From: Tubiluchus corallicola
Taxonomy: Eukaryota > Priapulida > Priapulimorpha > Priapulimorphida > Tubiluchidae
Direction of reading: 5' to 3'
Length of the DNA stretch: 64,000 nucleotides
Assembly: GCA_030141605.1 (NCBI GenBank)
Contig: JAQGDQ010000124.1
Span: forward strand, 501,001 to 565,000
The notes beneath the pieces were generated by a model. It did no database searches and was not told the origin of the DNA. It worked only from the letters and a program-made list of their open reading frames with translations. Positions 1 to 64,000 of this stretch are shown here, one piece after another. Position numbers and translations under genes: made by a program. How positions within the stretch are numbered: the stretch's first letter is position 1; each line of letters begins with the position of its first letter.

Positions 1-1113
1 GGATCAAATTAATCAGAAAGACAAACACTTAAACTAAATGAACGTGTTAAATCAGCACAGAGGAAGTAGATTGAATTAGACCGTCTTGTAGTTACGAAGT
101 TGCATTTCATGCTCCTGCTGTGTTATTACTGTGTTAAGTATATGATTTTGAATTGAAAAAGATATTGTTCCTGCTAAGAAAAATTGATGATACAGTTTGG
201 AGGCGCCTGCACAGATAAATCACCAAAACGGTAGCTGTACAAGCTACACAGTAGGCCTACGCCCTTAAAATATGCCCAACCATAAAACTGCAGTCATTCA
301 TTGCAATTGCTTGAATATAATTTTGTTACAAGTGTACATAACAGTAACTGTTATATAGTGTTATCTGTAAGACTAGTGAGGCACTAGTAACTGTGTTTAC
401 AACCCTTGCTTGTTTTTCTACACATGTCAGAGTTCTTCATCAGTTCAGCATAAGGAAGAGGCAGCGACAGGACTGTCTTGTATTGTTCATGTCTTTTGCT
501 TTTACACGGAAGATCGTGATGCGATCTGAGAAACTCAGTAAACGAACTTAGAGCACAAGAAAACCATTTACACAAACACAAAGTTAAAAAAATCGCCTTG
601 AAATGTTGTATCATCTACATACTGCCTTAAAACGATAAAGCAAAATTGATATATAATTAGAGAATACCAAAGCACGCATAACACTCTAGACTTGTAATAT
701 AAGTGTCTATACTATAAAAATATACGACTCATATGGAAACTTACATGGCAAAAAAGTAGTAAAAAGTATTAGAATTCACCATCTTTCATAAGTCACGTAA
801 ATTTTATATATATCCTATGTCGTTCTTACTCAGATACATGCCAACATTTTGTAAAAAAATCATTTGATCATTTATCATATCTGTAATACTGTCAATAATA
901 ATTATCGTATTAATTCACATAATTTTTTTATTTTGTCATCAAGTATACCATCATGTTATCACGTATACAAATTTGTGGATACGTAATGTAGTATTTTAAT
1001 GTTTTTACTCTTATGATTTTTATCTTAGACTAATCGACACAATTGCATACATCAGTCTGTCACTGATTAGTTATACACTGATTTTTATGTGTATATTGTA
1101 TTTATATTTATAA
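1..1113. other. gene-free AT-rich DNA
   Basis: No reading frame resembling a known family was seen on either strand. The sequence is AT-rich with many stops. Nothing else is recognisable. Confidence 0.5.
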
Positions 1114-1283
1114 AAACTTGTTTTAAATGATTTACCATCAAAATAGCTGCGTTTAGCGCCTAGTGGTAAACAAGCTCTGTGTCCAGCAGCAACGCTGCAT
1201 AGAACTTGCAAACTTAAACTTCTGCGATTACCACTAGGCGCTAGACGCAACTATTTTGACGGTAAATCGTTTGGAACAAGTTT
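1114..1283. repeat. foldback (inverted-repeat) element
   Basis: Two arms of about 55 bp are near-perfect reverse complements around a central spacer. The left arm runs from AAACTTGTTTTAAATG through GCGCCTAGTGGTAA. The right arm runs from TTACCACTAGGCGC through CGTTTGGAACAAGTTT. This is the architecture of a foldback MITE. No convincing target-site duplication is visible. The right arm and the DNA after it (to about 1640) resemble 49,240-49,445, so it belongs to a dispersed repeat. Confidence 0.7.
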
Positions 1284-1640
1284 AGATAACATTGCGTAAA
1301 GTTTGTAAAAATACTCAGAGTATTCATACCGTACATTTCACTAATTTTCAATCTTTTTCTTCAGTTTGTTTCAGCTTAAAGCAATATACAAATATATACT
1401 AACTAAGTAAACGTATAAATTATTGTATCTTGTCAGTAAAATTAATAAAATGTTTTTTTGAGCCAGTTATGTACACTGGGAAGGTGAGTCTGTTAGCAGT
1501 AACATTCTAAATTACTAAGAATTTTCTTTTCTTGATTATGCAAGTGTTTGAAACAGGTAAGCTTAATGCTGAGTAATATAACTGTGTGGAAAGTTTTTGG
1601 GAGATACTTTAAAATTGCCTTTTCTACCCCTTTAACTGGA
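1284..1640. repeat. dispersed repeat, second copy near 49.3 kb
   Basis: The text around 1,510-1,620 (AAGAATTTTCTTTTCT, then AATGCTGAGTAATATA, then GGAAAGTTTTT and AAAATTGCCTTTT) recurs in the same order and orientation at about 49,325-49,440. It has no coding content and its boundaries are unclear. Confidence 0.6.
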
Positions 1641-2534
1641 TAAGAGTGACAATCAGCGCGAGGACCGTCAACCCTCTGATGGTCAGTCCTATCTCATGAC
1701 GACGACACTATGCTGATGGCAAGATCGCCGGTTGCAATTCAGTGTTGTAGGATTATTGATTTTTCTGGACAGTCTAGCATGTTTCAGTTTTGTATTTAAA
1801 CTTTTTCTTTGTGGGAAATATGTCACTAAGTTATTACTTTATTTCTACTAAACATTGTACAAGGTTCGGATTATCGTGAAACGTCATGATCCAGAGTATA
1901 TTCCCACAGCTTTTTAATTTACTTCCTAAGTCTAATGATGCGCCGTAATTGGCTTAAAAACAGTTCGGGCTTTAAAGAAAGGAGGTGGCAAAGAACAGGG
2001 AGAGAAAAGGGAGGCAGAGTAGAAAGAGCTGCGCAGCCTCTAAGATTTTGTATAATGTGAACCGTAACTTGTTTTTATTACATTTTGTTTTGGACTAGCA
2101 AACAAATTATTTTTCTCCACCGAAGTGTTTGGCAAAATAAACGAAAATCATTCCATCTGAAGACTGCAGGTTTAAAATCGTTTCTGTTAGCTTTAGTACG
2201 ACATTATGCTTTACGACCTGGCCAAATTCTGCAATACACCAAAACGCAACAACATCAGAGGTTGTTGGAAAAAGTGACCTGGGCAAGCCCGGCATGGTTA
2301 ACCTTCAGTTTTAGTGACATTCAGTATTCTGTTGAGTTTTTCTATTTGCTCAGCCGACTTTCCCAGTTTCAAGGTCAGCCTTTTTGAGCTAAATTAATCC
2401 TTTGTCTAGCTAACTTTCGGATGACCTTTTATTTTTGACCAAATTAGCTCGAAAGCGAATTTACTTTTATACGCGTGAATTAGAAAATGATCTCGTCTAA
2501 ACAATCTTCCGTTACAAACATTTTATTGCAAAAC

Positions 2535-2936
2535 CAGCGGCGTATTAACAAATAGGCTAACTATGCTATAGCCTGTGGCGCCAAAGTTTGAGGGGCGTCA
2601 CATTTTAGAAAAAATTCATTCTCGGAAAACGTGTTCACTTTCATATCCATGTAAAGGGCGCATTTTATAACACACCACAGGCAGTTACCGAGGACAGCTT
2701 CTATCTAAGTGCCACGTAACGAACAGTTGCAAGGTATTACACAACAAGCAGTTGCGCAGTCTCCTAAAATATAAGCGCTATTGAAAAACCACGTAGAAAC
2801 TAGGTTGATGGTGTTTTTAATACACCACAAATAATTGTTTGATCTGCTCGTTACATAAACAACAATAAATTCACAATAGAGATGAGCGGGACAAAACCAT
2901 CAGCCTAGGGCATCGTAAAGTCTTGATACGCCCCTG
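2535..2936. mobile_element. hAT-like MITE
   Basis: The left end reads CAGCGGCGTATTAA and the right end reads TTGATACGCCCCTG, giving imperfect terminal inverted repeats of the CAGGGGCGTA type common in hAT transposons. The inside contains a GGGGCGTCAC-type stretch but no transposase frame. The flanks (TGCAAAAC and ATTGCCAC) match only loosely, so the target duplication is decayed or my ends are off by a base or two. It is inferred to be a non-autonomous element. Confidence 0.55.
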
Positions 2937-5900
2937 ATTGCCACATTATATGAAAAAACTGACAATTTTTACCGCTAGAAATTACAATAAGCACAATCTG
3001 TCAATGTTCTCAGGATTCTTGTTTCTGTTCACGTTACCGGTTCCATCGACGTAATTTGTTTGAAAGTTCCAGACATAACGTGATTAGCATCTTGGCAGAA
3101 TGAAATTTTTGGATTGGTCTGACAATTTATGTGATGAATTTCGAAATTCTAATCTTCACTAACGGCTTTAATCTTGACTGAAAGAAGCTTTTGCATAATT
3201 ATTGTTCGCAGTAGCCCACTAATGTGCATCTATTATTGATTATTAGGTTGATTGATCTTGACTAAAATCATATAATCAATGTTAGATTCTTATTATATAT
3301 GTAGCGCATGAAAATCGTCATCATTATTTTTGCTGAAAAGAACTGTCACATTCCCGAGGCGAGGATATTACGTAAGCACAGACGTAAAAACCAGAATTGG
3401 TAGTGAATGTAGGAAGTAAGAGACGGCAGCAAAATGATTATGCTATTTTGCGACTCATCAAAGCCCCTAACAATGATTTATGTTCTACTGAGATTTCTCA
3501 CAACAGTAGTATTGCGGGGAGATTCTGTAATTGGGGATTTGGGACACATTATCAGTGGGAGGATTTAGTAATTGAAAGAGCGCCCATTTAGAACAGGGCC
3601 GTCGTTAAGTTAGTGACGGCTTTGTGAAACCGCGGCCCCCAGATTCTAGCTATTTGCCTAGCTGCGTTCACGCTTATGCGACTAGCATAAAAAAGATCAT
3701 TTCTGATAGAAGCAGCTAACTCAGTAAGCGCCGAGTTTACGTTAGAAATTCCTTCGCCGCTTAATGTGTGTCTGATATTATCGTTTAGCTCTTATTTTAT
3801 ACATTTTTAAACAGATACAAGTTCTTGCTAAGTAATCAGAATGCAAATAGTCAAATGAAAGTGATGAATAAAACTTATTAAATAATTTTTGTTTTTGTCC
3901 CTACAAATTAACTGGTAAACTGTTCATAATAGAAGTTTAATGCATTATCTTCAGATTGTAATTAAGCCATTTGTTTTAATTAATGAAGTGTTGTGATGCC
4001 CATTCTTCTGATATTAGCACTTTGCACTCAGCACTTGCACCGTGGAGACACCTGTATCAGACGTAGTCTGTATTGTAAATCCACTTTAAATAAACAAACT
4101 TCGTACAAACACTAAACTTATTTTGTTATACAAGACGCCACTGATATTGTTTTATCTGTATAAAAAATTCATTTGAGAAAAGGTAATTATGGCTATCAGA
4201 CGAAAATGTAATTGCTAATCAACAACAAGAATAATTGCAAGCAAAGGCATCTTATAAAGTGATCGAACTGACCAGTGCCATAAAGAATGTGCAATAACTC
4301 TAGTCTGAGCCAAAAATTGTGATGGCAGATGCTGCTGCTGTGATGGTGATGATTACGACGACGACGAAACCTGGAATAATAGTTCCTTGTTAATAATTTG
4401 AAATTGCTTCAACTCTTTAATTTCGGTCATTTTTGAATTTTGAAGACTTTACACACTCTTTACTAAATTAGCAGAAAGCTGACGTAAATTAGGATGCTAA
4501 AAAGAACGTTTCGTCGATAGACAAAATCCATTTAATTCTATAGTTGCGGTTAGTTGGTGAATTTCATTTTGTGCCAAGACATTATCTGCGTATAGAAAGT
4601 GTGTGCTCACTGTCAAATTTTGTCAATGAGAAACATTCTTTTTGGGCCAGGCTTGTACCCTGAATGTTTTCAGATTTTCGTAATAATAATGGGTCTAGCA
4701 TCGTAACTAGGTGTAACGTCGTAGCAAAGCGTCATGATACATTTGGCTTATTTTCATCATATGACGTCACTTATGAACTATTTTTGACAAATATCCCTTG
4801 GCCTAAAATTCCAAATATTCACATTGTTATAAATGTATGTGACATTTAGAAGCGGTTTGTACAGAATAACTCAAAATCATCGTTCTCTCAGAAGCTTCAG
4901 AAAATATTATAATTTCTGTCTACCTACTTTCGTAGATAGTACTACTACGTACCTTATGGTCATATCAGTTTCTCAAGCCTAAAGTTTTTAATGTAGCACA
5001 CCAAAAATGCTATTATAATCTTGCGTTTCATCCATTTTTTCAGTAGTACGTCTTCATTTATTTCACAAAATTCTATTCTTTCTTTAGTATAATTATATTG
5101 CTTCTTTGCTTAGAAACAAGATAACCACCCAAGTATTGCTTTCTAACTTTAAAACCATTCGAAAATTTGTGAAGTAGTTTTAGATACAGCGAATTCTGTC
5201 ACTGCATTTCACAGAACATAACACATTGTATAGCCAATACACTGTGGGCAGCATTTGTATAATGATTTGCTGGGGGATATTCAAGAATGGAGGAAAATTA
5301 AGCTTACTAAAAACGATTTATTGGCAAACAAACTGCAATTTTCAAAAACGTGCTATTCGTTCGCTCAGGATTTTTCTTCGCGTAACTCGTGTAGTCCTTA
5401 ATAAGGATGATCTTCTTGAAATTCAACGCTCATGACCGTTTAGCCACCGAGGGATTACGGCTTCTTGCAAGACGTCGAATCTCCAAAGCCAGTTTTATAG
5501 TACCAATAATTCAGTCTACGGCCACTGATTTGTCTCTTTCCTCAGCTTACAATTTAAATTATACTTCCAACTTTGATTTATGTAAGAAGAGCTTATGCCG
5601 CTTATCTAACTCTCGGTTCAAAACACTTAGCAATTTTCAAATTCGTGACGTCACAATGTTCGTATAAATCACTGCCCATCACAATGCAGTAATGAAAATA
5701 TTATAATCTGGCCGAAATCGCGTCATGAATCTTTCCACAGCTACAATGACGGACATTTAGCTTTGCGTTTTCAGGAGAAATAAACGTGGCGTGAAATTAA
5801 ATGCGTTTTGAAATGGCCGGATTCGTATGATTTGTTATTGAGTATCAAGTGAATCTGTTTATAATGAGCTCTGCATGCTGTTCGATATAAGCGTGCGTCT

Positions 5901-6581
5901 CTAACCGCAACAAAAACGTCCTCAAGCTAAAAAAGTTCGCTTGAGAACAAACTACGTGACGTAAACACTGGAAAAATAATGATATCGTTATTACTAATGG
6001 ACGTTATTACGTTATTACTATTAGATCACTGGCATTACAATAATATAAATTTTACGTTACTTATGGTGTCATAGTGCAGCAGTCCAGGTTCTTTTTCTCA
6101 TATTTGTTGTATTTTTACTGCACCGTTTCTCTGTGGGAACACCATGTAATTATTGCCAGATATGGTACAAGTACAACCTTGTAAAATCATAATAAAACTG
6201 ATGCTGCTTACTTAGTTAATTTGGTTTTAAACAACGTAGTAACAACAGTCATAGCTGCGGCAAAATTACTGCAACTTGAACCAGAATGTCACGTTCAAAC
6301 AATGGATAACAACAATGACTTCAACAACAGCTTTAATCATAATGATAATTAATACAATTATTTGCTAAACTTAGTTGCTCTGTAGTCGTGTGATTGTAGT
6401 AAAGCTGTTAAGCACCTTCTATATTTAGTGCACTAATGCTTATTTTTTCTTACTTTTCTATAACTATTCAAGATGGCAGACAGTAAAGGCATTTGAATAT
6501 TATTCTAGTTATAGGCTGATTGTATTGCAAAGTTAGTGTAGGTTGTAGTGAAGCTGTAACAAATGTAACGAGCAGAATCGC
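2937..6581. other. gene-free DNA
   Basis: No supported gene was seen. A CAGGGCCGTCGTTAAG sequence at about 3,596, followed by CGCGGCCCCC, may be one end of a hAT-type element, but no partner end was found. Isolated palindromic TGACGTCA (CRE) sites lie at about 4,763 and 5,646 with no gene attached to them. Confidence 0.4.
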
Positions 6582-6770
6582 AAATATGGCAGCAATAACG
6601 ACAGCAAGGGCAACAACAAAAGCAGCAGCAGCAATAGCTAAGCTAACATAAAAACTAACACATCAACACAATAACAGATTAGCAGCAGTGAGAGACAACA
6701 TCACAGTAACAACGACAACAGCAACGAAAATTAACATCAACAAAAAGAGCAACAGTCATTCGACCTCAAC
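6582..6770 (+). repeat. CAA/CAG-rich low-complexity tract
   Basis: This is an imperfect run of CAA, CAG and CAR triplets (for example AAAGCAGCAGCAGCAA). It is not an open frame of useful length and reads as simple-sequence DNA. Confidence 0.6.
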
Positions 6771-7770
6771 TGTAGTCAATTTCAAACTATTTTGATTATT
6801 GAAAACACGTGTTGTGATCTCTGTTACAACGCATTTGTTTTAAAACCCTACCATCAACACACTAACGCAAAGTCAAGTATCTTTTTAAGTGTAAAAGTTT
6901 GTATGTGTTAATTACACACAAATAAAGCATTTAGTAATTATGTGATTTTTCCTTTTTTAATCTTTCACTTGTTGATAAACCACAGTGGTGAAACGCGTTT
7001 TCTCATTTTTCTTAATTGTGAGATTCGTAATTTTTATTGCTGCACCGATGTTCTCATTAAGTTTCTAGAGCGTTACACAGAACTGTTTACTAAACCAAGC
7101 AGTCACTTATGCTGGAGCCATTTATCCATTAATTAATGGGGAGCTATCATACTGGAACTTCCTGTCTCATTAATTCTGCACGGTCGTTCACACAATTGGC
7201 TTTCTTACAGACGTTATTTTGCATGCGCTCTAATTGCATGAAAATCAGACAGGACCCTGGAACATGGAAAGACATTATTGGCAGCATGAAATGAAGCATA
7301 AACTGATGCCCGTGGAACCATGATTTTATTCCTTAAGATAAACCACCAAGGCTGCAAATTGTTTTTCCCTTACAAATACCGTGTCTATCGACCTGAACCA
7401 AAAATAATTTATCTTAATTGCGCTCGTTAGAGACTGCCTAGCATGCGCTTTTATAGTTACTTATGAGTTATAGTTGTGCATGCAGGGGGTCAAAAATTCA
7501 TTACAACGCAGTAAGTAGAGTATGGAACTTAATAAATGGAACTCAAATGGCTGCATGTAACAATTACACATTATTTAGAGTTCAGGAACTTTGTGCAGCG
7601 CTGGCGTAAAGCGCATGCGTAATCGCGGGTAGCAAGATAGGTAGCAGCAACGAATTTTTCGATCTGGCAGCAGCTTTTCTCGGGTTCAGGCATAGTCAAA
7701 CTGATAAGTCTGGCTGTGTTGCCCACTTTTAGGGAAAAAACGCCCCAGCGTTCCACTTTTCTGGAAATTA

Positions 7771-8025
7771 GTAATAGTCTATCAGTTAGTCATGCACTTT
7801 GTCAGTTAACTGGCTATAAGGCCGTAAGTCAGTATTAAAATTTGTGAGTTAGTTGGTCAGACAATCAATGATTTATTAGTGGATTAGTCATATCGATTAT
7901 TAGTCAATCAGTTAGTCAGTCAATGAGACGATCGGTGAGCTAGCCAGACAGCTTTTCAGTCATTCAGTCAAAAAATTATATCAGTTAGTCACTAGCCTGT
8001 CTGTCTATCTGTTTGTCCGTCAGTA
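7771..8025. repeat. degenerate TCAGT/TTAGTCA simple repeat
   Basis: Short words such as TCAGTTAGTCA, GTCAATCAGTTAGTCAGT and CTGTCTGTCTATCTG recur irregularly. This is a decayed short-period tandem repeat with no coding potential. Confidence 0.6.
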
Positions 8026-8576
8026 ATTAATATATTCAAAAAGTGAACTACTGCATAAGCATACAACGTTGTTTTACTAATGGCAACAACACGACGTCTT
8101 AAATCAAACTGTGTACTGAGAAAACATCAGAGACAAGAAAAACATCTTCCAGCTATAGTTCCTCTTGGACTGTCGGGGATTACATGAATACGCAGAGGCG
8201 AGGATTTCTAGCTGTTCGTGGCATCCGCTAATGACGTGATCAATAGGTAGAGCAGAGATGAAGAAGATGACAGTGAAAATTTCGTAGAAATAAGAGTAAA
8301 AATGCAACATGAAAATTCGTGGAAATGGTCGGTACAAATACAATATGTTGTTTTGTTTAGTTGTGTAATTAATAAAACACTGTTTTATCAAAAATATTCC
8401 TAGGCCATAGAAAGCATATCTAAATTTTTGTTAACAAGTAATATAATACAACACAGTAGCAACATAGTAAAACACAAAGGTATGATCTGTAGACAAAACA
8501 ATGGGAGCAAAAGCCCCAAGTTCCTCTCAGCAGCGTTCTTTATGTACACAAACTGCTTCTATATTTGGCAGGCCAC

Positions 8577-8770
8577 TGCCCTGGGTGTTTCGTTGCCACA
8601 GAGATCTGTTGCCATGTGAACCGTTACTATGGTGTTCTGTTGTTATGGTGAACCGTTGCTATATTGATCCATTACTATATTCGGTTCGTTGTTGGCAGGA
8701 TGCAAGAAACTATCCTGCCATTGTTATAGTGATCAGTTGCTATGGTATTTCATTACTATGGTGATGCGTG
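8577..8770. repeat. degenerate repeat of a GTTGCTATGGTGA-like word
   Basis: About ten diverged copies of a 16-20-bp word (GTTGCCATGTGAACC, GTTGTTATGGTGAACC, GTTGCTATGGT, ATTACTATGGTGAT) follow one another. Short open frames crossing it are a by-product of the repeat. Confidence 0.55.
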
Positions 8771-10242
8771 TTATTTTATTCGGCTTGCTCTTGCTCTGTT
8801 CAAGAGACTATCCAACGACTGACAAAACTTATTATTCGTACTATAAACTAGTCGGATCACTCAATAAAGAATTGTTCGTTGAATTTAAATAAGTTAATAG
8901 ATCTTAAAATTATTTTTGCAATTTTCCTGAAATTTAAAAAATAATTTTGATCCATGTTCTATTACGAATGCTTGGTGTCAAACTATCAATAGTCAATCAG
9001 TTAGATTACACTCCTCCAAAACACACATATAATTCGAAGTCAGTTACAGAACTTATGCTACTAATGCACTAATGCCACTGTGACACATATACACGTCTTC
9101 CCCACAAAAGGATTATGGTGCTGTCGGGAAGTAATCGAGCAGAATTTTTTAAAGCCATTATAGGTATCTCGTACCGAAACCATACTAAGTAATACATATT
9201 AAGCCATACACATAAAGTGAGCTTAAGGGAAAAACGAAAATGTTTTTGTGAGGCAATGATATTTGAAAGTGTGTATATTTATGCTTTCGGGCATTTAGAA
9301 GTGGAGTTGCTTTGTGCAAAAATTGTTCGAACAATATGTGGCTTACGACATTTCTAATAATGAATAAGAGGTATAAGTTTTGAAAAAAAAACAGTCAAAA
9401 TAGGGCCATTTTGGAGGTCTTTTGCCCTCCCCCCGTTCTTCCCGATAGGCCTCCAAACCTGTTCCTCTCCGGATCTAAGTGGTGATGCCCGCAACTATTT
9501 ATTATGCATGGTTTTTTGTGGTGTACAGATTTATTTGTTGTCTTATCAGGAGTTGGTTAGCCGAGAAGCTTTATAGCAATGAACTGAACAAGCGTCTGTT
9601 GTTGCCCATGGCATCAAACGTGCTGTCCGTTCCACCTAGCTCTAATCTGCTCTTGCTTAAAAACTTTTAATCTTCAGAGAAAGAATCCTTTAGAGTAATC
9701 AAAGTACATTAATTTGGAGTACTTGCTGCTTTGCACAGCTGGTTTAATACGACTAGTCTTTTAAGACAGTCCTGCTCGCCGCTAAGTCTTTGGGATTGCG
9801 AGCCGCTTAAGGTTTCTTGTTTCTGTTCAAAATGCTGATGTTCGATGTGCCTTGCAATTCACATTAAATAACGCACTGGCAGCGTTCTTCTTTGACACAC
9901 GGACCTAGTGATCGACCTCTCAGAGTGGTTTGCCTCGCGCTGAGACGAGGTGGGTCCTTCGTCGCACCTCTTGCCCTGTTCCAATAACATTCGAAAAGAT
10001 CGGCCACGGGGACAGTCGGTCTCCCTGCTCTGCGAGACATGGCCCGGAGTGGATGGTTGCTGGCGTTCAGTCGCGGGGAGGGTGCTGAGCTCTATCGAGC
10101 GGAGAGATCACATAAGATACGATAACATAAGAAAAGGTGAAGGAATGGCAGACAAGACAGAATAGCGAGGAAATGAACGAGAAAGACGAACATTTCTCCT
10201 GTTATCCATGGCATAAGAAGGTTAATTACACAATACAGAGTT
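8771..10242. other. gene-free DNA
   Basis: No supported gene was seen. The open frames here are short, unrelated to known families and lack splice context. Confidence 0.4.
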
Positions 10243-10350
10243 TCAGGGCCGGATTAAGGTGTGCTGCTGCCCTAAGCACCCAGCACCTGGTGCCCAGGCC
10301 TCCTTTTTTCTCCCTCCGTGCACGTTTTACGGCTCAAAGCAAACCAAAGC
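10243..10350. mobile_element. possible hAT end fragment
   Basis: It begins CAGGGCCGGATTAAGG and continues through GCCCTAAGCACC, which is typical of the outer end of ZMYM-type hAT transposons. The opposite end is not visible, so this is a truncated remnant at best. Confidence 0.4.
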
Positions 10351-10917
10351 GATACAGATTATGACATTACATATAAAACAAACTCCATGTCTCCATTGCT
10401 CTTTAATTATTCTTTTTAAATAAATCAGTTACAAAAAAGAAGGTATGGTGCCTGCCAACAACAAAAATAGAATGGTGTTAAACAGGCAGTTAAAATGACC
10501 CCACTGCATGAGTCATTGATTATGAAACTTCCTGCTCTAGAACCTTAGCCAATGGCTGCTGCAGACGTTGTGGTTGCCAACTTGCCATGACAATAGGTGT
10601 AAGCATGGTGATAAGATATGAAGACACTACTATGATGTAATGTAATGAACTGAAAGACAACCCTGTCAACGTTATTTGTAAACGACACAGAAATGTGCTA
10701 CAGAACATGAAACAGAAAAATTTCTGATTGCAGCGTCTGTATTAAGTAAATAATTAGACGTGTTAATTAAGTCAAATCTAACAGTATTATCACTCACGCT
10801 GCATTAATAATATTGTAATATGTGTTATTTGTTTCGGCTTTAGATGAACAACTAACGTAAGTTCAAAGAGCTTTTTGCCAACTGTAAATAACAAATCTCC
10901 GGCTACATAACAGAGAC

Positions 10918-10980
<63 letters not shown>

Positions 10981-11130
10981 TTTGCTCTTATCCTAAATGT
11001 CACGAGCCAGGTAGAGCAACAGCGGGTACTATTTTAAAATTTGTTTAAAGTCTTTGATATGACGCGGTCGCAGTATCGAACTCGCGCCCTCCTAAACGGA
11101 AAGTGGGTCTACCACTAGGCTATAGAAATG
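10918..11130 (-). mobile_element. tRNA-derived SINE
   Basis: On the reverse strand a tRNA-like head reads TAGCCTAGTGGTAGA (A box) and then GAGTTCGATACTGC (B box). A body follows with GTCATATCAAAGACTTTAAA and then CTACCTGGCTCG. It ends in a TAA/ATT triplet tail, seen as the TTA repeat at about 10,919-10,980 on the + strand. The body word CCAAAGACTTTAAA... recurs near 44,060. It stands just upstream of the GPCR exon. Confidence 0.7.
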
Positions 11131-11288
11131 TTTGTCATTTATTATCCACCCTTTAACCTATATATTGTAGTTTGATAACTAGGTGATACTGCTGATAATT
11201 AGCCCTTTTTAATTAATGCGTTTTACTAACTTTGTGTATAATGACGAAAAATAAATAAAATATAATTCTAATTGTAATTCTGTTACAG

Positions 11289-12460
11289 GTAACTTGCTGG
11301 TGATACTCGTTATTTTGTTGTGCAAGAAGATGCGAACAACCACCAACATGTTTCTGGCTAATCTGGCTCTGGCTGACATGTGTGTCGCCATCTTTTGTCT
11401 CTACCCTAATCTTTACCTTAGCTTCTGGAAGCACTGGCCCCTAGGCGATGCCATGTGTAGGATCTTCTACTTCATGAAGGGCACCTCTTACACCGCCTCC
11501 ATTTTGATTATGGTAGTTATGTCAGTGGAAAGATATTTAGTCATAATGATGCCTATGAAGTCGCGGCTGCTTTTGACCAGAAAGCGGCTGATCTGTGTTA
11601 CAGCCATTGTCTGGGTAGCGGCTGTGCTGAACAATGTACCTTGGTTGATCTTATACAAGAAGGAATTATTGGAAATTCCGGGCTTTCCGGAGCTAAACAA
11701 ACACCTTTGCGTTCTGCATCATGATTGGATGGATCGGCTGTCACGTTTTGATGTAGCAAATGTTTGCGTGTGGTACGTACTTCCTCTGTGCGTAATAACG
11801 TTTATATACTTCAGAATATCTATCAAGCTTTGGAGAAGTGCAACCAGTGAGGCGGTCAACGTCAGCTTGCGCGAAACAACCAGAGGTAAAGAAACAACAC
11901 CGATGGTTGTAGTGGACAGTGTTGGAACTGACACTTATAAGGACAAGGGCACAGCTATTGCCGATTCTAAGACAAAGTTGAATACGTTTTCAGGATATCG
12001 CGGGCGCAATGATAGCACGGTAAGCAGCGATAGTGTAGAATCCAACTGCAATGCCATTTCTGAGAAACAAGTGGGTGGAAAACACACTCCCGTTCACAAA
12101 AAGACTACAAAAACAAAATCATGTGATGAAGCGGCCCTAGAAGCCAGAAAGAAGGTTATCAAATTGTTAATAGTAGTCGTAGTAGCTTTTGCATTGTGCA
12201 TTCTACCCTACCATGTATTCAACATTCGTCAGTCTTTTGATCTAGTGCCGCATAGTCGTTACTCTGCTATCAATGCAGCTACGGCAACGCTTATTATGTA
12301 CATGCACAGCGGCATCAATCCCTTTCTTTACGCATTCTTTTCCGAGAAATTCAGAAAGAGCATGCATCTTGTGTTAATGTGCAAACGCGAAGAGTCATGG
12401 CGTCCGAGATGGGCACCAGCACAAACGTCCATGACGCAAGCAGCTGGGACGCCCGTTTGA
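11289..12460 (+). CDS. class A (rhodopsin-type) peptide GPCR, 3' exon
   Basis: This exon encodes almost all of a seven-transmembrane receptor. A splice acceptor (TTCTGTTACAG) precedes it, and its first two bases complete the Gly of the TM1 Gly-Asn pair, so a phase-1 intron separates it from a 5' exon carrying the N terminus and the start of TM1. That exon was not found. There is no true ATG here; the first in-frame candidate is a TTG. Counting from that Leu: TM2 LALAD at 24-28, Cys55 and Cys139 for the TM3-ECL2 disulfide, ERY at 79-81 in place of DRY, CILPYH at 302-307 where CWxP is usual, and NPFLY at 342-346. The third intracellular loop is long, about residues 180-286, and Ser/Thr/Lys-rich. 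SYTASI in TM3, the LTRKRL stretch and the missing TM6 Trp recall trissin-type receptors, but the ligand is unproven. It ends at a TGA. Confidence 0.9.
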
Positions 12461-13049
12461 ATATGAGAATCCGTATATGAATGACCTGGACAATATTTTT
12501 ATTGTTCTTTCTTCATACACAAGAAAATGCTATTTGTCGCTCTGAAAAAAATCTCAATAACATTCAAATTCAAATGACTGTAGAGCTAGGGCAACAATAT
12601 GTTGCTTACGTTTTACTAAGTCTGACAGCAAGGGAGAAAGAACGAGTGAAAAACAATGACAGTAGGTGTGAGTAAAAAGCAAACTTGGAAAAGTGATGGC
12701 CCTGAACGGATCACGATTTCCAGAACGTTAGATGTATATCATGAAACCTAAACGCCGTCTTGAAATTTAGACATAAAAAGAGTGCACCATTTATCTCACT
12801 GCCTCATTGTTTTTGATAATTAATTTTGCTGATTACTGTTCTTGAGTTGCGCACGGTACATGGCAGCTACCCGGGCTACCGTGTCAGAAACAGTTTCGCT
12901 AATGCAATTTGTTATTGCTTCATACATGTGCTTGAACGCGTAAAATTTGTGTTTGCCCCACAGGGCCTCAGTCTCAAGTGATCTGACCTCTTTTTGTTCG
13001 AGGTCTAGATATTGCTCTTGTTCTTGTTGTTGGGCAGGACCTTTTACAA
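12461..13049. other. probable 3' UTR and flank of the GPCR gene
   Basis: This DNA follows the GPCR stop codon. A short frame at 12,481-12,675 has no family resemblance. AATAAA occurs at about 13,110, but whether it is the polyadenylation signal used cannot be judged. Confidence 0.35.
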
Positions 13050-13332
13050 AAAGCCTAAGGATTCACCAATTTGTAATGGAGCATCATGAAATTTATAGAC
13101 ATATGCTAAAATAAAGTTCACATCGACTGGTGATGTTGGATTGTCGATCCGCCATTTCGAATTCAAGATGGCGGCAAAGACGTCAATTTTGAATAAAGCC
13201 TAAGGCTCAGCCAGTTGGCAATGAATTGTCACGAAATTTATCAAAATATATTATAGTAAATTATGTATCGATTAACGGAGTCGGCTGCCATCTTGAATTC
13301 AAGATGTTGACATTGACGTCATTTCTAATCCA
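13050..13332. repeat. 145-bp tandem duplication with CCATCTT palindromes and CRE sites
   Basis: Two diverged copies start at the AAAGCCTAAGG words at 13,050 and 13,195. Each contains a CATGAAATTTAT-like or CACGAAATTTAT word, then a palindrome around TTCGAATTCAAGATGG or CTTGAATTCAAGATG, then a GACGTCA site. Copy 1 carries AAGATGGCGGC, the known YY1 consensus. Whether it is regulatory or just a decayed repeat is open. Confidence 0.6.
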
Positions 13333-16310
13333 ACATCTTGAACTCAACGAATCACTCGACCAATAGTTCGATTCGAACTTGTTGATGTAAAAATAATTAC
13401 ACTTATGTAGAGTAATTAGTAAGTACATGCCGCACTTACGTAAATGTTATACATAAAGTAAAGTAGCGAACTTGCATAGTTAAAATGCGTGTATTGCTAC
13501 AAAGAAGTCGTTATTAACTTAGCACGTTTTTACCTGAATTGTATTGTACTATAACTCTTGATAAATTTATTTTTCTTAGAAAGTTAGGGAGACCATTTCT
13601 CTAAAATATGCCTTTGGTTGAGTGAACATCTGGAAAATTGTCTGTCGCTTCAAAAAAATAAATACGTTTTTCAACAACAAAACGAAAAAGTATCACATGT
13701 AGCAGAGTAGAGCCGACCTGAGTTTCGTGAAGCTGAGGTTGTGGCTTGTGCATTTGGCGAGATTCGATAACCGACATTAGCAGGTTAGTCAGACTCGTGA
13801 AAGTGTTGTAGACTGAAAAAATAAATTGCTGGAAAAACAGTTTTAGATGTATAATTCTACTCTGTATTGTATTCTACTCAGAATCCAAATATACACACAC
13901 CGCAGTAAACATCGTTGAAAAACAGTCAAAGTAAGGTCTTATTCACATCTGAGTAAAATATTATTTTGAACACCCCACTGTCTACGTTTATTGCTTATTG
14001 CTCTTATCTAGCAGCCTAGTAAAAACCGTTACGTTCATAGAGAAGCCAAGTGCTCTAGTTTACATACAAAATGTGTAGCGGAAGTAAAAATATTAAGTGA
14101 TAATCACAAAGTGTATTGATAGGTGTCAGCACGAACTTAGTGCCAATGAAAAATTAATTTCAAAAATACAAATCAAAAGTAATAAATCACAGTCAATTAA
14201 TTAATTAATTATAAACTGAATATTAAATTGAGCTCGCATCTGCGACACCATGTGAGCTAATATGTAATGACATACAAAAAATTATAAAGCAAGTTTCTTT
14301 CTGCTAAAGTTAAATTTTTTTATAATTACTACAGAAAATTATAATTAGATAGAAGTCGTAAAACGTCCAGGCTGTCAATATTTTCAAAAACGAAAAACCA
14401 CAACATTTTCTGCTATCACCGAAATCAAAGTGAAATTGAAACAAACAGTAGCTACGAAACGAAACAAAAGCAAACACACAATGCCCAGTTGCATTTCGTA
14501 TTGTACTTTGCTTTAATACAACATTCGCAAGGAAATTATTACCATATCTTTGGTCGCATGACGTTGATAGGAGAGGAATGGGGCGGCATTACGACATACA
14601 GCGGTATAGGACATATCCTTTTTCACAACACCGTTGTTTGTAGTAAAAGCAGGTGATATAGGATTCCAAATTTCTAATAACACATTTTTATTGTAGTAGA
14701 CGCTTCTACTCTGTCACTTTCTCTCTATCACGCTGCGCTCTGTAACGGAAATTAAAAATTCCGACTGTTATCGTACAACTATAACGTAATTATTTCGGTA
14801 CACTGAACAATTTAGTTTTACTGGATTTCGTCATAATAAAGTAAACAGCACTGTTGGGATTAATGTCCACAAATGACATTATATTCGCATCATTAGATGA
14901 AGCTTTTAATTAACCCGCCAAGACTCGTACAGCAGAGTCAGCATGTCAGTGCACGTGGACACCGACTTAACGAAAATGGGTGACTTAATTATTAACACGC
15001 TTGTTTTTTATTCTCTTTTCCAACCGTTAAAAATTTCGCAGTGTGCACCCGATGTTTGTTCAAAATATTGAAAATGATCTTGAATGAGCGGATTTTGAAA
15101 TGTGCCTTGCGTGAAAACTCAGTTGTGCATCTGGCACCGTGCTAGTTACAGCAAAAAACACAAGCAAAAAATGTGGTAATCCACAATCTATAATATTGTC
15201 TGTTCTCATTTGTCTGGCATTGTGTGGCGATAACATTCATTGAAAACATGATAAAACACACAGAAAAACACACATTAGTTTCATAGTAACTAAAAAAAGT
15301 AGTGAAATTAGTTACAATCTTAACTAACATGTTGAAAGCAGATCTCTAACTCAACAAGTATAGAATGTTTCAGAGCTCACTACAAACTTTGATTTCTAAT
15401 TTTCCTTTCAAAATTTTCTTCAATCTCACCAAGTTCTTGCACGAATCGAAAGGGTACTTTGGCTGCCGTTTTTGGCAATCATTCTTGTTTATTTTTTACT
15501 GGAGGCAACGTTACTATGGCAACGACACTAACGTTAGAAATGAGGTGCAAAATCTCCGCCTGGCAAGTGGTCCTTCAAATAATGGGTCCTCCAATCGAAG
15601 TTTGGGGAAATGAGAACACTGTGTAAGCCACATTATTACGCATTTGAATCATTAATTATGTCACTGCAAGATTATATTAGGCAAAAATTTATGCAAACGG
15701 CCCAACAAACGTTTATGAATTCGAAATAACAATTTACCCGAAGGATGTTGAACAAGCATCTTGAAATATTGCTGTGGGAAAGGCACGTGTTAATGATCAG
15801 CAAAAGTGTTTCGAAGAATGTGGCGAAAATAGCGAAGCCTATCAGTTTTATAGTGCTATTCAGATTTTCGTCTAATTTGACTGAAGAATCCCCAAAGTTT
15901 TTAGCTTATCTGTAGCTATTTTCCGACAAATAATTTTGTTTATTAAAAACATGTAGAAAATATAAAGTGTATAAGGACATGAGATATCCTGTATTTCGAC
16001 AGCAAATGACCTCTGTTTCATAGAAATCGGCTTTCCCACTGTTACGGATTTATTAGGAATGCGCAGTACAGGTATTTTAGCCGTATTCTTTCAGATCGAA
16101 CAGATGCGGTTGATGACTCCTTCATCTTTGCCTGCAATCTGTGTATAGGTGCAGCATTTGCTATATCTGAAAACGTTGTTAGTATAGGAAGGCGATATTC
16201 TTGAAGATGATTTAACAGCCTGAAATACCGAATTCGACAATCAGAAAAGACAAAATGTATAACATATCGCGAGTTAAATCCAGATGTCGAACGTTTATAA
16301 CTCTAACATA
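13333..16310. other. gene-free AT-rich DNA
   Basis: No supported gene was seen. The open frames are short and AT-driven. Confidence 0.4.
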
Positions 16311-16760
16311 CCAGAAATCCAAAGGGTGAAGCTTGCTGCTCACAAGCTTACGCTGGCCGCTGGGCTCAGTTACCGAGGGAAAACGCTTGGTTTCGTGTGA
16401 GGCTGGTACAGACAGAGGACCATGTTATATGTGAATGCACACAGATTCGTAATTTGAGAATGAACTATAATAATAATGCAGATTTCTCAAACTACGGCCA
16501 TTTTTCCAATCTGAAGCAAATTTCGTTTACCAATTTGTAACAGAGGCGTCAAATATGTATGATAATGGTGATTGTGATTAATCATGCTGTAATAATTTAT
16601 AAAACTGAATGTAACATCCAGTCGTAATGGTACATAAGTGAAATTTTGTGGAAAATATTTCGTACACTTCGAATGTTATTTTTTACGGAATGATTCTGTT
16701 GTGACCATCTCCTTGATTGTGTGTTTATATCAGTCAATAAATTTATCTATCTATCTATTA
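16311..16760 (+). pseudogene. LINE 3' end (C-terminal Zn-knuckle region)
   Basis: A frame reads AAHKLTLAAG at about 16,334 and, after a one-base shift, GRWAQLPREN followed by QTEDHVICEC and NLR. This matches the C-terminal His/Cys region of non-LTR retrotransposon ORF2 proteins (general pattern GRW..-PREnR..-QTE.HV...C). The frame then ends and a non-coding tail runs to a TCTA microsatellite at 16,741-16,759, as expected for a LINE 3' terminus. It is 5'-truncated and frameshifted. Confidence 0.65.
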
Positions 16761-16864
16761 TGTCAGCTTGAGAGCTTAACACCCACCCCTCGTATTAAGT
16801 TATAGTGTAAATGTGGCCGCTGGAGATCTATGCGGACGAGAGCAGACTTCGAACACATTGTAAA

Positions 16865-17186
16865 ATGGCAGAATTAAGAGAAGGCAAGCTTCATCAAAAG
16901 GATCAGGAGATTCAAGCGAACGTTAGTGTTAAAAAATGTGAAGCAGAATGCATTTAAAATGAAAGCGAGTGAAAGAAGGTAAAAGATGAAAAGAAGCAAA
17001 TTCAATTAGAAAATAGAAAAATTACGTATACAAGTATAAGAAAATAAGGAACAGGGAGAAATCTCAATTATATAAATGATTTAAACAAGTTAATTACACA
17101 GTTGTTCCTAAACAACGAGAAAGACGCACAAAGAGAGACACTAAAGAACGTCTCACAAATATGGGTGATTATAGGCAGTAGTAATT
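16865..17186 (+). pseudogene. decayed coiled-coil reading frame
   Basis: From an ATG at 16,865 a single frame stays Lys/Glu/Gln-rich for about 107 codons (MAELREGKLHQKDQEIQ, then KDEKKQIQLENRKI, then LNNEKDAQRETLKN) and is broken by three in-frame stops. The composition suggests a former coiled coil, perhaps a retroelement ORF1 given the LINE tail just upstream. No family can be named. Confidence 0.3.
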
Positions 17187-18379
17187 TGATGAGATAACAG
17201 AGTTCCAAAAATAGATCTTCCTGAAAATCGAAGCTAACAACGAAAGCATAACATTAAAAGAAGTAAAGAAGAAACAAATAAAATTTAAAAAGCTCCCATT
17301 CCTGTAAATTGCGTATACAAACATTATTTTCACTGCTTTATTGAAATTAGTGAAAAGCATAAACTAACTATATTTAAACATGGCAATGTTATTCACAGAA
17401 ATGAAGGACAGGGTGGCAATAGAAAAATAATCATGTTTTCCTTTTTGACAAAGGTGGTACTGCAAGCTAATTTACTGTAGAATTTGACATTATTATCTAA
17501 AAGATAAGGTGAACGACAACGCTTGTTAATTTTCATAGTGATGACAGGGTAACAAATATATGGAATGGACTTAAAATTGCGTGATGCGCTGGAACTAAAA
17601 GAAATATAAGTGTTGCAAGTTTGAAATAATTGTAAGTTTTGAAGACAGATAGGTATCGGATTGCAAAACAAGAACAAGCAAATTATGGGCAAACTAAAGT
17701 GTGGCCAAACGAAATTTTTAATACGGAACTGAACTGAAAAAAATTTATAGGCGTGACATGACAGAAGAGATAGTAATGAATCTTTGATTTTTAACACATG
17801 ATGTAAGCCACATAAAGGATCAAATGACAAAGTGGGCGTAAATAAAGATTAAAAGCCTGATTAAACAATAGCAAATAAGAAAAAACTAATTGACTTAATG
17901 TTGTTAAAGTGTAATAGCAGATTTATAATCAGCAGTAATAGAAAAGGAAGAGACACATTTAGATAAATAGAAACGAAAGGTTATACTTGTCATTACAAAA
18001 ACTTAGTATGTACATGCAGAGATAAATCGCTTGGAATCGGATGGATTTTAGCAACAAAAATGCACTAGAAGCGGTGATAACAATGTATAATAGAGCCTGA
18101 TAATCCCCATGGTTATTAGTTATTGTGAAATACTGATACTCACAATTCATGCATCTCGGGACTGTTGAGCAAGTATAGAACAACTTGAAACAATGTAAAG
18201 GACGTGTGTGCATGAATAAAGGAACATATTCATTTAGCAAGAAATAATGACGAGAATTAGGAGGTGTCTATTTTTCTGGAAAAACGATGACATGACAGAA
18301 AATCCATTTATGTACGAAGAAGTCATTAACCATGGGAACATAATCGTGATACAGAGTGACAACTGGAAAACGTTGAGCA
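17187..18379. other. gene-free AT-rich DNA
   Basis: The longest frame here is 145 codons on the reverse strand (17,393-17,830). It has no domain, no splice context and the composition of translated AT-rich DNA. No gene is supported. Confidence 0.4.
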
Positions 18380-18740
18380 TGATAACACGAATGTAGGAAA
18401 AAATGGCACAGGAAAAAACGGCATACTTAGTAAAATATGCGGTTTTGTCTGTAATAGCTTATGCTTAACACGCAAAACTATCTAACATATTTCCAAGAAA
18501 CTTTGTGAAGAAAGGCGGGAATAGGGTGTCAAAATGGAAATCTTTTTGGTAATTCGTTTTTCGCGAAACGTGTCTGAACACCTGCTTTTCGATTTGTGCC
18601 ATTTTTTCCTGTACCAATTTTACCACGCACCAGATAACACAGTTTATTGCAACTTGTATGACGTATGACGACGACAAAATAATGGTAATGAGAAATAAAG
18701 ATGTTCAGCCAAATGAAAAATAATAATCGTTCAGTGTAAA
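18380..18740 (-). repeat. dispersed repeat, inverted relative to 43.37-43.84 kb
   Basis: The reverse strand matches 43,371-43,840 in order: AAAATGGTACAGG and AAATGGCACAAAT words, then GGTGTTC, then CCCGCCTTTCTTCACA, then GAAAT.TG.TAGATAGTTTT, then TTACAGACAAAAC. A second GGAAAAAATGGCACAGGAAA stretch at about 18,396 in opposite sense gives the element inverted ends. No coding capacity is seen; it is probably a non-autonomous transposon. Confidence 0.6.
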
Positions 18741-20949
18741 TGTGCTGAGAGTTGACTACTAGGTTGCTCGAATACAATGATTAGTACACCAGCTCCAAAC
18801 ATGATACGGGATAGGTCCAAACAACCTAAAAACCACAGAGCTCCTGTTAGGTTACTAGGCATTACATAATCACAAGTGTTTGCTAAGGTGCATAGATTTT
18901 GAACATAGACAGGAATTTAAAGGTTTTGATTGTAAAAAAAAATATAAAAATAGCTAGCTAATCAGAATGTTCACAAAAATGTTCAGCCATTCTGGACTAC
19001 GATACAGTAATATTTTTTGGATATGACATGTTGCATATTTGAAACGCGCACGTCTTATTAGTTTACAGCGACATATGACTGTTTGAGTGTTTATTTGTCT
19101 GCTTGGAATACTCGCAGCTGTCGCTGAAAAGGATCGACCGTATAAGCGGAAATCAGTAATCACCAAGTGCAGAAAAAGTAACGACGATTACCCATATTTC
19201 TACAACGCTTGTCTACGAAACGCTGTTAGCCAGATTATGAATGTCAACAGTTTTTTCAAGCCGGTAGTGTGAGTAAAATAAGGACAAAATAGGTAAAGTG
19301 CGAAATAACTCGCTAAGCTCGTTTATCTTGTTGGCTTTGGCCACCGTTTATGTAAAAAGTTTGATTTCACATGTAAAGACAATTTTAAAAGGTTTTGGCC
19401 GTGTAGGCCTAGCACTAGTATTAGTAGCAATCATACTGGACTTTATAGCGGATCTTTCTTAGCGCTTTATATTTTCCCAAGGAATTAAGAACAATGAACT
19501 CAGTGTTTGAAGCTGTAAAATCGATAGGGGAACGTTTAGGCTAGTAAATAGTGCTGCGTGAAATGTTAACGCTTGCTCGACATCCTTTGGTACGCTTCTC
19601 CTACCACCTTGTGTACTGCGCTGCCGTATACTGCTTTCTGTGTACCGCAGCGCCATTTGCTGCCTAATGGGACATAACAGAATGGTACACAGTGAGATGG
19701 TACGCTTTGATGTCAAGCAAGCACCTCGAAGCGTACAACGTAGTGTTTTATTTAACCCTCCTGACGTAACTGCGTAATATAATACAGATTGCCACCTGAT
19801 TTTCTGCTAAAATGCACCCACGCATGCGAATACCTTTTTTAAATACTCCAAACAAGCCCACGCCAATCAAGGTAGAGCAACAATATGATTTTGAAGCCTG
19901 TCAAGTTGGTTAATATAACAAGCTGTGGCACCAGTTGTGAGGGCAGCCCATGCTAGTTCAAATAGTTAATTTGCAAAGATAGAATACGATTTCAGGAAAT
20001 TGATAATTACAAGCACAATATAGACATCCCACTACTTTTTTCTATATTCTTAGCCACTTTTATAAGATGTTTCTCCAATCTAAAATTATCAGAACACAAG
20101 CTAAGGCAAAATCAAAGTTTTGACTTGAATGTCACAGTATGACTTGCCAATTGTTATTCAACACTAATGCTTACAAGATAAAGTAGTAGTGGACTACTAC
20201 CACTAACACATTGATTTGGTCATGGAAATCAGGTATGTAACTGAGATTATTCGCTGCAGCAAATTGATTTACAACTGGATTGATTTGGGATGTACGAAAG
20301 ATGCATTGTATGGAGGAAATTTCTATATAAATGACTCTGTAAATTTCATCCAATTGTGCCAAATACATGCATGAATGACAAGACAGCATGGCAGAGATTC
20401 GTGGTTGAATCAAATAAAAGTCCAGATCTACATTAATATCTTTTAACTTTTAATGCATCTGGGGCACATGGCACATTCAATGTCTATTTGGGATTATTTG
20501 TTGCACAAAGTTGGAATTATTTTTGGATACTGAGTATTACCCTTTTTTGTGAACACAATCTTCAATTCCATTTCTAACAGTTATATTGCTGGAACCTAAG
20601 TTAACTCACAAATAATCACAGCTAATTTTCAAATGAAAACTGAATTTTAACTAGACATTAAGGTGCTGCCATCTACATTCGACATGAACATCGCGTGATA
20701 CTTCACTTTAACATTGACTGATTACTTGAAGAATCTCAAACAACTAGGTCTAATGTTAAATTTCACAAGTTTAAACAATTGATTTTCAGAATTCTAGTTA
20801 AACACAATTTTCAGAATTTTTACATGATGCAAAACTAGTAAAATGTAAGGTTTCAAAGAAGACATACAGTAATCATAGCAATAGGGTACATGAATTTTGA
20901 AAACATAAGTATAGTTCATTGCCTGTCAAAAGCAAAGACTTGGTCAATA
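18741..20949. other. gene-free DNA
   Basis: No supported gene was seen. A frame at 19,087-19,272 starts with a hydrophobic stretch but has no ATG (it begins at GTG), and no splice signals place it in a gene. Confidence 0.4.
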
Positions 20950-21771
20950 TAGGGATGCACCAAATGCACATTTTCATCAGCCAAACTGTAATCGAATGTT
21001 TTACTCTTGGGTACCACAGAACCGAAGCTTAACCGAATGAAAAGCTTTGCTGCCGCACCGAATTCTGAATAAAACATCAAGTTAAATTGGAATACTGGAC
21101 CGAAGCCGAACCATTTTTTTACCGAAACTGAATCAAATTTTTTTGTAATTTTAATTAAAAGAGTTATAAAATCTGAAATTTTTTATCATTTTAAGTTAGT
21201 AGTGATTGGTAAGTTGTGTAAAATTGTTCTTATTACTAAATCTGCATTTCTTTATTGTTTTGTAGTAATTAAGTATTTTAAGGGCCACCCTAATTCTTTC
21301 AAAAGCTATTCAAACTATTTTGTATAATCAACAAAAACAGTATTTAAGCAAAACTGCAATAGTTTAATTGTTTACTGGCTCGAGTTCCCATTGATTTATT
21401 TTGGATTTTTATTATATACATCATGTATAAGCAAACACAGCACTGCTTTGCTATTGCACAATGCGCATTAACGTAACTTGTGTGCCAACTGCGCATTTCA
21501 TCTTTGAGTTAGCATACAGAAAGCAAAATGTCAGCTGTTGAGTCGAGTTCGCTGTTTACTATCAGCTTTTTTCGGATAAATTTTTCTAAGTGTTGTAGGT
21601 AAAAATTCGGTTTGTTGAATGTAATTCGAATGTGACGATTGTTAAAAAAGTAACTTTGGTATACCAATGGTTCACCGAACCTTTAGTGCTTACAACAAAG
21701 TTTATCAGACTGCATTTTTTGACCGATATTCGGGGAAAGATTCATTGATCCGAATATTCCGTGTAGCCCTA
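20950..21771. mobile_element. hAT-like non-autonomous element
   Basis: It begins TAGGGATGCACCAAATG and ends CGTGTAGCCCTA, so the inverted repeat TAGGG.T.CAC is imperfect. The flanking octamers GGTCAATA and GATCAACA agree at six of eight positions, as expected for an aged 8-bp hAT target duplication. The inside is rich in ACCGAA words and has no transposase frame. Confidence 0.55.
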
Positions 21772-23630
21772 GATCAACACTCGTAAATAATTGTTAAGTT
21801 CACTAGAATAGAAGACCGAGACAAGGTTTTTAGTGTAAAGAAAAAATCAGCTATGTAAAAGAAATTAGATTCTTTGTAACTAGCAAGATGCACATTAACA
21901 TATAAAGCCTCAAGGTCATAAAAGAGCTCTTTGTACATAAAGATAATATTGACATTATTTATTGATTTTAATTTTTTATTAATCTTGTAATTGCGTATAT
22001 TATTTTTTCATTTTTTTTCAATTTAAACAATATTGCACTGTTGCCAGACACTTTGTAAAATTTACTGCTCCAAATCTATGGAACACAATATCAATTTATG
22101 TCACAACACATTGAACATTTTATGGCTTTAAAAGATCCGAATTAATCCTAATTCTAATGCATTCTTTGGGTTTTGCCGTGAAGTGCGATACTCACAGTAC
22201 ATCCTGTGGCTGGTTACTTTACAGTTCTTATTTTCATACGTTTGCATCAAAGTCTCTGCTGAACTTTCTATTTCATTTCTCTTTGCTGTTTGTCTATCTT
22301 ATTGTGTTGCTTTGTCTTTACTATTCTCTGTTTTTCTATAATAGTTTCTCTTGTCAGCTAACCAGTTTTTTCTCCACTTTTCATGGTGGCTTCACAAGCT
22401 TTGCTTCTTAACCACCATCCAGCATATGTTTCTGGTTGATAAACTATTACGTAGTTTAGTAACTGTATTAATATAGTTCTTTTACAATTATTGCAATTAT
22501 ATTTGCATTTTTTCCCTAACTGTATCACATAATAGCATATAAATATAAATTTATTACAATTATTGTAACTATAATTGATTTAATTTATAATAGTTATAAT
22601 GTGATAATGAATATTGTAATTATGCTAAAGTGGGTAATGAATTACAATTACAAAAGTATCTTATTGAAGCACGTGAAGCAGACATATTGAGTCAATTATG
22701 TGGAGTTATCTGAGTCTATTATCGACAGTTTTTATATACATTTGAATAGAAGTGATCTCTACCAGATGTTTTTGAGTCAGTTAGGTGACTGATTGTATTA
22801 ACCATCTGAGTCTAATAAATGATGCCTACTGTATATATATTTACGCAATAATATATATGTGTATGCATATGTATACTTAAAATACCCGCATTATATAATA
22901 AATAAAATATAATAAAATAAAATAAATAATCATAATAAAATAAGTAGTCATCAATAAAAAAATAAATAAATGGTTTGGACATACATTTATTGCTGATATT
23001 TTAGAAATTTTGTGACTAACACATCGTGACGTTGTTAATACAATTAAGAATAATTGCAATAGTTTTTTCTGTCTACTCTTCTACAAGTCTATGAAAACTA
23101 ATGTGATATGTCTGTGTTAGATTCATTTGTCAAGTTCATCCCATTAAGCAGACATTCACTTCTAATTAGTAATTCAGTAATAAAACTAACTCTGCCATTA
23201 ATTTTGCGTAAGTCCTATGCACAGACGCTCAAATGTCACTAAAATTTGCATTAATTTTAGAATTTTCCCTTAACGAGAATACGAGATCGGTTAGACATTT
23301 GCTAAAGGTTGTTCTTGTATCAGTTTGCAATCTTCCTTTTCCTGTCAATAGGGCAACACATGATTTTGTATACTGCTTCACAAGTATATTGTTTACAATA
23401 AACATATACTTTTATAAAAACTTATATAAGTATAAAAATTATTGTTGATGTGAAGTTCTGTTTTTTGGTTAGTTTAGCTGCTGTACTGGTGGCATCAACT
23501 GAAATACCTTCTAATGTATTTTTTTGCTATTATTAATTTAACTATTTGGAGTGTAGCTTTGTTTGACAAGACTTTACAGTTCAATATAATTTGCATTTAA
23601 AATTCTAACAAAAATATAAAATGAAAATAA
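21772..23630. other. gene-free, very AT-rich DNA
   Basis: It contains TA-rich and AATAAA-rich simple stretches at about 22,830-22,970 and no supported gene. Confidence 0.4.
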
Positions 23631-24043
23631 TTTAACAATAAAATTAGGTAATATTAACCAAGTTTGTGTTATTATCTAGAAATTATTTTTAAGAATAAAA
23701 CTGAATCGAAAATAGGCTTAAGCTTCATTCGGAAATTTATAATACAAAAGTTTTCCTAGAAAATGAATTTCTAAACATCTAAAATGCTTCATTGTTGCTT
23801 TTGTGAAATGTAACAAAATTTAACAATAAAATGATGTAATATTAACTAAGTTTATGTTATTATGTCGAAGTTATTTTAAGAACAAAACTGAAGTAAAATC
23901 AGGATTAAGTTCAATTAAACTTCTATAAAGGATCATAACGTAAGCAATTCATAACGTAAACATTTTCCTAGCAAATAAAGAAAATAAATTTTAAGCACGT
24001 AAAAAGCTGTATTATTGCCTTCAGAATGTTGAAGAATGTAACG
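23631..24043. repeat. 188-bp tandem duplication, diverged
   Basis: The word TTTAACAATAAAAT starts copies at 23,631 and 23,819. In both it is followed by GTAATATTAAC.AAGTTT.TGTTATTAT, then AAAACTGAA, and later TTTTCCTAG.AAAT. The copies have drifted considerably. Confidence 0.55.
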
Positions 24044-24534
24044 ATGATTGTGGCACCCTGTCCTGTTACAAAGGCTTTTCATTTGCTTTTTAGATGTTAA
24101 AGGCTATTGCAGTTTTATGCATAGACAGTTATGTAGTGTTCACTTATAATTGCAATTTCTTGCTTGGGCATTGCATTCACGAATGTGCTTATTTTTTAAA
24201 TGTTTGAATTTTTATAATTTGATAGATTATGCAGTGATGTTAGCCGGTCAGACAATCACACTTTTGGGACTATAATGCATTAGGTTTACAAAGTTGATTG
24301 GAAGGTAACCTGTATGTCTTAATGTATTTTGTACTTCAGCTTTTTTAAATAAATGTTCTTTAGAAATGTGACCATACATACGTAGAATAGTATTTTAGAA
24401 TCTTACGTATTTATCTTATATTTATAAGGGTCATGTGGTTGATGTGATCTTAAATAGCCTATTTTTTTTACTTAGAGTAGTTCTATATTCCAGAACTGAA
24501 ATACTGCTTGTTTTTCAGGTTTGTGCTAGCCATC

Positions 24535-27500
24535 ATGGCTGCAAGATTATGGAAGCCTATGTGTCATCTTTTGGAGAATGCAGGTATGCTGATAGGATGG
24601 TCTTAAAAATTATATGAAATTGTGTCATAGATTACTCGAAGAATATTATTCAAGCAACTTTTATTTTAATTTATTTATGTTTCTGATAAAGCTTTATAAC
24701 TTTGAAATCATTTAAATTTTTTTTCACTAATTTTTTAATCTGTTTTGCATTTTAGCATTTTAGTCATAATAATTTTGCAGTTACATTTAATTATGATATC
24801 AGCTATATGTATTTACAGATCTTTTTTATTGCTGCATATTTGAACTTTCGTCTCCTCTGTTGTATTTGTACATGCATTAAATATGCTTAAAGGGTGATCA
24901 CATTTTACCATGTGATTTTTCTTAGTTGCACTGTGCTTATAACTTTCTCTTCTGAAGTTTTCTATATTTTGCTGTAAATAGTTAACATTAAAGATAGTTA
25001 CAAAATTTTGGCCTGATACATTTTTGATTAAAAAAATTATTGCACTCAAGCAGTTATCTTTAAAATAATCATGTACAACATGATAGTTATCTATATAAAA
25101 TTTTTACAACAGTTAAGTTTTTTAGAAACAACACAGAAACAACTTGTGAGTTGCATATGTTTTATTTTCTCAATTGTTACTTACATAGTTATATGTTTTG
25201 TTAGTTTAGATTCTTCTCCATAAAAGTTAAATTCATAATGTTAATGCATCCAGTTGAATGCTCTTAAATCATGTCAAATGTCAAGTCAATTTATTTCATG
25301 TAAACTTACTTTTCTTCTAAGTTTGTGTTTTGCGTGTAGTCATTGTGAAATGTGGTGGACTGAAAGTATAGTAAAAATGTTCTCTGCTAACCTAATTTTC
25401 ATTTACGTGGTTGTTTATCAAACAATAGGTCTACATGCCTTGCATTAATGAGCGAATATTTATTGAACTAAATGGTTTGTAGTATTCTATGATTGTTTTA
25501 CTTCCAGAATGCAAAGTTGCTCTTGTAATATTAAACCAACCTCTTACAGACTTGCGTACATGGTTCAAAACAGTGTGGCGAAAAGGTATGCTAGTTAACT
25601 GTGAATCTGGCAGAAGCTTTTATAAAAAGCCTTCGTTTGTTGATTTTTTATTACCAGTGTATGTTTGCGTTTCGCATCAGAAGAGTGGTACATAAATGTA
25701 TGTTGCTTAAAGAACCTGCTGGCCACCCATTTCCTTACATCTTAACATGTAGATGGTATTGTCTAGGAACAATTTTATAGATTTTTATAAGCGTATGAAT
25801 GAGACCGTCTTCATCCCAACATGTAATAAAAATTCAACTTACTTTAGTAACTAAAATCTTCAGATTTGACCAATTCTGTGGCAGAAAAACTATGCGAACC
25901 TTTTAACACATTTCTTGAGCAAAATCTTAGAGACAATAAAAAGAAATATTGTGCAATAGTCTGTACAATTTCACTTAATCTTTTCTGTATGATCAACTCA
26001 ATCCTCTATGTCAAATACATTTGTAAAACCGGCGGTTTCAGTGATGCTGAACGGAAATGTAAAAAATATTGTTCTGTATTTTACAGCTGTTTTTCGGTCT
26101 TGTGTTGATGGGGGTGCTAATGTTCTATATGATGAAACAGTATCTCAAAATGGGACAAATACTACCATCCCTGACCTTATATCCGGTGATTTTGATTCAA
26201 TACGGCGCGAAGTAAAAGAATATTATGCTGAAAAGGTAAGAAAAGATCTCATTGCTTGGGAGTCGCAGTTTAATAAAAAACAAAGATGTTCATCAAAATC
26301 GTAAAGATCCACGTCTTTATACTGATTTCGAGCATCCCCGGTTCACCTTCGTTTGTGCTTTTTTTAGTACAAAAAACTTTCTAGGAAAACTTATATCTTC
26401 TCCACGACCACTTTGTGTTGTCAGAATTTTTTATAATTTCTTTTTTAAAAACTGTTTTTAAAACTAATTTTTTTAAATTCTGCGGGTATAGTCTTAGATG
26501 TTTGAGATTGTGCCTTTCTTTGTTTGTATTTTGTCTTTCGTAGATCTATTCTAGTATGCACTTAGAAAACCTATACATTTTTACAGAGCTGAGAATGTAT
26601 TTAATCCAAAAACAATATCTTTATTTTTTGTTTTGATATCAAATGAATCCTTCTATCAAATTTAGAAACAGAGATATGAGAAGAATTTTTATATCGACAG
26701 TGGCCATTTTGAATTTCAAGATTCTCAAAAAAATGAAAAGATATATATGTATTTTGATATTCCGTATAGCCTGGCGATTACCAAAAAAAACTGTAATTTA
26801 GCAAATCTTCAAAAAATTTGAACGAAATTACACAAGGAACTGGACAAACCTGCAGATCTTCAACTGTAAATATTATTATCTTAAAGGAAGACAGGATGAT
26901 TTTTCATATACTAACCCATTTTCAAGTACTTTAAAAAGTATACATTTTAACACAATTATTAATGCAAAAGCGTTTCTGATAATTAAATAATAGATTAAAA
27001 TCTTAATTAACGGTGGGCGAGCCCAGCTATTGATGACATCACAAACTAACATAATGTTCAACAGCAAAACTATTTCACACGTGTTTGCGAAAGTGAAAAT
27101 TGAAGAACTGTGCTAACTAGCGAATGGTGAAATGCGTGTAACAGCGAAGAACTAGTGGCGCGAACATGAATTTGTGTTTGTGTGGTAATAATTCTTTCAC
27201 ATTAGTCATTTTTAAAAAAATAGTGTGTTCCCTTTCAATATTGTTTTGACCTACAGAAAGGGTCTGGTTTCGCTTTAATCATTCACTAGTTCTCTCAATA
27301 TTTCCAAATTATCTAGTTTGGTTTTCTACTGAAAAGTTCCTAGTTCTAGATATGAATCGATCTTCTAATTTTTATTGTGAGCTAAAATAATCCGTGGATA
27401 ATAGAATATTCTTTGAAAGTTAAACTCAGATAATATAAATGTGAAGAATTGGTTTTGATTATAATTGTTTTTAATATATATTTTTCCTTTGTATTCTTGG

Positions 27501-30366
27501 CTGAATTTTGACATCAGGATTAATTAAATAGGTATACTCATCATCTAACTGATACTCTCAAAAACTACGATTGCACTTGTGCTGTGTTCTAATATATTAA
27601 TTTAAGACCATTTACAGATTTATAAATAAAAAAATTGAGTTCTGTTAATCTGGATATTTTGTCTTGTTGTGTTCAGTCTCTTTTGTTAAACTGTAATTTA
27701 CTTCACTTATTGTAAATGCTGTTTTTTTAATATGTGGAAACAGGGGGTAGAAGTTGTGCCGACACCAAATCAGGATGAGACAGATTTTACAAAGAATCTA
27801 CGACTGCTGTTAGACAGAGTCAAGCGAAGAAACATTGAGGTAACTAGAATTATTTCATCAATCCAGACCAGAGATTGCTAATTTTCACACTTGTTTTTTA
27901 TTTTTTTTTGGCTGTGACGAATGTACAGTACCTAGATTATTGACTTTTGCTGCATTAACTGTCAAAGTTCATATGTTAATGAATGCCTAATTTCAACAAT
28001 GTAGGGATGTTTGAACTGTTGAAATAGTAAACTTGGAGTTACGTGAAATTTTGTGATTTAACACTAGAGTTTTGTTATTCCCTCAACCAAACATTTCTGT
28101 TCAGTACTTAAGAAATTTATTACATCATCGCATTTTTGCCTTGGAGAGATGAAAATTAAGGCAAAATCAAGTTGAGTCATACTAGCAATACGCAATGAAA
28201 ACAGAGTGAATAATATTTTAGTTCACAAACAACAAAATATTTAATGGATAGTCTTTAGTCAAAAAATTTTTAGCTAGAAAGCCTTTTTTATCGACATTTA
28301 TGTTGACAGTAAATATATGTAAATCAAAAGATACTTACTTAATTGCTATTTTTAGTTTAAAGTGTTTGCTATTATAGGTGAACAGTATTGTGGCTTGTGT
28401 TGGTTTTGCTGGTATAGAAGGACGAGTTGACCACGCATTTGGGTTATTGCAGTCACTCTACCTAGCGCACACAATGACGGATTTACCTGTATATCTAATG
28501 GGTGGCCAATCCGTTTCTGTTCTTTTGCCACAGGTAGACATAGCCTATTAGCAAATTGTTGACTTTTTACACAATTGCCAGTTATTTTATGACACGAGAA
28601 ATTAAACTGTAGCATATTTATATATGCAAGCGTAGTTTATTATTATGATCTAGGATTGCTTGCTTATGTTGCTGATGCAGTTTGCTGCTCAGAATTTAGA
28701 TAAAACCTGGGACACTGTCTACAGTTTGCAAACATTTTCAAACAAATGCACGTGCATTCACAATGTGCAGTATTTGCAGAAGCTAATTAGAGAATTGCAA
28801 AGAAATGGAATTGGATCGTATGACTAGGTCTTTATTCGGGTATAACTTATTTTTTCCCCGTTTCAACTGAGGTCCCGTTTTCTGAATAAGCTCTGCTGTG
28901 CATGGTGGTTTTTTATATTGATAGATAGTTTTCGGATAATGACTATGCGTCGTATGGCCGCGTAGATAAGACATGCTGTATCCATTCTAACTCTGTGTAA
29001 TAACTTTGTGAAGAGAAATTTTGGCTGCTGTAAATGTTGTTCTGCTTTATTGGTGTGCATGGGAACTAATTATAAATTGTAGCTAGGCAAACTATTTACT
29101 GCTTTTAATATTGTTATTAAACATAGCAAAAAGACCCTTTTTTCAATGCTAGGAAGCAAGAGGGAAAATAAGAATAAAATTGATCAAAAATTAGCCCTTA
29201 TTTTTCTTGTTTTGCTTACCATTTTATGAAAAATTGGTTCAAAATTGCTATGTGTGTCATCAGTAGTGCAGTCTGTTCGCTTATTAAATTTTTTTTTTAA
29301 GAATTGACTCGTGATTCACTTAGATTTATTTTAAGTGATGTGGTAAATCTTCCAAGCGAAATGACATAAATGAAATTGGTTTGTTTTGAAAAATGTTTGT
29401 AACTTTTGAGCTACTGGTAGGGTAAATTTAAAAGTATATTTTTGACATTTTTTCCCTTAAAGTTAGATTGCTTTAATCGTGTCTCATAAACTAATTGAAG
29501 TTTGTATTATTAAAATTGCTTGCATATATTAATTGGTAGTAGTTTTGCCACATTAAAGTCTGTATAATTAAACTGTATGTTGCCTTTGATTCTCTAACAT
29601 AATATTTATTTTTGGTTATGACTTTTTTGATAATTTATCTTAATTTTAGGGATCTCATGTACTTGAAGTTAATTCGGGATATGAAAACAGATACTGTGGG
29701 TTAATACCGATTGGTTGTCGCTGTGATAACGTGAGCACTCGAGGACTAAAATGGAACTTGCGTAAGTCTTATGCAAGTGTAAATACATATATACCTATAG
29801 CACTAGTAAAATAGATACATGCACAGTGATGCGTTGTCTCTTGCTACTTATTTAAATATTTCATTACTCTGATGTCTGGAATATATTTTTATACTAGTAG
29901 TGAAAGTTTACTCGTTAACAGTGAAACTGAAACCTGTTTTGAACACAATTACTTCTTAGATTTTTGACAAAAAGCAAACTAGTTTTTACGAAACCATGCT
30001 CTTAGATGAGTTTGCTGCGGACTTGGTCGCTATACAGTCTAAAAGATGCTGTAGGCTGTCAAATTGCAGCCAACCTGTGACAACAGCAGTCATAACTTCA
30101 CTTTTTCGACAAGCAAAATCGTTGACCATTGTATTTGCAAGCCAGTAACTCGACTATACTACTTTTGTTGATCTATGTTCTAAGCTTAGTTGGAGCTGTT
30201 GTCTTTAGGCATTTTATTGTTTTTTTCTTCAGATAACACTAGTCTTGGTTTTGGATCCCTAATTAGTACATCTAATGAACTAGATGGATCTGGTTACGTC
30301 CATATTACCACTGATAAGCCTCTATTCTGGACAATGAGTATTACATTCAGCAATAGTAAAATGTGA
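24535..30366 (+). CDS. TPK1: thiamin pyrophosphokinase (complete, 7 coding exons)
   Basis: This enzyme transfers pyrophosphate from ATP to thiamin, giving thiamin diphosphate and AMP; the family works as a cytosolic dimer. Coding exons: 24535-24583, 25508-25585, 26087-26235, 27744-27839, 28378-28533, 29650-29761 and 30233-30366. All introns are GT-AG, phases match at every join, and the total is 257 codons plus TGA (human TPK1 has 243). N-terminal catalytic part: [10 protein letters not shown] (20-29), DGGANVLYD (50-58), SGDFDSIR (75-82), then D103 and TDF (105-107), and GRVDH in exon 5. C-terminal thiamin-binding beta-sandwich: CGLIPIG, GLKWNL, STSN (225-228), and PLFWTM near the end. The start is the first ATG in exon 1; TTTTTCAG 16 bp upstream of it could end a 5'-UTR intron. 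The N terminus is slightly longer than human and no targeting signal is evident. No damage was seen, so the gene looks functional. Confidence 0.95.
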
Positions 30367-31630
30367 AACATGTGACACTGATTCTTAGGTGCTAATACAC
30401 TGCACAAATCATTTGTATAAAGTGTCAGACAGTACTTATATTATTAGCAAAGTGTCTTGTATAGGTAAACTTGCATTTTTTATATAATCCTGTTGCTTTA
30501 GTGATGGTTGTCAACAGCAACCAGTTCTTTGCCACAATAGAGTTATGATTGCCATTGTCAACACCTGTCACAGTGTTTAGACTGGCTGGTATAGCAACTA
30601 AATTGCAGAGGTGTTATTTGCAACTTGTCTTACCTTGATCTGACTTAGTTCAATGCTCCATTGCTCAAGTGTTTACAATTTTTTTGGAAAGATGTGACAG
30701 TCATGTTACATATTGATAAAGTAACAATTCAGATTTAATTGCTCACCTGTAGAATTCAGGAAATGAAAGTGTAGACATTGTAGGTCTAATCGATTATCTC
30801 TGTTGTGGTTTAGGTTTGCAAGCCTCTCTGATGCTGTATATAAGACATTTCATTTTCTTGTTCTTTGTGATATTGTAATTTGTTGCTTCATAATCCATAC
30901 ATAATTCTAACATCGTTGTTATTGAGTCACTGATTCTCTTGTTGATGTTTTATTGTTTAATTTATTTTTGTGCACTAACATTTGAGTGCAAGACGTATTT
31001 TTCTACAACTTATCATAAGCTTGTAGAATTGTTAACTATTATTGTCACCTCTGCTTATAGTTAGTCATTTAACGATTGACCTTGCTGACTTATTTTCATT
31101 GAGAGCAAACAAATTTTTTTTGTTCTTTATTAATAGGTGAAAATGTCTGACTAAGTATTAACGACTAGTGTTTCAGAAATAATATTAAAAACAGGTTTTT
31201 ATCTCATGTGTTGCTATTAGCGAGGAGTATGTTGAAAAATTGATTTGCTTAGCTGAATGTTTCATATAACTCATTCTCATTGTTTGCAAGCTAGTGTATT
31301 TGTGAGTTCAGTGCAACTTAGCATTGAAGCTACTAGGCATATAGAGTTTAAAAAATCTATGATTTCTCCATTATGTACTGATATAAGACTTAACAGGCCT
31401 ACTTATTGACTACCTACATGTTTATTCTTGTTCTTTGAGCTTATTATGTATTATAATTATTGCTGCTATTGCTTCTTAGATATGCAGCTAAATGTGTTTT
31501 TTTGATGGTAGATAACATTCCCTAGGTATTTAGAAATTAATGTTAGAAATGCTAAGACTTTGTGCCTACAGAAAGGTATTAAAGTGACTGATGCTGTTAT
31601 TAATCTGTAAACTTGGGATTTATTGTGAAG
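30367..31630. other. TPK1 3' flank
   Basis: No coding sequence was recognised. The 3' UTR must begin here, but I cannot place the poly(A) site. Confidence 0.4.
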
Positions 31631-31866
31631 GTCTCAGTTTCTTAGACGATTCAAGTAATAGGCAGAACTGATAGACATTAAGCTTTTGCTAACATTCCTT
31701 CTGAGTTATTGAATGGCAAAGATTGTAGTTGCAATAGGTAGGCTAATGGTCTTAGTTTGTTAGATGATAAAAGTAATAGGCAGAACTGATAGACATTAAG
31801 CTTTTGCTAACATTCCTTCTGAGTTATTGAATGGCAAAGACTGTAGTTGCAATAGGTAGGCTATTT
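31631..31866. repeat. 118-bp tandem duplication, two copies
   Basis: Copies begin at GTCTCAGTTTCTTAGA (31,631) and GTCTTAGTTTGTTAGA (31,749). They are nearly identical through AGTAATAGGCAGAACTGATA to GCAATAGGTAGGCTA. This is a recent, non-coding duplication. Confidence 0.85.
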
Positions 31867-32530
31867 TTACGTTAAACTTAGCTTTGTTGTTGTTAAAAAT
31901 GTCATGAAATGTTAATAAACATTTAAAGTGAGAGATTGAGCTTGTAGTCATTGACTTTTGAAATTAAACTTGGCAAAAGAGAGAAGATTTGAAAAAGTTT
32001 GACTAAGTCTGGATTTAAATCTGGACAATTTTGATCAATCCATATTCTGACCACTACACTTAGAAATAATTACTGATTAATAGAACAGTTATTAATATCC
32101 TTAATTTTGGGGTTATCACTAAATAATGGAGTAAACCCACAGTCATTATTTTTTATTAAAACTTGACCAAAACAAAGAATTGTGAGAATTTGCAATTGAG
32201 TCTAAATTTTAACCAGGAAGCTTTTGGATATGTCCAATGCTTGTGGTCTAGCCAAATCTTAATTTAAAATATACTCAAATTATTAGCTTACTTGTTCATT
32301 CAATAGTCTTTAGCGGGCTAGTCTACTGGCCTGCTAAACCATCATCATGTCCTTTAAAAATGTTCCGTTTTTTTGTAATAATTGTTCAAATTTCATTTAA
32401 TTTTAACGGCCCTGCAGCTGTAAGTAAATTAAATAAACCGTTTCTATCAATATAAATATTTTTTATTTTATTTTTTAACCTGAATAAACTTATCTCAGCT
32501 TATTAGCCCACTGTGTCCTGATTTTGCATT

Positions 32531-32678
32531 GACTACTGCAAGCTGCTGCAACCACATGTAGGTTCATGATTACTGCAAGCTTCTGCAACCACATGTAGGT
32601 TGATGACTACTGCAAGCTTCTGCAACCACATGTAGGTTCATGACTACTGCAAGCTTCTGCAACCACATATAGGTTCAT
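32531..32678. repeat. 37-bp minisatellite, four copies
   Basis: Four head-to-tail copies of a 37-bp unit start GACTACTGCAAGCTTCTGCA and end GGTTCAT, at 32,531, 32,568, 32,605 and 32,642, with only a few differences. Confidence 0.9.
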
Positions 32679-33078
32679 GACTCAGTCTGTTCTTATTTTA
32701 GGCCTACAGAATTGTATCGTCCATTTGACTCAAGTCTGGCTTAGGGTCAAGCCTGCAATCTTTAAATTTCAATGTCGATGTCGGTTACTACTTTATTTTG
32801 CAACTTTTATGGGACGGTGTTCTCAGGATCATTCTTGGTTCACTCAGCAAAAGCCGCTACCTGTCGGAGGTAATAGACAGATGCAAAATAAACAAGCTCT
32901 GTAAAAGTTAACGCTAAATTTATCTTTATGGGCAAATAGGAATCTTTACTGTTCACATAAGTTTTGAGGAATCGGATGGCTCCCGGAGGAGACGAAAAGA
33001 AGAACAAAAAACAGAGTTCAGGTAGCAATAATACGACAAATTCGCTCAGCCAGAGAGCGGTTACGAGACAGTTGACTC

Positions 33079-33801
33079 TTCGCTGACGACATGTTTCTTT
33101 TTATCAGACACCAATTTACAGTCTCTCCAAAATCGAACTAATTCTGAATTGTTAAAAGTCAATAATTGGATGTTAGCCAACAGCCTGTCAGTAAAGTACA
33201 TGCTAATTGGAAGGAGCATATCACAAAATGAGAAATTGCTGTTTAATTTAAAAATAGGTAACCATGATTTAGTTCAAACCAACTGCATTAAGTACCTTGG
33301 GCTCCAAATTGACAGTAATATAAAATGGAAAACTCATATTAATACTATAACAACAAAACTAAGTAAGACTGCAGGTATATTTGCAAAACCACGTTACTTT
33401 ATTAATATGCCAATCCTCATAATGATATATTATGCTTTAGTGTATCCATACTTACAGTACTGTGTGCTGTGCTGGGGAAAAACTAAGCAATATATACTAC
33501 AACCACTTACCACCTTACAAAACAAAATTGTTAAATTAATTACATTCTCTCATTACAAAAGGACATGCTACACCTTCGTATAAACAGTAATATATACTAA
33601 AAGTCTGCGATATATATAGTGTGGAACTCTAAGTTTATGTACAAGTACAAGTACAAAACAGGCACTTTGCCAGGTATATATAAGAACTATTTTTTAAAAA
33701 TAAACGAAGTCCATTCATACTCCACGAGATCCTCAAAAAAGGTTTCTACTTACAAAATAGGTACAAGACAATATGGCTTGAACTCTCTACACCGTTTATA
33801 A
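33079..33801 (+). pseudogene. LINE reverse transcriptase fragment (from FADD to C terminus)
   Basis: FADD, the catalytic reverse-transcriptase box, is at 33,079-33,090. After a one-base shift the frame reads LSDTNLQSLQN, WMLANSLSVK, IKYLGLQIDSNIKWKTHI, then YALVYPYLQYCVLCWG and LQNKIVKLITFS. This is the order seen in the thumb region of CR1/jockey-like ORF2 proteins. A second frame (33,619-33,801) carries the distal piece with STRSSKK and GTRQYGLNSL. Domains upstream of FADD are absent; a 36-codon frame from ATG 32,976 (MAPGGDEKKNKKQSSG) abuts instead. It is truncated, rearranged and dead. Confidence 0.75.
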
Positions 33802-34437
33802 AGCCTGCATTGGGCTATGTGGATGCAGAAAAACTGATTGCTCCCTCTAGCAATTCTTCTGCAGTGGCTTGTGGAAAAAGGTCAAGGTCACTTGTTACCT
33901 GGCAACATCACACTACTGGACATGTATGCATTATAATACACATTCGCTTAGCCTGTTTGGTAAAAGCTATTACGTAATTTATTCAACAGCTACTTTGCAC
34001 ACCTAGATATGCAGTAATGCAATTATAATTCTTATAATGGGATATTCACAACATCTACATAAAACAACATTCAGTATAAAAACAGCTGGAAAGGACAAAT
34101 TTCAGTTTTTTCACACCTGTCAGAAGCCAGACACTTTTTACTTGCAGAGAACACTGGTTTAGTTGGTAATGGTGGACGATCTCTCTGCAAAATAATAAAA
34201 GTTTATAAAATTGTACTGAAGTTAAAACACACAAAAACACATTTTATACAGCATGTACACAGAATCATCTACAAGTAAATGCAGAGCAAATTTAATCACA
34301 ATAAGTCACAAAAAGTTTATTTTGCAAAAACATTAGACTACTCGCCCTACTGTCGGTGGAAAATGCAAATACATGCAAGAAAAGTTGACGTTCTGTTAAT
34401 ACTGCGAATTCAGCGATTCGTTAAGACCAATACAAGG

Positions 34438-34700
34438 GTCAGTGGTTTAATCCGTTTGACATTCTTTATAATTTCAGCTATGTGATCTTTAAAATTTAGT
34501 TTATTGTCTAGTAATAATTCAAGGTTTTTCTCACAAGCACTAAAGTTGAGTGATGCCGGAATGCCATTTACCTCATACATGTTATTTTTTACTCATATCC
34601 AGCTCTCACAGACACAAACTTTGCACTTGACGGGAAGGAACTGCATACCATTTTCAACTGTCCAATCGTAGAGCCATTCTAGATCCAAATGCAGGTCACT
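34438..34700 (-). pseudogene. LINE reverse transcriptase fragment, antisense
   Basis: The reverse strand reads DLHLDLEWLYDWTVENGM, then VKCKV, one stop, then YEVNGIPAS, and NLELLLDNKLNFKDHIAEII. This is the segment just after the catalytic Asp pair in CR1/jockey-like reverse transcriptases (usual pattern LQ.DL..L..W....-KC, then K.LGV..D..L.F..HI). It is a short, internally stopped relic and differs from the fragment at 33.1-33.8 kb. Confidence 0.7.
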
Positions 34701-36005
34701 ACAGCTATACTTTAAGACACAAAAATATTGAAATTACCACACAATGTACACATATGAAATGTCTTGCTCAAAACTGTAAAAGAAATTTATAATCATCCTT
34801 AACTCCAGCTGGGTTACTTAGTTTATACTTTAGGGAGTTCAGTTATAGTTTGTTAAGATAACTATTCTGTTACTTTGTTGGGTTATTTAACGCTATTACA
34901 TTACCATCTGTAACTGTTTTTTATTGCAAAAGTTTATGACAACGAGATCATCAAAAAGCAAAAAATAGTATTAATAATCTCTAATTTAACGGTTTGAATA
35001 GTTTATACATGTCGTTGATAATTGTAGCTGCACCTGCAAAAAAAGATTGTTCAACTACATGGGAGGATAAGGGTTACTAACTGCACAGTTTCATTGAAAA
35101 TGAGCGGACCCAAACATGACATGGACGGGACTTTAAATTAATTTTACTAATTACACGAGGCGCTGATCAAAGTTTTACTGCTGAAACTTTCTAACATTTT
35201 TGAAAAAAATTAGAATAAGCTGAACATTCTGAAAGACTTAGTTTTTGCTTTAAAGCTGGCTGAAAGAAGTGGAATTAAGCAAACTTGTGTGTAGAACGGC
35301 AGCTTAGCAGGCAGAATAATTAAATCAATTAGAACTTAAAGTCATATTATAAGAAAGCCTGCAATTTCCATTAAAAGATATCATACGTAGGTCAAAATTA
35401 AACATATTTATCAATCGAATTAATACGTAGATAAAATTAAAAAGTTTACATTTTTCAGGTAACCTGATTGCAAAATAGTAGTGTAATAAACATCATATCA
35501 AAAACAATGTTTTAATAAAAACAGTTGTTAGGTTACTACTAAGAAAGTGGGAAGGGCTGACAATAAAAATACTGCTGTTTTCGTCTAATCATCCATGTAA
35601 TATTTTTTTATCATAATTATGTTATCGTATTGCTTATAGCGATCCTTTTGTATGCTAATTTTTTTTCGTTTCCTAAATTAGCTCAATTCAAAAAAATATT
35701 ATCGTGCTTTTTAAATTCCCTTAATTCATTATCTACCAAACACTTTGTAATTCTGTAAATTTTGACGAGACTTTCACCTCACATTTGAAGAAAAGAGCAA
35801 TTTATATCGAATAATAATGATAGTGTTTAAAGCAAAGTATTTAACAACCCTGTTCAAGCTGGTGAAACATAATTTATTTTAAGTCGTTTAATCCAGTTGT
35901 GTATTATTATTATAATATATTATTATTTAAATCATTAATAAATGATTATAATTATGATATCTGACGAATCGAGCGATGACGTACCAGATCTTCACTAAGT
36001 GACTA
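34701..36005. other. gene-free AT-rich DNA
   Basis: No supported gene was seen; it holds ATT/TAT simple stretches near 35,910. Confidence 0.4.
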
Positions 36006-36200
36006 CGTACACAGGCAATGACGTCATAAATACTCACTCTTTACCTGAGTGACAACCGCGTCTCTTTGATTTTTATCGTTTTACCTAACAAATCTGTAAA
36101 GAGAAGGATGCTGTTCTTCAAGCAAAAGAAGACTTAGTGGAACTTTTGTTTGTCCGAGGGTGCACGCGTAGAGTCCAAGGAAGACAGGTACACAGAATTT
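36006..36200 (+). repeat. cassette block A (CRE-bearing, diverged)
   Basis: It opens with a perfect CRE, TGACGTCA, at 36,019, followed by TAAATACTCACTC, and ends at an exon-like donor, AAGACAG|GTACACAG (36,186-36,199). The same donor context appears in block D (CATACAG|GTACACAG) and block F (TTTACAG|GTACATAA). The middle part does not align, so this is either an old member or only its two ends. No protein is recognisable. Confidence 0.4.
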
Positions 36201-37267
36201 AATAATACCATAATAGAATTTCTCTGTTATTTATGTAGAAAAAACATGATAAATAGCTTGGAGAACGATAGATGTATTACAAAACCTTAATTTTAAAACT
36301 CGAGAAATTACGTAGAAACTCTGAAGTGAAGACCAAGGAGCGCTTTTTGTCCTTATTTAAAAGAGGACCACAAAACTAGGTTAAGGCTTCGTGTTTTCTC
36401 AATTTTAACATCCAGAGGCAAACGCGAACTATTGATGCAGACACCGGCTGTTGGGTGAGCATCTTTTTATGCTGGCTTTTGTAATGAAAGGTCTTACACT
36501 CAAGATTAAGAAATCATAAGTTTTACCTTGGGGAGGCTAGCCGCTTTGGTTGGACTCAGGGTCCCGTTAGTATAGCTGTTTTTCCTAGAGCATTCCATGT
36601 GTTCGCCGTTCATTTCTCTACTGATTCGTCTTTCATGCAATTCAGAGGAAACCTGAAGAGCTTGTTCGTCACAATACAAAAATTTTATTGACTACAGTCT
36701 TCAACGGAAATCCAGCGACAATCAAACACAAACGCATAAAGTCACTGTAAATAAGTGACCGTCATTAAGTAAGTATTCATTTTTTCACATTAAATTTGAC
36801 AATAACCTGGCTACAACTACAAGTGCAATCATTTTTTACCAGCGAAACATTTTGTCGTTTTTACTACTGTACTCTCATTATCGGCTGCTCCGCTGACACG
36901 TGTCATGTTCTCATATTACTTCGCCTAACAGTCGGGATTACGGGCGAATTTTAACTAAACATTATAACTCAATTAATTGCAAAAATTCTAAACAGCCAGA
37001 AGATATAATTGAGGTAACCACCAATTATAATGCGTTTAAATTTGTAAGAAATTTAATCACGTTTAAAGGAACTAATTTTTTGGTATACGTGTTGTGAACT
37101 TCCTTTCGAATCCCACATTACCAAAAGGGGTGGGTAGTCATTCGTCATGAAACCAGCTCAACAATAATAATTAACATGCTTAACATGTGAGGCAGCAAGT
37201 GCCAGTCACCCAGATAGCAAGCCTAATGAAAAGGCAACTTGGGTTTTTCTGAATTGTCGGCTTTGAG
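36201..37267. other. gene-free DNA
   Basis: No supported gene was seen. An exon-like segment between AACATCCAG (about 36,410) and GTTGG|GTGAGC (about 36,454) has plausible splice signals only. Confidence 0.3.
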
Positions 37268-37500
37268 AGCACCAGAATCCGGTAATCCAGTTGTGCTCGC
37301 TTCCTGCCAGGGAGGTCTCTGGTTCAACTCTCGACCGAGTCATACCAAAGAATTAGGAAACCGCCGGTTCTTCGATCAAGCTTTATTGATGTAACGTGCA
37401 GGTAATAATAACCAGGACCGCCTTGAAAATAAGCGTTGAGGTACTCAAGGTATAATCCCTTGACCATGCCCTAAACGAAATTATTATTACTTAAAAAATT
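37268..37500 (+). mobile_element. tRNA-derived SINE
   Basis: The head contains GCTCGCTTCCTGCCAGG and the B box TCTGGTTCAACTCTCG, then GACCGAGTCATACCAAAGAA, a junction shared in form with the SINE at 10.9-11.1 kb. It ends near ATTATTATTAC. The A-box region is degraded. Confidence 0.55.
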
Positions 37501-37689
37501 GATATTCATTAAAACATCAGCCTTATTGGTTATTTTATTAAAGTAATATATTAAGTATGTGACATTTTGTTACTCTACACTCTACACAAACGCTAATTAC
37601 TACTTAAATACACCGTTATAAGTTCTATATAAATATGTAGGTTGAAAGCAAAACTAGTGCCGAATTTACAGAAAAGTGTAATGATCATT

Positions 37690-37960
37690 CTCTCCGTCCA
37701 GGAGCTTATATGAACACTTTCATCACAGCGAATTGGACGGTGAAAGAAGAAGGCGTAGGTTCGAATCGCAGTTGGGGTGCAAAGGTTTTCAGAGCTTTCG
37801 CGCGGAATCCAAGATATTAACTGCTGGTGTTGCCAGAAATAGCAGTTAAAGGCTTACCAGATAGTTCACTTATAGCTTCACCAGGGAGCAACCAACGTAA
37901 AATTCTGTGGGCCTGCCTCGTCCATTGACAGAAAAAGAACGTAGTGAATACACGCCTAAG
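37690..37960 (+). mobile_element. probable SINE with tRNA-like head
   Basis: A tRNA-like 3' half reads GCGTAGGTTCGAATCGCAG (B box GGTTCGAATC) followed by TTGGGGTGCAAAGG. The upstream A box is weak. The body extends to about 37,960 without a coding frame. It could instead be an isolated tRNA pseudogene. Confidence 0.4.
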
Positions 37961-38336
37961 CTAGGGCTTTTGTTTATATATTTTTTATTTCTGTCAACCT
38001 TGTGTCCTAAGCATGGATATGCATGATAAAAATTAATATATTAATGGGCAATTTGCGCAATGATATTGGGGTCTCAGTAATCGTCTGCAGACGTGCAGCT
38101 ATTATTACTAACACCCACTTTTGACTATGACACTGCACTTGTGTATGTCTCTTATTTTGGCTGACCAGTTATGGCGTTGTGTTTGAAGTCAAAAATGGTG
38201 CACAGGCTGGTCAGATAATGGATGAATGACAAACTTTCGTTCTCACTCAAAGCAGGTTCATGCTGATTCTGGCTGTTTACCTTGTAGAGGAATGTCGTAC
38301 TTACATCTGAATGTGATTAAGCCACCTCTGTCAGTT

Positions 38337-38392
38337 CAGTGGCTCATCTTAGTGGCTTTGCCTTGATAATAAGTGAGGTTCTAGTCTCCCCA
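38337..38392 (+). pseudogene. tRNA-like pseudogene or SINE head
   Basis: AGTGGCTCATCTTAGTGGC resembles a degenerate A box and GTGAGGTTCTAGTCTCC a B box at near-tRNA spacing. No acceptor-stem complement is visible, so this is not a functional tRNA gene. Confidence 0.35.
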
Positions 38393-38574
38393 TAAGCATA
38401 AAATCAGTTTGACCTGCTAATGAAGGCTGGATTATAGCTTGCACGATTCCGAACTGTACAAAAACAATAATTACTGAATAATTTAAATAGACCCTTTAGT
38501 AGCGTTTTGTTAATCGTTTATTTAAAATTTATACAGATGTCATTTTATACGGAAATGACGTGTAGCCCGGTTTG

Positions 38575-38850
38575 GGGACATTTTCCTGTGACGCCATAAA
38601 CACTTCTTAGCAACAGCTTCTTAGTTACCAGAAGAGGGCAGGAACTCGGAGTTGATCAGCAAGTCTACTGACGGAGGTTTGTTAATTTTTATTTAAACTC
38701 CTGAGAAATTACGACTAAAATCGTCAAGCTTTGCGAGACCAGCAGGTTTATGTATTTTCGAGTTCTTCCTTATTTCAGGAAGGCAAGATATCACAGACAC
38801 TGTTAACGACCCAAGATTTTTAAAGGTTCTGCAAGGGTAAGTACTTGAAC
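38575..38850 (+). repeat. cassette block B (type I)
   Basis: TGTGACGCCATAAACACTT is followed by AGCAACAGCTTCTTAGTT, later CAAGCTTTGC, then an acceptor TTCCTTATTTCAG, an exon-like segment (38,779-38,836) and a donor GTAAGT. The order matches blocks D and F. Before the acceptor a frame LISKSTDGG lines up with DGS frames in the other type I blocks, but a stop follows. The product is unknown; it may be a pseudogene of the repeated unit. Confidence 0.5.
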
Positions 38851-39709
38851 AGCAACGCTCTTGTATTGTTCATTTCGAAGGAGTAATTTGCGAATAGGGA
38901 ACCCTTTCAGGAAATGGAAAGGTCTTCACCAAGTAATGTGAATTAAATGAAAGCGACATTACGCATTTAGCAGTAAGGTAGTCAGACGAAAATATTATAT
39001 TATTGTATAATATATTAATCTATTTATGCTGTACATGTATTTGTGACAGATATTTGTAAGTATCATTAGCTAAGACAGAGACAATTTCCCTCATTGCAAA
39101 TATAAAATAGAATTCACCTTGTCACATGCTGTCAAAAAACCTTTGACCACTTCAGCATCCACCAGCAAGTACTTCAGAGTGAAAATTGTTACATATATCA
39201 GCAGGTTCGATAACTATCTGCGGTGTGTTAACATGATCACAGTTGGCACATGATACTGCAGTAGGCACTACAATAACACTGCAGGACATTTGTACTGTTT
39301 TTACTATATTTATTGATATAATTAACATATTAATATATGTTAACTATTTTTACAATTATCAGGCCCAGATAATAATTACAGTATATCTCCATGATGTAAT
39401 AATTATACTTATATTATGATAATAAAAGTAACGATGTTTAAATAGCATCAATCGTGGCAGCAGTGGTATAGACTCGTTTCCCAGAAAATTTGTCTTCTCC
39501 GACAAAAAGGAACAGAAATTTCACAGAAAATGTTTTTCCGAGAAAAGATAATGCGCAATAAAAAGTAGTTTATTTTAACTATGTGTATTGATTAATAGGG
39601 ATCATATAATGAAAAAATTGTCAACTCGTAAAGGCAAAAAAGTAGATCTCGATTTGTAACGTCAGAACGATTTGGTAGGGAATCATGTTGATATTTGAAT
39701 ATGCACAAT
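38851..39709. other. gene-free DNA
   Basis: No supported gene was seen; it is AT-rich with TATAATA-type stretches. Confidence 0.4.
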
Positions 39710-39820
39710 AGTGAGTAATCACGGCGTGTGATTCGTTACCGAAGTTAAGCAACGCCAAAGTTGCCTAAAACTGATTTATTGGGAGCCTGCTTAGGAAAAT
39801 CACTCTTGGGCTCGCACTCA
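39710..39820 (+). pseudogene. 5S rRNA-like sequence (pseudogene or 5S-derived SINE head)
   Basis: ACCGAAGTTAAGCAACGCC matches the conserved internal-promoter region of 5S rRNA (animal form CGGAAGCTAAGCAG.GTC). It is followed at the right spacing by ATTTATTGGGAGCCTGCTTAGGA, corresponding to the TTGGATGGGAGACCGCCTGGGA block. Enough substitutions are present (for example TTATT for TTGGA) to exclude a working gene. Confidence 0.6.
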
Positions 39821-40649
39821 AGCTACTTTTACTGTGATTCCGAACCATTTCGTTCATTTCTTGTTATGTAGAGAGGATGTAAATGCATCCGTATGTAACT
39901 TTACCAGTTCAGTGTTTCATCTCGCGGAATTACCTTTTTAATGAGCAAGGATCCGGTTCAGTCACAAAAGAACCTGTAAAAAACTTCCAAAGAAGCTTAA
40001 TTTATTGGAAAAATGTTGACCCCAAAATATTAACAAATCTGTGTGGTTCTCAAAGCCTTGGTGTTTTCACACTTTTATAATTTCTATTATTTATTAAAAT
40101 ATATTTCAAATACTGTGACAATCAATTGAATTTAAAGTGATCATATGCAGCAAATGATTCTGTGCAAATTACTGACAGAAAGGAATTTTATCTTAAAACA
40201 ACTTCAAATTGTACCAACGAAGTTTCAAAACAAAATATTTTTCCAAAACAAAATTTAAAAAAAAAAAATTGATACCTTAAATATTGCGTCATTTTAAATG
40301 ATTCCGATTGTTGATAGTCATTAGTCAAAGCACTGCAGATAATTAAAAGATGGCAGAAAGAGAAACAACAAGAGGGAGGGGGAGGTTGAGATGCAAATAC
40401 ATCGTCCTTCAATGAGATCAGCATGGTGAATGACACTGCACAGTTAGTATTGTATATGTCCTCTATCCATTTACAAACCGTTTTTAGCATTGCTTCACTT
40501 TGGATGCTAAGTAGTTATCGTGACCACTCGGTTTTCCGTCTTCCAATGGCAGAACTAAAAGCATGCAATACCGGAGACTTATCTGGTATGTCTGTGAGAT
40601 ATCTATGACTGCAGATGTCTTCAATATCTGTGGTCAACGACAGTAGACG
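39821..40649. other. gene-free DNA
   Basis: Short frames occur but none is recognised. The 100-codon reverse frame at 40,188-40,490 crosses an A-rich stretch and a GGGAGGGGGAGG stretch and looks spurious. Confidence 0.35.
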
Positions 40650-40830
40650 TCCTCACTGATGTCACAAATGTTAGCTCGTCATAAGATTTGGACGTCATAG
40701 CAACAGTTTCTTGGCTATTACACACATTAAGCAGATTGCTCAAAGAGGTGCTTCTATTCTGGGTGGATTCTCAAGTAAAAGCAAGTACTTTAGAGGTAAA
40801 TTTCGTTAAATTCTCTTGCAAAACCATGAA
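40650..40830 (+). repeat. cassette block C (type II)
   Basis: A half-CRE TGATGTCA is at 40,657, then GACGTCATAGCAACAG at 40,691 followed by TTTCTTGGCTATTACACACATT. An exon-like stretch then ends at TTTAGAG|GTAAAT (donor at 40,796), with TTCTCTT.C just inside. Blocks E1 and G have the same order and the same donor position. It is inferred to be a promoter plus a spliced, probably untranslated first exon. Confidence 0.55.
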
Positions 40831-41794
40831 CCATAATGCTAAAACGTTGCCTCAATCAACTCGCAATCCTTAATCTCTTTCAGAGACCCACACCAACGTG
40901 TAGACTGGTTTCTTTTCATCCCATAGGTTCTTGGCAGGAAATTCACAGCTCCTTGAAAGGAAAAAAACAGGGCTACACGATAGTTTCTATGGCCAAAGCC
41001 TTTGTTAGGATGAAAGGTAACGAGCTAGTTTTGCGGGAATGATTTTTTCTGATCTATTCTGCATTATCTATTTAGTTGAACTATTTTGCATTTACCGTTT
41101 CTAGCGAATTTGGAAGAGAAGACTTGAAGAGAATGGAGCAACACTGATGTACAAGTTTAGTGATTTCTTCCGAAGTACGAAGGCAGAATTCAATTTCAAT
41201 TCAACTAGATTCAGAATAGCAGGTATTCAATTATTTAAAAAACTATTCTTTTTTATATAGTCCTAAACCGTTTCTTGTAGCGTCCTCTTGGCTCTGGGTG
41301 GAGAGATTCTCAAATCACAACACATGGGGAAGACGAAATTAAATTTTTAAAATAAACTTTAAAGTTTCAGAGTTCCTACATCTTTTCTCTTAAGTATTTA
41401 TTAATCCTACAGTTCTTCCTACAGAGAAGTGTTATTATTATTTTTATTAAATTTATTATATATATTAAATCTTATTGGTGATTTTTAGAAGGCATAATGG
41501 CTGGTAATCTTCTTAAGACTACGGAGTGTATGCTCAGCTTAAATAATTGAATCTGAATAACAATATGATAATAATTATATCACTACACCGTTAGGCATTA
41601 AACATTAAACTATTTCAGCCTAAGCAAGGCCCGGGGAAGTGGGGCGTGTGAGGCCCCCTGGGGGGGGGGGGATGCCACCATGGTTGGCGCCCAGAAAATG
41701 TTTGAACTGCTAGAACGCATTTTCGAAGAGAAAATATGGAGTTATACAGTTGTTAAAGGAAAGAACAATCTTTGCAATATGTAATACCGTATTC

Positions 41795-42174
41795 TCACTT
41801 CCGTACAAGCCATCTTCTGACTTTTTGTTTCGCAAAGTTATCAATTAACTCGTTAAAATCAAGGCCTCTTGCTACAACCATATTCATTCGAATAATTGAC
41901 AGACCGTTTAACCGATCCTGGATCATCGTCGAACGATTGTCGGTTTTGATATTTTTAATGCACTGAAAGAGCGTTCACCGTCGAAACGGAAACTGGCATT
42001 GATAAGAAAATGCGAAGTGCGACGACAATATTTGGATAGACTTTGACTACTTTCAGTGCAATAATTCGGTCCAACAATTTTTTGCGTCGTACAGTATTTA
42101 AAATGCTCGATTAAAAAAGCGCGTTTCAAAATACGATTCAAAAAGCGCGTTTCATCTACAACATTTTTAAACAC
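41795..42174 (-). pseudogene. hAT transposase C-terminal dimerisation domain (ZMYM-type), broken
   Basis: The reverse strand reads ERSFSALK (41,953-41,976) in the context of the hAT dimerisation motif, then a stop and a one-base shift, then MIQDRLNGLSIIRMN and ARGLDFNELIDNFAKQKVRRW, matching the family order ERSFS.LK-RLs.LsiL-dF...I..FA..K.RR. Only this C-terminal part survives; the BED/TTF and DDE-type catalytic regions are absent. The protein cannot be active. Confidence 0.75.
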
Positions 42175-42385
42175 ATGTTTTGAATACTTTTTTGGAAATT
42201 TGTAGCAATGGTTCTATCGCTCTCTTCAAGAATATGAAATTTCCACAAAAAAACGAACGTCTCACAAATTTGATCTAAAGCTTGAAACCGCCGCGATAGG
42301 CCACCTAAAATTGAATCTAAAATCACACACTTATTTTACAACATCGCACAGGCACCGAGCCGCACAAGGCAAACGGCGCGTGCGG

Positions 42386-42530
<145 letters not shown>

Positions 42531-42694
42531 GCAATATATTCGCATAAAGCAAAAAAGTGTTACCTCGGCGCGAGGCCCCACTGGAGGGTGAGGCCCCGGG
42601 GAAGTATCCCCACTTCCCCCCCCTGAAATAGGCCCTGCCGTTAGGCACGGGACAACTTTGTCCAAACTTCTTCATTGCAAATTTTGCGTGTTGG

Positions 42695-43090
42695 GAGTCA
42701 GGACATTCTTGGTGACATCATAAACACTCTTTCTTAGGTCATAGCAACATAGCAACCCATTATTAGTTTCTTGACAGTAGAGCATTTTCATTTGCAAAAC
42801 TGTTGTTGGTGGTTCTGCCGTTATACTCAGACCCTCAATAAGAAAAAAACAAAGGCTTCAAGCTTTGCTACAAACTAATTGGGCTTAGTTAGTTTTCATT
42901 TCTTACTTAGGATCCAGATCTAGAGCCAGGAAAAGACAGGAAATGCAAGAAATCGCCAGGACACAGGCAGCATTATTAGGAGGAGACGCAGTAAAGGTAA
43001 GTTGTGCAAATAGGGAGCCTACGCAAACCCGACAAACAGCCCAGGGCCTGCAAGACATACAGGTACACAGATTATAATATTATTTTGCTT
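42695..43090 (+). repeat. cassette block D (type I)
   Basis: TGACATCATAAACACT is at 42,713, then GTCATAGCAACA, then an open frame VVGGSAVILRP (about 42,809-42,841), then CAAGCTTTGCTAC. An acceptor TTTCTTACTTAG precedes an exon-like segment of 86 nt (42,911-42,996) that ends in a perfect donor AAG|GTAAGT. In the segment one frame is fully open (SRSRARKRQEMQEIARTQAA...). Block F has the same segment at 89 nt, so the lengths differ by exactly three. No protein family is recognised; a coding role is possible but unproven. Confidence 0.55.
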
Positions 43091-43370
43091 GTTTAACTGG
43101 TATGAAAAATATGGCTTTGCTTTGTTCAGGTATTGTGTTGGTGGTTCTTTTTAAATTTGTTCGAAACTTATACCTTATATCCGTGAAAACTACATATGAA
43201 TGTTCAAAAACGCAGTGACATTCCATATGGATAGAGGAAGAGCCAAGCGTGAATTTCAGTGAGAATCCTTACACCTATACTTCGTCATATTTATCTAGTA
43301 TTGGTCTTTCTTCCTAAATCGCACAGCAGCTCTAAAATGGGCGTATGTAGACTATAGGCTGCGCCGTAAA

Positions 43371-43840
43371 AATGGTACAGGGAAAAAGGACACAGTAAAA
43401 TGGCACAGGAAAATGGCGCAGGTAAAAATGGTACAGAAAAAACGGCACAAATGGAAAAGTAGGTAGAATGGCACGTGTTATTTTGATGGAATTGATTTTA
43501 TATGAAAACTAGAATTCGCTCAGTAAGAAGCAGATTGGATTTCTATCGAGTAATGGACGAATGTTCCACATAGTGTTTATCTGCCTTTTTCATCATTGAT
43601 TTTAGCGGTAGTAATTAATAGACTGACAATAATATGCGTATCAAGTCTATAAGGCTACACACCCAATGAGTAAAGGTTACTCGTGAAGTGATTTACGAGT
43701 GTTTTTTATATGTGGTGTTCGGTCAAGTTTTGCGAAAAGAGAACTGGCGAAACGATTCCAATTTTTGCATTCTTTACCCGCCTTTCTTCACAGAGTTTCT
43801 GGAAATCTGCTAGATAGTTTTTGAGTAAAGGGCTTACTGC
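43371..43840 (+). repeat. dispersed repeat, inverted copy of the 18.4-18.7 kb element
   Basis: It starts with tandem variants of AAAATGGCACAGG (43,376-43,470) and continues through GGTGTTCGGTCAAG, CCCGCCTTTCTTCACA, TGCTAGATAGTTTTTG and AACAGACGAAAAC, which match the reverse strand of 18,420-18,640 in order. It has no coding capacity. Confidence 0.6.
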
Positions 43841-44044
43841 TGTAACAGACGAAAACAAACAACCAAATAAACAGTCAAACCAACTGTGTTGAACAGAAGT
43901 AAAACTAACTAAAAGAATTTAGTTAACTAAAAAACTTTAATTAAATAATTGATTCCTTACGTTCCTTGTGAGTTAAAATAACTCAGTCGATTCGTGATAA
44001 CTTATTTACTTGTAGTTCTTAATTTTTGTGTAGCACAACTGCAC

Positions 44045-44150
44045 TATGAGATCGGGACGCACCAAAAACTTTAAAAATGGTACGTGCTGTTTCTTTACCT
44101 GGCATTTAGGGTAAAAGTGGGGTAATAATAGTCTCTGTTATGTAGTTGTA
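44045..44150 (+). mobile_element. SINE fragment
   Basis: CGCACCAAAAACTTTAAAAA, TGGTACGTGCTGTTTC and TACCTGGCATTTAGGGTAA parallel the body of the reverse-strand SINE at 10.9-11.1 kb. The tRNA-like head is mostly lost. Confidence 0.45.
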
Positions 44151-44219
44151 CACTGCTATTTACAATCGCTTTTTTGGAGCTTATGTTAATTGTTTATCCA
44201 AAAAGCCGACTTTAAATGA

Positions 44220-44270
44220 AGATTATCATCATTATCATTATCATCGTCATCATCATCATCGTCATTTTCT
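44220..44270. repeat. ATC/ATT triplet microsatellite
   Basis: An imperfect run of ATC and ATT triplets (TTATCATCATTATC...CATCATCATCATCG). Confidence 0.8.
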
Positions 44271-45494
44271 AATATCCACAAAGTGACATTGATTATTTAC
44301 GTTGTTTTTTGACGTCTGTCATTTCTTTGTCATAAGATAATGTCATATCAATAAGATATGTCATTTCTTTGGTACGCCACACTGATCCTTCAACACGTGA
44401 TATCATTCTGTTGGCATAGCTGCTTATGTTCCTTCAATGTAGCCAGTTCTACAGGTCCATTCATAAAATTAGGTAATTTTTCACTGGTACAGCTGGAGTT
44501 CATGAAAAAAAATCATAAACTGAATATTTTACAAGATGATAAGTTTATGAGCTATTGAGCTGCAACATGAACAGTACCGTAACCGAAATGGTACTGGAAT
44601 GGTAAGTCTATGCCCATAGTAGTTTTTGGCTAGTTCACTGACAGTGGAGTAAATAACGAACGTAACGTAATGTAATGGAATGTAACGTAATGAACTGCAG
44701 AATGAACATTAGTGTGAAGTGAAATACAGTGTGACTTGAACAGGAATGTACTGGTTCACTTTCATCATTATGGAGTTTTTAGAAGAGAAAATTAAAATGT
44801 GCGCCGCAAAAAAGTTAGCAGGCCATGGGTACTTACATAAGCGCAATAATTGTCTTTAATAAGATTTTTTAAGAAATTTTGTCTTTAAGAAATTTTTGAA
44901 GTAATATTGCTGTCTTCACGACATCCTTAATGGATTGAAACAACGACGAGTGACGTCGTCCCTATTTTGTAATTTTATGTTTGAATATTTTGTGATTTTT
45001 TTTATTAACTGTATCGACAGGTGGCTGTTACATACAGGCAGGTAGCTTTATGATTTTGTCCTTTAAAAACTGCAGATTAATGATAATTTAAAGACAGCTG
45101 TTGCATTTGCATCTTGCCTGTACTGGGGACTGTTGAGTTGTGGTAGGCAAATTACAGTAAGTGAATATCAAACTATTTGTGAATTATGGTGAAACCTGCG
45201 AGTAATTATAATATGATACAAAAATATATTCATACTTCTGGTCATCTCACCTTCTCTCCTCTGTCTAAGTGATAGTTGCCTCACTTAAACCGTATTTTGT
45301 TACTGATATGTAAGAACTGGTTCGTTATTAACGACTAATTTAATGATCATTGATAATTATGAAAATGTCTTAGATTGATCCTGTGCTAATATTCTTGTTA
45401 TTGAAGATTTAAGCCTTGAGAGTTGTTAGTGCGAGGTTTTTCCTTCTTCTGTACCAGGCAGACTGCCTAGGTACTTACATTTCTTCCAGGCTTG
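44271..45494. other. gene-free DNA
   Basis: A cluster of TGTAACGTAATG-type words occurs near 44,660-44,695. No supported gene was seen. Confidence 0.4.
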
Positions 45495-45800
45495 TGATGT
45501 GACGTTTGAATGACGTCAGAAACGTTTACTCATCGTTGGAAGTCATAGCAGCAGTTTCTTGGTTATACTACACACATTCAGCAGACGATGAAGGAGTCCA
45601 CAAAGGAAGGTTGTTTTGGCTGGAGTTCTTAAGTTAAAAGGAATGACTAGGTGAGTGTTGTGGAAATTTCTTCAAATTCTCTTACTGTGCCATACATAAA
45701 CGTATGATTTTCGCTCGTGTAATTTGCCTGTTGATGTCATATTTTTACTTATTAATGATGTTAGTTATATCTGTTCACGTCCTTCTTGCAGTAGATAAGG
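45495..45800 (+). repeat. cassette block E1 (type II)
   Basis: A perfect CRE TGACGTCA is at 45,511, then GAAGTCATAGCAGCAG and TTTCTTGGTTATACTACACA. An exon-like stretch containing GGAAGGTTGT and GGAGTTCT ends at GACTAG|GTGAGT (donor at 45,651), followed by TGGAAATTTCTTCAAATTCT. Block G repeats this nearly word for word, including the downstream CTGTTCACGTCCTT segment at about 45,770. Confidence 0.6.
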
Positions 45801-45810
45801 ATGTAGCAAC

Positions 45811-45930
45811 AGCTTCTTAGTTGCCGTGCAAGGCAGACTTTGATTAGCACACTGCGTGTTGTTGATGGTTCGACTGTTCTACTCAAACCCCCGAAACCTA
45901 AGAGAGAAAGCTCTGATCCTTTTCTAATTT
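45811..45930 (+). repeat. cassette block E2 (partial type I)
   Basis: GTAGCAACAGCTTCTTAGTTGC is followed by an open frame LRVVDGSTVLLKPPKPKRESSD, parallel to DDGSAVILKHPKK in block F and VGGSAVILRPSIRKK in block D. The CRE-like start is missing. The block breaks off just before the LINE at 46.0 kb, which probably inserted here. Confidence 0.5.
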
Positions 45931-46011
45931 GCAGTCTTACATATTTTTATTTCTTGCGGTATTACAGTACAGAAAAAGCTCGAAACAGCACAGCTTTCGA
46001 TCTTACATTTC

Positions 46012-47120
46012 ATGAAACCCGTTGTTTCACCATTTTTGGACCCGTTTCAATTTGCATATCGTGCTAATCGTTCCTCAGATGATGCTGTAGCTTTTGTTGT
46101 TCGTGGTATAATGTCACACCGTGATAAACGTTATTGTTATACCAGAATCCTTTTCGTCTATTTCAGTTCAGCTTTCAGTACTGTTCTGCTACTAATATTG
46201 TGTAATAAAATTGCGGAACTTAATATACCTGACTGGTTAGGGCTGTGTAAGTTCGTACTTGAGTTCTTGATAGGACGCTCAAAGGTCGCCAAGATAACTA
46301 ACGGAAATACATGTACTACCATTTTCTCAACTTCTAAGGTTGTTAATACAGGAGCTCCTCAACGGTGCGTCCTATCTCCAATGCTATGCACTCTCTTTAC
46401 ATATGACTGTGAAGTATCTTTCCGAAATATTATGATGGTAAAATTCGCTGATGATACCACACTGCCTGGCCGTACTTGCAGTAACAACGAGACTAATTAT
46501 TTTTTGGAAGTTCAAAATTTAACACGATGGTGCGAACAGAATAATTTAGAACTGAATGTTTCAAAAACAAAAAAAAAATTATCGTAGATTTTAGAAAAGA
46601 TACTGATGGAAAAGCACCTTTGCTTATAAATAATACAGCTGTAGAAATTGTTAAAGATTTCAAAATCCTGAGAATAAAAATTTCAGATGATCTTAAATGG
46701 GAAGTTAATGTGCTCTGTTGTGCAAAAAAGGCCCGCCAGCGTTTGTATTTTTAAGATAACTTACATCGTACAGTAATTGAGAGCGCCCTCACTTTTGGAA
46801 TGGCGCTGCCACCGCAAGGAGATCGCAATGCTCTTGATCAAGCTGGTAAACCGCCTCAAAAACTATAGGAATTGAACAGCAATCTATGACATATTTGTAT
46901 GACACTAGCCTTAACTAGGGTAACAAAGAGAGCATACATAGGGTAGGAAAGAAAGGGTAAGGTAACAAAGAAAGGAATTCCATCCAGATAATAAATATTT
47001 TGAAATGCTCCCCTCTGATCGTAGATTCCGCTAAATTAACGCTAAAACCTCAAGAACTTTAAATTCTTTCTATCCCGTTGCAATTCGCAACAGTAAATTT
47101 CAGTAAATCTCCAATATTAA
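46012..47120 (+). pseudogene. Rex1/CR1-like LINE reverse transcriptase, broken
   Basis: The frame from 46,012 reads DPFQFAYRANRSSDDAV, FVYFSSAFSTV, NTGAPQRCVLSPMLCTLF and FADDTT (FADD at 46,444-46,455), then WCEQNNLELNVSKTK. The order and wording are those of Rex1/CR1-group reverse transcriptases. The catalytic Asp expected in motif A (.D.SSAF) is Tyr/Phe here and the GAPQG Gly is Arg, so the enzyme is inactive. A poly-A slip at about 46,568 shifts the frame (VDFRKDTDGKAPLLIN). The C-terminal block KYFEMLPSDRRFR...NSFYPVAIRNS is at about 46,985-47,095. No endonuclease domain is present (5' truncation). Confidence 0.8.
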
Positions 47121-47514
47121 TTCTCTATGTCACTGTACAACCGATTGAATTATTTGTGTTAATCTCCTTGTTGTTTCCATAAGTTAACTGCAGTACGTAA
47201 AACACATAAATTTCATTGTATGTATTATGCTATAATGACCATAAATTGCTTACTTACATATTTACTTACCTGCTGCACAAGGGTTTTTGAAAGCAGACTT
47301 TCTCTTTCGTCTATTTTAATTGAACCTAAATGCTTATACAGTGCTGAACTATAGACAATAAAAACAATGCAAAAAATGTTATCATTTCTGCATTAAATAT
47401 TTTAGAATCGATTTGTATGAGATAATTTTTGTTAATCCTACACTTCGCTTTAGAAGGCCAATAGGTTCATTAAATTAATGTCTAGATTAAAATACGTGAT
47501 TACCGATTTCGCAT
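47121..47514. other. gene-free DNA, includes LINE 3' tail
   Basis: The non-coding tail of the preceding LINE probably ends near TATAATGACCATAAA (about 47,240). No further feature was seen. Confidence 0.35.
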
Positions 47515-47840
47515 ATGGGGTCATTTTCTGTGACATCATAAACACTTGTAGCTCGTAGCAACAGCTTCTTAGTTGCATGAGAAACATAATTAGTCAAATT
47601 ATCGATGATGGTTCTGCTGTTATACTCAAACATCCAAAAAAGTAAAAGACAAAAGCCCTCAAGCTTTGCTGGTCCAAGTGTTCTTACCTGTTCTTCATTT
47701 CTTGCTTAGGATCCAGGATCCCAGATCTAGGAAAGGCAGGAACCGCAGGAAAACTCAGCCACAGGCAGCCTATAAGAGGTCCAAGAGGAGTGGCAAAGGT
47801 ACGCACAGAAGTCAAGATTTACAGGTACATAAAATATTTT
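47515..47840 (+). repeat. cassette block F (type I)
   Basis: TGACATCATAAACACTT is at 47,531, then GTAGCAACAGCTTCTTAGTT, then an ATG-led frame MRNIISQIIDDGSAVILK (from about 47,577) ending at a TAA. CAAGCTTTGCTGG and an acceptor TTTCTTGCTTAG lead to an 89-nt exon-like segment (47,710-47,798, Arg/Lys-rich in one frame: RSRKGRNRRKTQPQA) and the donor AAAG|GTACGC. It is the closest relative of block D. Function unknown. Confidence 0.55.
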
Positions 47841-48427
47841 TATACTGTTTATTAATGAATAATGAAATATGGTTTTGCCTTGTTCTGGCGTTGAGTTGAT
47901 CCTTCTAACCCTTTAAAAACAGTAGTAATTCATGCACTAAGAGGAATGTGAATTTCTGTGTAAAAGAATCATTAAGCTCATATTTTGTGTCAAGGATTAT
48001 TAGACGCTTGTACAACAACTCCAACATGTAGCTACAGAGCTGCCTGGAAGAAATCAAGCTATTATCTGTAATATCAGGCTCCAGTTTTGACATTTTGTTA
48101 TGGTTTTTACAGTGCGCACAAAGCGATATTGATAATTTATGTTTTCTTTCGTCACTGGTCCTATCTGCAATTGCTGTCTTTTTTTATATAGTTAGTTATT
48201 CCGGTCCTTCCACATACTTCGCTATATTTCTTCATCGGCTGTACACCTGGTTTTGCCAGTCCTTTGGCATACTGTGGTGCTGTATAACTGCAGTTAAAAT
48301 TCTTACAGAAGAATTGATCCTCTTTCCCATTCTTTCCTGATCTCTCGCACGTTATCTTACATTTTTGTTTCAGGTAAAATTTTGCTGGAGTAAAACAAAA
48401 CGTGCGCGTATAGAAAATATTTCCACT

Positions 48428-48720
48428 AGGGGACAAAATCTGAAAAATTGGGGTCGGGAAGAGAAATACACCAAGTGTCAAGTAGTACCATGTAGTATTT
48501 CAAATGAAAGCTCTTGATGAGACGAATCGATTGGTATATGTTACAATGAAAATGGCTAACCTGTGAACCCTCTGGGGGACAAAATATGGGTTGAGGAGAC
48601 AAAGGCCTCCAGTATCAGCCGATCTAGCTAGTAGTACATTAAACGAAAGGTCTCCTTGAGATAAATTGAATGGTATAAGTTATGCCGAGATAGGTTGACC
48701 TCTGACCTTAGGACACGGGT
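48428..48720. repeat. about 140-bp tandem duplication, strongly diverged
   Basis: GGGGACAAAATCTG and GGGGGACAAAATATGG start two copies. In each, GTAGTA.TT.AAA.GAAAG follows, then TTGGTATA or ATGGTATA, then GTGAACCCTC or TTGACCTCTG. No coding content was recognised. Confidence 0.5.
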
Positions 48721-49239
48721 TGAAAAGTTACAAGTTGCGATTTCAAGTGCTGTTCCTATGAATTCAAGCAATGCGAATTCTATAAAACAAAGTTAGACTT
48801 TCAAAGAAAAGGCTGACATCTTTTCAGTAACCATTCTGTAACTACTGTTTCACAGTTTGGCTTTTCTGTCGGATATAGGGATGTTTAATTGGTGGGTGTT
48901 CATAACACTGCAGTATATGTATACGTGCCTACCCTTAAAACAAGCAAAAAACAAGCATACTGCATTTTGATTTAAACGAAGCTATTTAAAGCTGAGCAAG
49001 AAACTGATAAAATTTAAGGATTGCTACAAGAAAGAGAAATTGCCACGTAAAAGGGTGCATACTGCATAAAGAGACATTACCACGTAAAAATTTACGGTGT
49101 GCAAAAGTTGAAGGGCAAGAATACACAATTCTTACGTAAAGCTGAAAAAAATTTGGTCTTGAAAATATATATCACGTACATAACATGCTGGCTTTGATTG
49201 CTTGCATTAGCAGTAGCGCTATATAAAACGTGTAGTTTT

Positions 49240-49445
49240 AAATTCCTGCGCTGACAGGACAGCCATTTTAAGGGTCAATCGTTGAACAAGTAATTTAAGC
49301 AAGTCTAAATAACATCGCGTATTATTACCAAGAATTTTCTTTTCTATTTACATACGTCTTTCAAACAGGAAGTATAATGCTGAGTAATATAGCTTTGTAT
49401 GGAAAGTTTTTTGAGGCGTATTTAAAAATTGCCTTTTAAATTCCA
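49240..49445. repeat. dispersed repeat, relative of 1.23-1.64 kb
   Basis: CAATCGTTGAACAAGT, AAATAACATCGCG, AAGAATTTTCTTTTCT, ATGCTGAGTAATATAG and AAAATTGCCTTTT recur in the same order as at 1,262-1,620. The foldback arm part is incomplete here. Confidence 0.6.
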
Positions 49446-50570
49446 AAGTACTGAGATCAAACTAATTAGTAATGGCGTAAGAAAAGGTCAGTGTACACTC
49501 TTAGCAATGATTGTGAACTTCTATTTCCGTTTAAGCGATTAGTTTTTTCATCAAACCAGTTCGTCAGTTTTAGTTTAACAAACTATTTTGATCGTGTAAA
49601 CAGTGAAAGTAACAAACTTTTTGTTTGACAAACAAAGTTTGATGGTATCAAACCGTCCTAAGTTCATCAAACAAAAACCAACAAACTCAGACTCAACAGC
49701 CGCGCTCTCATTACATTATATCGATTGCTCATTTCGTAGCGGGGTGGGGGTGGGGGGCTGAAAATTTTGTCATTAATCCAGCAAGTGGTACATATACAGC
49801 GATCAACGATACAACATGATATTGGAACTTGCAGGGTAGAAACAGTGGTAATAGAAAATAGATTTTGATTTTGCTCAGAATAAAAAAAAAGAAAATTCTG
49901 ATTTTGCTGTACAGTTTCTATCAATGAACGAAACAATTTGTGAAGAATCACTTTGTTATACAATATACAGGCTTTGGTTAGATAAACTGAACTTCTTGCA
50001 GTAAATAGTCAAACCTCTCAACGTTTAAATCTTTGAAATTAGGTTGTAACTGTCCTTTCTAAATGCTTCGCTGTAGTTATTTTTCCATTTAAACTTTTCT
50101 AACTCTTTCTTGTCCAATTTCTCCTTTTTTAATCGCACAAGTTAGCCCAATATAGACAACAAAGCACGTCTGCACATTGGCGCCATAACTTGACTGACAC
50201 TCCTCGCTGAATAGTTATTATAACCTTGATAATATGTCGTCTAAATACTCGTCGGTTTCGGTTTTTAGACTGGCTGTTTTTGTTTGATTTAAAAATTGAT
50301 CGATACATTTGTTATAATTTTATTCTTAATCTGAAATCTTTTGAATTATATCATCAATGCCGCTGAGGTAAAACCAACCGAACTTGACGCACAGGTAGGA
50401 AACCTAACATTAGCGATGGAGCGTTACTAGGTGCCATGATGTTGATATTGAAGGTTGGCAGGAGTCGAATCACTGAGGCATCCAACAAGAAAGTTGATGG
50501 AGGTAATAGCTGTATCGTGGTATATCACGGCAGGGCCAAACTGCAGTGTAAATCCATCCAAAACGTTCAT
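49446..50570. other. gene-free DNA
   Basis: Imperfect repeats of TTTGATGA and ATCAAAC words occur near 49,540-49,670. No gene is supported. Confidence 0.4.
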
Positions 50571-51122
50571 GGCAGGGCCTGATCACTGTGTGCATGCATT
50601 TCACGGCAGGGCCTGATCACTGTGCGCCTGCATTTCACGGCAGGGCCTGATCACTGTGTGCATGCATGTCATGGCAGGGCCTGATCACTGTGTGCATGCA
50701 TTTCATGGCAGGGCCTGATCACTGTGTGCATGCATGTCACGGCAGGGCCTGATCACTGTGTGCATGCATTTCACTGCAGGGCCTGATCACTGTGTGCATG
50801 CATGTCACGGCAGGGCCTGATCACTGTGTGAATGCATTTCACTGCAGGGCCTGATCACTGTGTGCATGCATTTCATGGCAGGGCCTGATCACTGTGTGCA
50901 TGCATTTCATGGCAGGGCCTGATCACTGTGTGCATGCATTTCACTGCAGGGCCTGATCACTGTGTGCATGCATTTCACGGCAGGGCCTGATCACTGTGTG
51001 CATGCATGTCACGGCAGGGCCTGATCACTGTGTGCATGCATTTCATGGCAGGGCCAGATCACTGTGTGCATGCATGTCACGGCAGGGCCAGGTCACTGTG
51101 TGCATGCATTTCACGGCAGGGC
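50571..51122. repeat. 34-bp minisatellite, about 16 copies
   Basis: The unit GGCAGGGCCTGATCACTGTG + TGCATGCATTTCAC repeats head to tail with point variants only (TTTCAC, GTCACG, TTTCATG). It is preceded by looser versions from about 50,530. It is not a CRISPR: there are no unique spacers and the host is a eukaryote. Confidence 0.95.
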
Positions 51123-51189
51123 ATGAAACATAGTGCACATAACCGAAAAAACTGATGGGGCAGTAGCCGCTCATTTTCGTAATTTTTAG

Positions 51190-52011
51190 TTTATTTTGTG
51201 ATATGATAATCATAATAATGATAATTGTTGTCGTCGTCCATTGAATCATGCGTTCAATATCCAGGGACATGATTCTGTTCACCTCCTCACTCCAGGACTC
51301 ACTGATCTGTGCTGAAGTGTTTTAATGTTGCTGCGCAAAATCTAAATTTGTTAACATTTGTCCTCCTGCAGATATTGCTTGCTGAAGGGCTGTCTTCACT
51401 AGACTATCATCAGTTAGTCTAAGCATGTGCCCAATCCATCTTAAACAACACCTTTTTATTTTTATTTTCCGACGTTCTTCTCTTATTTATTCATATAATG
51501 TCATTATTTGAAATGTTCTTTGCCCATCTGATATACAAAATGTTTCTGTAATTTCATAGTTGAAATCCGTCAATTTCCGCTTTATAATTTCTCAGAGTTA
51601 TACAGTAGTGCAGTTTCAACTAAGGTTTTGTTTTCAAAGATGTTTCCCTGTTCTCAACAACTTTTTGTGGGTTTTGAATATACTGATAATGCCACTATCT
51701 TCAGTCTTGATGCATTTCTCTGTTACCAGCAGACTACCAAGACATTTGCAAGTTTTTCCATGATTCATCACCGTGACGAATTACGTGAGTTAGTTTTACT
51801 TTTGTTTAGTATAAGATCCATTTTTCAGATTTAATTCTATTGAGTTTTTTATTGCATTTAATTCATCTTTGTTTCTTGTGATCCATGCCACATCATCAAC
51901 GCACTTTATAGGGATGTTTGGTAGAAAGCTGTAACAGAGTTTTCGTCTTATTTCAGTTAGTATTAATTCAGGATAAAGTATCGTGTAAATGTGATATTCT
52001 AAATCTTTCAA
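51190..52011 (-). pseudogene. LINE (RTE-like) C-terminal fragment, antisense
   Basis: The reverse strand begins with KCVDDVAWITRNKDELNAI, a variant of the YADDval...s..eL box in which the first two residues are changed. It continues through several stops to RCCLRWIGHMLRLTDDSLVKTALQ (about 51,365-51,475), the well-known C-terminal RWLGHvlRM.d.R..K.aL motif of endonuclease-reverse transcriptases of the RTE type. It is frameshifted and dead. Confidence 0.6.
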
Positions 52012-52087
52012 TGCTATAATTGTGTCCTTTGAGAGTTATGCATGATCCAGTAAGAGCTAATCGCGATAATATCAAAGTAATTATGGT

Positions 52088-52418
52088 CAGGGCCTATTTC
52101 AGCCTAGACGAAGCCCGGGGAAGTGGGGCGTGTGAGACCTCATCGGGGGTGGGGCGATGCGCCAGGGGGCGGGCGCCACCATTGTTGGCGCGCGGAAACT
52201 TTTTGAACTGCTAGAACGCCGGAGAAGCATTTTCGAAGAGAAAATCAAGACCAGTCCTTAATACTTGTCAATACTGGCAAATCGTGTGTGCGGCAAGAGA
52301 GGGAGAGAGGAGGCAGTATGTTCGCATAAAGCAAAAAAAACGTTACCTTTGCGCGAGGCACCCTGGAGGGTGAGGCCCCGGGGAAGTATCCCCACTTCCC
52401 CCCTTGAAATAGGCCCTG
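52088..52418. mobile_element. hAT MITE, copy 2 of the 41.6 kb family
   Basis: Perfect terminal inverted repeats CAGGGCCTATTTCA and TGAAATAGGCCCTG are flanked by an exact 8-bp duplication ATTATGGT (52,080-52,087 and 52,419-52,426). Internal words GCCCGGGGAAGTGGGGCG, GAACTGCTAGAACGC, TTTTCGAAGAGAAAAT and TTCGCATAAAGCAAAA are shared with copy 1, from which it differs by loss of the transposase region and a short AG run. It must be mobilised by a transposase made elsewhere. Confidence 0.93.
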
Positions 52419-52584
52419 ATTATGGTCACTGTATGATAAGTATAAAATAAGTCCTAAATACGATTATTCTAATAATATTTGTACAAATTTTCACGATTAC
52501 AACATCTGTTTGCTTTACTTTAGCTTGGCTTGTACAGATAAGGTGCTTAGCTGTGAGACATCTAAAATAGGCTGGCTGATGCTA

Positions 52585-52890
52585 TCTGACGTTTTCAATG
52601 ATGTCATAAACGTTTATTCCCTACAGGCTTGGACGTCATAGCAAATTTTATTGGCTATGCCACACATTCAATAGACAGTTGAAGAACTCTAACAGGAAGG
52701 TTGTGTTGTTGAAGTTCTGAAGTATTTGAAAGAAACCACGGGGTAAGTCTCCTGGAAATTTCTTCAAATTCTCTTACTGTTCCGTACACGTCCTGAAATA
52801 TGTTATTCTTACAACTAATTTGTTCATTAACGTCCTATTAATGCCTGCTAGTGACGCGAGTTATGCCTGTTTACGTCCTTTTTGAAGAAA
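52585..52890 (+). repeat. cassette block G (type II)
   Basis: TGATGTCATAAACGTTTA is at 52,599, GGACGTCATAGCAA at 52,631, then TTGGCTATGCCACACATTCA, AACAGGAAGGTTGTG, and a donor at 52,743 (ACGG|GTAAGT) followed by CTGGAAATTTCTTCAAATTC. It lines up with block E1 over its length, including CTGTTTACGTCCTT near the end. It is inferred to be a promoter plus a spliced 5' exon. No downstream coding exon was identified. Confidence 0.6.
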
Positions 52891-55800
52891 GTGACAGAGC
52901 AGTTAAGAAAAACATGAATTTCTGGTAAAGAATTCTATATAGTTAATTGCGTAAGAAACGCAAAAGAATTTTATTGCGAATCGTGTTGCATTTCAGCATG
53001 TCCAGGAAAAACATGAGAGCAAACTGATGAGATGTAAGAAATGTCCCGAAGAGGTTCTAATAACATCGTTTAGGTACCGACAAAAGTTACTTAGTGTAGT
53101 ACCCCCCCCCCCAATAGATCCTCTATGATCAAGGAATGGCAAGGAATTTTAAGTCTCTTTCCGTGAAGATCGTAATGGCTTGGGAGGGGGGGATAGCTTT
53201 TTACGCCTTGATATATCTTTCACAACAAGAACGGATTTAGTTTTTAACACTAACTTTGAATTCATGTGGTTTGAAATTAATCTTACAAGCTTAATTTTAT
53301 ATATGTGTGTCTGTTACCGGATTCCTACTCAAGATGCTCCTATCGAGGATGAGTTTATAAATCAGTTACAATTGTCTCACGACATGCTGATTAGCAATGT
53401 TCGCTATGCAATCATATATATATAGGCGATTTTAACGCCAAGTGTGCAGTATGGTACCCTCCTGATGGTGAAAATCGTTTTGGTTCCAAATTATAAACAT
53501 TTACTGTTCAGGATCAACTTTCAGAGTTAGAAACACATCCTACCCGTATTTCAGATGTGTCTAGCTCTTTGATTGACCTTGTTATACTGATGCTACCGGT
53601 TTAATAACAGAGAGTGGTGGCATGTCACCTATATATACACTTGATCATAACTCTATTTATGGTAAAATGCTTATAAATCTTCCAATTGCAGTTTCCTACC
53701 AAAGAAATTTTTTTTATTATAATACAGCAGACTGGTGAGGTTTAAATCAAGCTATTCATGCTACTGATTGGAATTTACTTTTTGCAAATGAAACTGTTGA
53801 TTCTGTTTGTGCTAATTTTATTACTAATTTGTCAAATTTGATTGATGACTATGTGCCACATAGAACCCATAACCATTCGGCCTTGGGACAAGTTGTAGAT
53901 GAACAGCTACGTCAGAAAATTAAGAAAATCTGAAGAAAAATCTCATAAATACTGCAAACTGTATCAAACTGCTAAATCTTAGGAGAAATACAAGCGTTGT
54001 AGGAATATTTATAATAATTCTTTAAAAAAGCTAAAACTGATTATATGAAGAAACTAAATACTAAATTACTCGATTCACAAACCTGCCCCAAGGCCTGGCG
54101 GAACAGTGTCAACTCATTTTACAAAAGCAAGCATGACTTTGTTATTCCACCTCTTAAAGTTAACAACTGTATTATAGCTGATACCAAGCTCAAATGTAAT
54201 ATATTTAACAATTTTTTTGCTGATAACTGTAGTGTAAATTGCGGTAATACCATACGTCCTCCTTTCTCTTTGATCACTGATAGTGTTTTGTCGACTGTTG
54301 ACCTGTCTGAGCATATAGTTTTGTAATTTCTTGAAATGTGTAAAAGTCGGTAAATCAACAGGTCCCAATCGCATAAGTAATATTGTTTTGAGACAACGTT
54401 CTCAGTCGCTTTCTGAGCCTTTAACGTTATTATTTAAAATGTCTGTTAACAACGGAATGTTCCCGTCAGTATGGAAAATAACTAATGTTACTCCTGTATT
54501 TAAAAAAAGGTGATGGGGAACTGATTACTAATTATAGGACAATTTCACTACTTTCTTGTGTTTCTGAAATCTTGGAGCAGATTGTGTATAAAGAACTTTA
54601 TAATTATCTTGTTACTGACAATAATCTGTTGAATGAGTGTAATTCTGGTTTCACGCCAGGTGATAGTACAATCAATCAATTGGTATCTATTGTCCACAAA
54701 ATATACTCTGATCTAGACGCTGATACAGGCAGTTTTTCTCGATGCAAGTAAAGCTTTTGACAAGATGTAGCACAAATGTCTCATATTAAAATTATCCCAG
54801 CTTTTGCATCAGTGGCCCTCACTACATTGGTTAGCTTCTTATTTATCTGGTAGTAGTCAACAAGTAGTTATGGAAGATGCCCATTTGTCCATGGCTGCTG
54901 GGGTGCCTCACGGCTCTGGGCCCTTTTTTGTTTCTTGTCTATGTAAATAACATTACTCATAATATACAGTGTGACATACGTCTTTTTGCCGATGATACTT
55001 CCATAATGGATACAGTCACAGACCCGGTAGATTCTGCACTGCGTCTAAATTCCGACCTAGAGGCCTTGCAGCACTGATATGATAGATGGTGTATTACCTT
55101 TAATCCACAGAAACCTGAAGTAATGCTCTTCTCTCGTAAAATCCAGCAACGTCATCATATGCCACTTTATCTCAATAATATAACTTTAAAACATGTTAAT
55201 TCCCATAAGCACCTGGGGATACATATTACATGTGATCTAAAATGGGAACAACGTGTAAAGCTAGAGCCCAGATAGTGGTCATCGCATCTGTTCAGCCAAA
55301 ACTAAGAAACTTGCGAGGTCTAGCTGCTCTAGCCACTATACTGCCGCATTCAACTTATGAATTCTTGTTGGAAACAATTATTTTACCCACTTTTGAATAC
55401 AGTAGTATTGTAATAAATAATAGATAATTTTATTTCGTAAACATGGTTCAACGCAGTAATAATATAAAATAACTAATGGAAGTTAGCCATATGCGAGGGC
55501 AACGTATGATCATGGGGTCCTTCACACGTTGCCCTTATTTAAAGATTAATGAATTTGCAGTGGCTGAATTTGCAATGTGAAGATAAGGCAGTATTAACTC
55601 TTTTAAAATAAGGTCTAATTTAACTCTAGTAAAAGATACAAATTTGTATAAGTCTTAAAAACTAAAGATTTCCTATAAATAAATTTTACTTCATAATTAT
55701 TTTATGTTATGCTTTTTATGAACAAGAATCTTACATAGTTAATCAGATTTTGTATTCCCTACAATGAAATATATCATTTTAAAGTAATGCATTATATATT

Positions 55801-55920
55801 TCAAATGTGTGATTTAATATTTTAGCATTGTATTAATTATTGCAATGTATATTTTGAATGAACGATTTCACACTGTCTACTAATACGATATGATTCACAA
55901 CTCCTGCTGTTTCTTTCACA

Positions 55921-56425
55921 GTTTTTTAACTTGAGTGAATTTGTGAAAGTGTTTCCAGAATATGAGGGCTAAGTACAGAAGCAACTAAGTTGAAGCACGT
56001 GTGCAGAAAAAGCACTCAACGTTTTTTAACTTGAGTGAATTTGTGAAAGTGTTTCCAGAATATGAGGGCTAAGTACAGAAGCAACTAAGTTGAAGCACAC
56101 GTGCAGAAAAAAGCACTCAATGTTTTTAACTTGAGTGAATTTGTGAAAGTGTTTCCAGAATATGAGGGCTAAGTACAGAAGCAACTAAGTTGAAGCACAC
56201 GTGCAGAAAAAGCACTCAATGTTCTTTAACTTGAGTGAATTTGTGAAAGTGTTTCCAGAATATGAGGGCTAAGTACAGAAGCAACTAAGTTGAAGCACAC
56301 GTGCAGAAAAAGCACTCAATGTTTTTTAACTTGAGTGAATTTGTGAAAGTGTTTCCAGAATATGAGGGCTAAGTACAGAAGCAACTAAGTTGAAACACAC
56401 GTGCAGAAGAAGCACTCAATGTTTT
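55921..56425. repeat. 100-bp satellite, five copies
   Basis: Copies start at 55,921, 56,021, 56,121, 56,221 and 56,321 with TTTTTAACTTGAGTGAATTT and end with AAAGCACTCAA. They differ by only a few bases, so the array is young. It lies inside the block that interrupts the LINE. Confidence 0.95.
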
Positions 56426-56589
56426 TTTAGACAAAGATCAAGAAAGTATAGTAACTGTAATTGTAAAAATAAAATATGATATAAAGATGTTAAGTGAAGG
56501 GAAATAGATGGAAAACTGGCAAAAGAATGGCACAAAATGAATAAGATGTACACTTTAAACTATTTTTACAAGCCCACATATTTCGCAAT

Positions 56590-56790
56590 TAAGTAAAAAC
56601 TACATTTTTTATGCTGTTTGAAGGGACTGATTAACTGTTATATAACTAGGGAGGTTGTTCCACAACTTGACCCCATTATGTCGAAAACTGTTGAATCCAT
56701 GCTGGGTATTAAAGCGAGGCTGAAAGAAATGTCCTTTTGAGGACCGTGTGTGATAAAAATGATGTTATATATTTTTAAAAATAGTTTTTA
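56590..56790 (-). pseudogene. antisense LINE C-terminal end inside the interrupting block
   Basis: The reverse strand reads GHFFQPRFNTQHGFNSFRHN and then GVKLWNNLPSYITVNQSLQT before a stop. This is the terminal motif (G...WN.LP..i.....l..FK) of many non-LTR ORF2 proteins. Its strand is opposite to the host LINE, so it arrived in a separate event. Confidence 0.65.
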
Positions 56791-57978
56791 TAAAGACTAG
56801 GCAGCATATCATTTTATAAAGACTAGGCAACTAGTCGTAATGTTGAATCTGTGCTTGATAATATTCAGTTGAGTGCTACGCGTATATGTACCGGTGCTAT
56901 GTCAGGTTCAAATCATTCAAATCTTTTGTTCGAAGCAGGACTGGACCCTTTTCTAAGCGCTTCCATATTTTCGCTTATGTACCTTTTATAAAATTGTGAA
57001 TCACTTAGCTCCCCATTACCGCTTTAATATTTTACCTCCCCGTGTAGGGGATATTACATTGTATCCAGTCCGTAATAACGAAAACTTTTCTAATTACATC
57101 TGTCACTCAACTGCTTTTGCTAATTCTTTTTCTTGCCTCGGTTAAGTGCTGGAATAATTTACCTCTTGATATCCGTAACTCTAACTCTTTAAATATCTTT
57201 GAATTTCGACTACAGAATCACGTGTTTTAATAAGCGGCCTACTTACTTTTCAAGTGGTATTCGAAATTTATCTGTACACCATACTAGAATGAGAGTTGGT
57301 TTTTGTCAAATTAATTATGATTTGTACCTCAGAAAATGTAAAAATTACGACAGGTCGCTGGTATCACCTAATTGTCAATGTGGTTCTGCTTATGAAACAG
57401 TGGGGCATTACTTAATTAGCTGTCTTCTTTACCACCAGGTCAGACATGACTTATTTACAAATCTCTGCACTCTTTTGTCAGCTTTTAACATCAATGTTTA
57501 CAGTCTTGCAACAAATGAACTTGTACGTTTGTTCCTGCATGGGAACCGTACCCTAGATAATTTTGTGAAGATCAATAAGGACATTAAAACAAAAACACAA
57601 CAGTGTTTTGTTCTCTACAATGAACACGAAGTAGTACCTCAGACGAATTAAAGAGAAGCTGGCATGTTGGAAAATTAGTTATTTCGTAAATACAGTATCT
57701 AAAAAACAGATTTGTAAATTAACACAACGTTAAGTGAACAGTATATAGAGTTGTAATGAAATTGCTTCAGAAATTCAATATTTGCAAGCAGAAAAAAGTT
57801 ACAGGATGAAATTTTTTAGAGCTCCTTTTTTAGAGTTCAGTCACCATCACCACTATAATCATCAGTTTAAACAGTTCAAGCAGTTTTCCGAAATTCGCCT
57901 AAATGTACTAAAACTTATGAATATAAGAAACTACTTTGTAATATGCGTCTTTAGTGACGTAATAAGGTCTAAATCGGT

Positions 57979-58252
57979 AGAAATAGAGAATCTTGTGTAC
58001 TCCAGAAATAGGGAATCTTGGGTACTCTAGAAATAGAGAATCTTGGGTACTCTAGAAATAGAGAATCTTGTGTACTCCAGAAATAGAGAATCTTGTGTAC
58101 TCCAGAAATAGGGAATCTTGGGTACTCTAGAAATAGAGAATCTTGTGTACTCCAGAAATAGAGAATCTTGTGTACTCCAGAAATAGAGAATCTTGGGTAC
58201 TCTAGAAATAGAGAATCATGTGTACTCCAGAAATAGAGAATCTTGGGTACTC
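57979..58252. repeat. 25-bp minisatellite, 11 copies
   Basis: The unit AGAAATAGAGAATCTTGGGT + ACTCT repeats 11 times with two main variants (GGGTACTCT, GTGTACTCC). The 100-codon reverse frame across it is a product of the repeat. Confidence 0.95.
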
Positions 58253-58689
58253 GGCCAAGCCGAATCTGCAAGTTGGAATAGGTTTTATCATAGCGATCCT
58301 AAGAAAATTTTCAGGTAAAAAACAGGTAAGTACTTAAACTAAAATGTGGTTAAGTTTGCTGATCAGGTCACGGCCAAAGCAAAATTATCTTGAACTTACT
58401 CGTCTATTTTATTTCAGTAAGCTGAAGAATAAATGCACTGCAAGAATGTTGGTACTTGGTAAGGGATAAGGAATTCTGGAACGATCGTGTCAGTAGATGA
58501 GCAGTGGAAAGGGATATATGATGTCAGGAACTGAACATGAACATCATCGCTCCGGTAAGTTTGCATGTCTAGTCATACTCGTTGAAATGTTTTTAATATT
58601 TTGCTATGTAGCAGTATCTTCTTGATTTGTCCTCGGTTTTTATTATTTATATTTATTTTTGTGCATCTTTAATAATTGCATGTGCGCAG

Positions 58690-58829
58690 AGTTATCCATG
58701 CAGCTCATAGTGAACACTCCTTAGGCAAGAGAAACTACGTTTATATGCATGTTCTGCATCTTCCTGTTTTTGAGCCAGGACCACAGTTTATGCGATTAAG
58801 TGAAGTCGAGTTTTTGTGCATGGCTGAAT
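58690..58829 (+). other. recurring exon-like segment (unit 1 copy, open frame)
   Basis: A GTGCGCAG acceptor precedes it and a GTAAGT donor follows. One frame is open throughout: VIHAAHSEHSLGKRNYVYMH, VLHLPVFEPGPQ, FMRLSEVEF. Copies: 60,168-60,308 (frameshift near its end), 61,647-61,786 (frame open, donor GT changed to AT), and 63,815 onward (stop in frame, donor changed). No protein family is recognised. The decay in other copies argues that most, perhaps all, are non-functional. Confidence 0.35.
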
Positions 58830-59364
58830 GTAAGTTATCACTGTTTTTGACCCAGTCAAAAACGTCATCTAGTCTGTATCTTATACTGGTCTTGCAGTAA
58901 TTATTATTAGTATTTTATGAACAGTTTATTGCACAAGCCACACTTTGCATAGTAAACAATCTTGTTAAGATACATATCTGAATCCTATTGATTTGCCCTA
59001 GGTTTCAATTATTTAAGATTATGCAATATTTGCAGAACGTTATTGAAATAAATCATTCATTATTGTTTCTCCACTACAACAGCAAATAACTCCAAAACTA
59101 GAGTACCTAGAGTTGCCAAACTTGTTCGGTAGACACTAAGGGTAAGGCAGATACAACTGAATAGCCCTGGATCAAAATTTGTGAAGTGGACGAGTATTTA
59201 TTTTCTCCTAGCTGTATGTGCCCCTTTAGTATTTGAGCTAGGCTGCAATTTATGATGTGTGATTAAGGGTCGACTTACTCTGCACGGCGGAATATGAGAT
59301 ACCAGTGTTTTTGACACAGTCAAAAACGTCATCAGGTTTATACCTGATACTGGTCTTGCATCAA

Positions 59365-59590
59365 AAGCCTTGGTGAGGTCTATCAATGTTGTGAAGAGAC
59401 TGACGTTCTGTTCTTGGCACTTCACTTGAAGTTGTCTTGCAGCAAAGATCATATCTACCCTTCCTCTGCCTGCTCTAAAGCCACACTGGCTCTCTGGGAG
59501 GTCTTTCTCCAGGTGCAGCAACAGTCGATTTAGTAGGACACGTGCCAGGATCTTGCCTGCTATGGAAACATACAATGTAAGTAAATACAT
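59365..59590 (-). pseudogene. antisense LINE reverse transcriptase fragment (unit 1)
   Basis: The reverse strand reads SIAGKILARVLLNRLLLHLE, then ESQCGFRAGRGRVDMIFAAR, then LFTTLIDLTKAFDA. This is the finger/palm entry region of a non-LTR reverse transcriptase, including the motif A Asp of L.D..KAFD. The frame then runs into unrelated unit DNA, so only about 75 residues remain. Confidence 0.8.
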
Positions 59591-59781
59591 ATTTTTTAAT
59601 TATATTGTATTTTTATAATCCAGCAATTTCTTGCAATTTAGTCTAACTAATGCCAACTCTTATTAATTCGATGACTAGCAAAGTTCATTTATAACCAGAT
59701 ATTGTGTTTGTAAGATTTAGAACTACAAAATTAACTATGACAAAATAGACATAATAATTATCAAAAATTATTATTGACATG

Positions 59782-61260
59782 GAAAATTTTCAGGTAAACA
59801 ACAGGTAAGTACTTAAACTAAAGTGTAGTTAAGTTTGCTGATCAGGTCACGGCCAAAGCAAAATTACATTGAACTTACTCATCTATTTTATTTCAGTAAG
59901 CTGAAGAATAAATGCACTGCAAGAATGTTGGTACTTTGTAAGGGATAAGGAATTCTGGAACGATCATGTCAGTAGATGAGCAGTGGAAAGGGATATATGA
60001 TGTCACAAACTGAACATGAACATCATGGATCCGGTAAGTTTGCATGTCTAGTCATACTCGTTGAGATGTTTTAATATTCTGCTATGCAGCAGTATCTTCT
60101 TGATTTGTCCTCGGTTTTTATTATTTATATTTATTTTTGTGCATCTTTGATAATTGCATGTGCGCAGAGTTATACATGCAGCTCATAGTGAACACTCTCA
60201 AGGCAAGAGAAACTACGTTTATATGCATGTTCTGCATCTTCCTGTTTTTGAGCCAGGACCACAGTTTATGCGATTAAGTGAAGTCGAGTTTTTTTAGCAT
60301 GGTTGAATGTAAGTTATCACTGGTTTTGACACAGTCAAAAACGTCATCTAGTCTGTATCTTATACTGGTCTTGCAGTAATTATTATTAATATTTTATGAA
60401 CAGTTTATTGCACAAGCCACACTTTGCATAGTAAACAATCTTGTTAAGATACATTTCTGAATCCTATTGATTTGCCCTAGGTTTCAATTATTTAAGATTA
60501 TACAATATTTGCAGAATGTTATTGAAATAAATCATTCATTGTTTCTCCACTACAACAGCGAATAACTCCAAAACTAGAGTACCTAGAGTTGCCAAACTTG
60601 TATGGTAGACACTAAGGGTAAGGCAGATACAACTGAATAGCATAACTGGATCAAAATTTGTGAAGTGGATGAGTATTTATTTTCTCCTAGTTGTATGTGC
60701 CCCTTTAGTATTTGAGCTAGGCTGCAATTTATGATGTGTGATTAAGGGTCGACTTACTCTGCATGGCGGAATATGAGATACCAGTGTTTTTGACACAGTC
60801 AAAAACGTCATCAGGTCTATCTGATACTGGTCTCGCATCAAAAGCCTTGGTAAGGTCTATCAATGTTGTGAAGAGGCTGATGTTCTGTTCTTGGCACTTC
60901 CCTTGAAGTTGTCTTGCAGCAAAGAGATCATATCCACCATTCCTCTGCCTGCTCTAAAGCCACACTGGCTCTCTGGGAGGTCTTTCTCCAGGTGCAGCAA
61001 CAGTCGATTTAGTAGGACACGTGCCAGGTTCTTGCCTGCTATGGAAACATACAATGTAAGTAAATACATATTTTTTAATTATATTGTATTTTTATAATCC
61101 AGCAATTTCTTGCAATTTAGTCTAATTAATGCCAACTCTTATTAATTCGATGACTAGCAAAGTTTATTTATAACCAGATATTGTGTTTGTAAGATTTAGA
61201 ACTACAAAATTAACTATGACAAAATAGACATAATAATTATCAAAAATTATTATTGACATG
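59782..61260 (+). repeat. 1.48-kb tandem unit 2
   Basis: It has exactly the same length as unit 1 (1,479 bp) and high identity throughout. The exon-like segment (60,168-60,308) carries an extra T that breaks its frame (TTTTTTTAGC). Confidence 0.92.
60840..61060 (-). pseudogene. antisense LINE reverse transcriptase fragment (unit 2)
   Basis: This is the same piece as in unit 1 (SIAGKNLARVLLNRLLLHLE, ESQCGFRAGRGMVDMI), with an extra base after DMI that shifts the frame. Its presence in both units at the same place shows that the LINE piece was in the unit before amplification. Confidence 0.8.
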
Positions 61261-63427
61261 GAAAATTTTCAGGTAAACAACAGGTAAGTACTTAAACTAA
61301 AGTGTAGTTAAGTTTGCTGATCAGGTCACGGCCAAAGCAAAATTATCTTGAACTTACACGTCTATTTTATTTCAGTAAGCTGAAGAATAAATGCACTGCA
61401 AGAATGTTGGTACTTGGTAAGGGATAAGGAATTCTGGAATGGTCATGTCAGTAGATGAGCAGTGGAAAGGGATATATGATGTCACGAACTGAACATGAAC
61501 ATCATCGCTCCGGTAAGTTTGCATGTCTAGTCATACTCGTTGAGATGTTTTAATATTCTGCTATGCGGCAGTATCTTCTTGATTTGTCCTCGGTTTTTAT
61601 TATTTATATTTATTTTTGTGCATCTTTAATAATTGCATGTGCGCAGAGTTATACATGCAGCTCACAGTGAACACTCCCAAGGCAAGAGAAACTACGTTTA
61701 TATGCATGTTCTGTGTCCTCCTGTTTTTGAGCCAGGACCACAGTTTATGCGATTAAGTGAAGTCGAGTTTTTCTGCATAGCTGAACATAAGTTATCACTG
61801 GTTTTGACACAGTCAAAAACGTCATCTAGTCTTTACTGGTCTTGCAGTAGTTATTATTAATATTTTATGAACAGTTTATTGCACAAGCCACACTTTGCAT
61901 AGTAAACAATCTTGTTAAGATACATAACTGAATCCTATTGATTTGCCCTAGGTTTCACTTATTTAAGATTATGCAATATTTGCGGAATGTTATTGAAATA
62001 AATTATTCATTATTGTTTCTCCACTATAACAGTGAATAACTCCAAAACTAGAGTACCTAGAGTTGCCAAACTTGTACGGTAGACACTAAGGGTAAGGCAG
62101 ATACAACTGAATAGCATAACTGGATCAAAATTTGTGAAGTGGTCGAGTATTTATTTTCTCCTAGCTGTATGTGCCCCTTTAGTATTTGAGTTAGGCTGCA
62201 ATTTATGTGTGATTAAGGGTCGACTTACTCTGCACGGCTGAATATGAGATACCAGTGTTTTTGACACACTCAAAAACCTCATCTAGTCTACACCTTATAC
62301 TGGTCTTGCAGTAGTTATTTTTAATATTTTCTGAACAGCATGTTGCACGACTCACTATGTATAGTGAACGATAGTGTTCAGGTACATAACTGAATCTTAT
62401 TGATTTCCCCCAGGTTTTTATTATTTAGAATATATAACACCTGTTAGCTGCAATATTTCCTAGAAAGAATGTTATTGAAAATCAACTGTTCTGTGGGGGA
62501 GTTGGTGTAATTGGAATGTTTAAAGTCTGCTAAAATTGTTTGCTGTTAGATCTGAGCAAGTTTTTGTAAACCACTATCAGTCATAAACTCCAAATAATTT
62601 TACTCAGCAGCTTATTATTTTGGAGTTTTATGTTTGATCTCTTTCCGTTGAATATTTTACGAATGCATCATTGCCAAAAACCAGGTATTATCTACCCATC
62701 ATTGCTTAGTTTATTTTAGTTATTGTAATTTCGTACAAGCATTTAATTTCTTAATACGTAAATTTGCTTAATGGAAACATGATGTTCATCCTTCGAATCG
62801 AAGATGACCATAGTGACAGGGATAAAGGGTCAGTTTGGGGGGTTGTCATTCCTTTGATGAGCTCGAAGTTGACTGACTAGGCCAATTCTGGCATTTGGCA
62901 CAGGTGAGGCTGGGTGTTTTGACCTGTGGTTGAGCAGTGTCACATGCCTTGCGTCTCCTGCGCTTCCCCTCTGCCTCCTCAATTCTTTTTGCCTCTGCTA
63001 TCTTAGCACCTGTGGTGATGGCACTCCGCCATGCTGAGCAATCTTGTGCAAGGGCTTCCATTGAGCGGATATCCATGCTGAGCTCCTTGAGTGAGGCACC
63101 TTCAGGCTGTCTTTGAAGCATTTCTTTGGTCGTCTCTAGAAGAAGGTCTTTCTCCAGGTGCAGCAACAGTCGATTTAGTAGGACATGTGCCAGGATCTTG
63201 CCTGCTGTGGAAACATACAATGTAAGTAAATATATATTTTTTAATTATATTGTATTTTTATAATCCAGCAAATTTCTTGCAATTTTGTCTAATTAATGCC
63301 AACTCTTATTAATTTGATGACTAGGGAAGTTTTTTAATACTAGATATTGTGTTTAGTAAGATTTAGAACTGCAAAATTAACTATGACAAAATAGACATAA
63401 TAATTATCAAAAAATATTATTGATAAG
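61261..63427 (+). repeat. tandem unit 3, extended to 2.17 kb
   Basis: It starts like units 1 and 2. At about 62,280-62,420, where units 1 and 2 join to the antisense LINE piece, it continues instead into a diverged copy of the TATACTGGTCTTGCAGTA...TTTTCTGAACAG region and extra DNA. It then reaches a differently deleted LINE piece (62,846-63,220). It is about 690 bp longer than its neighbours. Confidence 0.85.
62846..63220 (-). pseudogene. antisense LINE with internal deletion (unit 3)
   Basis: The reverse strand reads STAGKILAHVLLNRLLLHLE and DL, then jumps directly to ETTKEMLQRQPEGASLKELS, ALAQDCSAWRSAI and EAEGKRRRRKA, ending with LTCAKCQ. The second part matches the extreme C terminus of LINE ORF2 proteins (A.DR..WR..i-EA.R..-..C..C). 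The palm and thumb between are missing. It remains an open frame only because the deletion happened to keep phase. Confidence 0.75.
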
Positions 63428-64000
63428 GAAAATTTTCAGGTAAACAACAGGTAAGTACTTAAACTAAAGTGTGGTTAAGTTTGCTGATCAGGTCACGGCC
63501 AAAGCAAAATTATCTTGAACTTATTCGTCTATTTTATTTCAGTAAACTGAAGAATAAATGCACTGCAAGAATGTTGGTACTTGGTAAGGGATAAGGAATT
63601 TTGGAATGGTCATATCAGTAGATGAGCAGTGGAAAGGGATATATGATGTCAGGAACTGAACATGAACATCATCGATCCGGTGAGTTTGCATGTCTAGTCG
63701 TACTTGTTGAGATGTTTTTAATATTTTGCTATGTGGCAGTATCTTCTTGATTTGTCCTCGGTTTTTATTATTTATATTTATTTTCGTGCATTTTTAATAA
63801 TTGCATGTGCACAGAGTTATCCATGCAGCTCATAGTGAACACTCCCAAGGCAAGAGAAACTACGTTTATATGCATGTTCTGCGTCCTCCTGTACGTGAGC
63901 CAGGACCACAGTTTATGTGATTAAGTGAAGTCGAGTTTTGTGCATGGCTGAATATAAGTTATCACTGTTTTTGACACAGTCAAAAATGTCATCTAGTCTT
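63428..64000 (+). repeat. tandem unit 4, cut by the window end
   Basis: It repeats the start of units 1-3 up to the near-palindrome GTTTTTGACAC.GTCAAAAA. The exon-like segment (from 63,815) has a stop (ATGTGA for ATGCGA) and a changed donor. The array continues beyond the window. Confidence 0.9.

Follow-up and report, generated by a model that had tools for sequence, protein, structure and literature searches.

A tandem array of CRE-bearing blocks with putative noncoding promoter modules

The 64-kb window (the whole 64,000-nucleotide stretch of DNA analysed here) contains eight related blocks, all on the + strand and at the places given for them by a first-pass annotation of the same DNA. They comprise block A, blocks of two types (I1 to I3 and II1 to II3) and a partial type I block, pI. 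The full blocks open with a module in which a CRE-like site runs into ATAAAC, usually followed by an RFX-like half-site; the names CRE, X-box and half-site, and the form AGCAACAG for the RFX-type half-site, are those we take to apply to these motifs.

36019..36187, + strand: block A; CRE core TGACGTCATAAATA at 36019-36032, no RFX half-site; GACAG/GTACAC piece at the 3' end, common to I2 too
38573..38880, + strand: block I1; CRE at 38589-38602, TAGCAAC half-site at 38608
40646..40832, + strand: block II1; CRE at 40657-40670; a further CRE-like site, GGACGTCA, starts at 40690 and runs into TAGCAACAG at 40698
42701..43357, + strand: block I2; CRE at 42713-42726, TCATAGCAACA at 42739
45497..45791, + strand: block II2; CRE at 45511-45524, GTCATAGCAGCAG at 45542
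45802..46011, + strand: partial block pI; RFX-like half-site, no CRE
47519..48200, + strand: block I3; CRE at 47531-47544, TAGCAACAG at 47556
52584..52895, + strand: block II3; CRE at 52599-52612, GGACGTCATAGCAA at 52631; RFX part eroded in the window, ATTGG present

When the blocks were aligned, identity was 71% between II2 and II3 (307-310 columns) and 65% between I2 and I3 (452 columns); I1 and pI were 64% and 68% identical to I3, and II1 was 68% and 66% identical to II2 and II3. Profiles of the two types scored their own blocks, by construction, at 152-295 bits (type I) and 168-311 bits (type II), against 2.5 and 6.6 bits for the best of 20 dinucleotide-shuffled windows, and found no further strong match in the 64-kb window. 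A profile built from type I blocks without type II also picked out, at scores higher than in any shuffle, the CRE/RFX part of two type II blocks, II2 (8.4 bits) and II1 (5.9 bits), which indicates that the two types have their opening module in common; II3 (2.3 bits) and A (2.1 bits) did not exceed the best shuffle. The same profile also scores 4.0 bits at an unrelated place, 20964-21007. These comparisons identify types I and II as two homologous families with a common opening module of ~50-75 bp. Block A is a weak member: what it has in common with type I is the CRE core together with a single piece resembling GACAGGTACACAG, and its promoter-module profile score of 27.3 bits is by construction. 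Of seven pairwise comparisons between blocks within the window, four showed the module to be clearly more conserved than the rest, and in the other three it was equally or nearly equally conserved (identities for module and rest: 0.71 and 0.71 in II2/II3, 0.69 and 0.64 in I2/I3, 0.58 and 0.55 in I1/I2).

Seven blocks bear a CRE, and in all but one of them a putative RFX-like half-site follows at a distance of 19-41 bp; by coordinates, TAGCAA starts 19, 25, 29, 35, 40 and 41 bp from the start of the CRE. The annotation had also reported GTCATAGCAACAG near the block starts. This stands for II1, the only exact copy, and approximately for I2 and II2 (1 mismatch) and I1 and I3 (2 mismatches), but the motif is truncated in II3 and missing from A. 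With 2 mismatches it also occurs at two places outside the blocks.

We then searched the genome (343.5 Mb) with I2 and II2, and found four more close array copies and one smaller, diverged copy, all inside larger duplicated segments. I2 matched at least six long places and II2 gave at least eight matches (four II2, four II3), all in array contigs except one 35-base repeat match; these counts are lower bounds and refer to I2 and II2, the two blocks used as genome-wide queries. The order A-I1-II1-I2-II2-pI-I3-II3 is the same in the three complete close copies (contigs C2115, C1797 and C1934), and so is the junction that joins pI directly to the end of II2. C61 holds a cut part of the array, and C1744 a smaller diverged array without several units.

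This low-copy distribution bears on the idea that the blocks are a family of non-autonomous transposons or solo LTRs whose promoter carries a CRE, an explanation that would fit repeated blocks with a promoter-like start in a region with many transposon fragments. Diverged copies elsewhere could be missed, since the II2 search missed the diverged II block of C1744, which the profile found; this slightly raises the odds of such an origin. However, the matches counted above are few and lie in the array contigs, order and strand are fixed across copies, and no inverted repeats of at least 60 bp were found within 33-55 kb. Hundreds of copies with transposon termini, named by the annotation as evidence against local gene-like units, did not appear in the I2 and II2 searches, within the lower bounds given. 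We consider a mobile-element origin of the blocks highly improbable.

The annotation had proposed that transposons entered a two-type array later, and two transposon-like inserts are indeed lacking in those close copies whose sequence spans the sites:

41598..42637, no strand assigned: transposon-like insert between II1 and I2; absent from C2115, C1797, C61 and C1934
52090..52418, no strand assigned: second, shorter insert, related to the first; absent from C1797, C2115 and C1934

Read directly, the first is flanked on both sides by CCGTTAGGCA (41588-41597 and 42638-42647) and the second by ATTATGGTCA. Weaker I2-I3 homology resumes near 44214-44330, so a further insert of ~850 bp probably lies between block I2 and this stretch; it is present in the close copies too. 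The region as a whole is rich in transposon fragments. We also considered C1744 as the state before duplication, and rejected it: the type I tree groups its later I block with I2, not below I2+I3 (94/97), which makes a loss of units in C1744 likelier. In the type II tree the C1744 II block sits at an unresolved fork. According to the tree, the divergence among type I blocks is older than the split from C1744, yet the CRE-like core is kept in seven blocks.

To compare constraint along the array, we counted variable sites among the close copies. The seven 14-bp CRE cores varied at 2 of 98 sites, against 1877 of 11274 (16.6%) in the background; variation as low was reached in 6 of 3000 random layouts, and in 13 of 5000 draws of one random 14-mer per block. 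The 14-base core was picked after the alignments had been inspected; the 8-base CRE alone varied at 2 of 56 sites (p = 0.003). The 14-bp result survived dropping any single contig (p at most 8.6e-5), and in the diverged C1744 the core differed at 1 of 56 bases (a hand count on alignments) against ~16% (p = 0.0007). CRE-like octamers had 4 of 80 variable positions in blocks and 10 of 32 outside, the latter from only four octamers, of which two lie where the DNA aligns poorly. When invariant runs were ranked by length, three of the top eight contained all or most of a block CRE: among the runs, a 56-bp one in I1 (38575-38630) includes both CRE and half-site, and a 58-bp one in I3 (47536-47593) most of the core. 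Longer invariant runs without a recognised motif also exist. Constraint on the whole module was modest (65 of 1518 cells differ, 4.3%, against 2418 of 42501, 5.7%), and the 60-bp windows at A and II3 were not conserved (84th and 78th percentile).

The low variation of the CRE core points to purifying selection on it, and binding by a CREB/ATF factor is predicted. Retention of the CRE-bearing module across copies, as proposed beforehand, is supported. Conservation is looser at the RFX half-site, which A lacks and which is eroded in II3, than at the CRE, and does not reach significance (9 of 89 sites variable, p = 0.06); a role for RFX is less certain.

Reduced variation on a binding-site core, and not on donors or frames, is also what would be seen if the blocks were enhancers or insulators in tandem that serve a nearby gene and start no transcript of their own. 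Inside the array no coding genes were recognised except reverse-transcriptase fragments, which agrees with such a cis-regulatory array. Against it, the blocks remain homologous for ~200-700 bp on the downstream side of the module, as would be expected of a transcription unit or simply of a segment that was duplicated, and no common neighbour gene of the array copies was recognised in the stretches examined. We regard it as somewhat unlikely.

Next, we studied splicing and coding potential. Ranked with splice-site weights, the donor-like sites of the window blocks are strong, falling within the top 0.2-2.5% of GTs, and several acceptor-like sites are among the best few percent. Among the close copies, the donors varied at 8 of 54 sites, the background level. 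The II1 donor-like site at 40796 is GC in all four other close copies, the I3 donor is AT in two of three, and the I1 donor is altered, with GT kept, in all four; I2, II2 and II3 retain a usable donor. The splice positions that the annotation took to be conserved are thus not under detectable constraint, which gives no support to an array of spliced lncRNA genes, and its short proteins fared no better: most indels have lengths not divisible by three, reading phase does not persist, and the frames tried had no Pfam hit. Of 416 frames, 83 are intact in at least three copies, the best-kept being short and overlapping on both strands within invariant patches. Protein coding is therefore unsupported by frame integrity, mismatch phase, ORF-to-ORF comparison or a Pfam search with 16 frames.

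The blocks could nevertheless be remnants of a tandem protein-gene family of which the 5' promoter and leader parts survive, while its coding exons have disappeared or can no longer be recognised. The high-ranking donor- and acceptor-like sites are consistent with this, and so is a 127-aa open frame that follows block A in C1744 and is stopped or frameshifted in the five closer copies. However, that frame has no Pfam match; when ORFs were compared from unit to unit, those of the 30 best matches with E below 0.003 all fell in blocks or transposon-like DNA, and decay alone does not account for the kept CRE core. We judge such remnants unlikely.

A structured RNA was likewise not supported: Rfam (gathering cut-off and E <= 1) gave no match at E <= 1 in 36-53 kb, the II2 fold z-score was 0.96, and an uncontrolled consensus fold of three type II sequences had two-sided changes in 11 of 53 pairs but a covariation term of only -1.1. 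II2 and II3 have 28 identical bases in common shortly after the donor, which made a spliced-leader RNA a candidate. It was dropped because donors and exons are not specially conserved and Rfam has no match. A 24-base type II pattern had no match in either public viral or public prokaryote contigs.

Since the CRE is nearly unchanged while the surrounding DNA drifts, the switch seems to matter more than a protein or spliced RNA. Our preferred reading, to which we give slightly less than even odds, is that the locus is an old, low-copy tandem noncoding array with selected CRE-centred promoter or enhancer modules. A composite CRE-like site of CREB/ATF type, running into ATAAAC, stands at the start of each full unit; type I and II units would have been tandemly duplicated as the array grew, and the array copied within larger segments to several genomic places, taking up transposon-like inserts. 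Purifying selection would keep the CRE core. Most likely each module would act as a promoter, or as an enhancer with promoter-like properties, to which a CREB/ATF factor binds, assisted by RFX in some units; it would start noncoding transcription, with little depending on the precise sequence or splicing of the RNA. A narrower version, in which the cassettes are promoter-only units kept for CREB/ATF-RFX-driven transcription or chromatin opening while RNA sequence and splicing drift, appears distinctly unlikely.

In the MHC class II W/SXY promoter module, RFX binds X1, CREB X2 and NF-Y Y. The array resembles it in that an RFX-type half-site and a CRE lie side by side within one short module, which recurs along a gene cluster in the MHC case. 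The part of PMC7866136 available describes W/S, X1, X2 and Y boxes with fixed order, orientation and spacing. In contrast, the array has the CRE first and the RFX half-site second, CRE-RFX spacing varies over 19-41 bp, II3 is the one block in which a CCAAT-type ATTGG was seen, and the 16 frames given to Pfam revealed no MHC-like gene; an MHC-type module was rejected on order and spacing. The E1A-responsive element of the PCNA promoter, cited in the accessible text of PMC2568806 as binding RFX1/EF-C and ATF-1, likewise has RFX and ATF factors on one short element, but as far as that text goes it belongs to one coding gene and not to tandem noncoding units. Spermatid promoters driven by CREM and RFX2 also use CRE and X-box sites, with RFX2 sites near the start site; in mouse, however, the available part of PMC4498915 has the two factors controlling largely separate gene sets, whereas in the array both sites share one module. 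Such a noncoding CRE/RFX array was not found in the literature searched, a weak negative.

If the modules work, nature would have provided a set of composite CRE/RFX elements at different stages of divergence, with selection on the regulatory core and not on the product. The array would make it possible to ask whether tandem noncoding DNA of this kind persists for its transcription rather than its transcripts, and its segmental copies let promoter constraint be separated from splice constraint. The common strand of the blocks is accounted for by tandem duplication alone.

The block array proposed by the first-pass annotation is real, and comparing the window with itself recovered four of its blocks in the following places:

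42701-43148, + strand: type I block I2
45497-45791, + strand: type II block II2
47519-47906, + strand: type I block I3
52584-52887, + strand: type II block II3

In this comparison II2 and II3 were 71% identical and I2 and I3 were 65% identical across 452 columns, with I1, the partial I block (pI) and II1 as additional family members. Profiles of the two types scored 152-311 bits on their own blocks, as they must by construction; the top scores in 20 dinucleotide-shuffled windows were 2.5 bits (type I) and 6.6 bits (type II), and neither profile found any other place in the 64 kb approaching the block scores. With no type II blocks used to build it, the type I profile also scored higher than every shuffle on the CRE/RFX portion of two of them, II2 at 8.4 bits and II1 at 5.9 bits. 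Its scores for II3 and block A fell under the top shuffle value, and one unrelated place reached 4.0 bits. Because of these matches to II2 and II1, we read both types as beginning with a common module: TGAYGTCATAAACR or a near variant, then a gap of variable length, in many cases followed by TCATAGCAACAG. The exact form GTCATAGCAACAG occurs only in II1, and block A has no more in common with the others than its CRE core and a single short piece. The best-kept stretch between II2 and II3 is a run of 28 identical bases (45661-45688 and 52753-52780) soon after the type II donor-like site.

A search for further copies across the genome (343.5 Mb, 2344 contigs), using I2 and II2 as queries, led to few places, all but one of them on the array contigs. 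With I2 there were at least eight matches. Five near copies at 93-100% identity lay in the window and contigs C2115, C1797, C61 and C1934, the last in two pieces; the others were contig C1744 at 72% and a 35-base repeat match. The II2 matches, at least eight, were four II2 and four II3 blocks, all on C77 (by context the window's contig), C1934, C2115 and C1797. The diverged II block of C1744 was missed by the II2 search and later recovered by profile, so further diverged copies may exist elsewhere in the genome. In 20 stretches taken around the matching places, the order A-I1-II1-I2-II2-pI-I3-II3 was found on a single strand in each of C2115, C1797 and C1934; C61 carries A-I1-II1-I2 and then ends, and C1744 has A, I1, a second type I block, a type II block and an additional weak match. 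Likeness among the copies was 92.5-99% in the five regions compared. Homology extends beyond the blocks, to a large share of positions 34.7-64 kb for C1797 and C2115 and, for the portion of C1934 included in the comparison, to 35.6-58.3 kb; therefore whole segments were copied. C2115 and C1797 may be alleles, since the same 212-aa membrane-protein-like frame, with no Pfam match above cut-off, lies upstream of the array in both (~4.2 kb in C2115, L019:538-1173, − strand; ~2.8 kb in C1797, L023:1854-2489, − strand).

The proposal that elements were later inserted between blocks held for two inserts, each with a 10-base direct repeat flanking its ends: 41598-42637 is missing from 4/4 close copies covering the site, and 52090-52418 from 3/3. 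A 34-bp satellite array lies at 50464-51126 and is seemingly longer in the C1934 copy. In the block trees, from which the split I2 of C1934 was excluded, blocks clustered by position across contigs (I1, pI, I2 and I3; II1, II2 and II3, each with its own kind). The later I block of C1744 grouped with I2 (94/97); I2 and I3 were therefore already separate before, and units were probably lost in C1744. Its II block sits at a fork that the type II tree leaves unsettled. Path lengths were ~0.3-0.9 changes per site between block positions, compared with 0.1-0.2 for the C1744 split.

Next to this divergence, the CRE core varied little. Where three or more of the other four close copies gave coverage, 1877/11274 background sites (16.6%) were variable, a figure lowered by the exclusion of poorly aligned DNA. 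Among the seven 14-base CRE cores, picked after the alignments had been seen, 2/98 sites were variable and both changes were still CRE-like; the 8-base CRE alone gave 2/56 (p = 0.003). Random 14-mer layouts were equally low in 6/3000 trials, or 13/5000 with one random 14-mer per block, and the result persisted after omission of any single contig (p < 1e-4). CRE-like octamers had 4/80 variable positions in blocks vs 10/32 outside, where there are only four, two of them poorly aligned. In C1744, ~16% diverged, a hand count on the alignments gave 1/56 core bases different (p = 0.0007). Of the eight invariant runs of greatest length in the array, three contain the whole or most of a block CRE, those of II1, I3 and I1. 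The three longest runs (48558-48642, 43149-43232 and 53025-53107; 83-85 bp, invariant across the array copies that cover them) have no recognised motif and exceed every CRE-bearing run in length. Other comparisons were weaker: across the whole module the gap was small (4.3% vs 5.7% of cells differing), the RFX half-site reached only p = 0.06 for reduced variation, A and II3 were unremarkable across 60 bp, and within the window the module was kept no better or barely better than the block remainder in 3/7 comparisons.

The conserved splice positions and short proteins suggested earlier were not borne out. By generic splice-site weights, the best donor-like site of each full window block ranked in the top 0.2-2.5% of GTs, but across copies donor-like sites varied like background (8/54). 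The II1 donor is GC in 4/4 other close copies, that of I3 is AT in 2/3, and that of I1 is altered in 4/4 with GT retained; a usable donor survives in I2, II2 and II3, and C1744 lost the GT of the I1 donor and retained the I2 donor. Acceptor-like (6/70 variable, p = 0.04) and exon-like stretches (58/442, p = 0.02) gave weak signals. We found no retained reading frames in the blocks or copies and no Rfam matches within 36-53 kb, and II2 folded no better than its shuffles. Directly after block A, C1744 has a 127-aa open frame (L010:6828-7208; C1744:416828-417208, + strand) with no Pfam match found; all five close copies carry a broken version of this frame.

Because the CRE core is kept while splicing and coding fail, the likeliest reading of the sequence is a CREB/ATF-centred promoter or enhancer module opening noncoding units. 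A CREB/ATF factor would act at the CRE, with RFX assisting in some units; the module would open a noncoding transcript whose RNA itself would be little constrained. Composite CRE/RFX elements are already known, among them the PCNA promoter element (PMC2568806) and the W/SXY module (PMC7866136), which has a fixed order and spacing, whereas the array here has neither. A tandem noncoding array of CRE/RFX modules was not found in the literature searched, which is weak evidence of absence.

In the window as a whole no tRNA was found, and the sole Rfam match at gathering score was a degenerate 5.8S rRNA (9801-9927, − strand, 56.7 bits). Reverse-transcriptase-bearing repeat copies, 93-95% alike and spaced ~1.48 kb apart, lie within 58303-64000 and occur also past the window end and on other array contigs. 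A rhodopsin-type receptor, which points to an animal genome, lies in a single open frame at 11255-12457 (+ strand), its nearest PDB entries being CCK (CCK-A), ghrelin and neuropeptide receptors.
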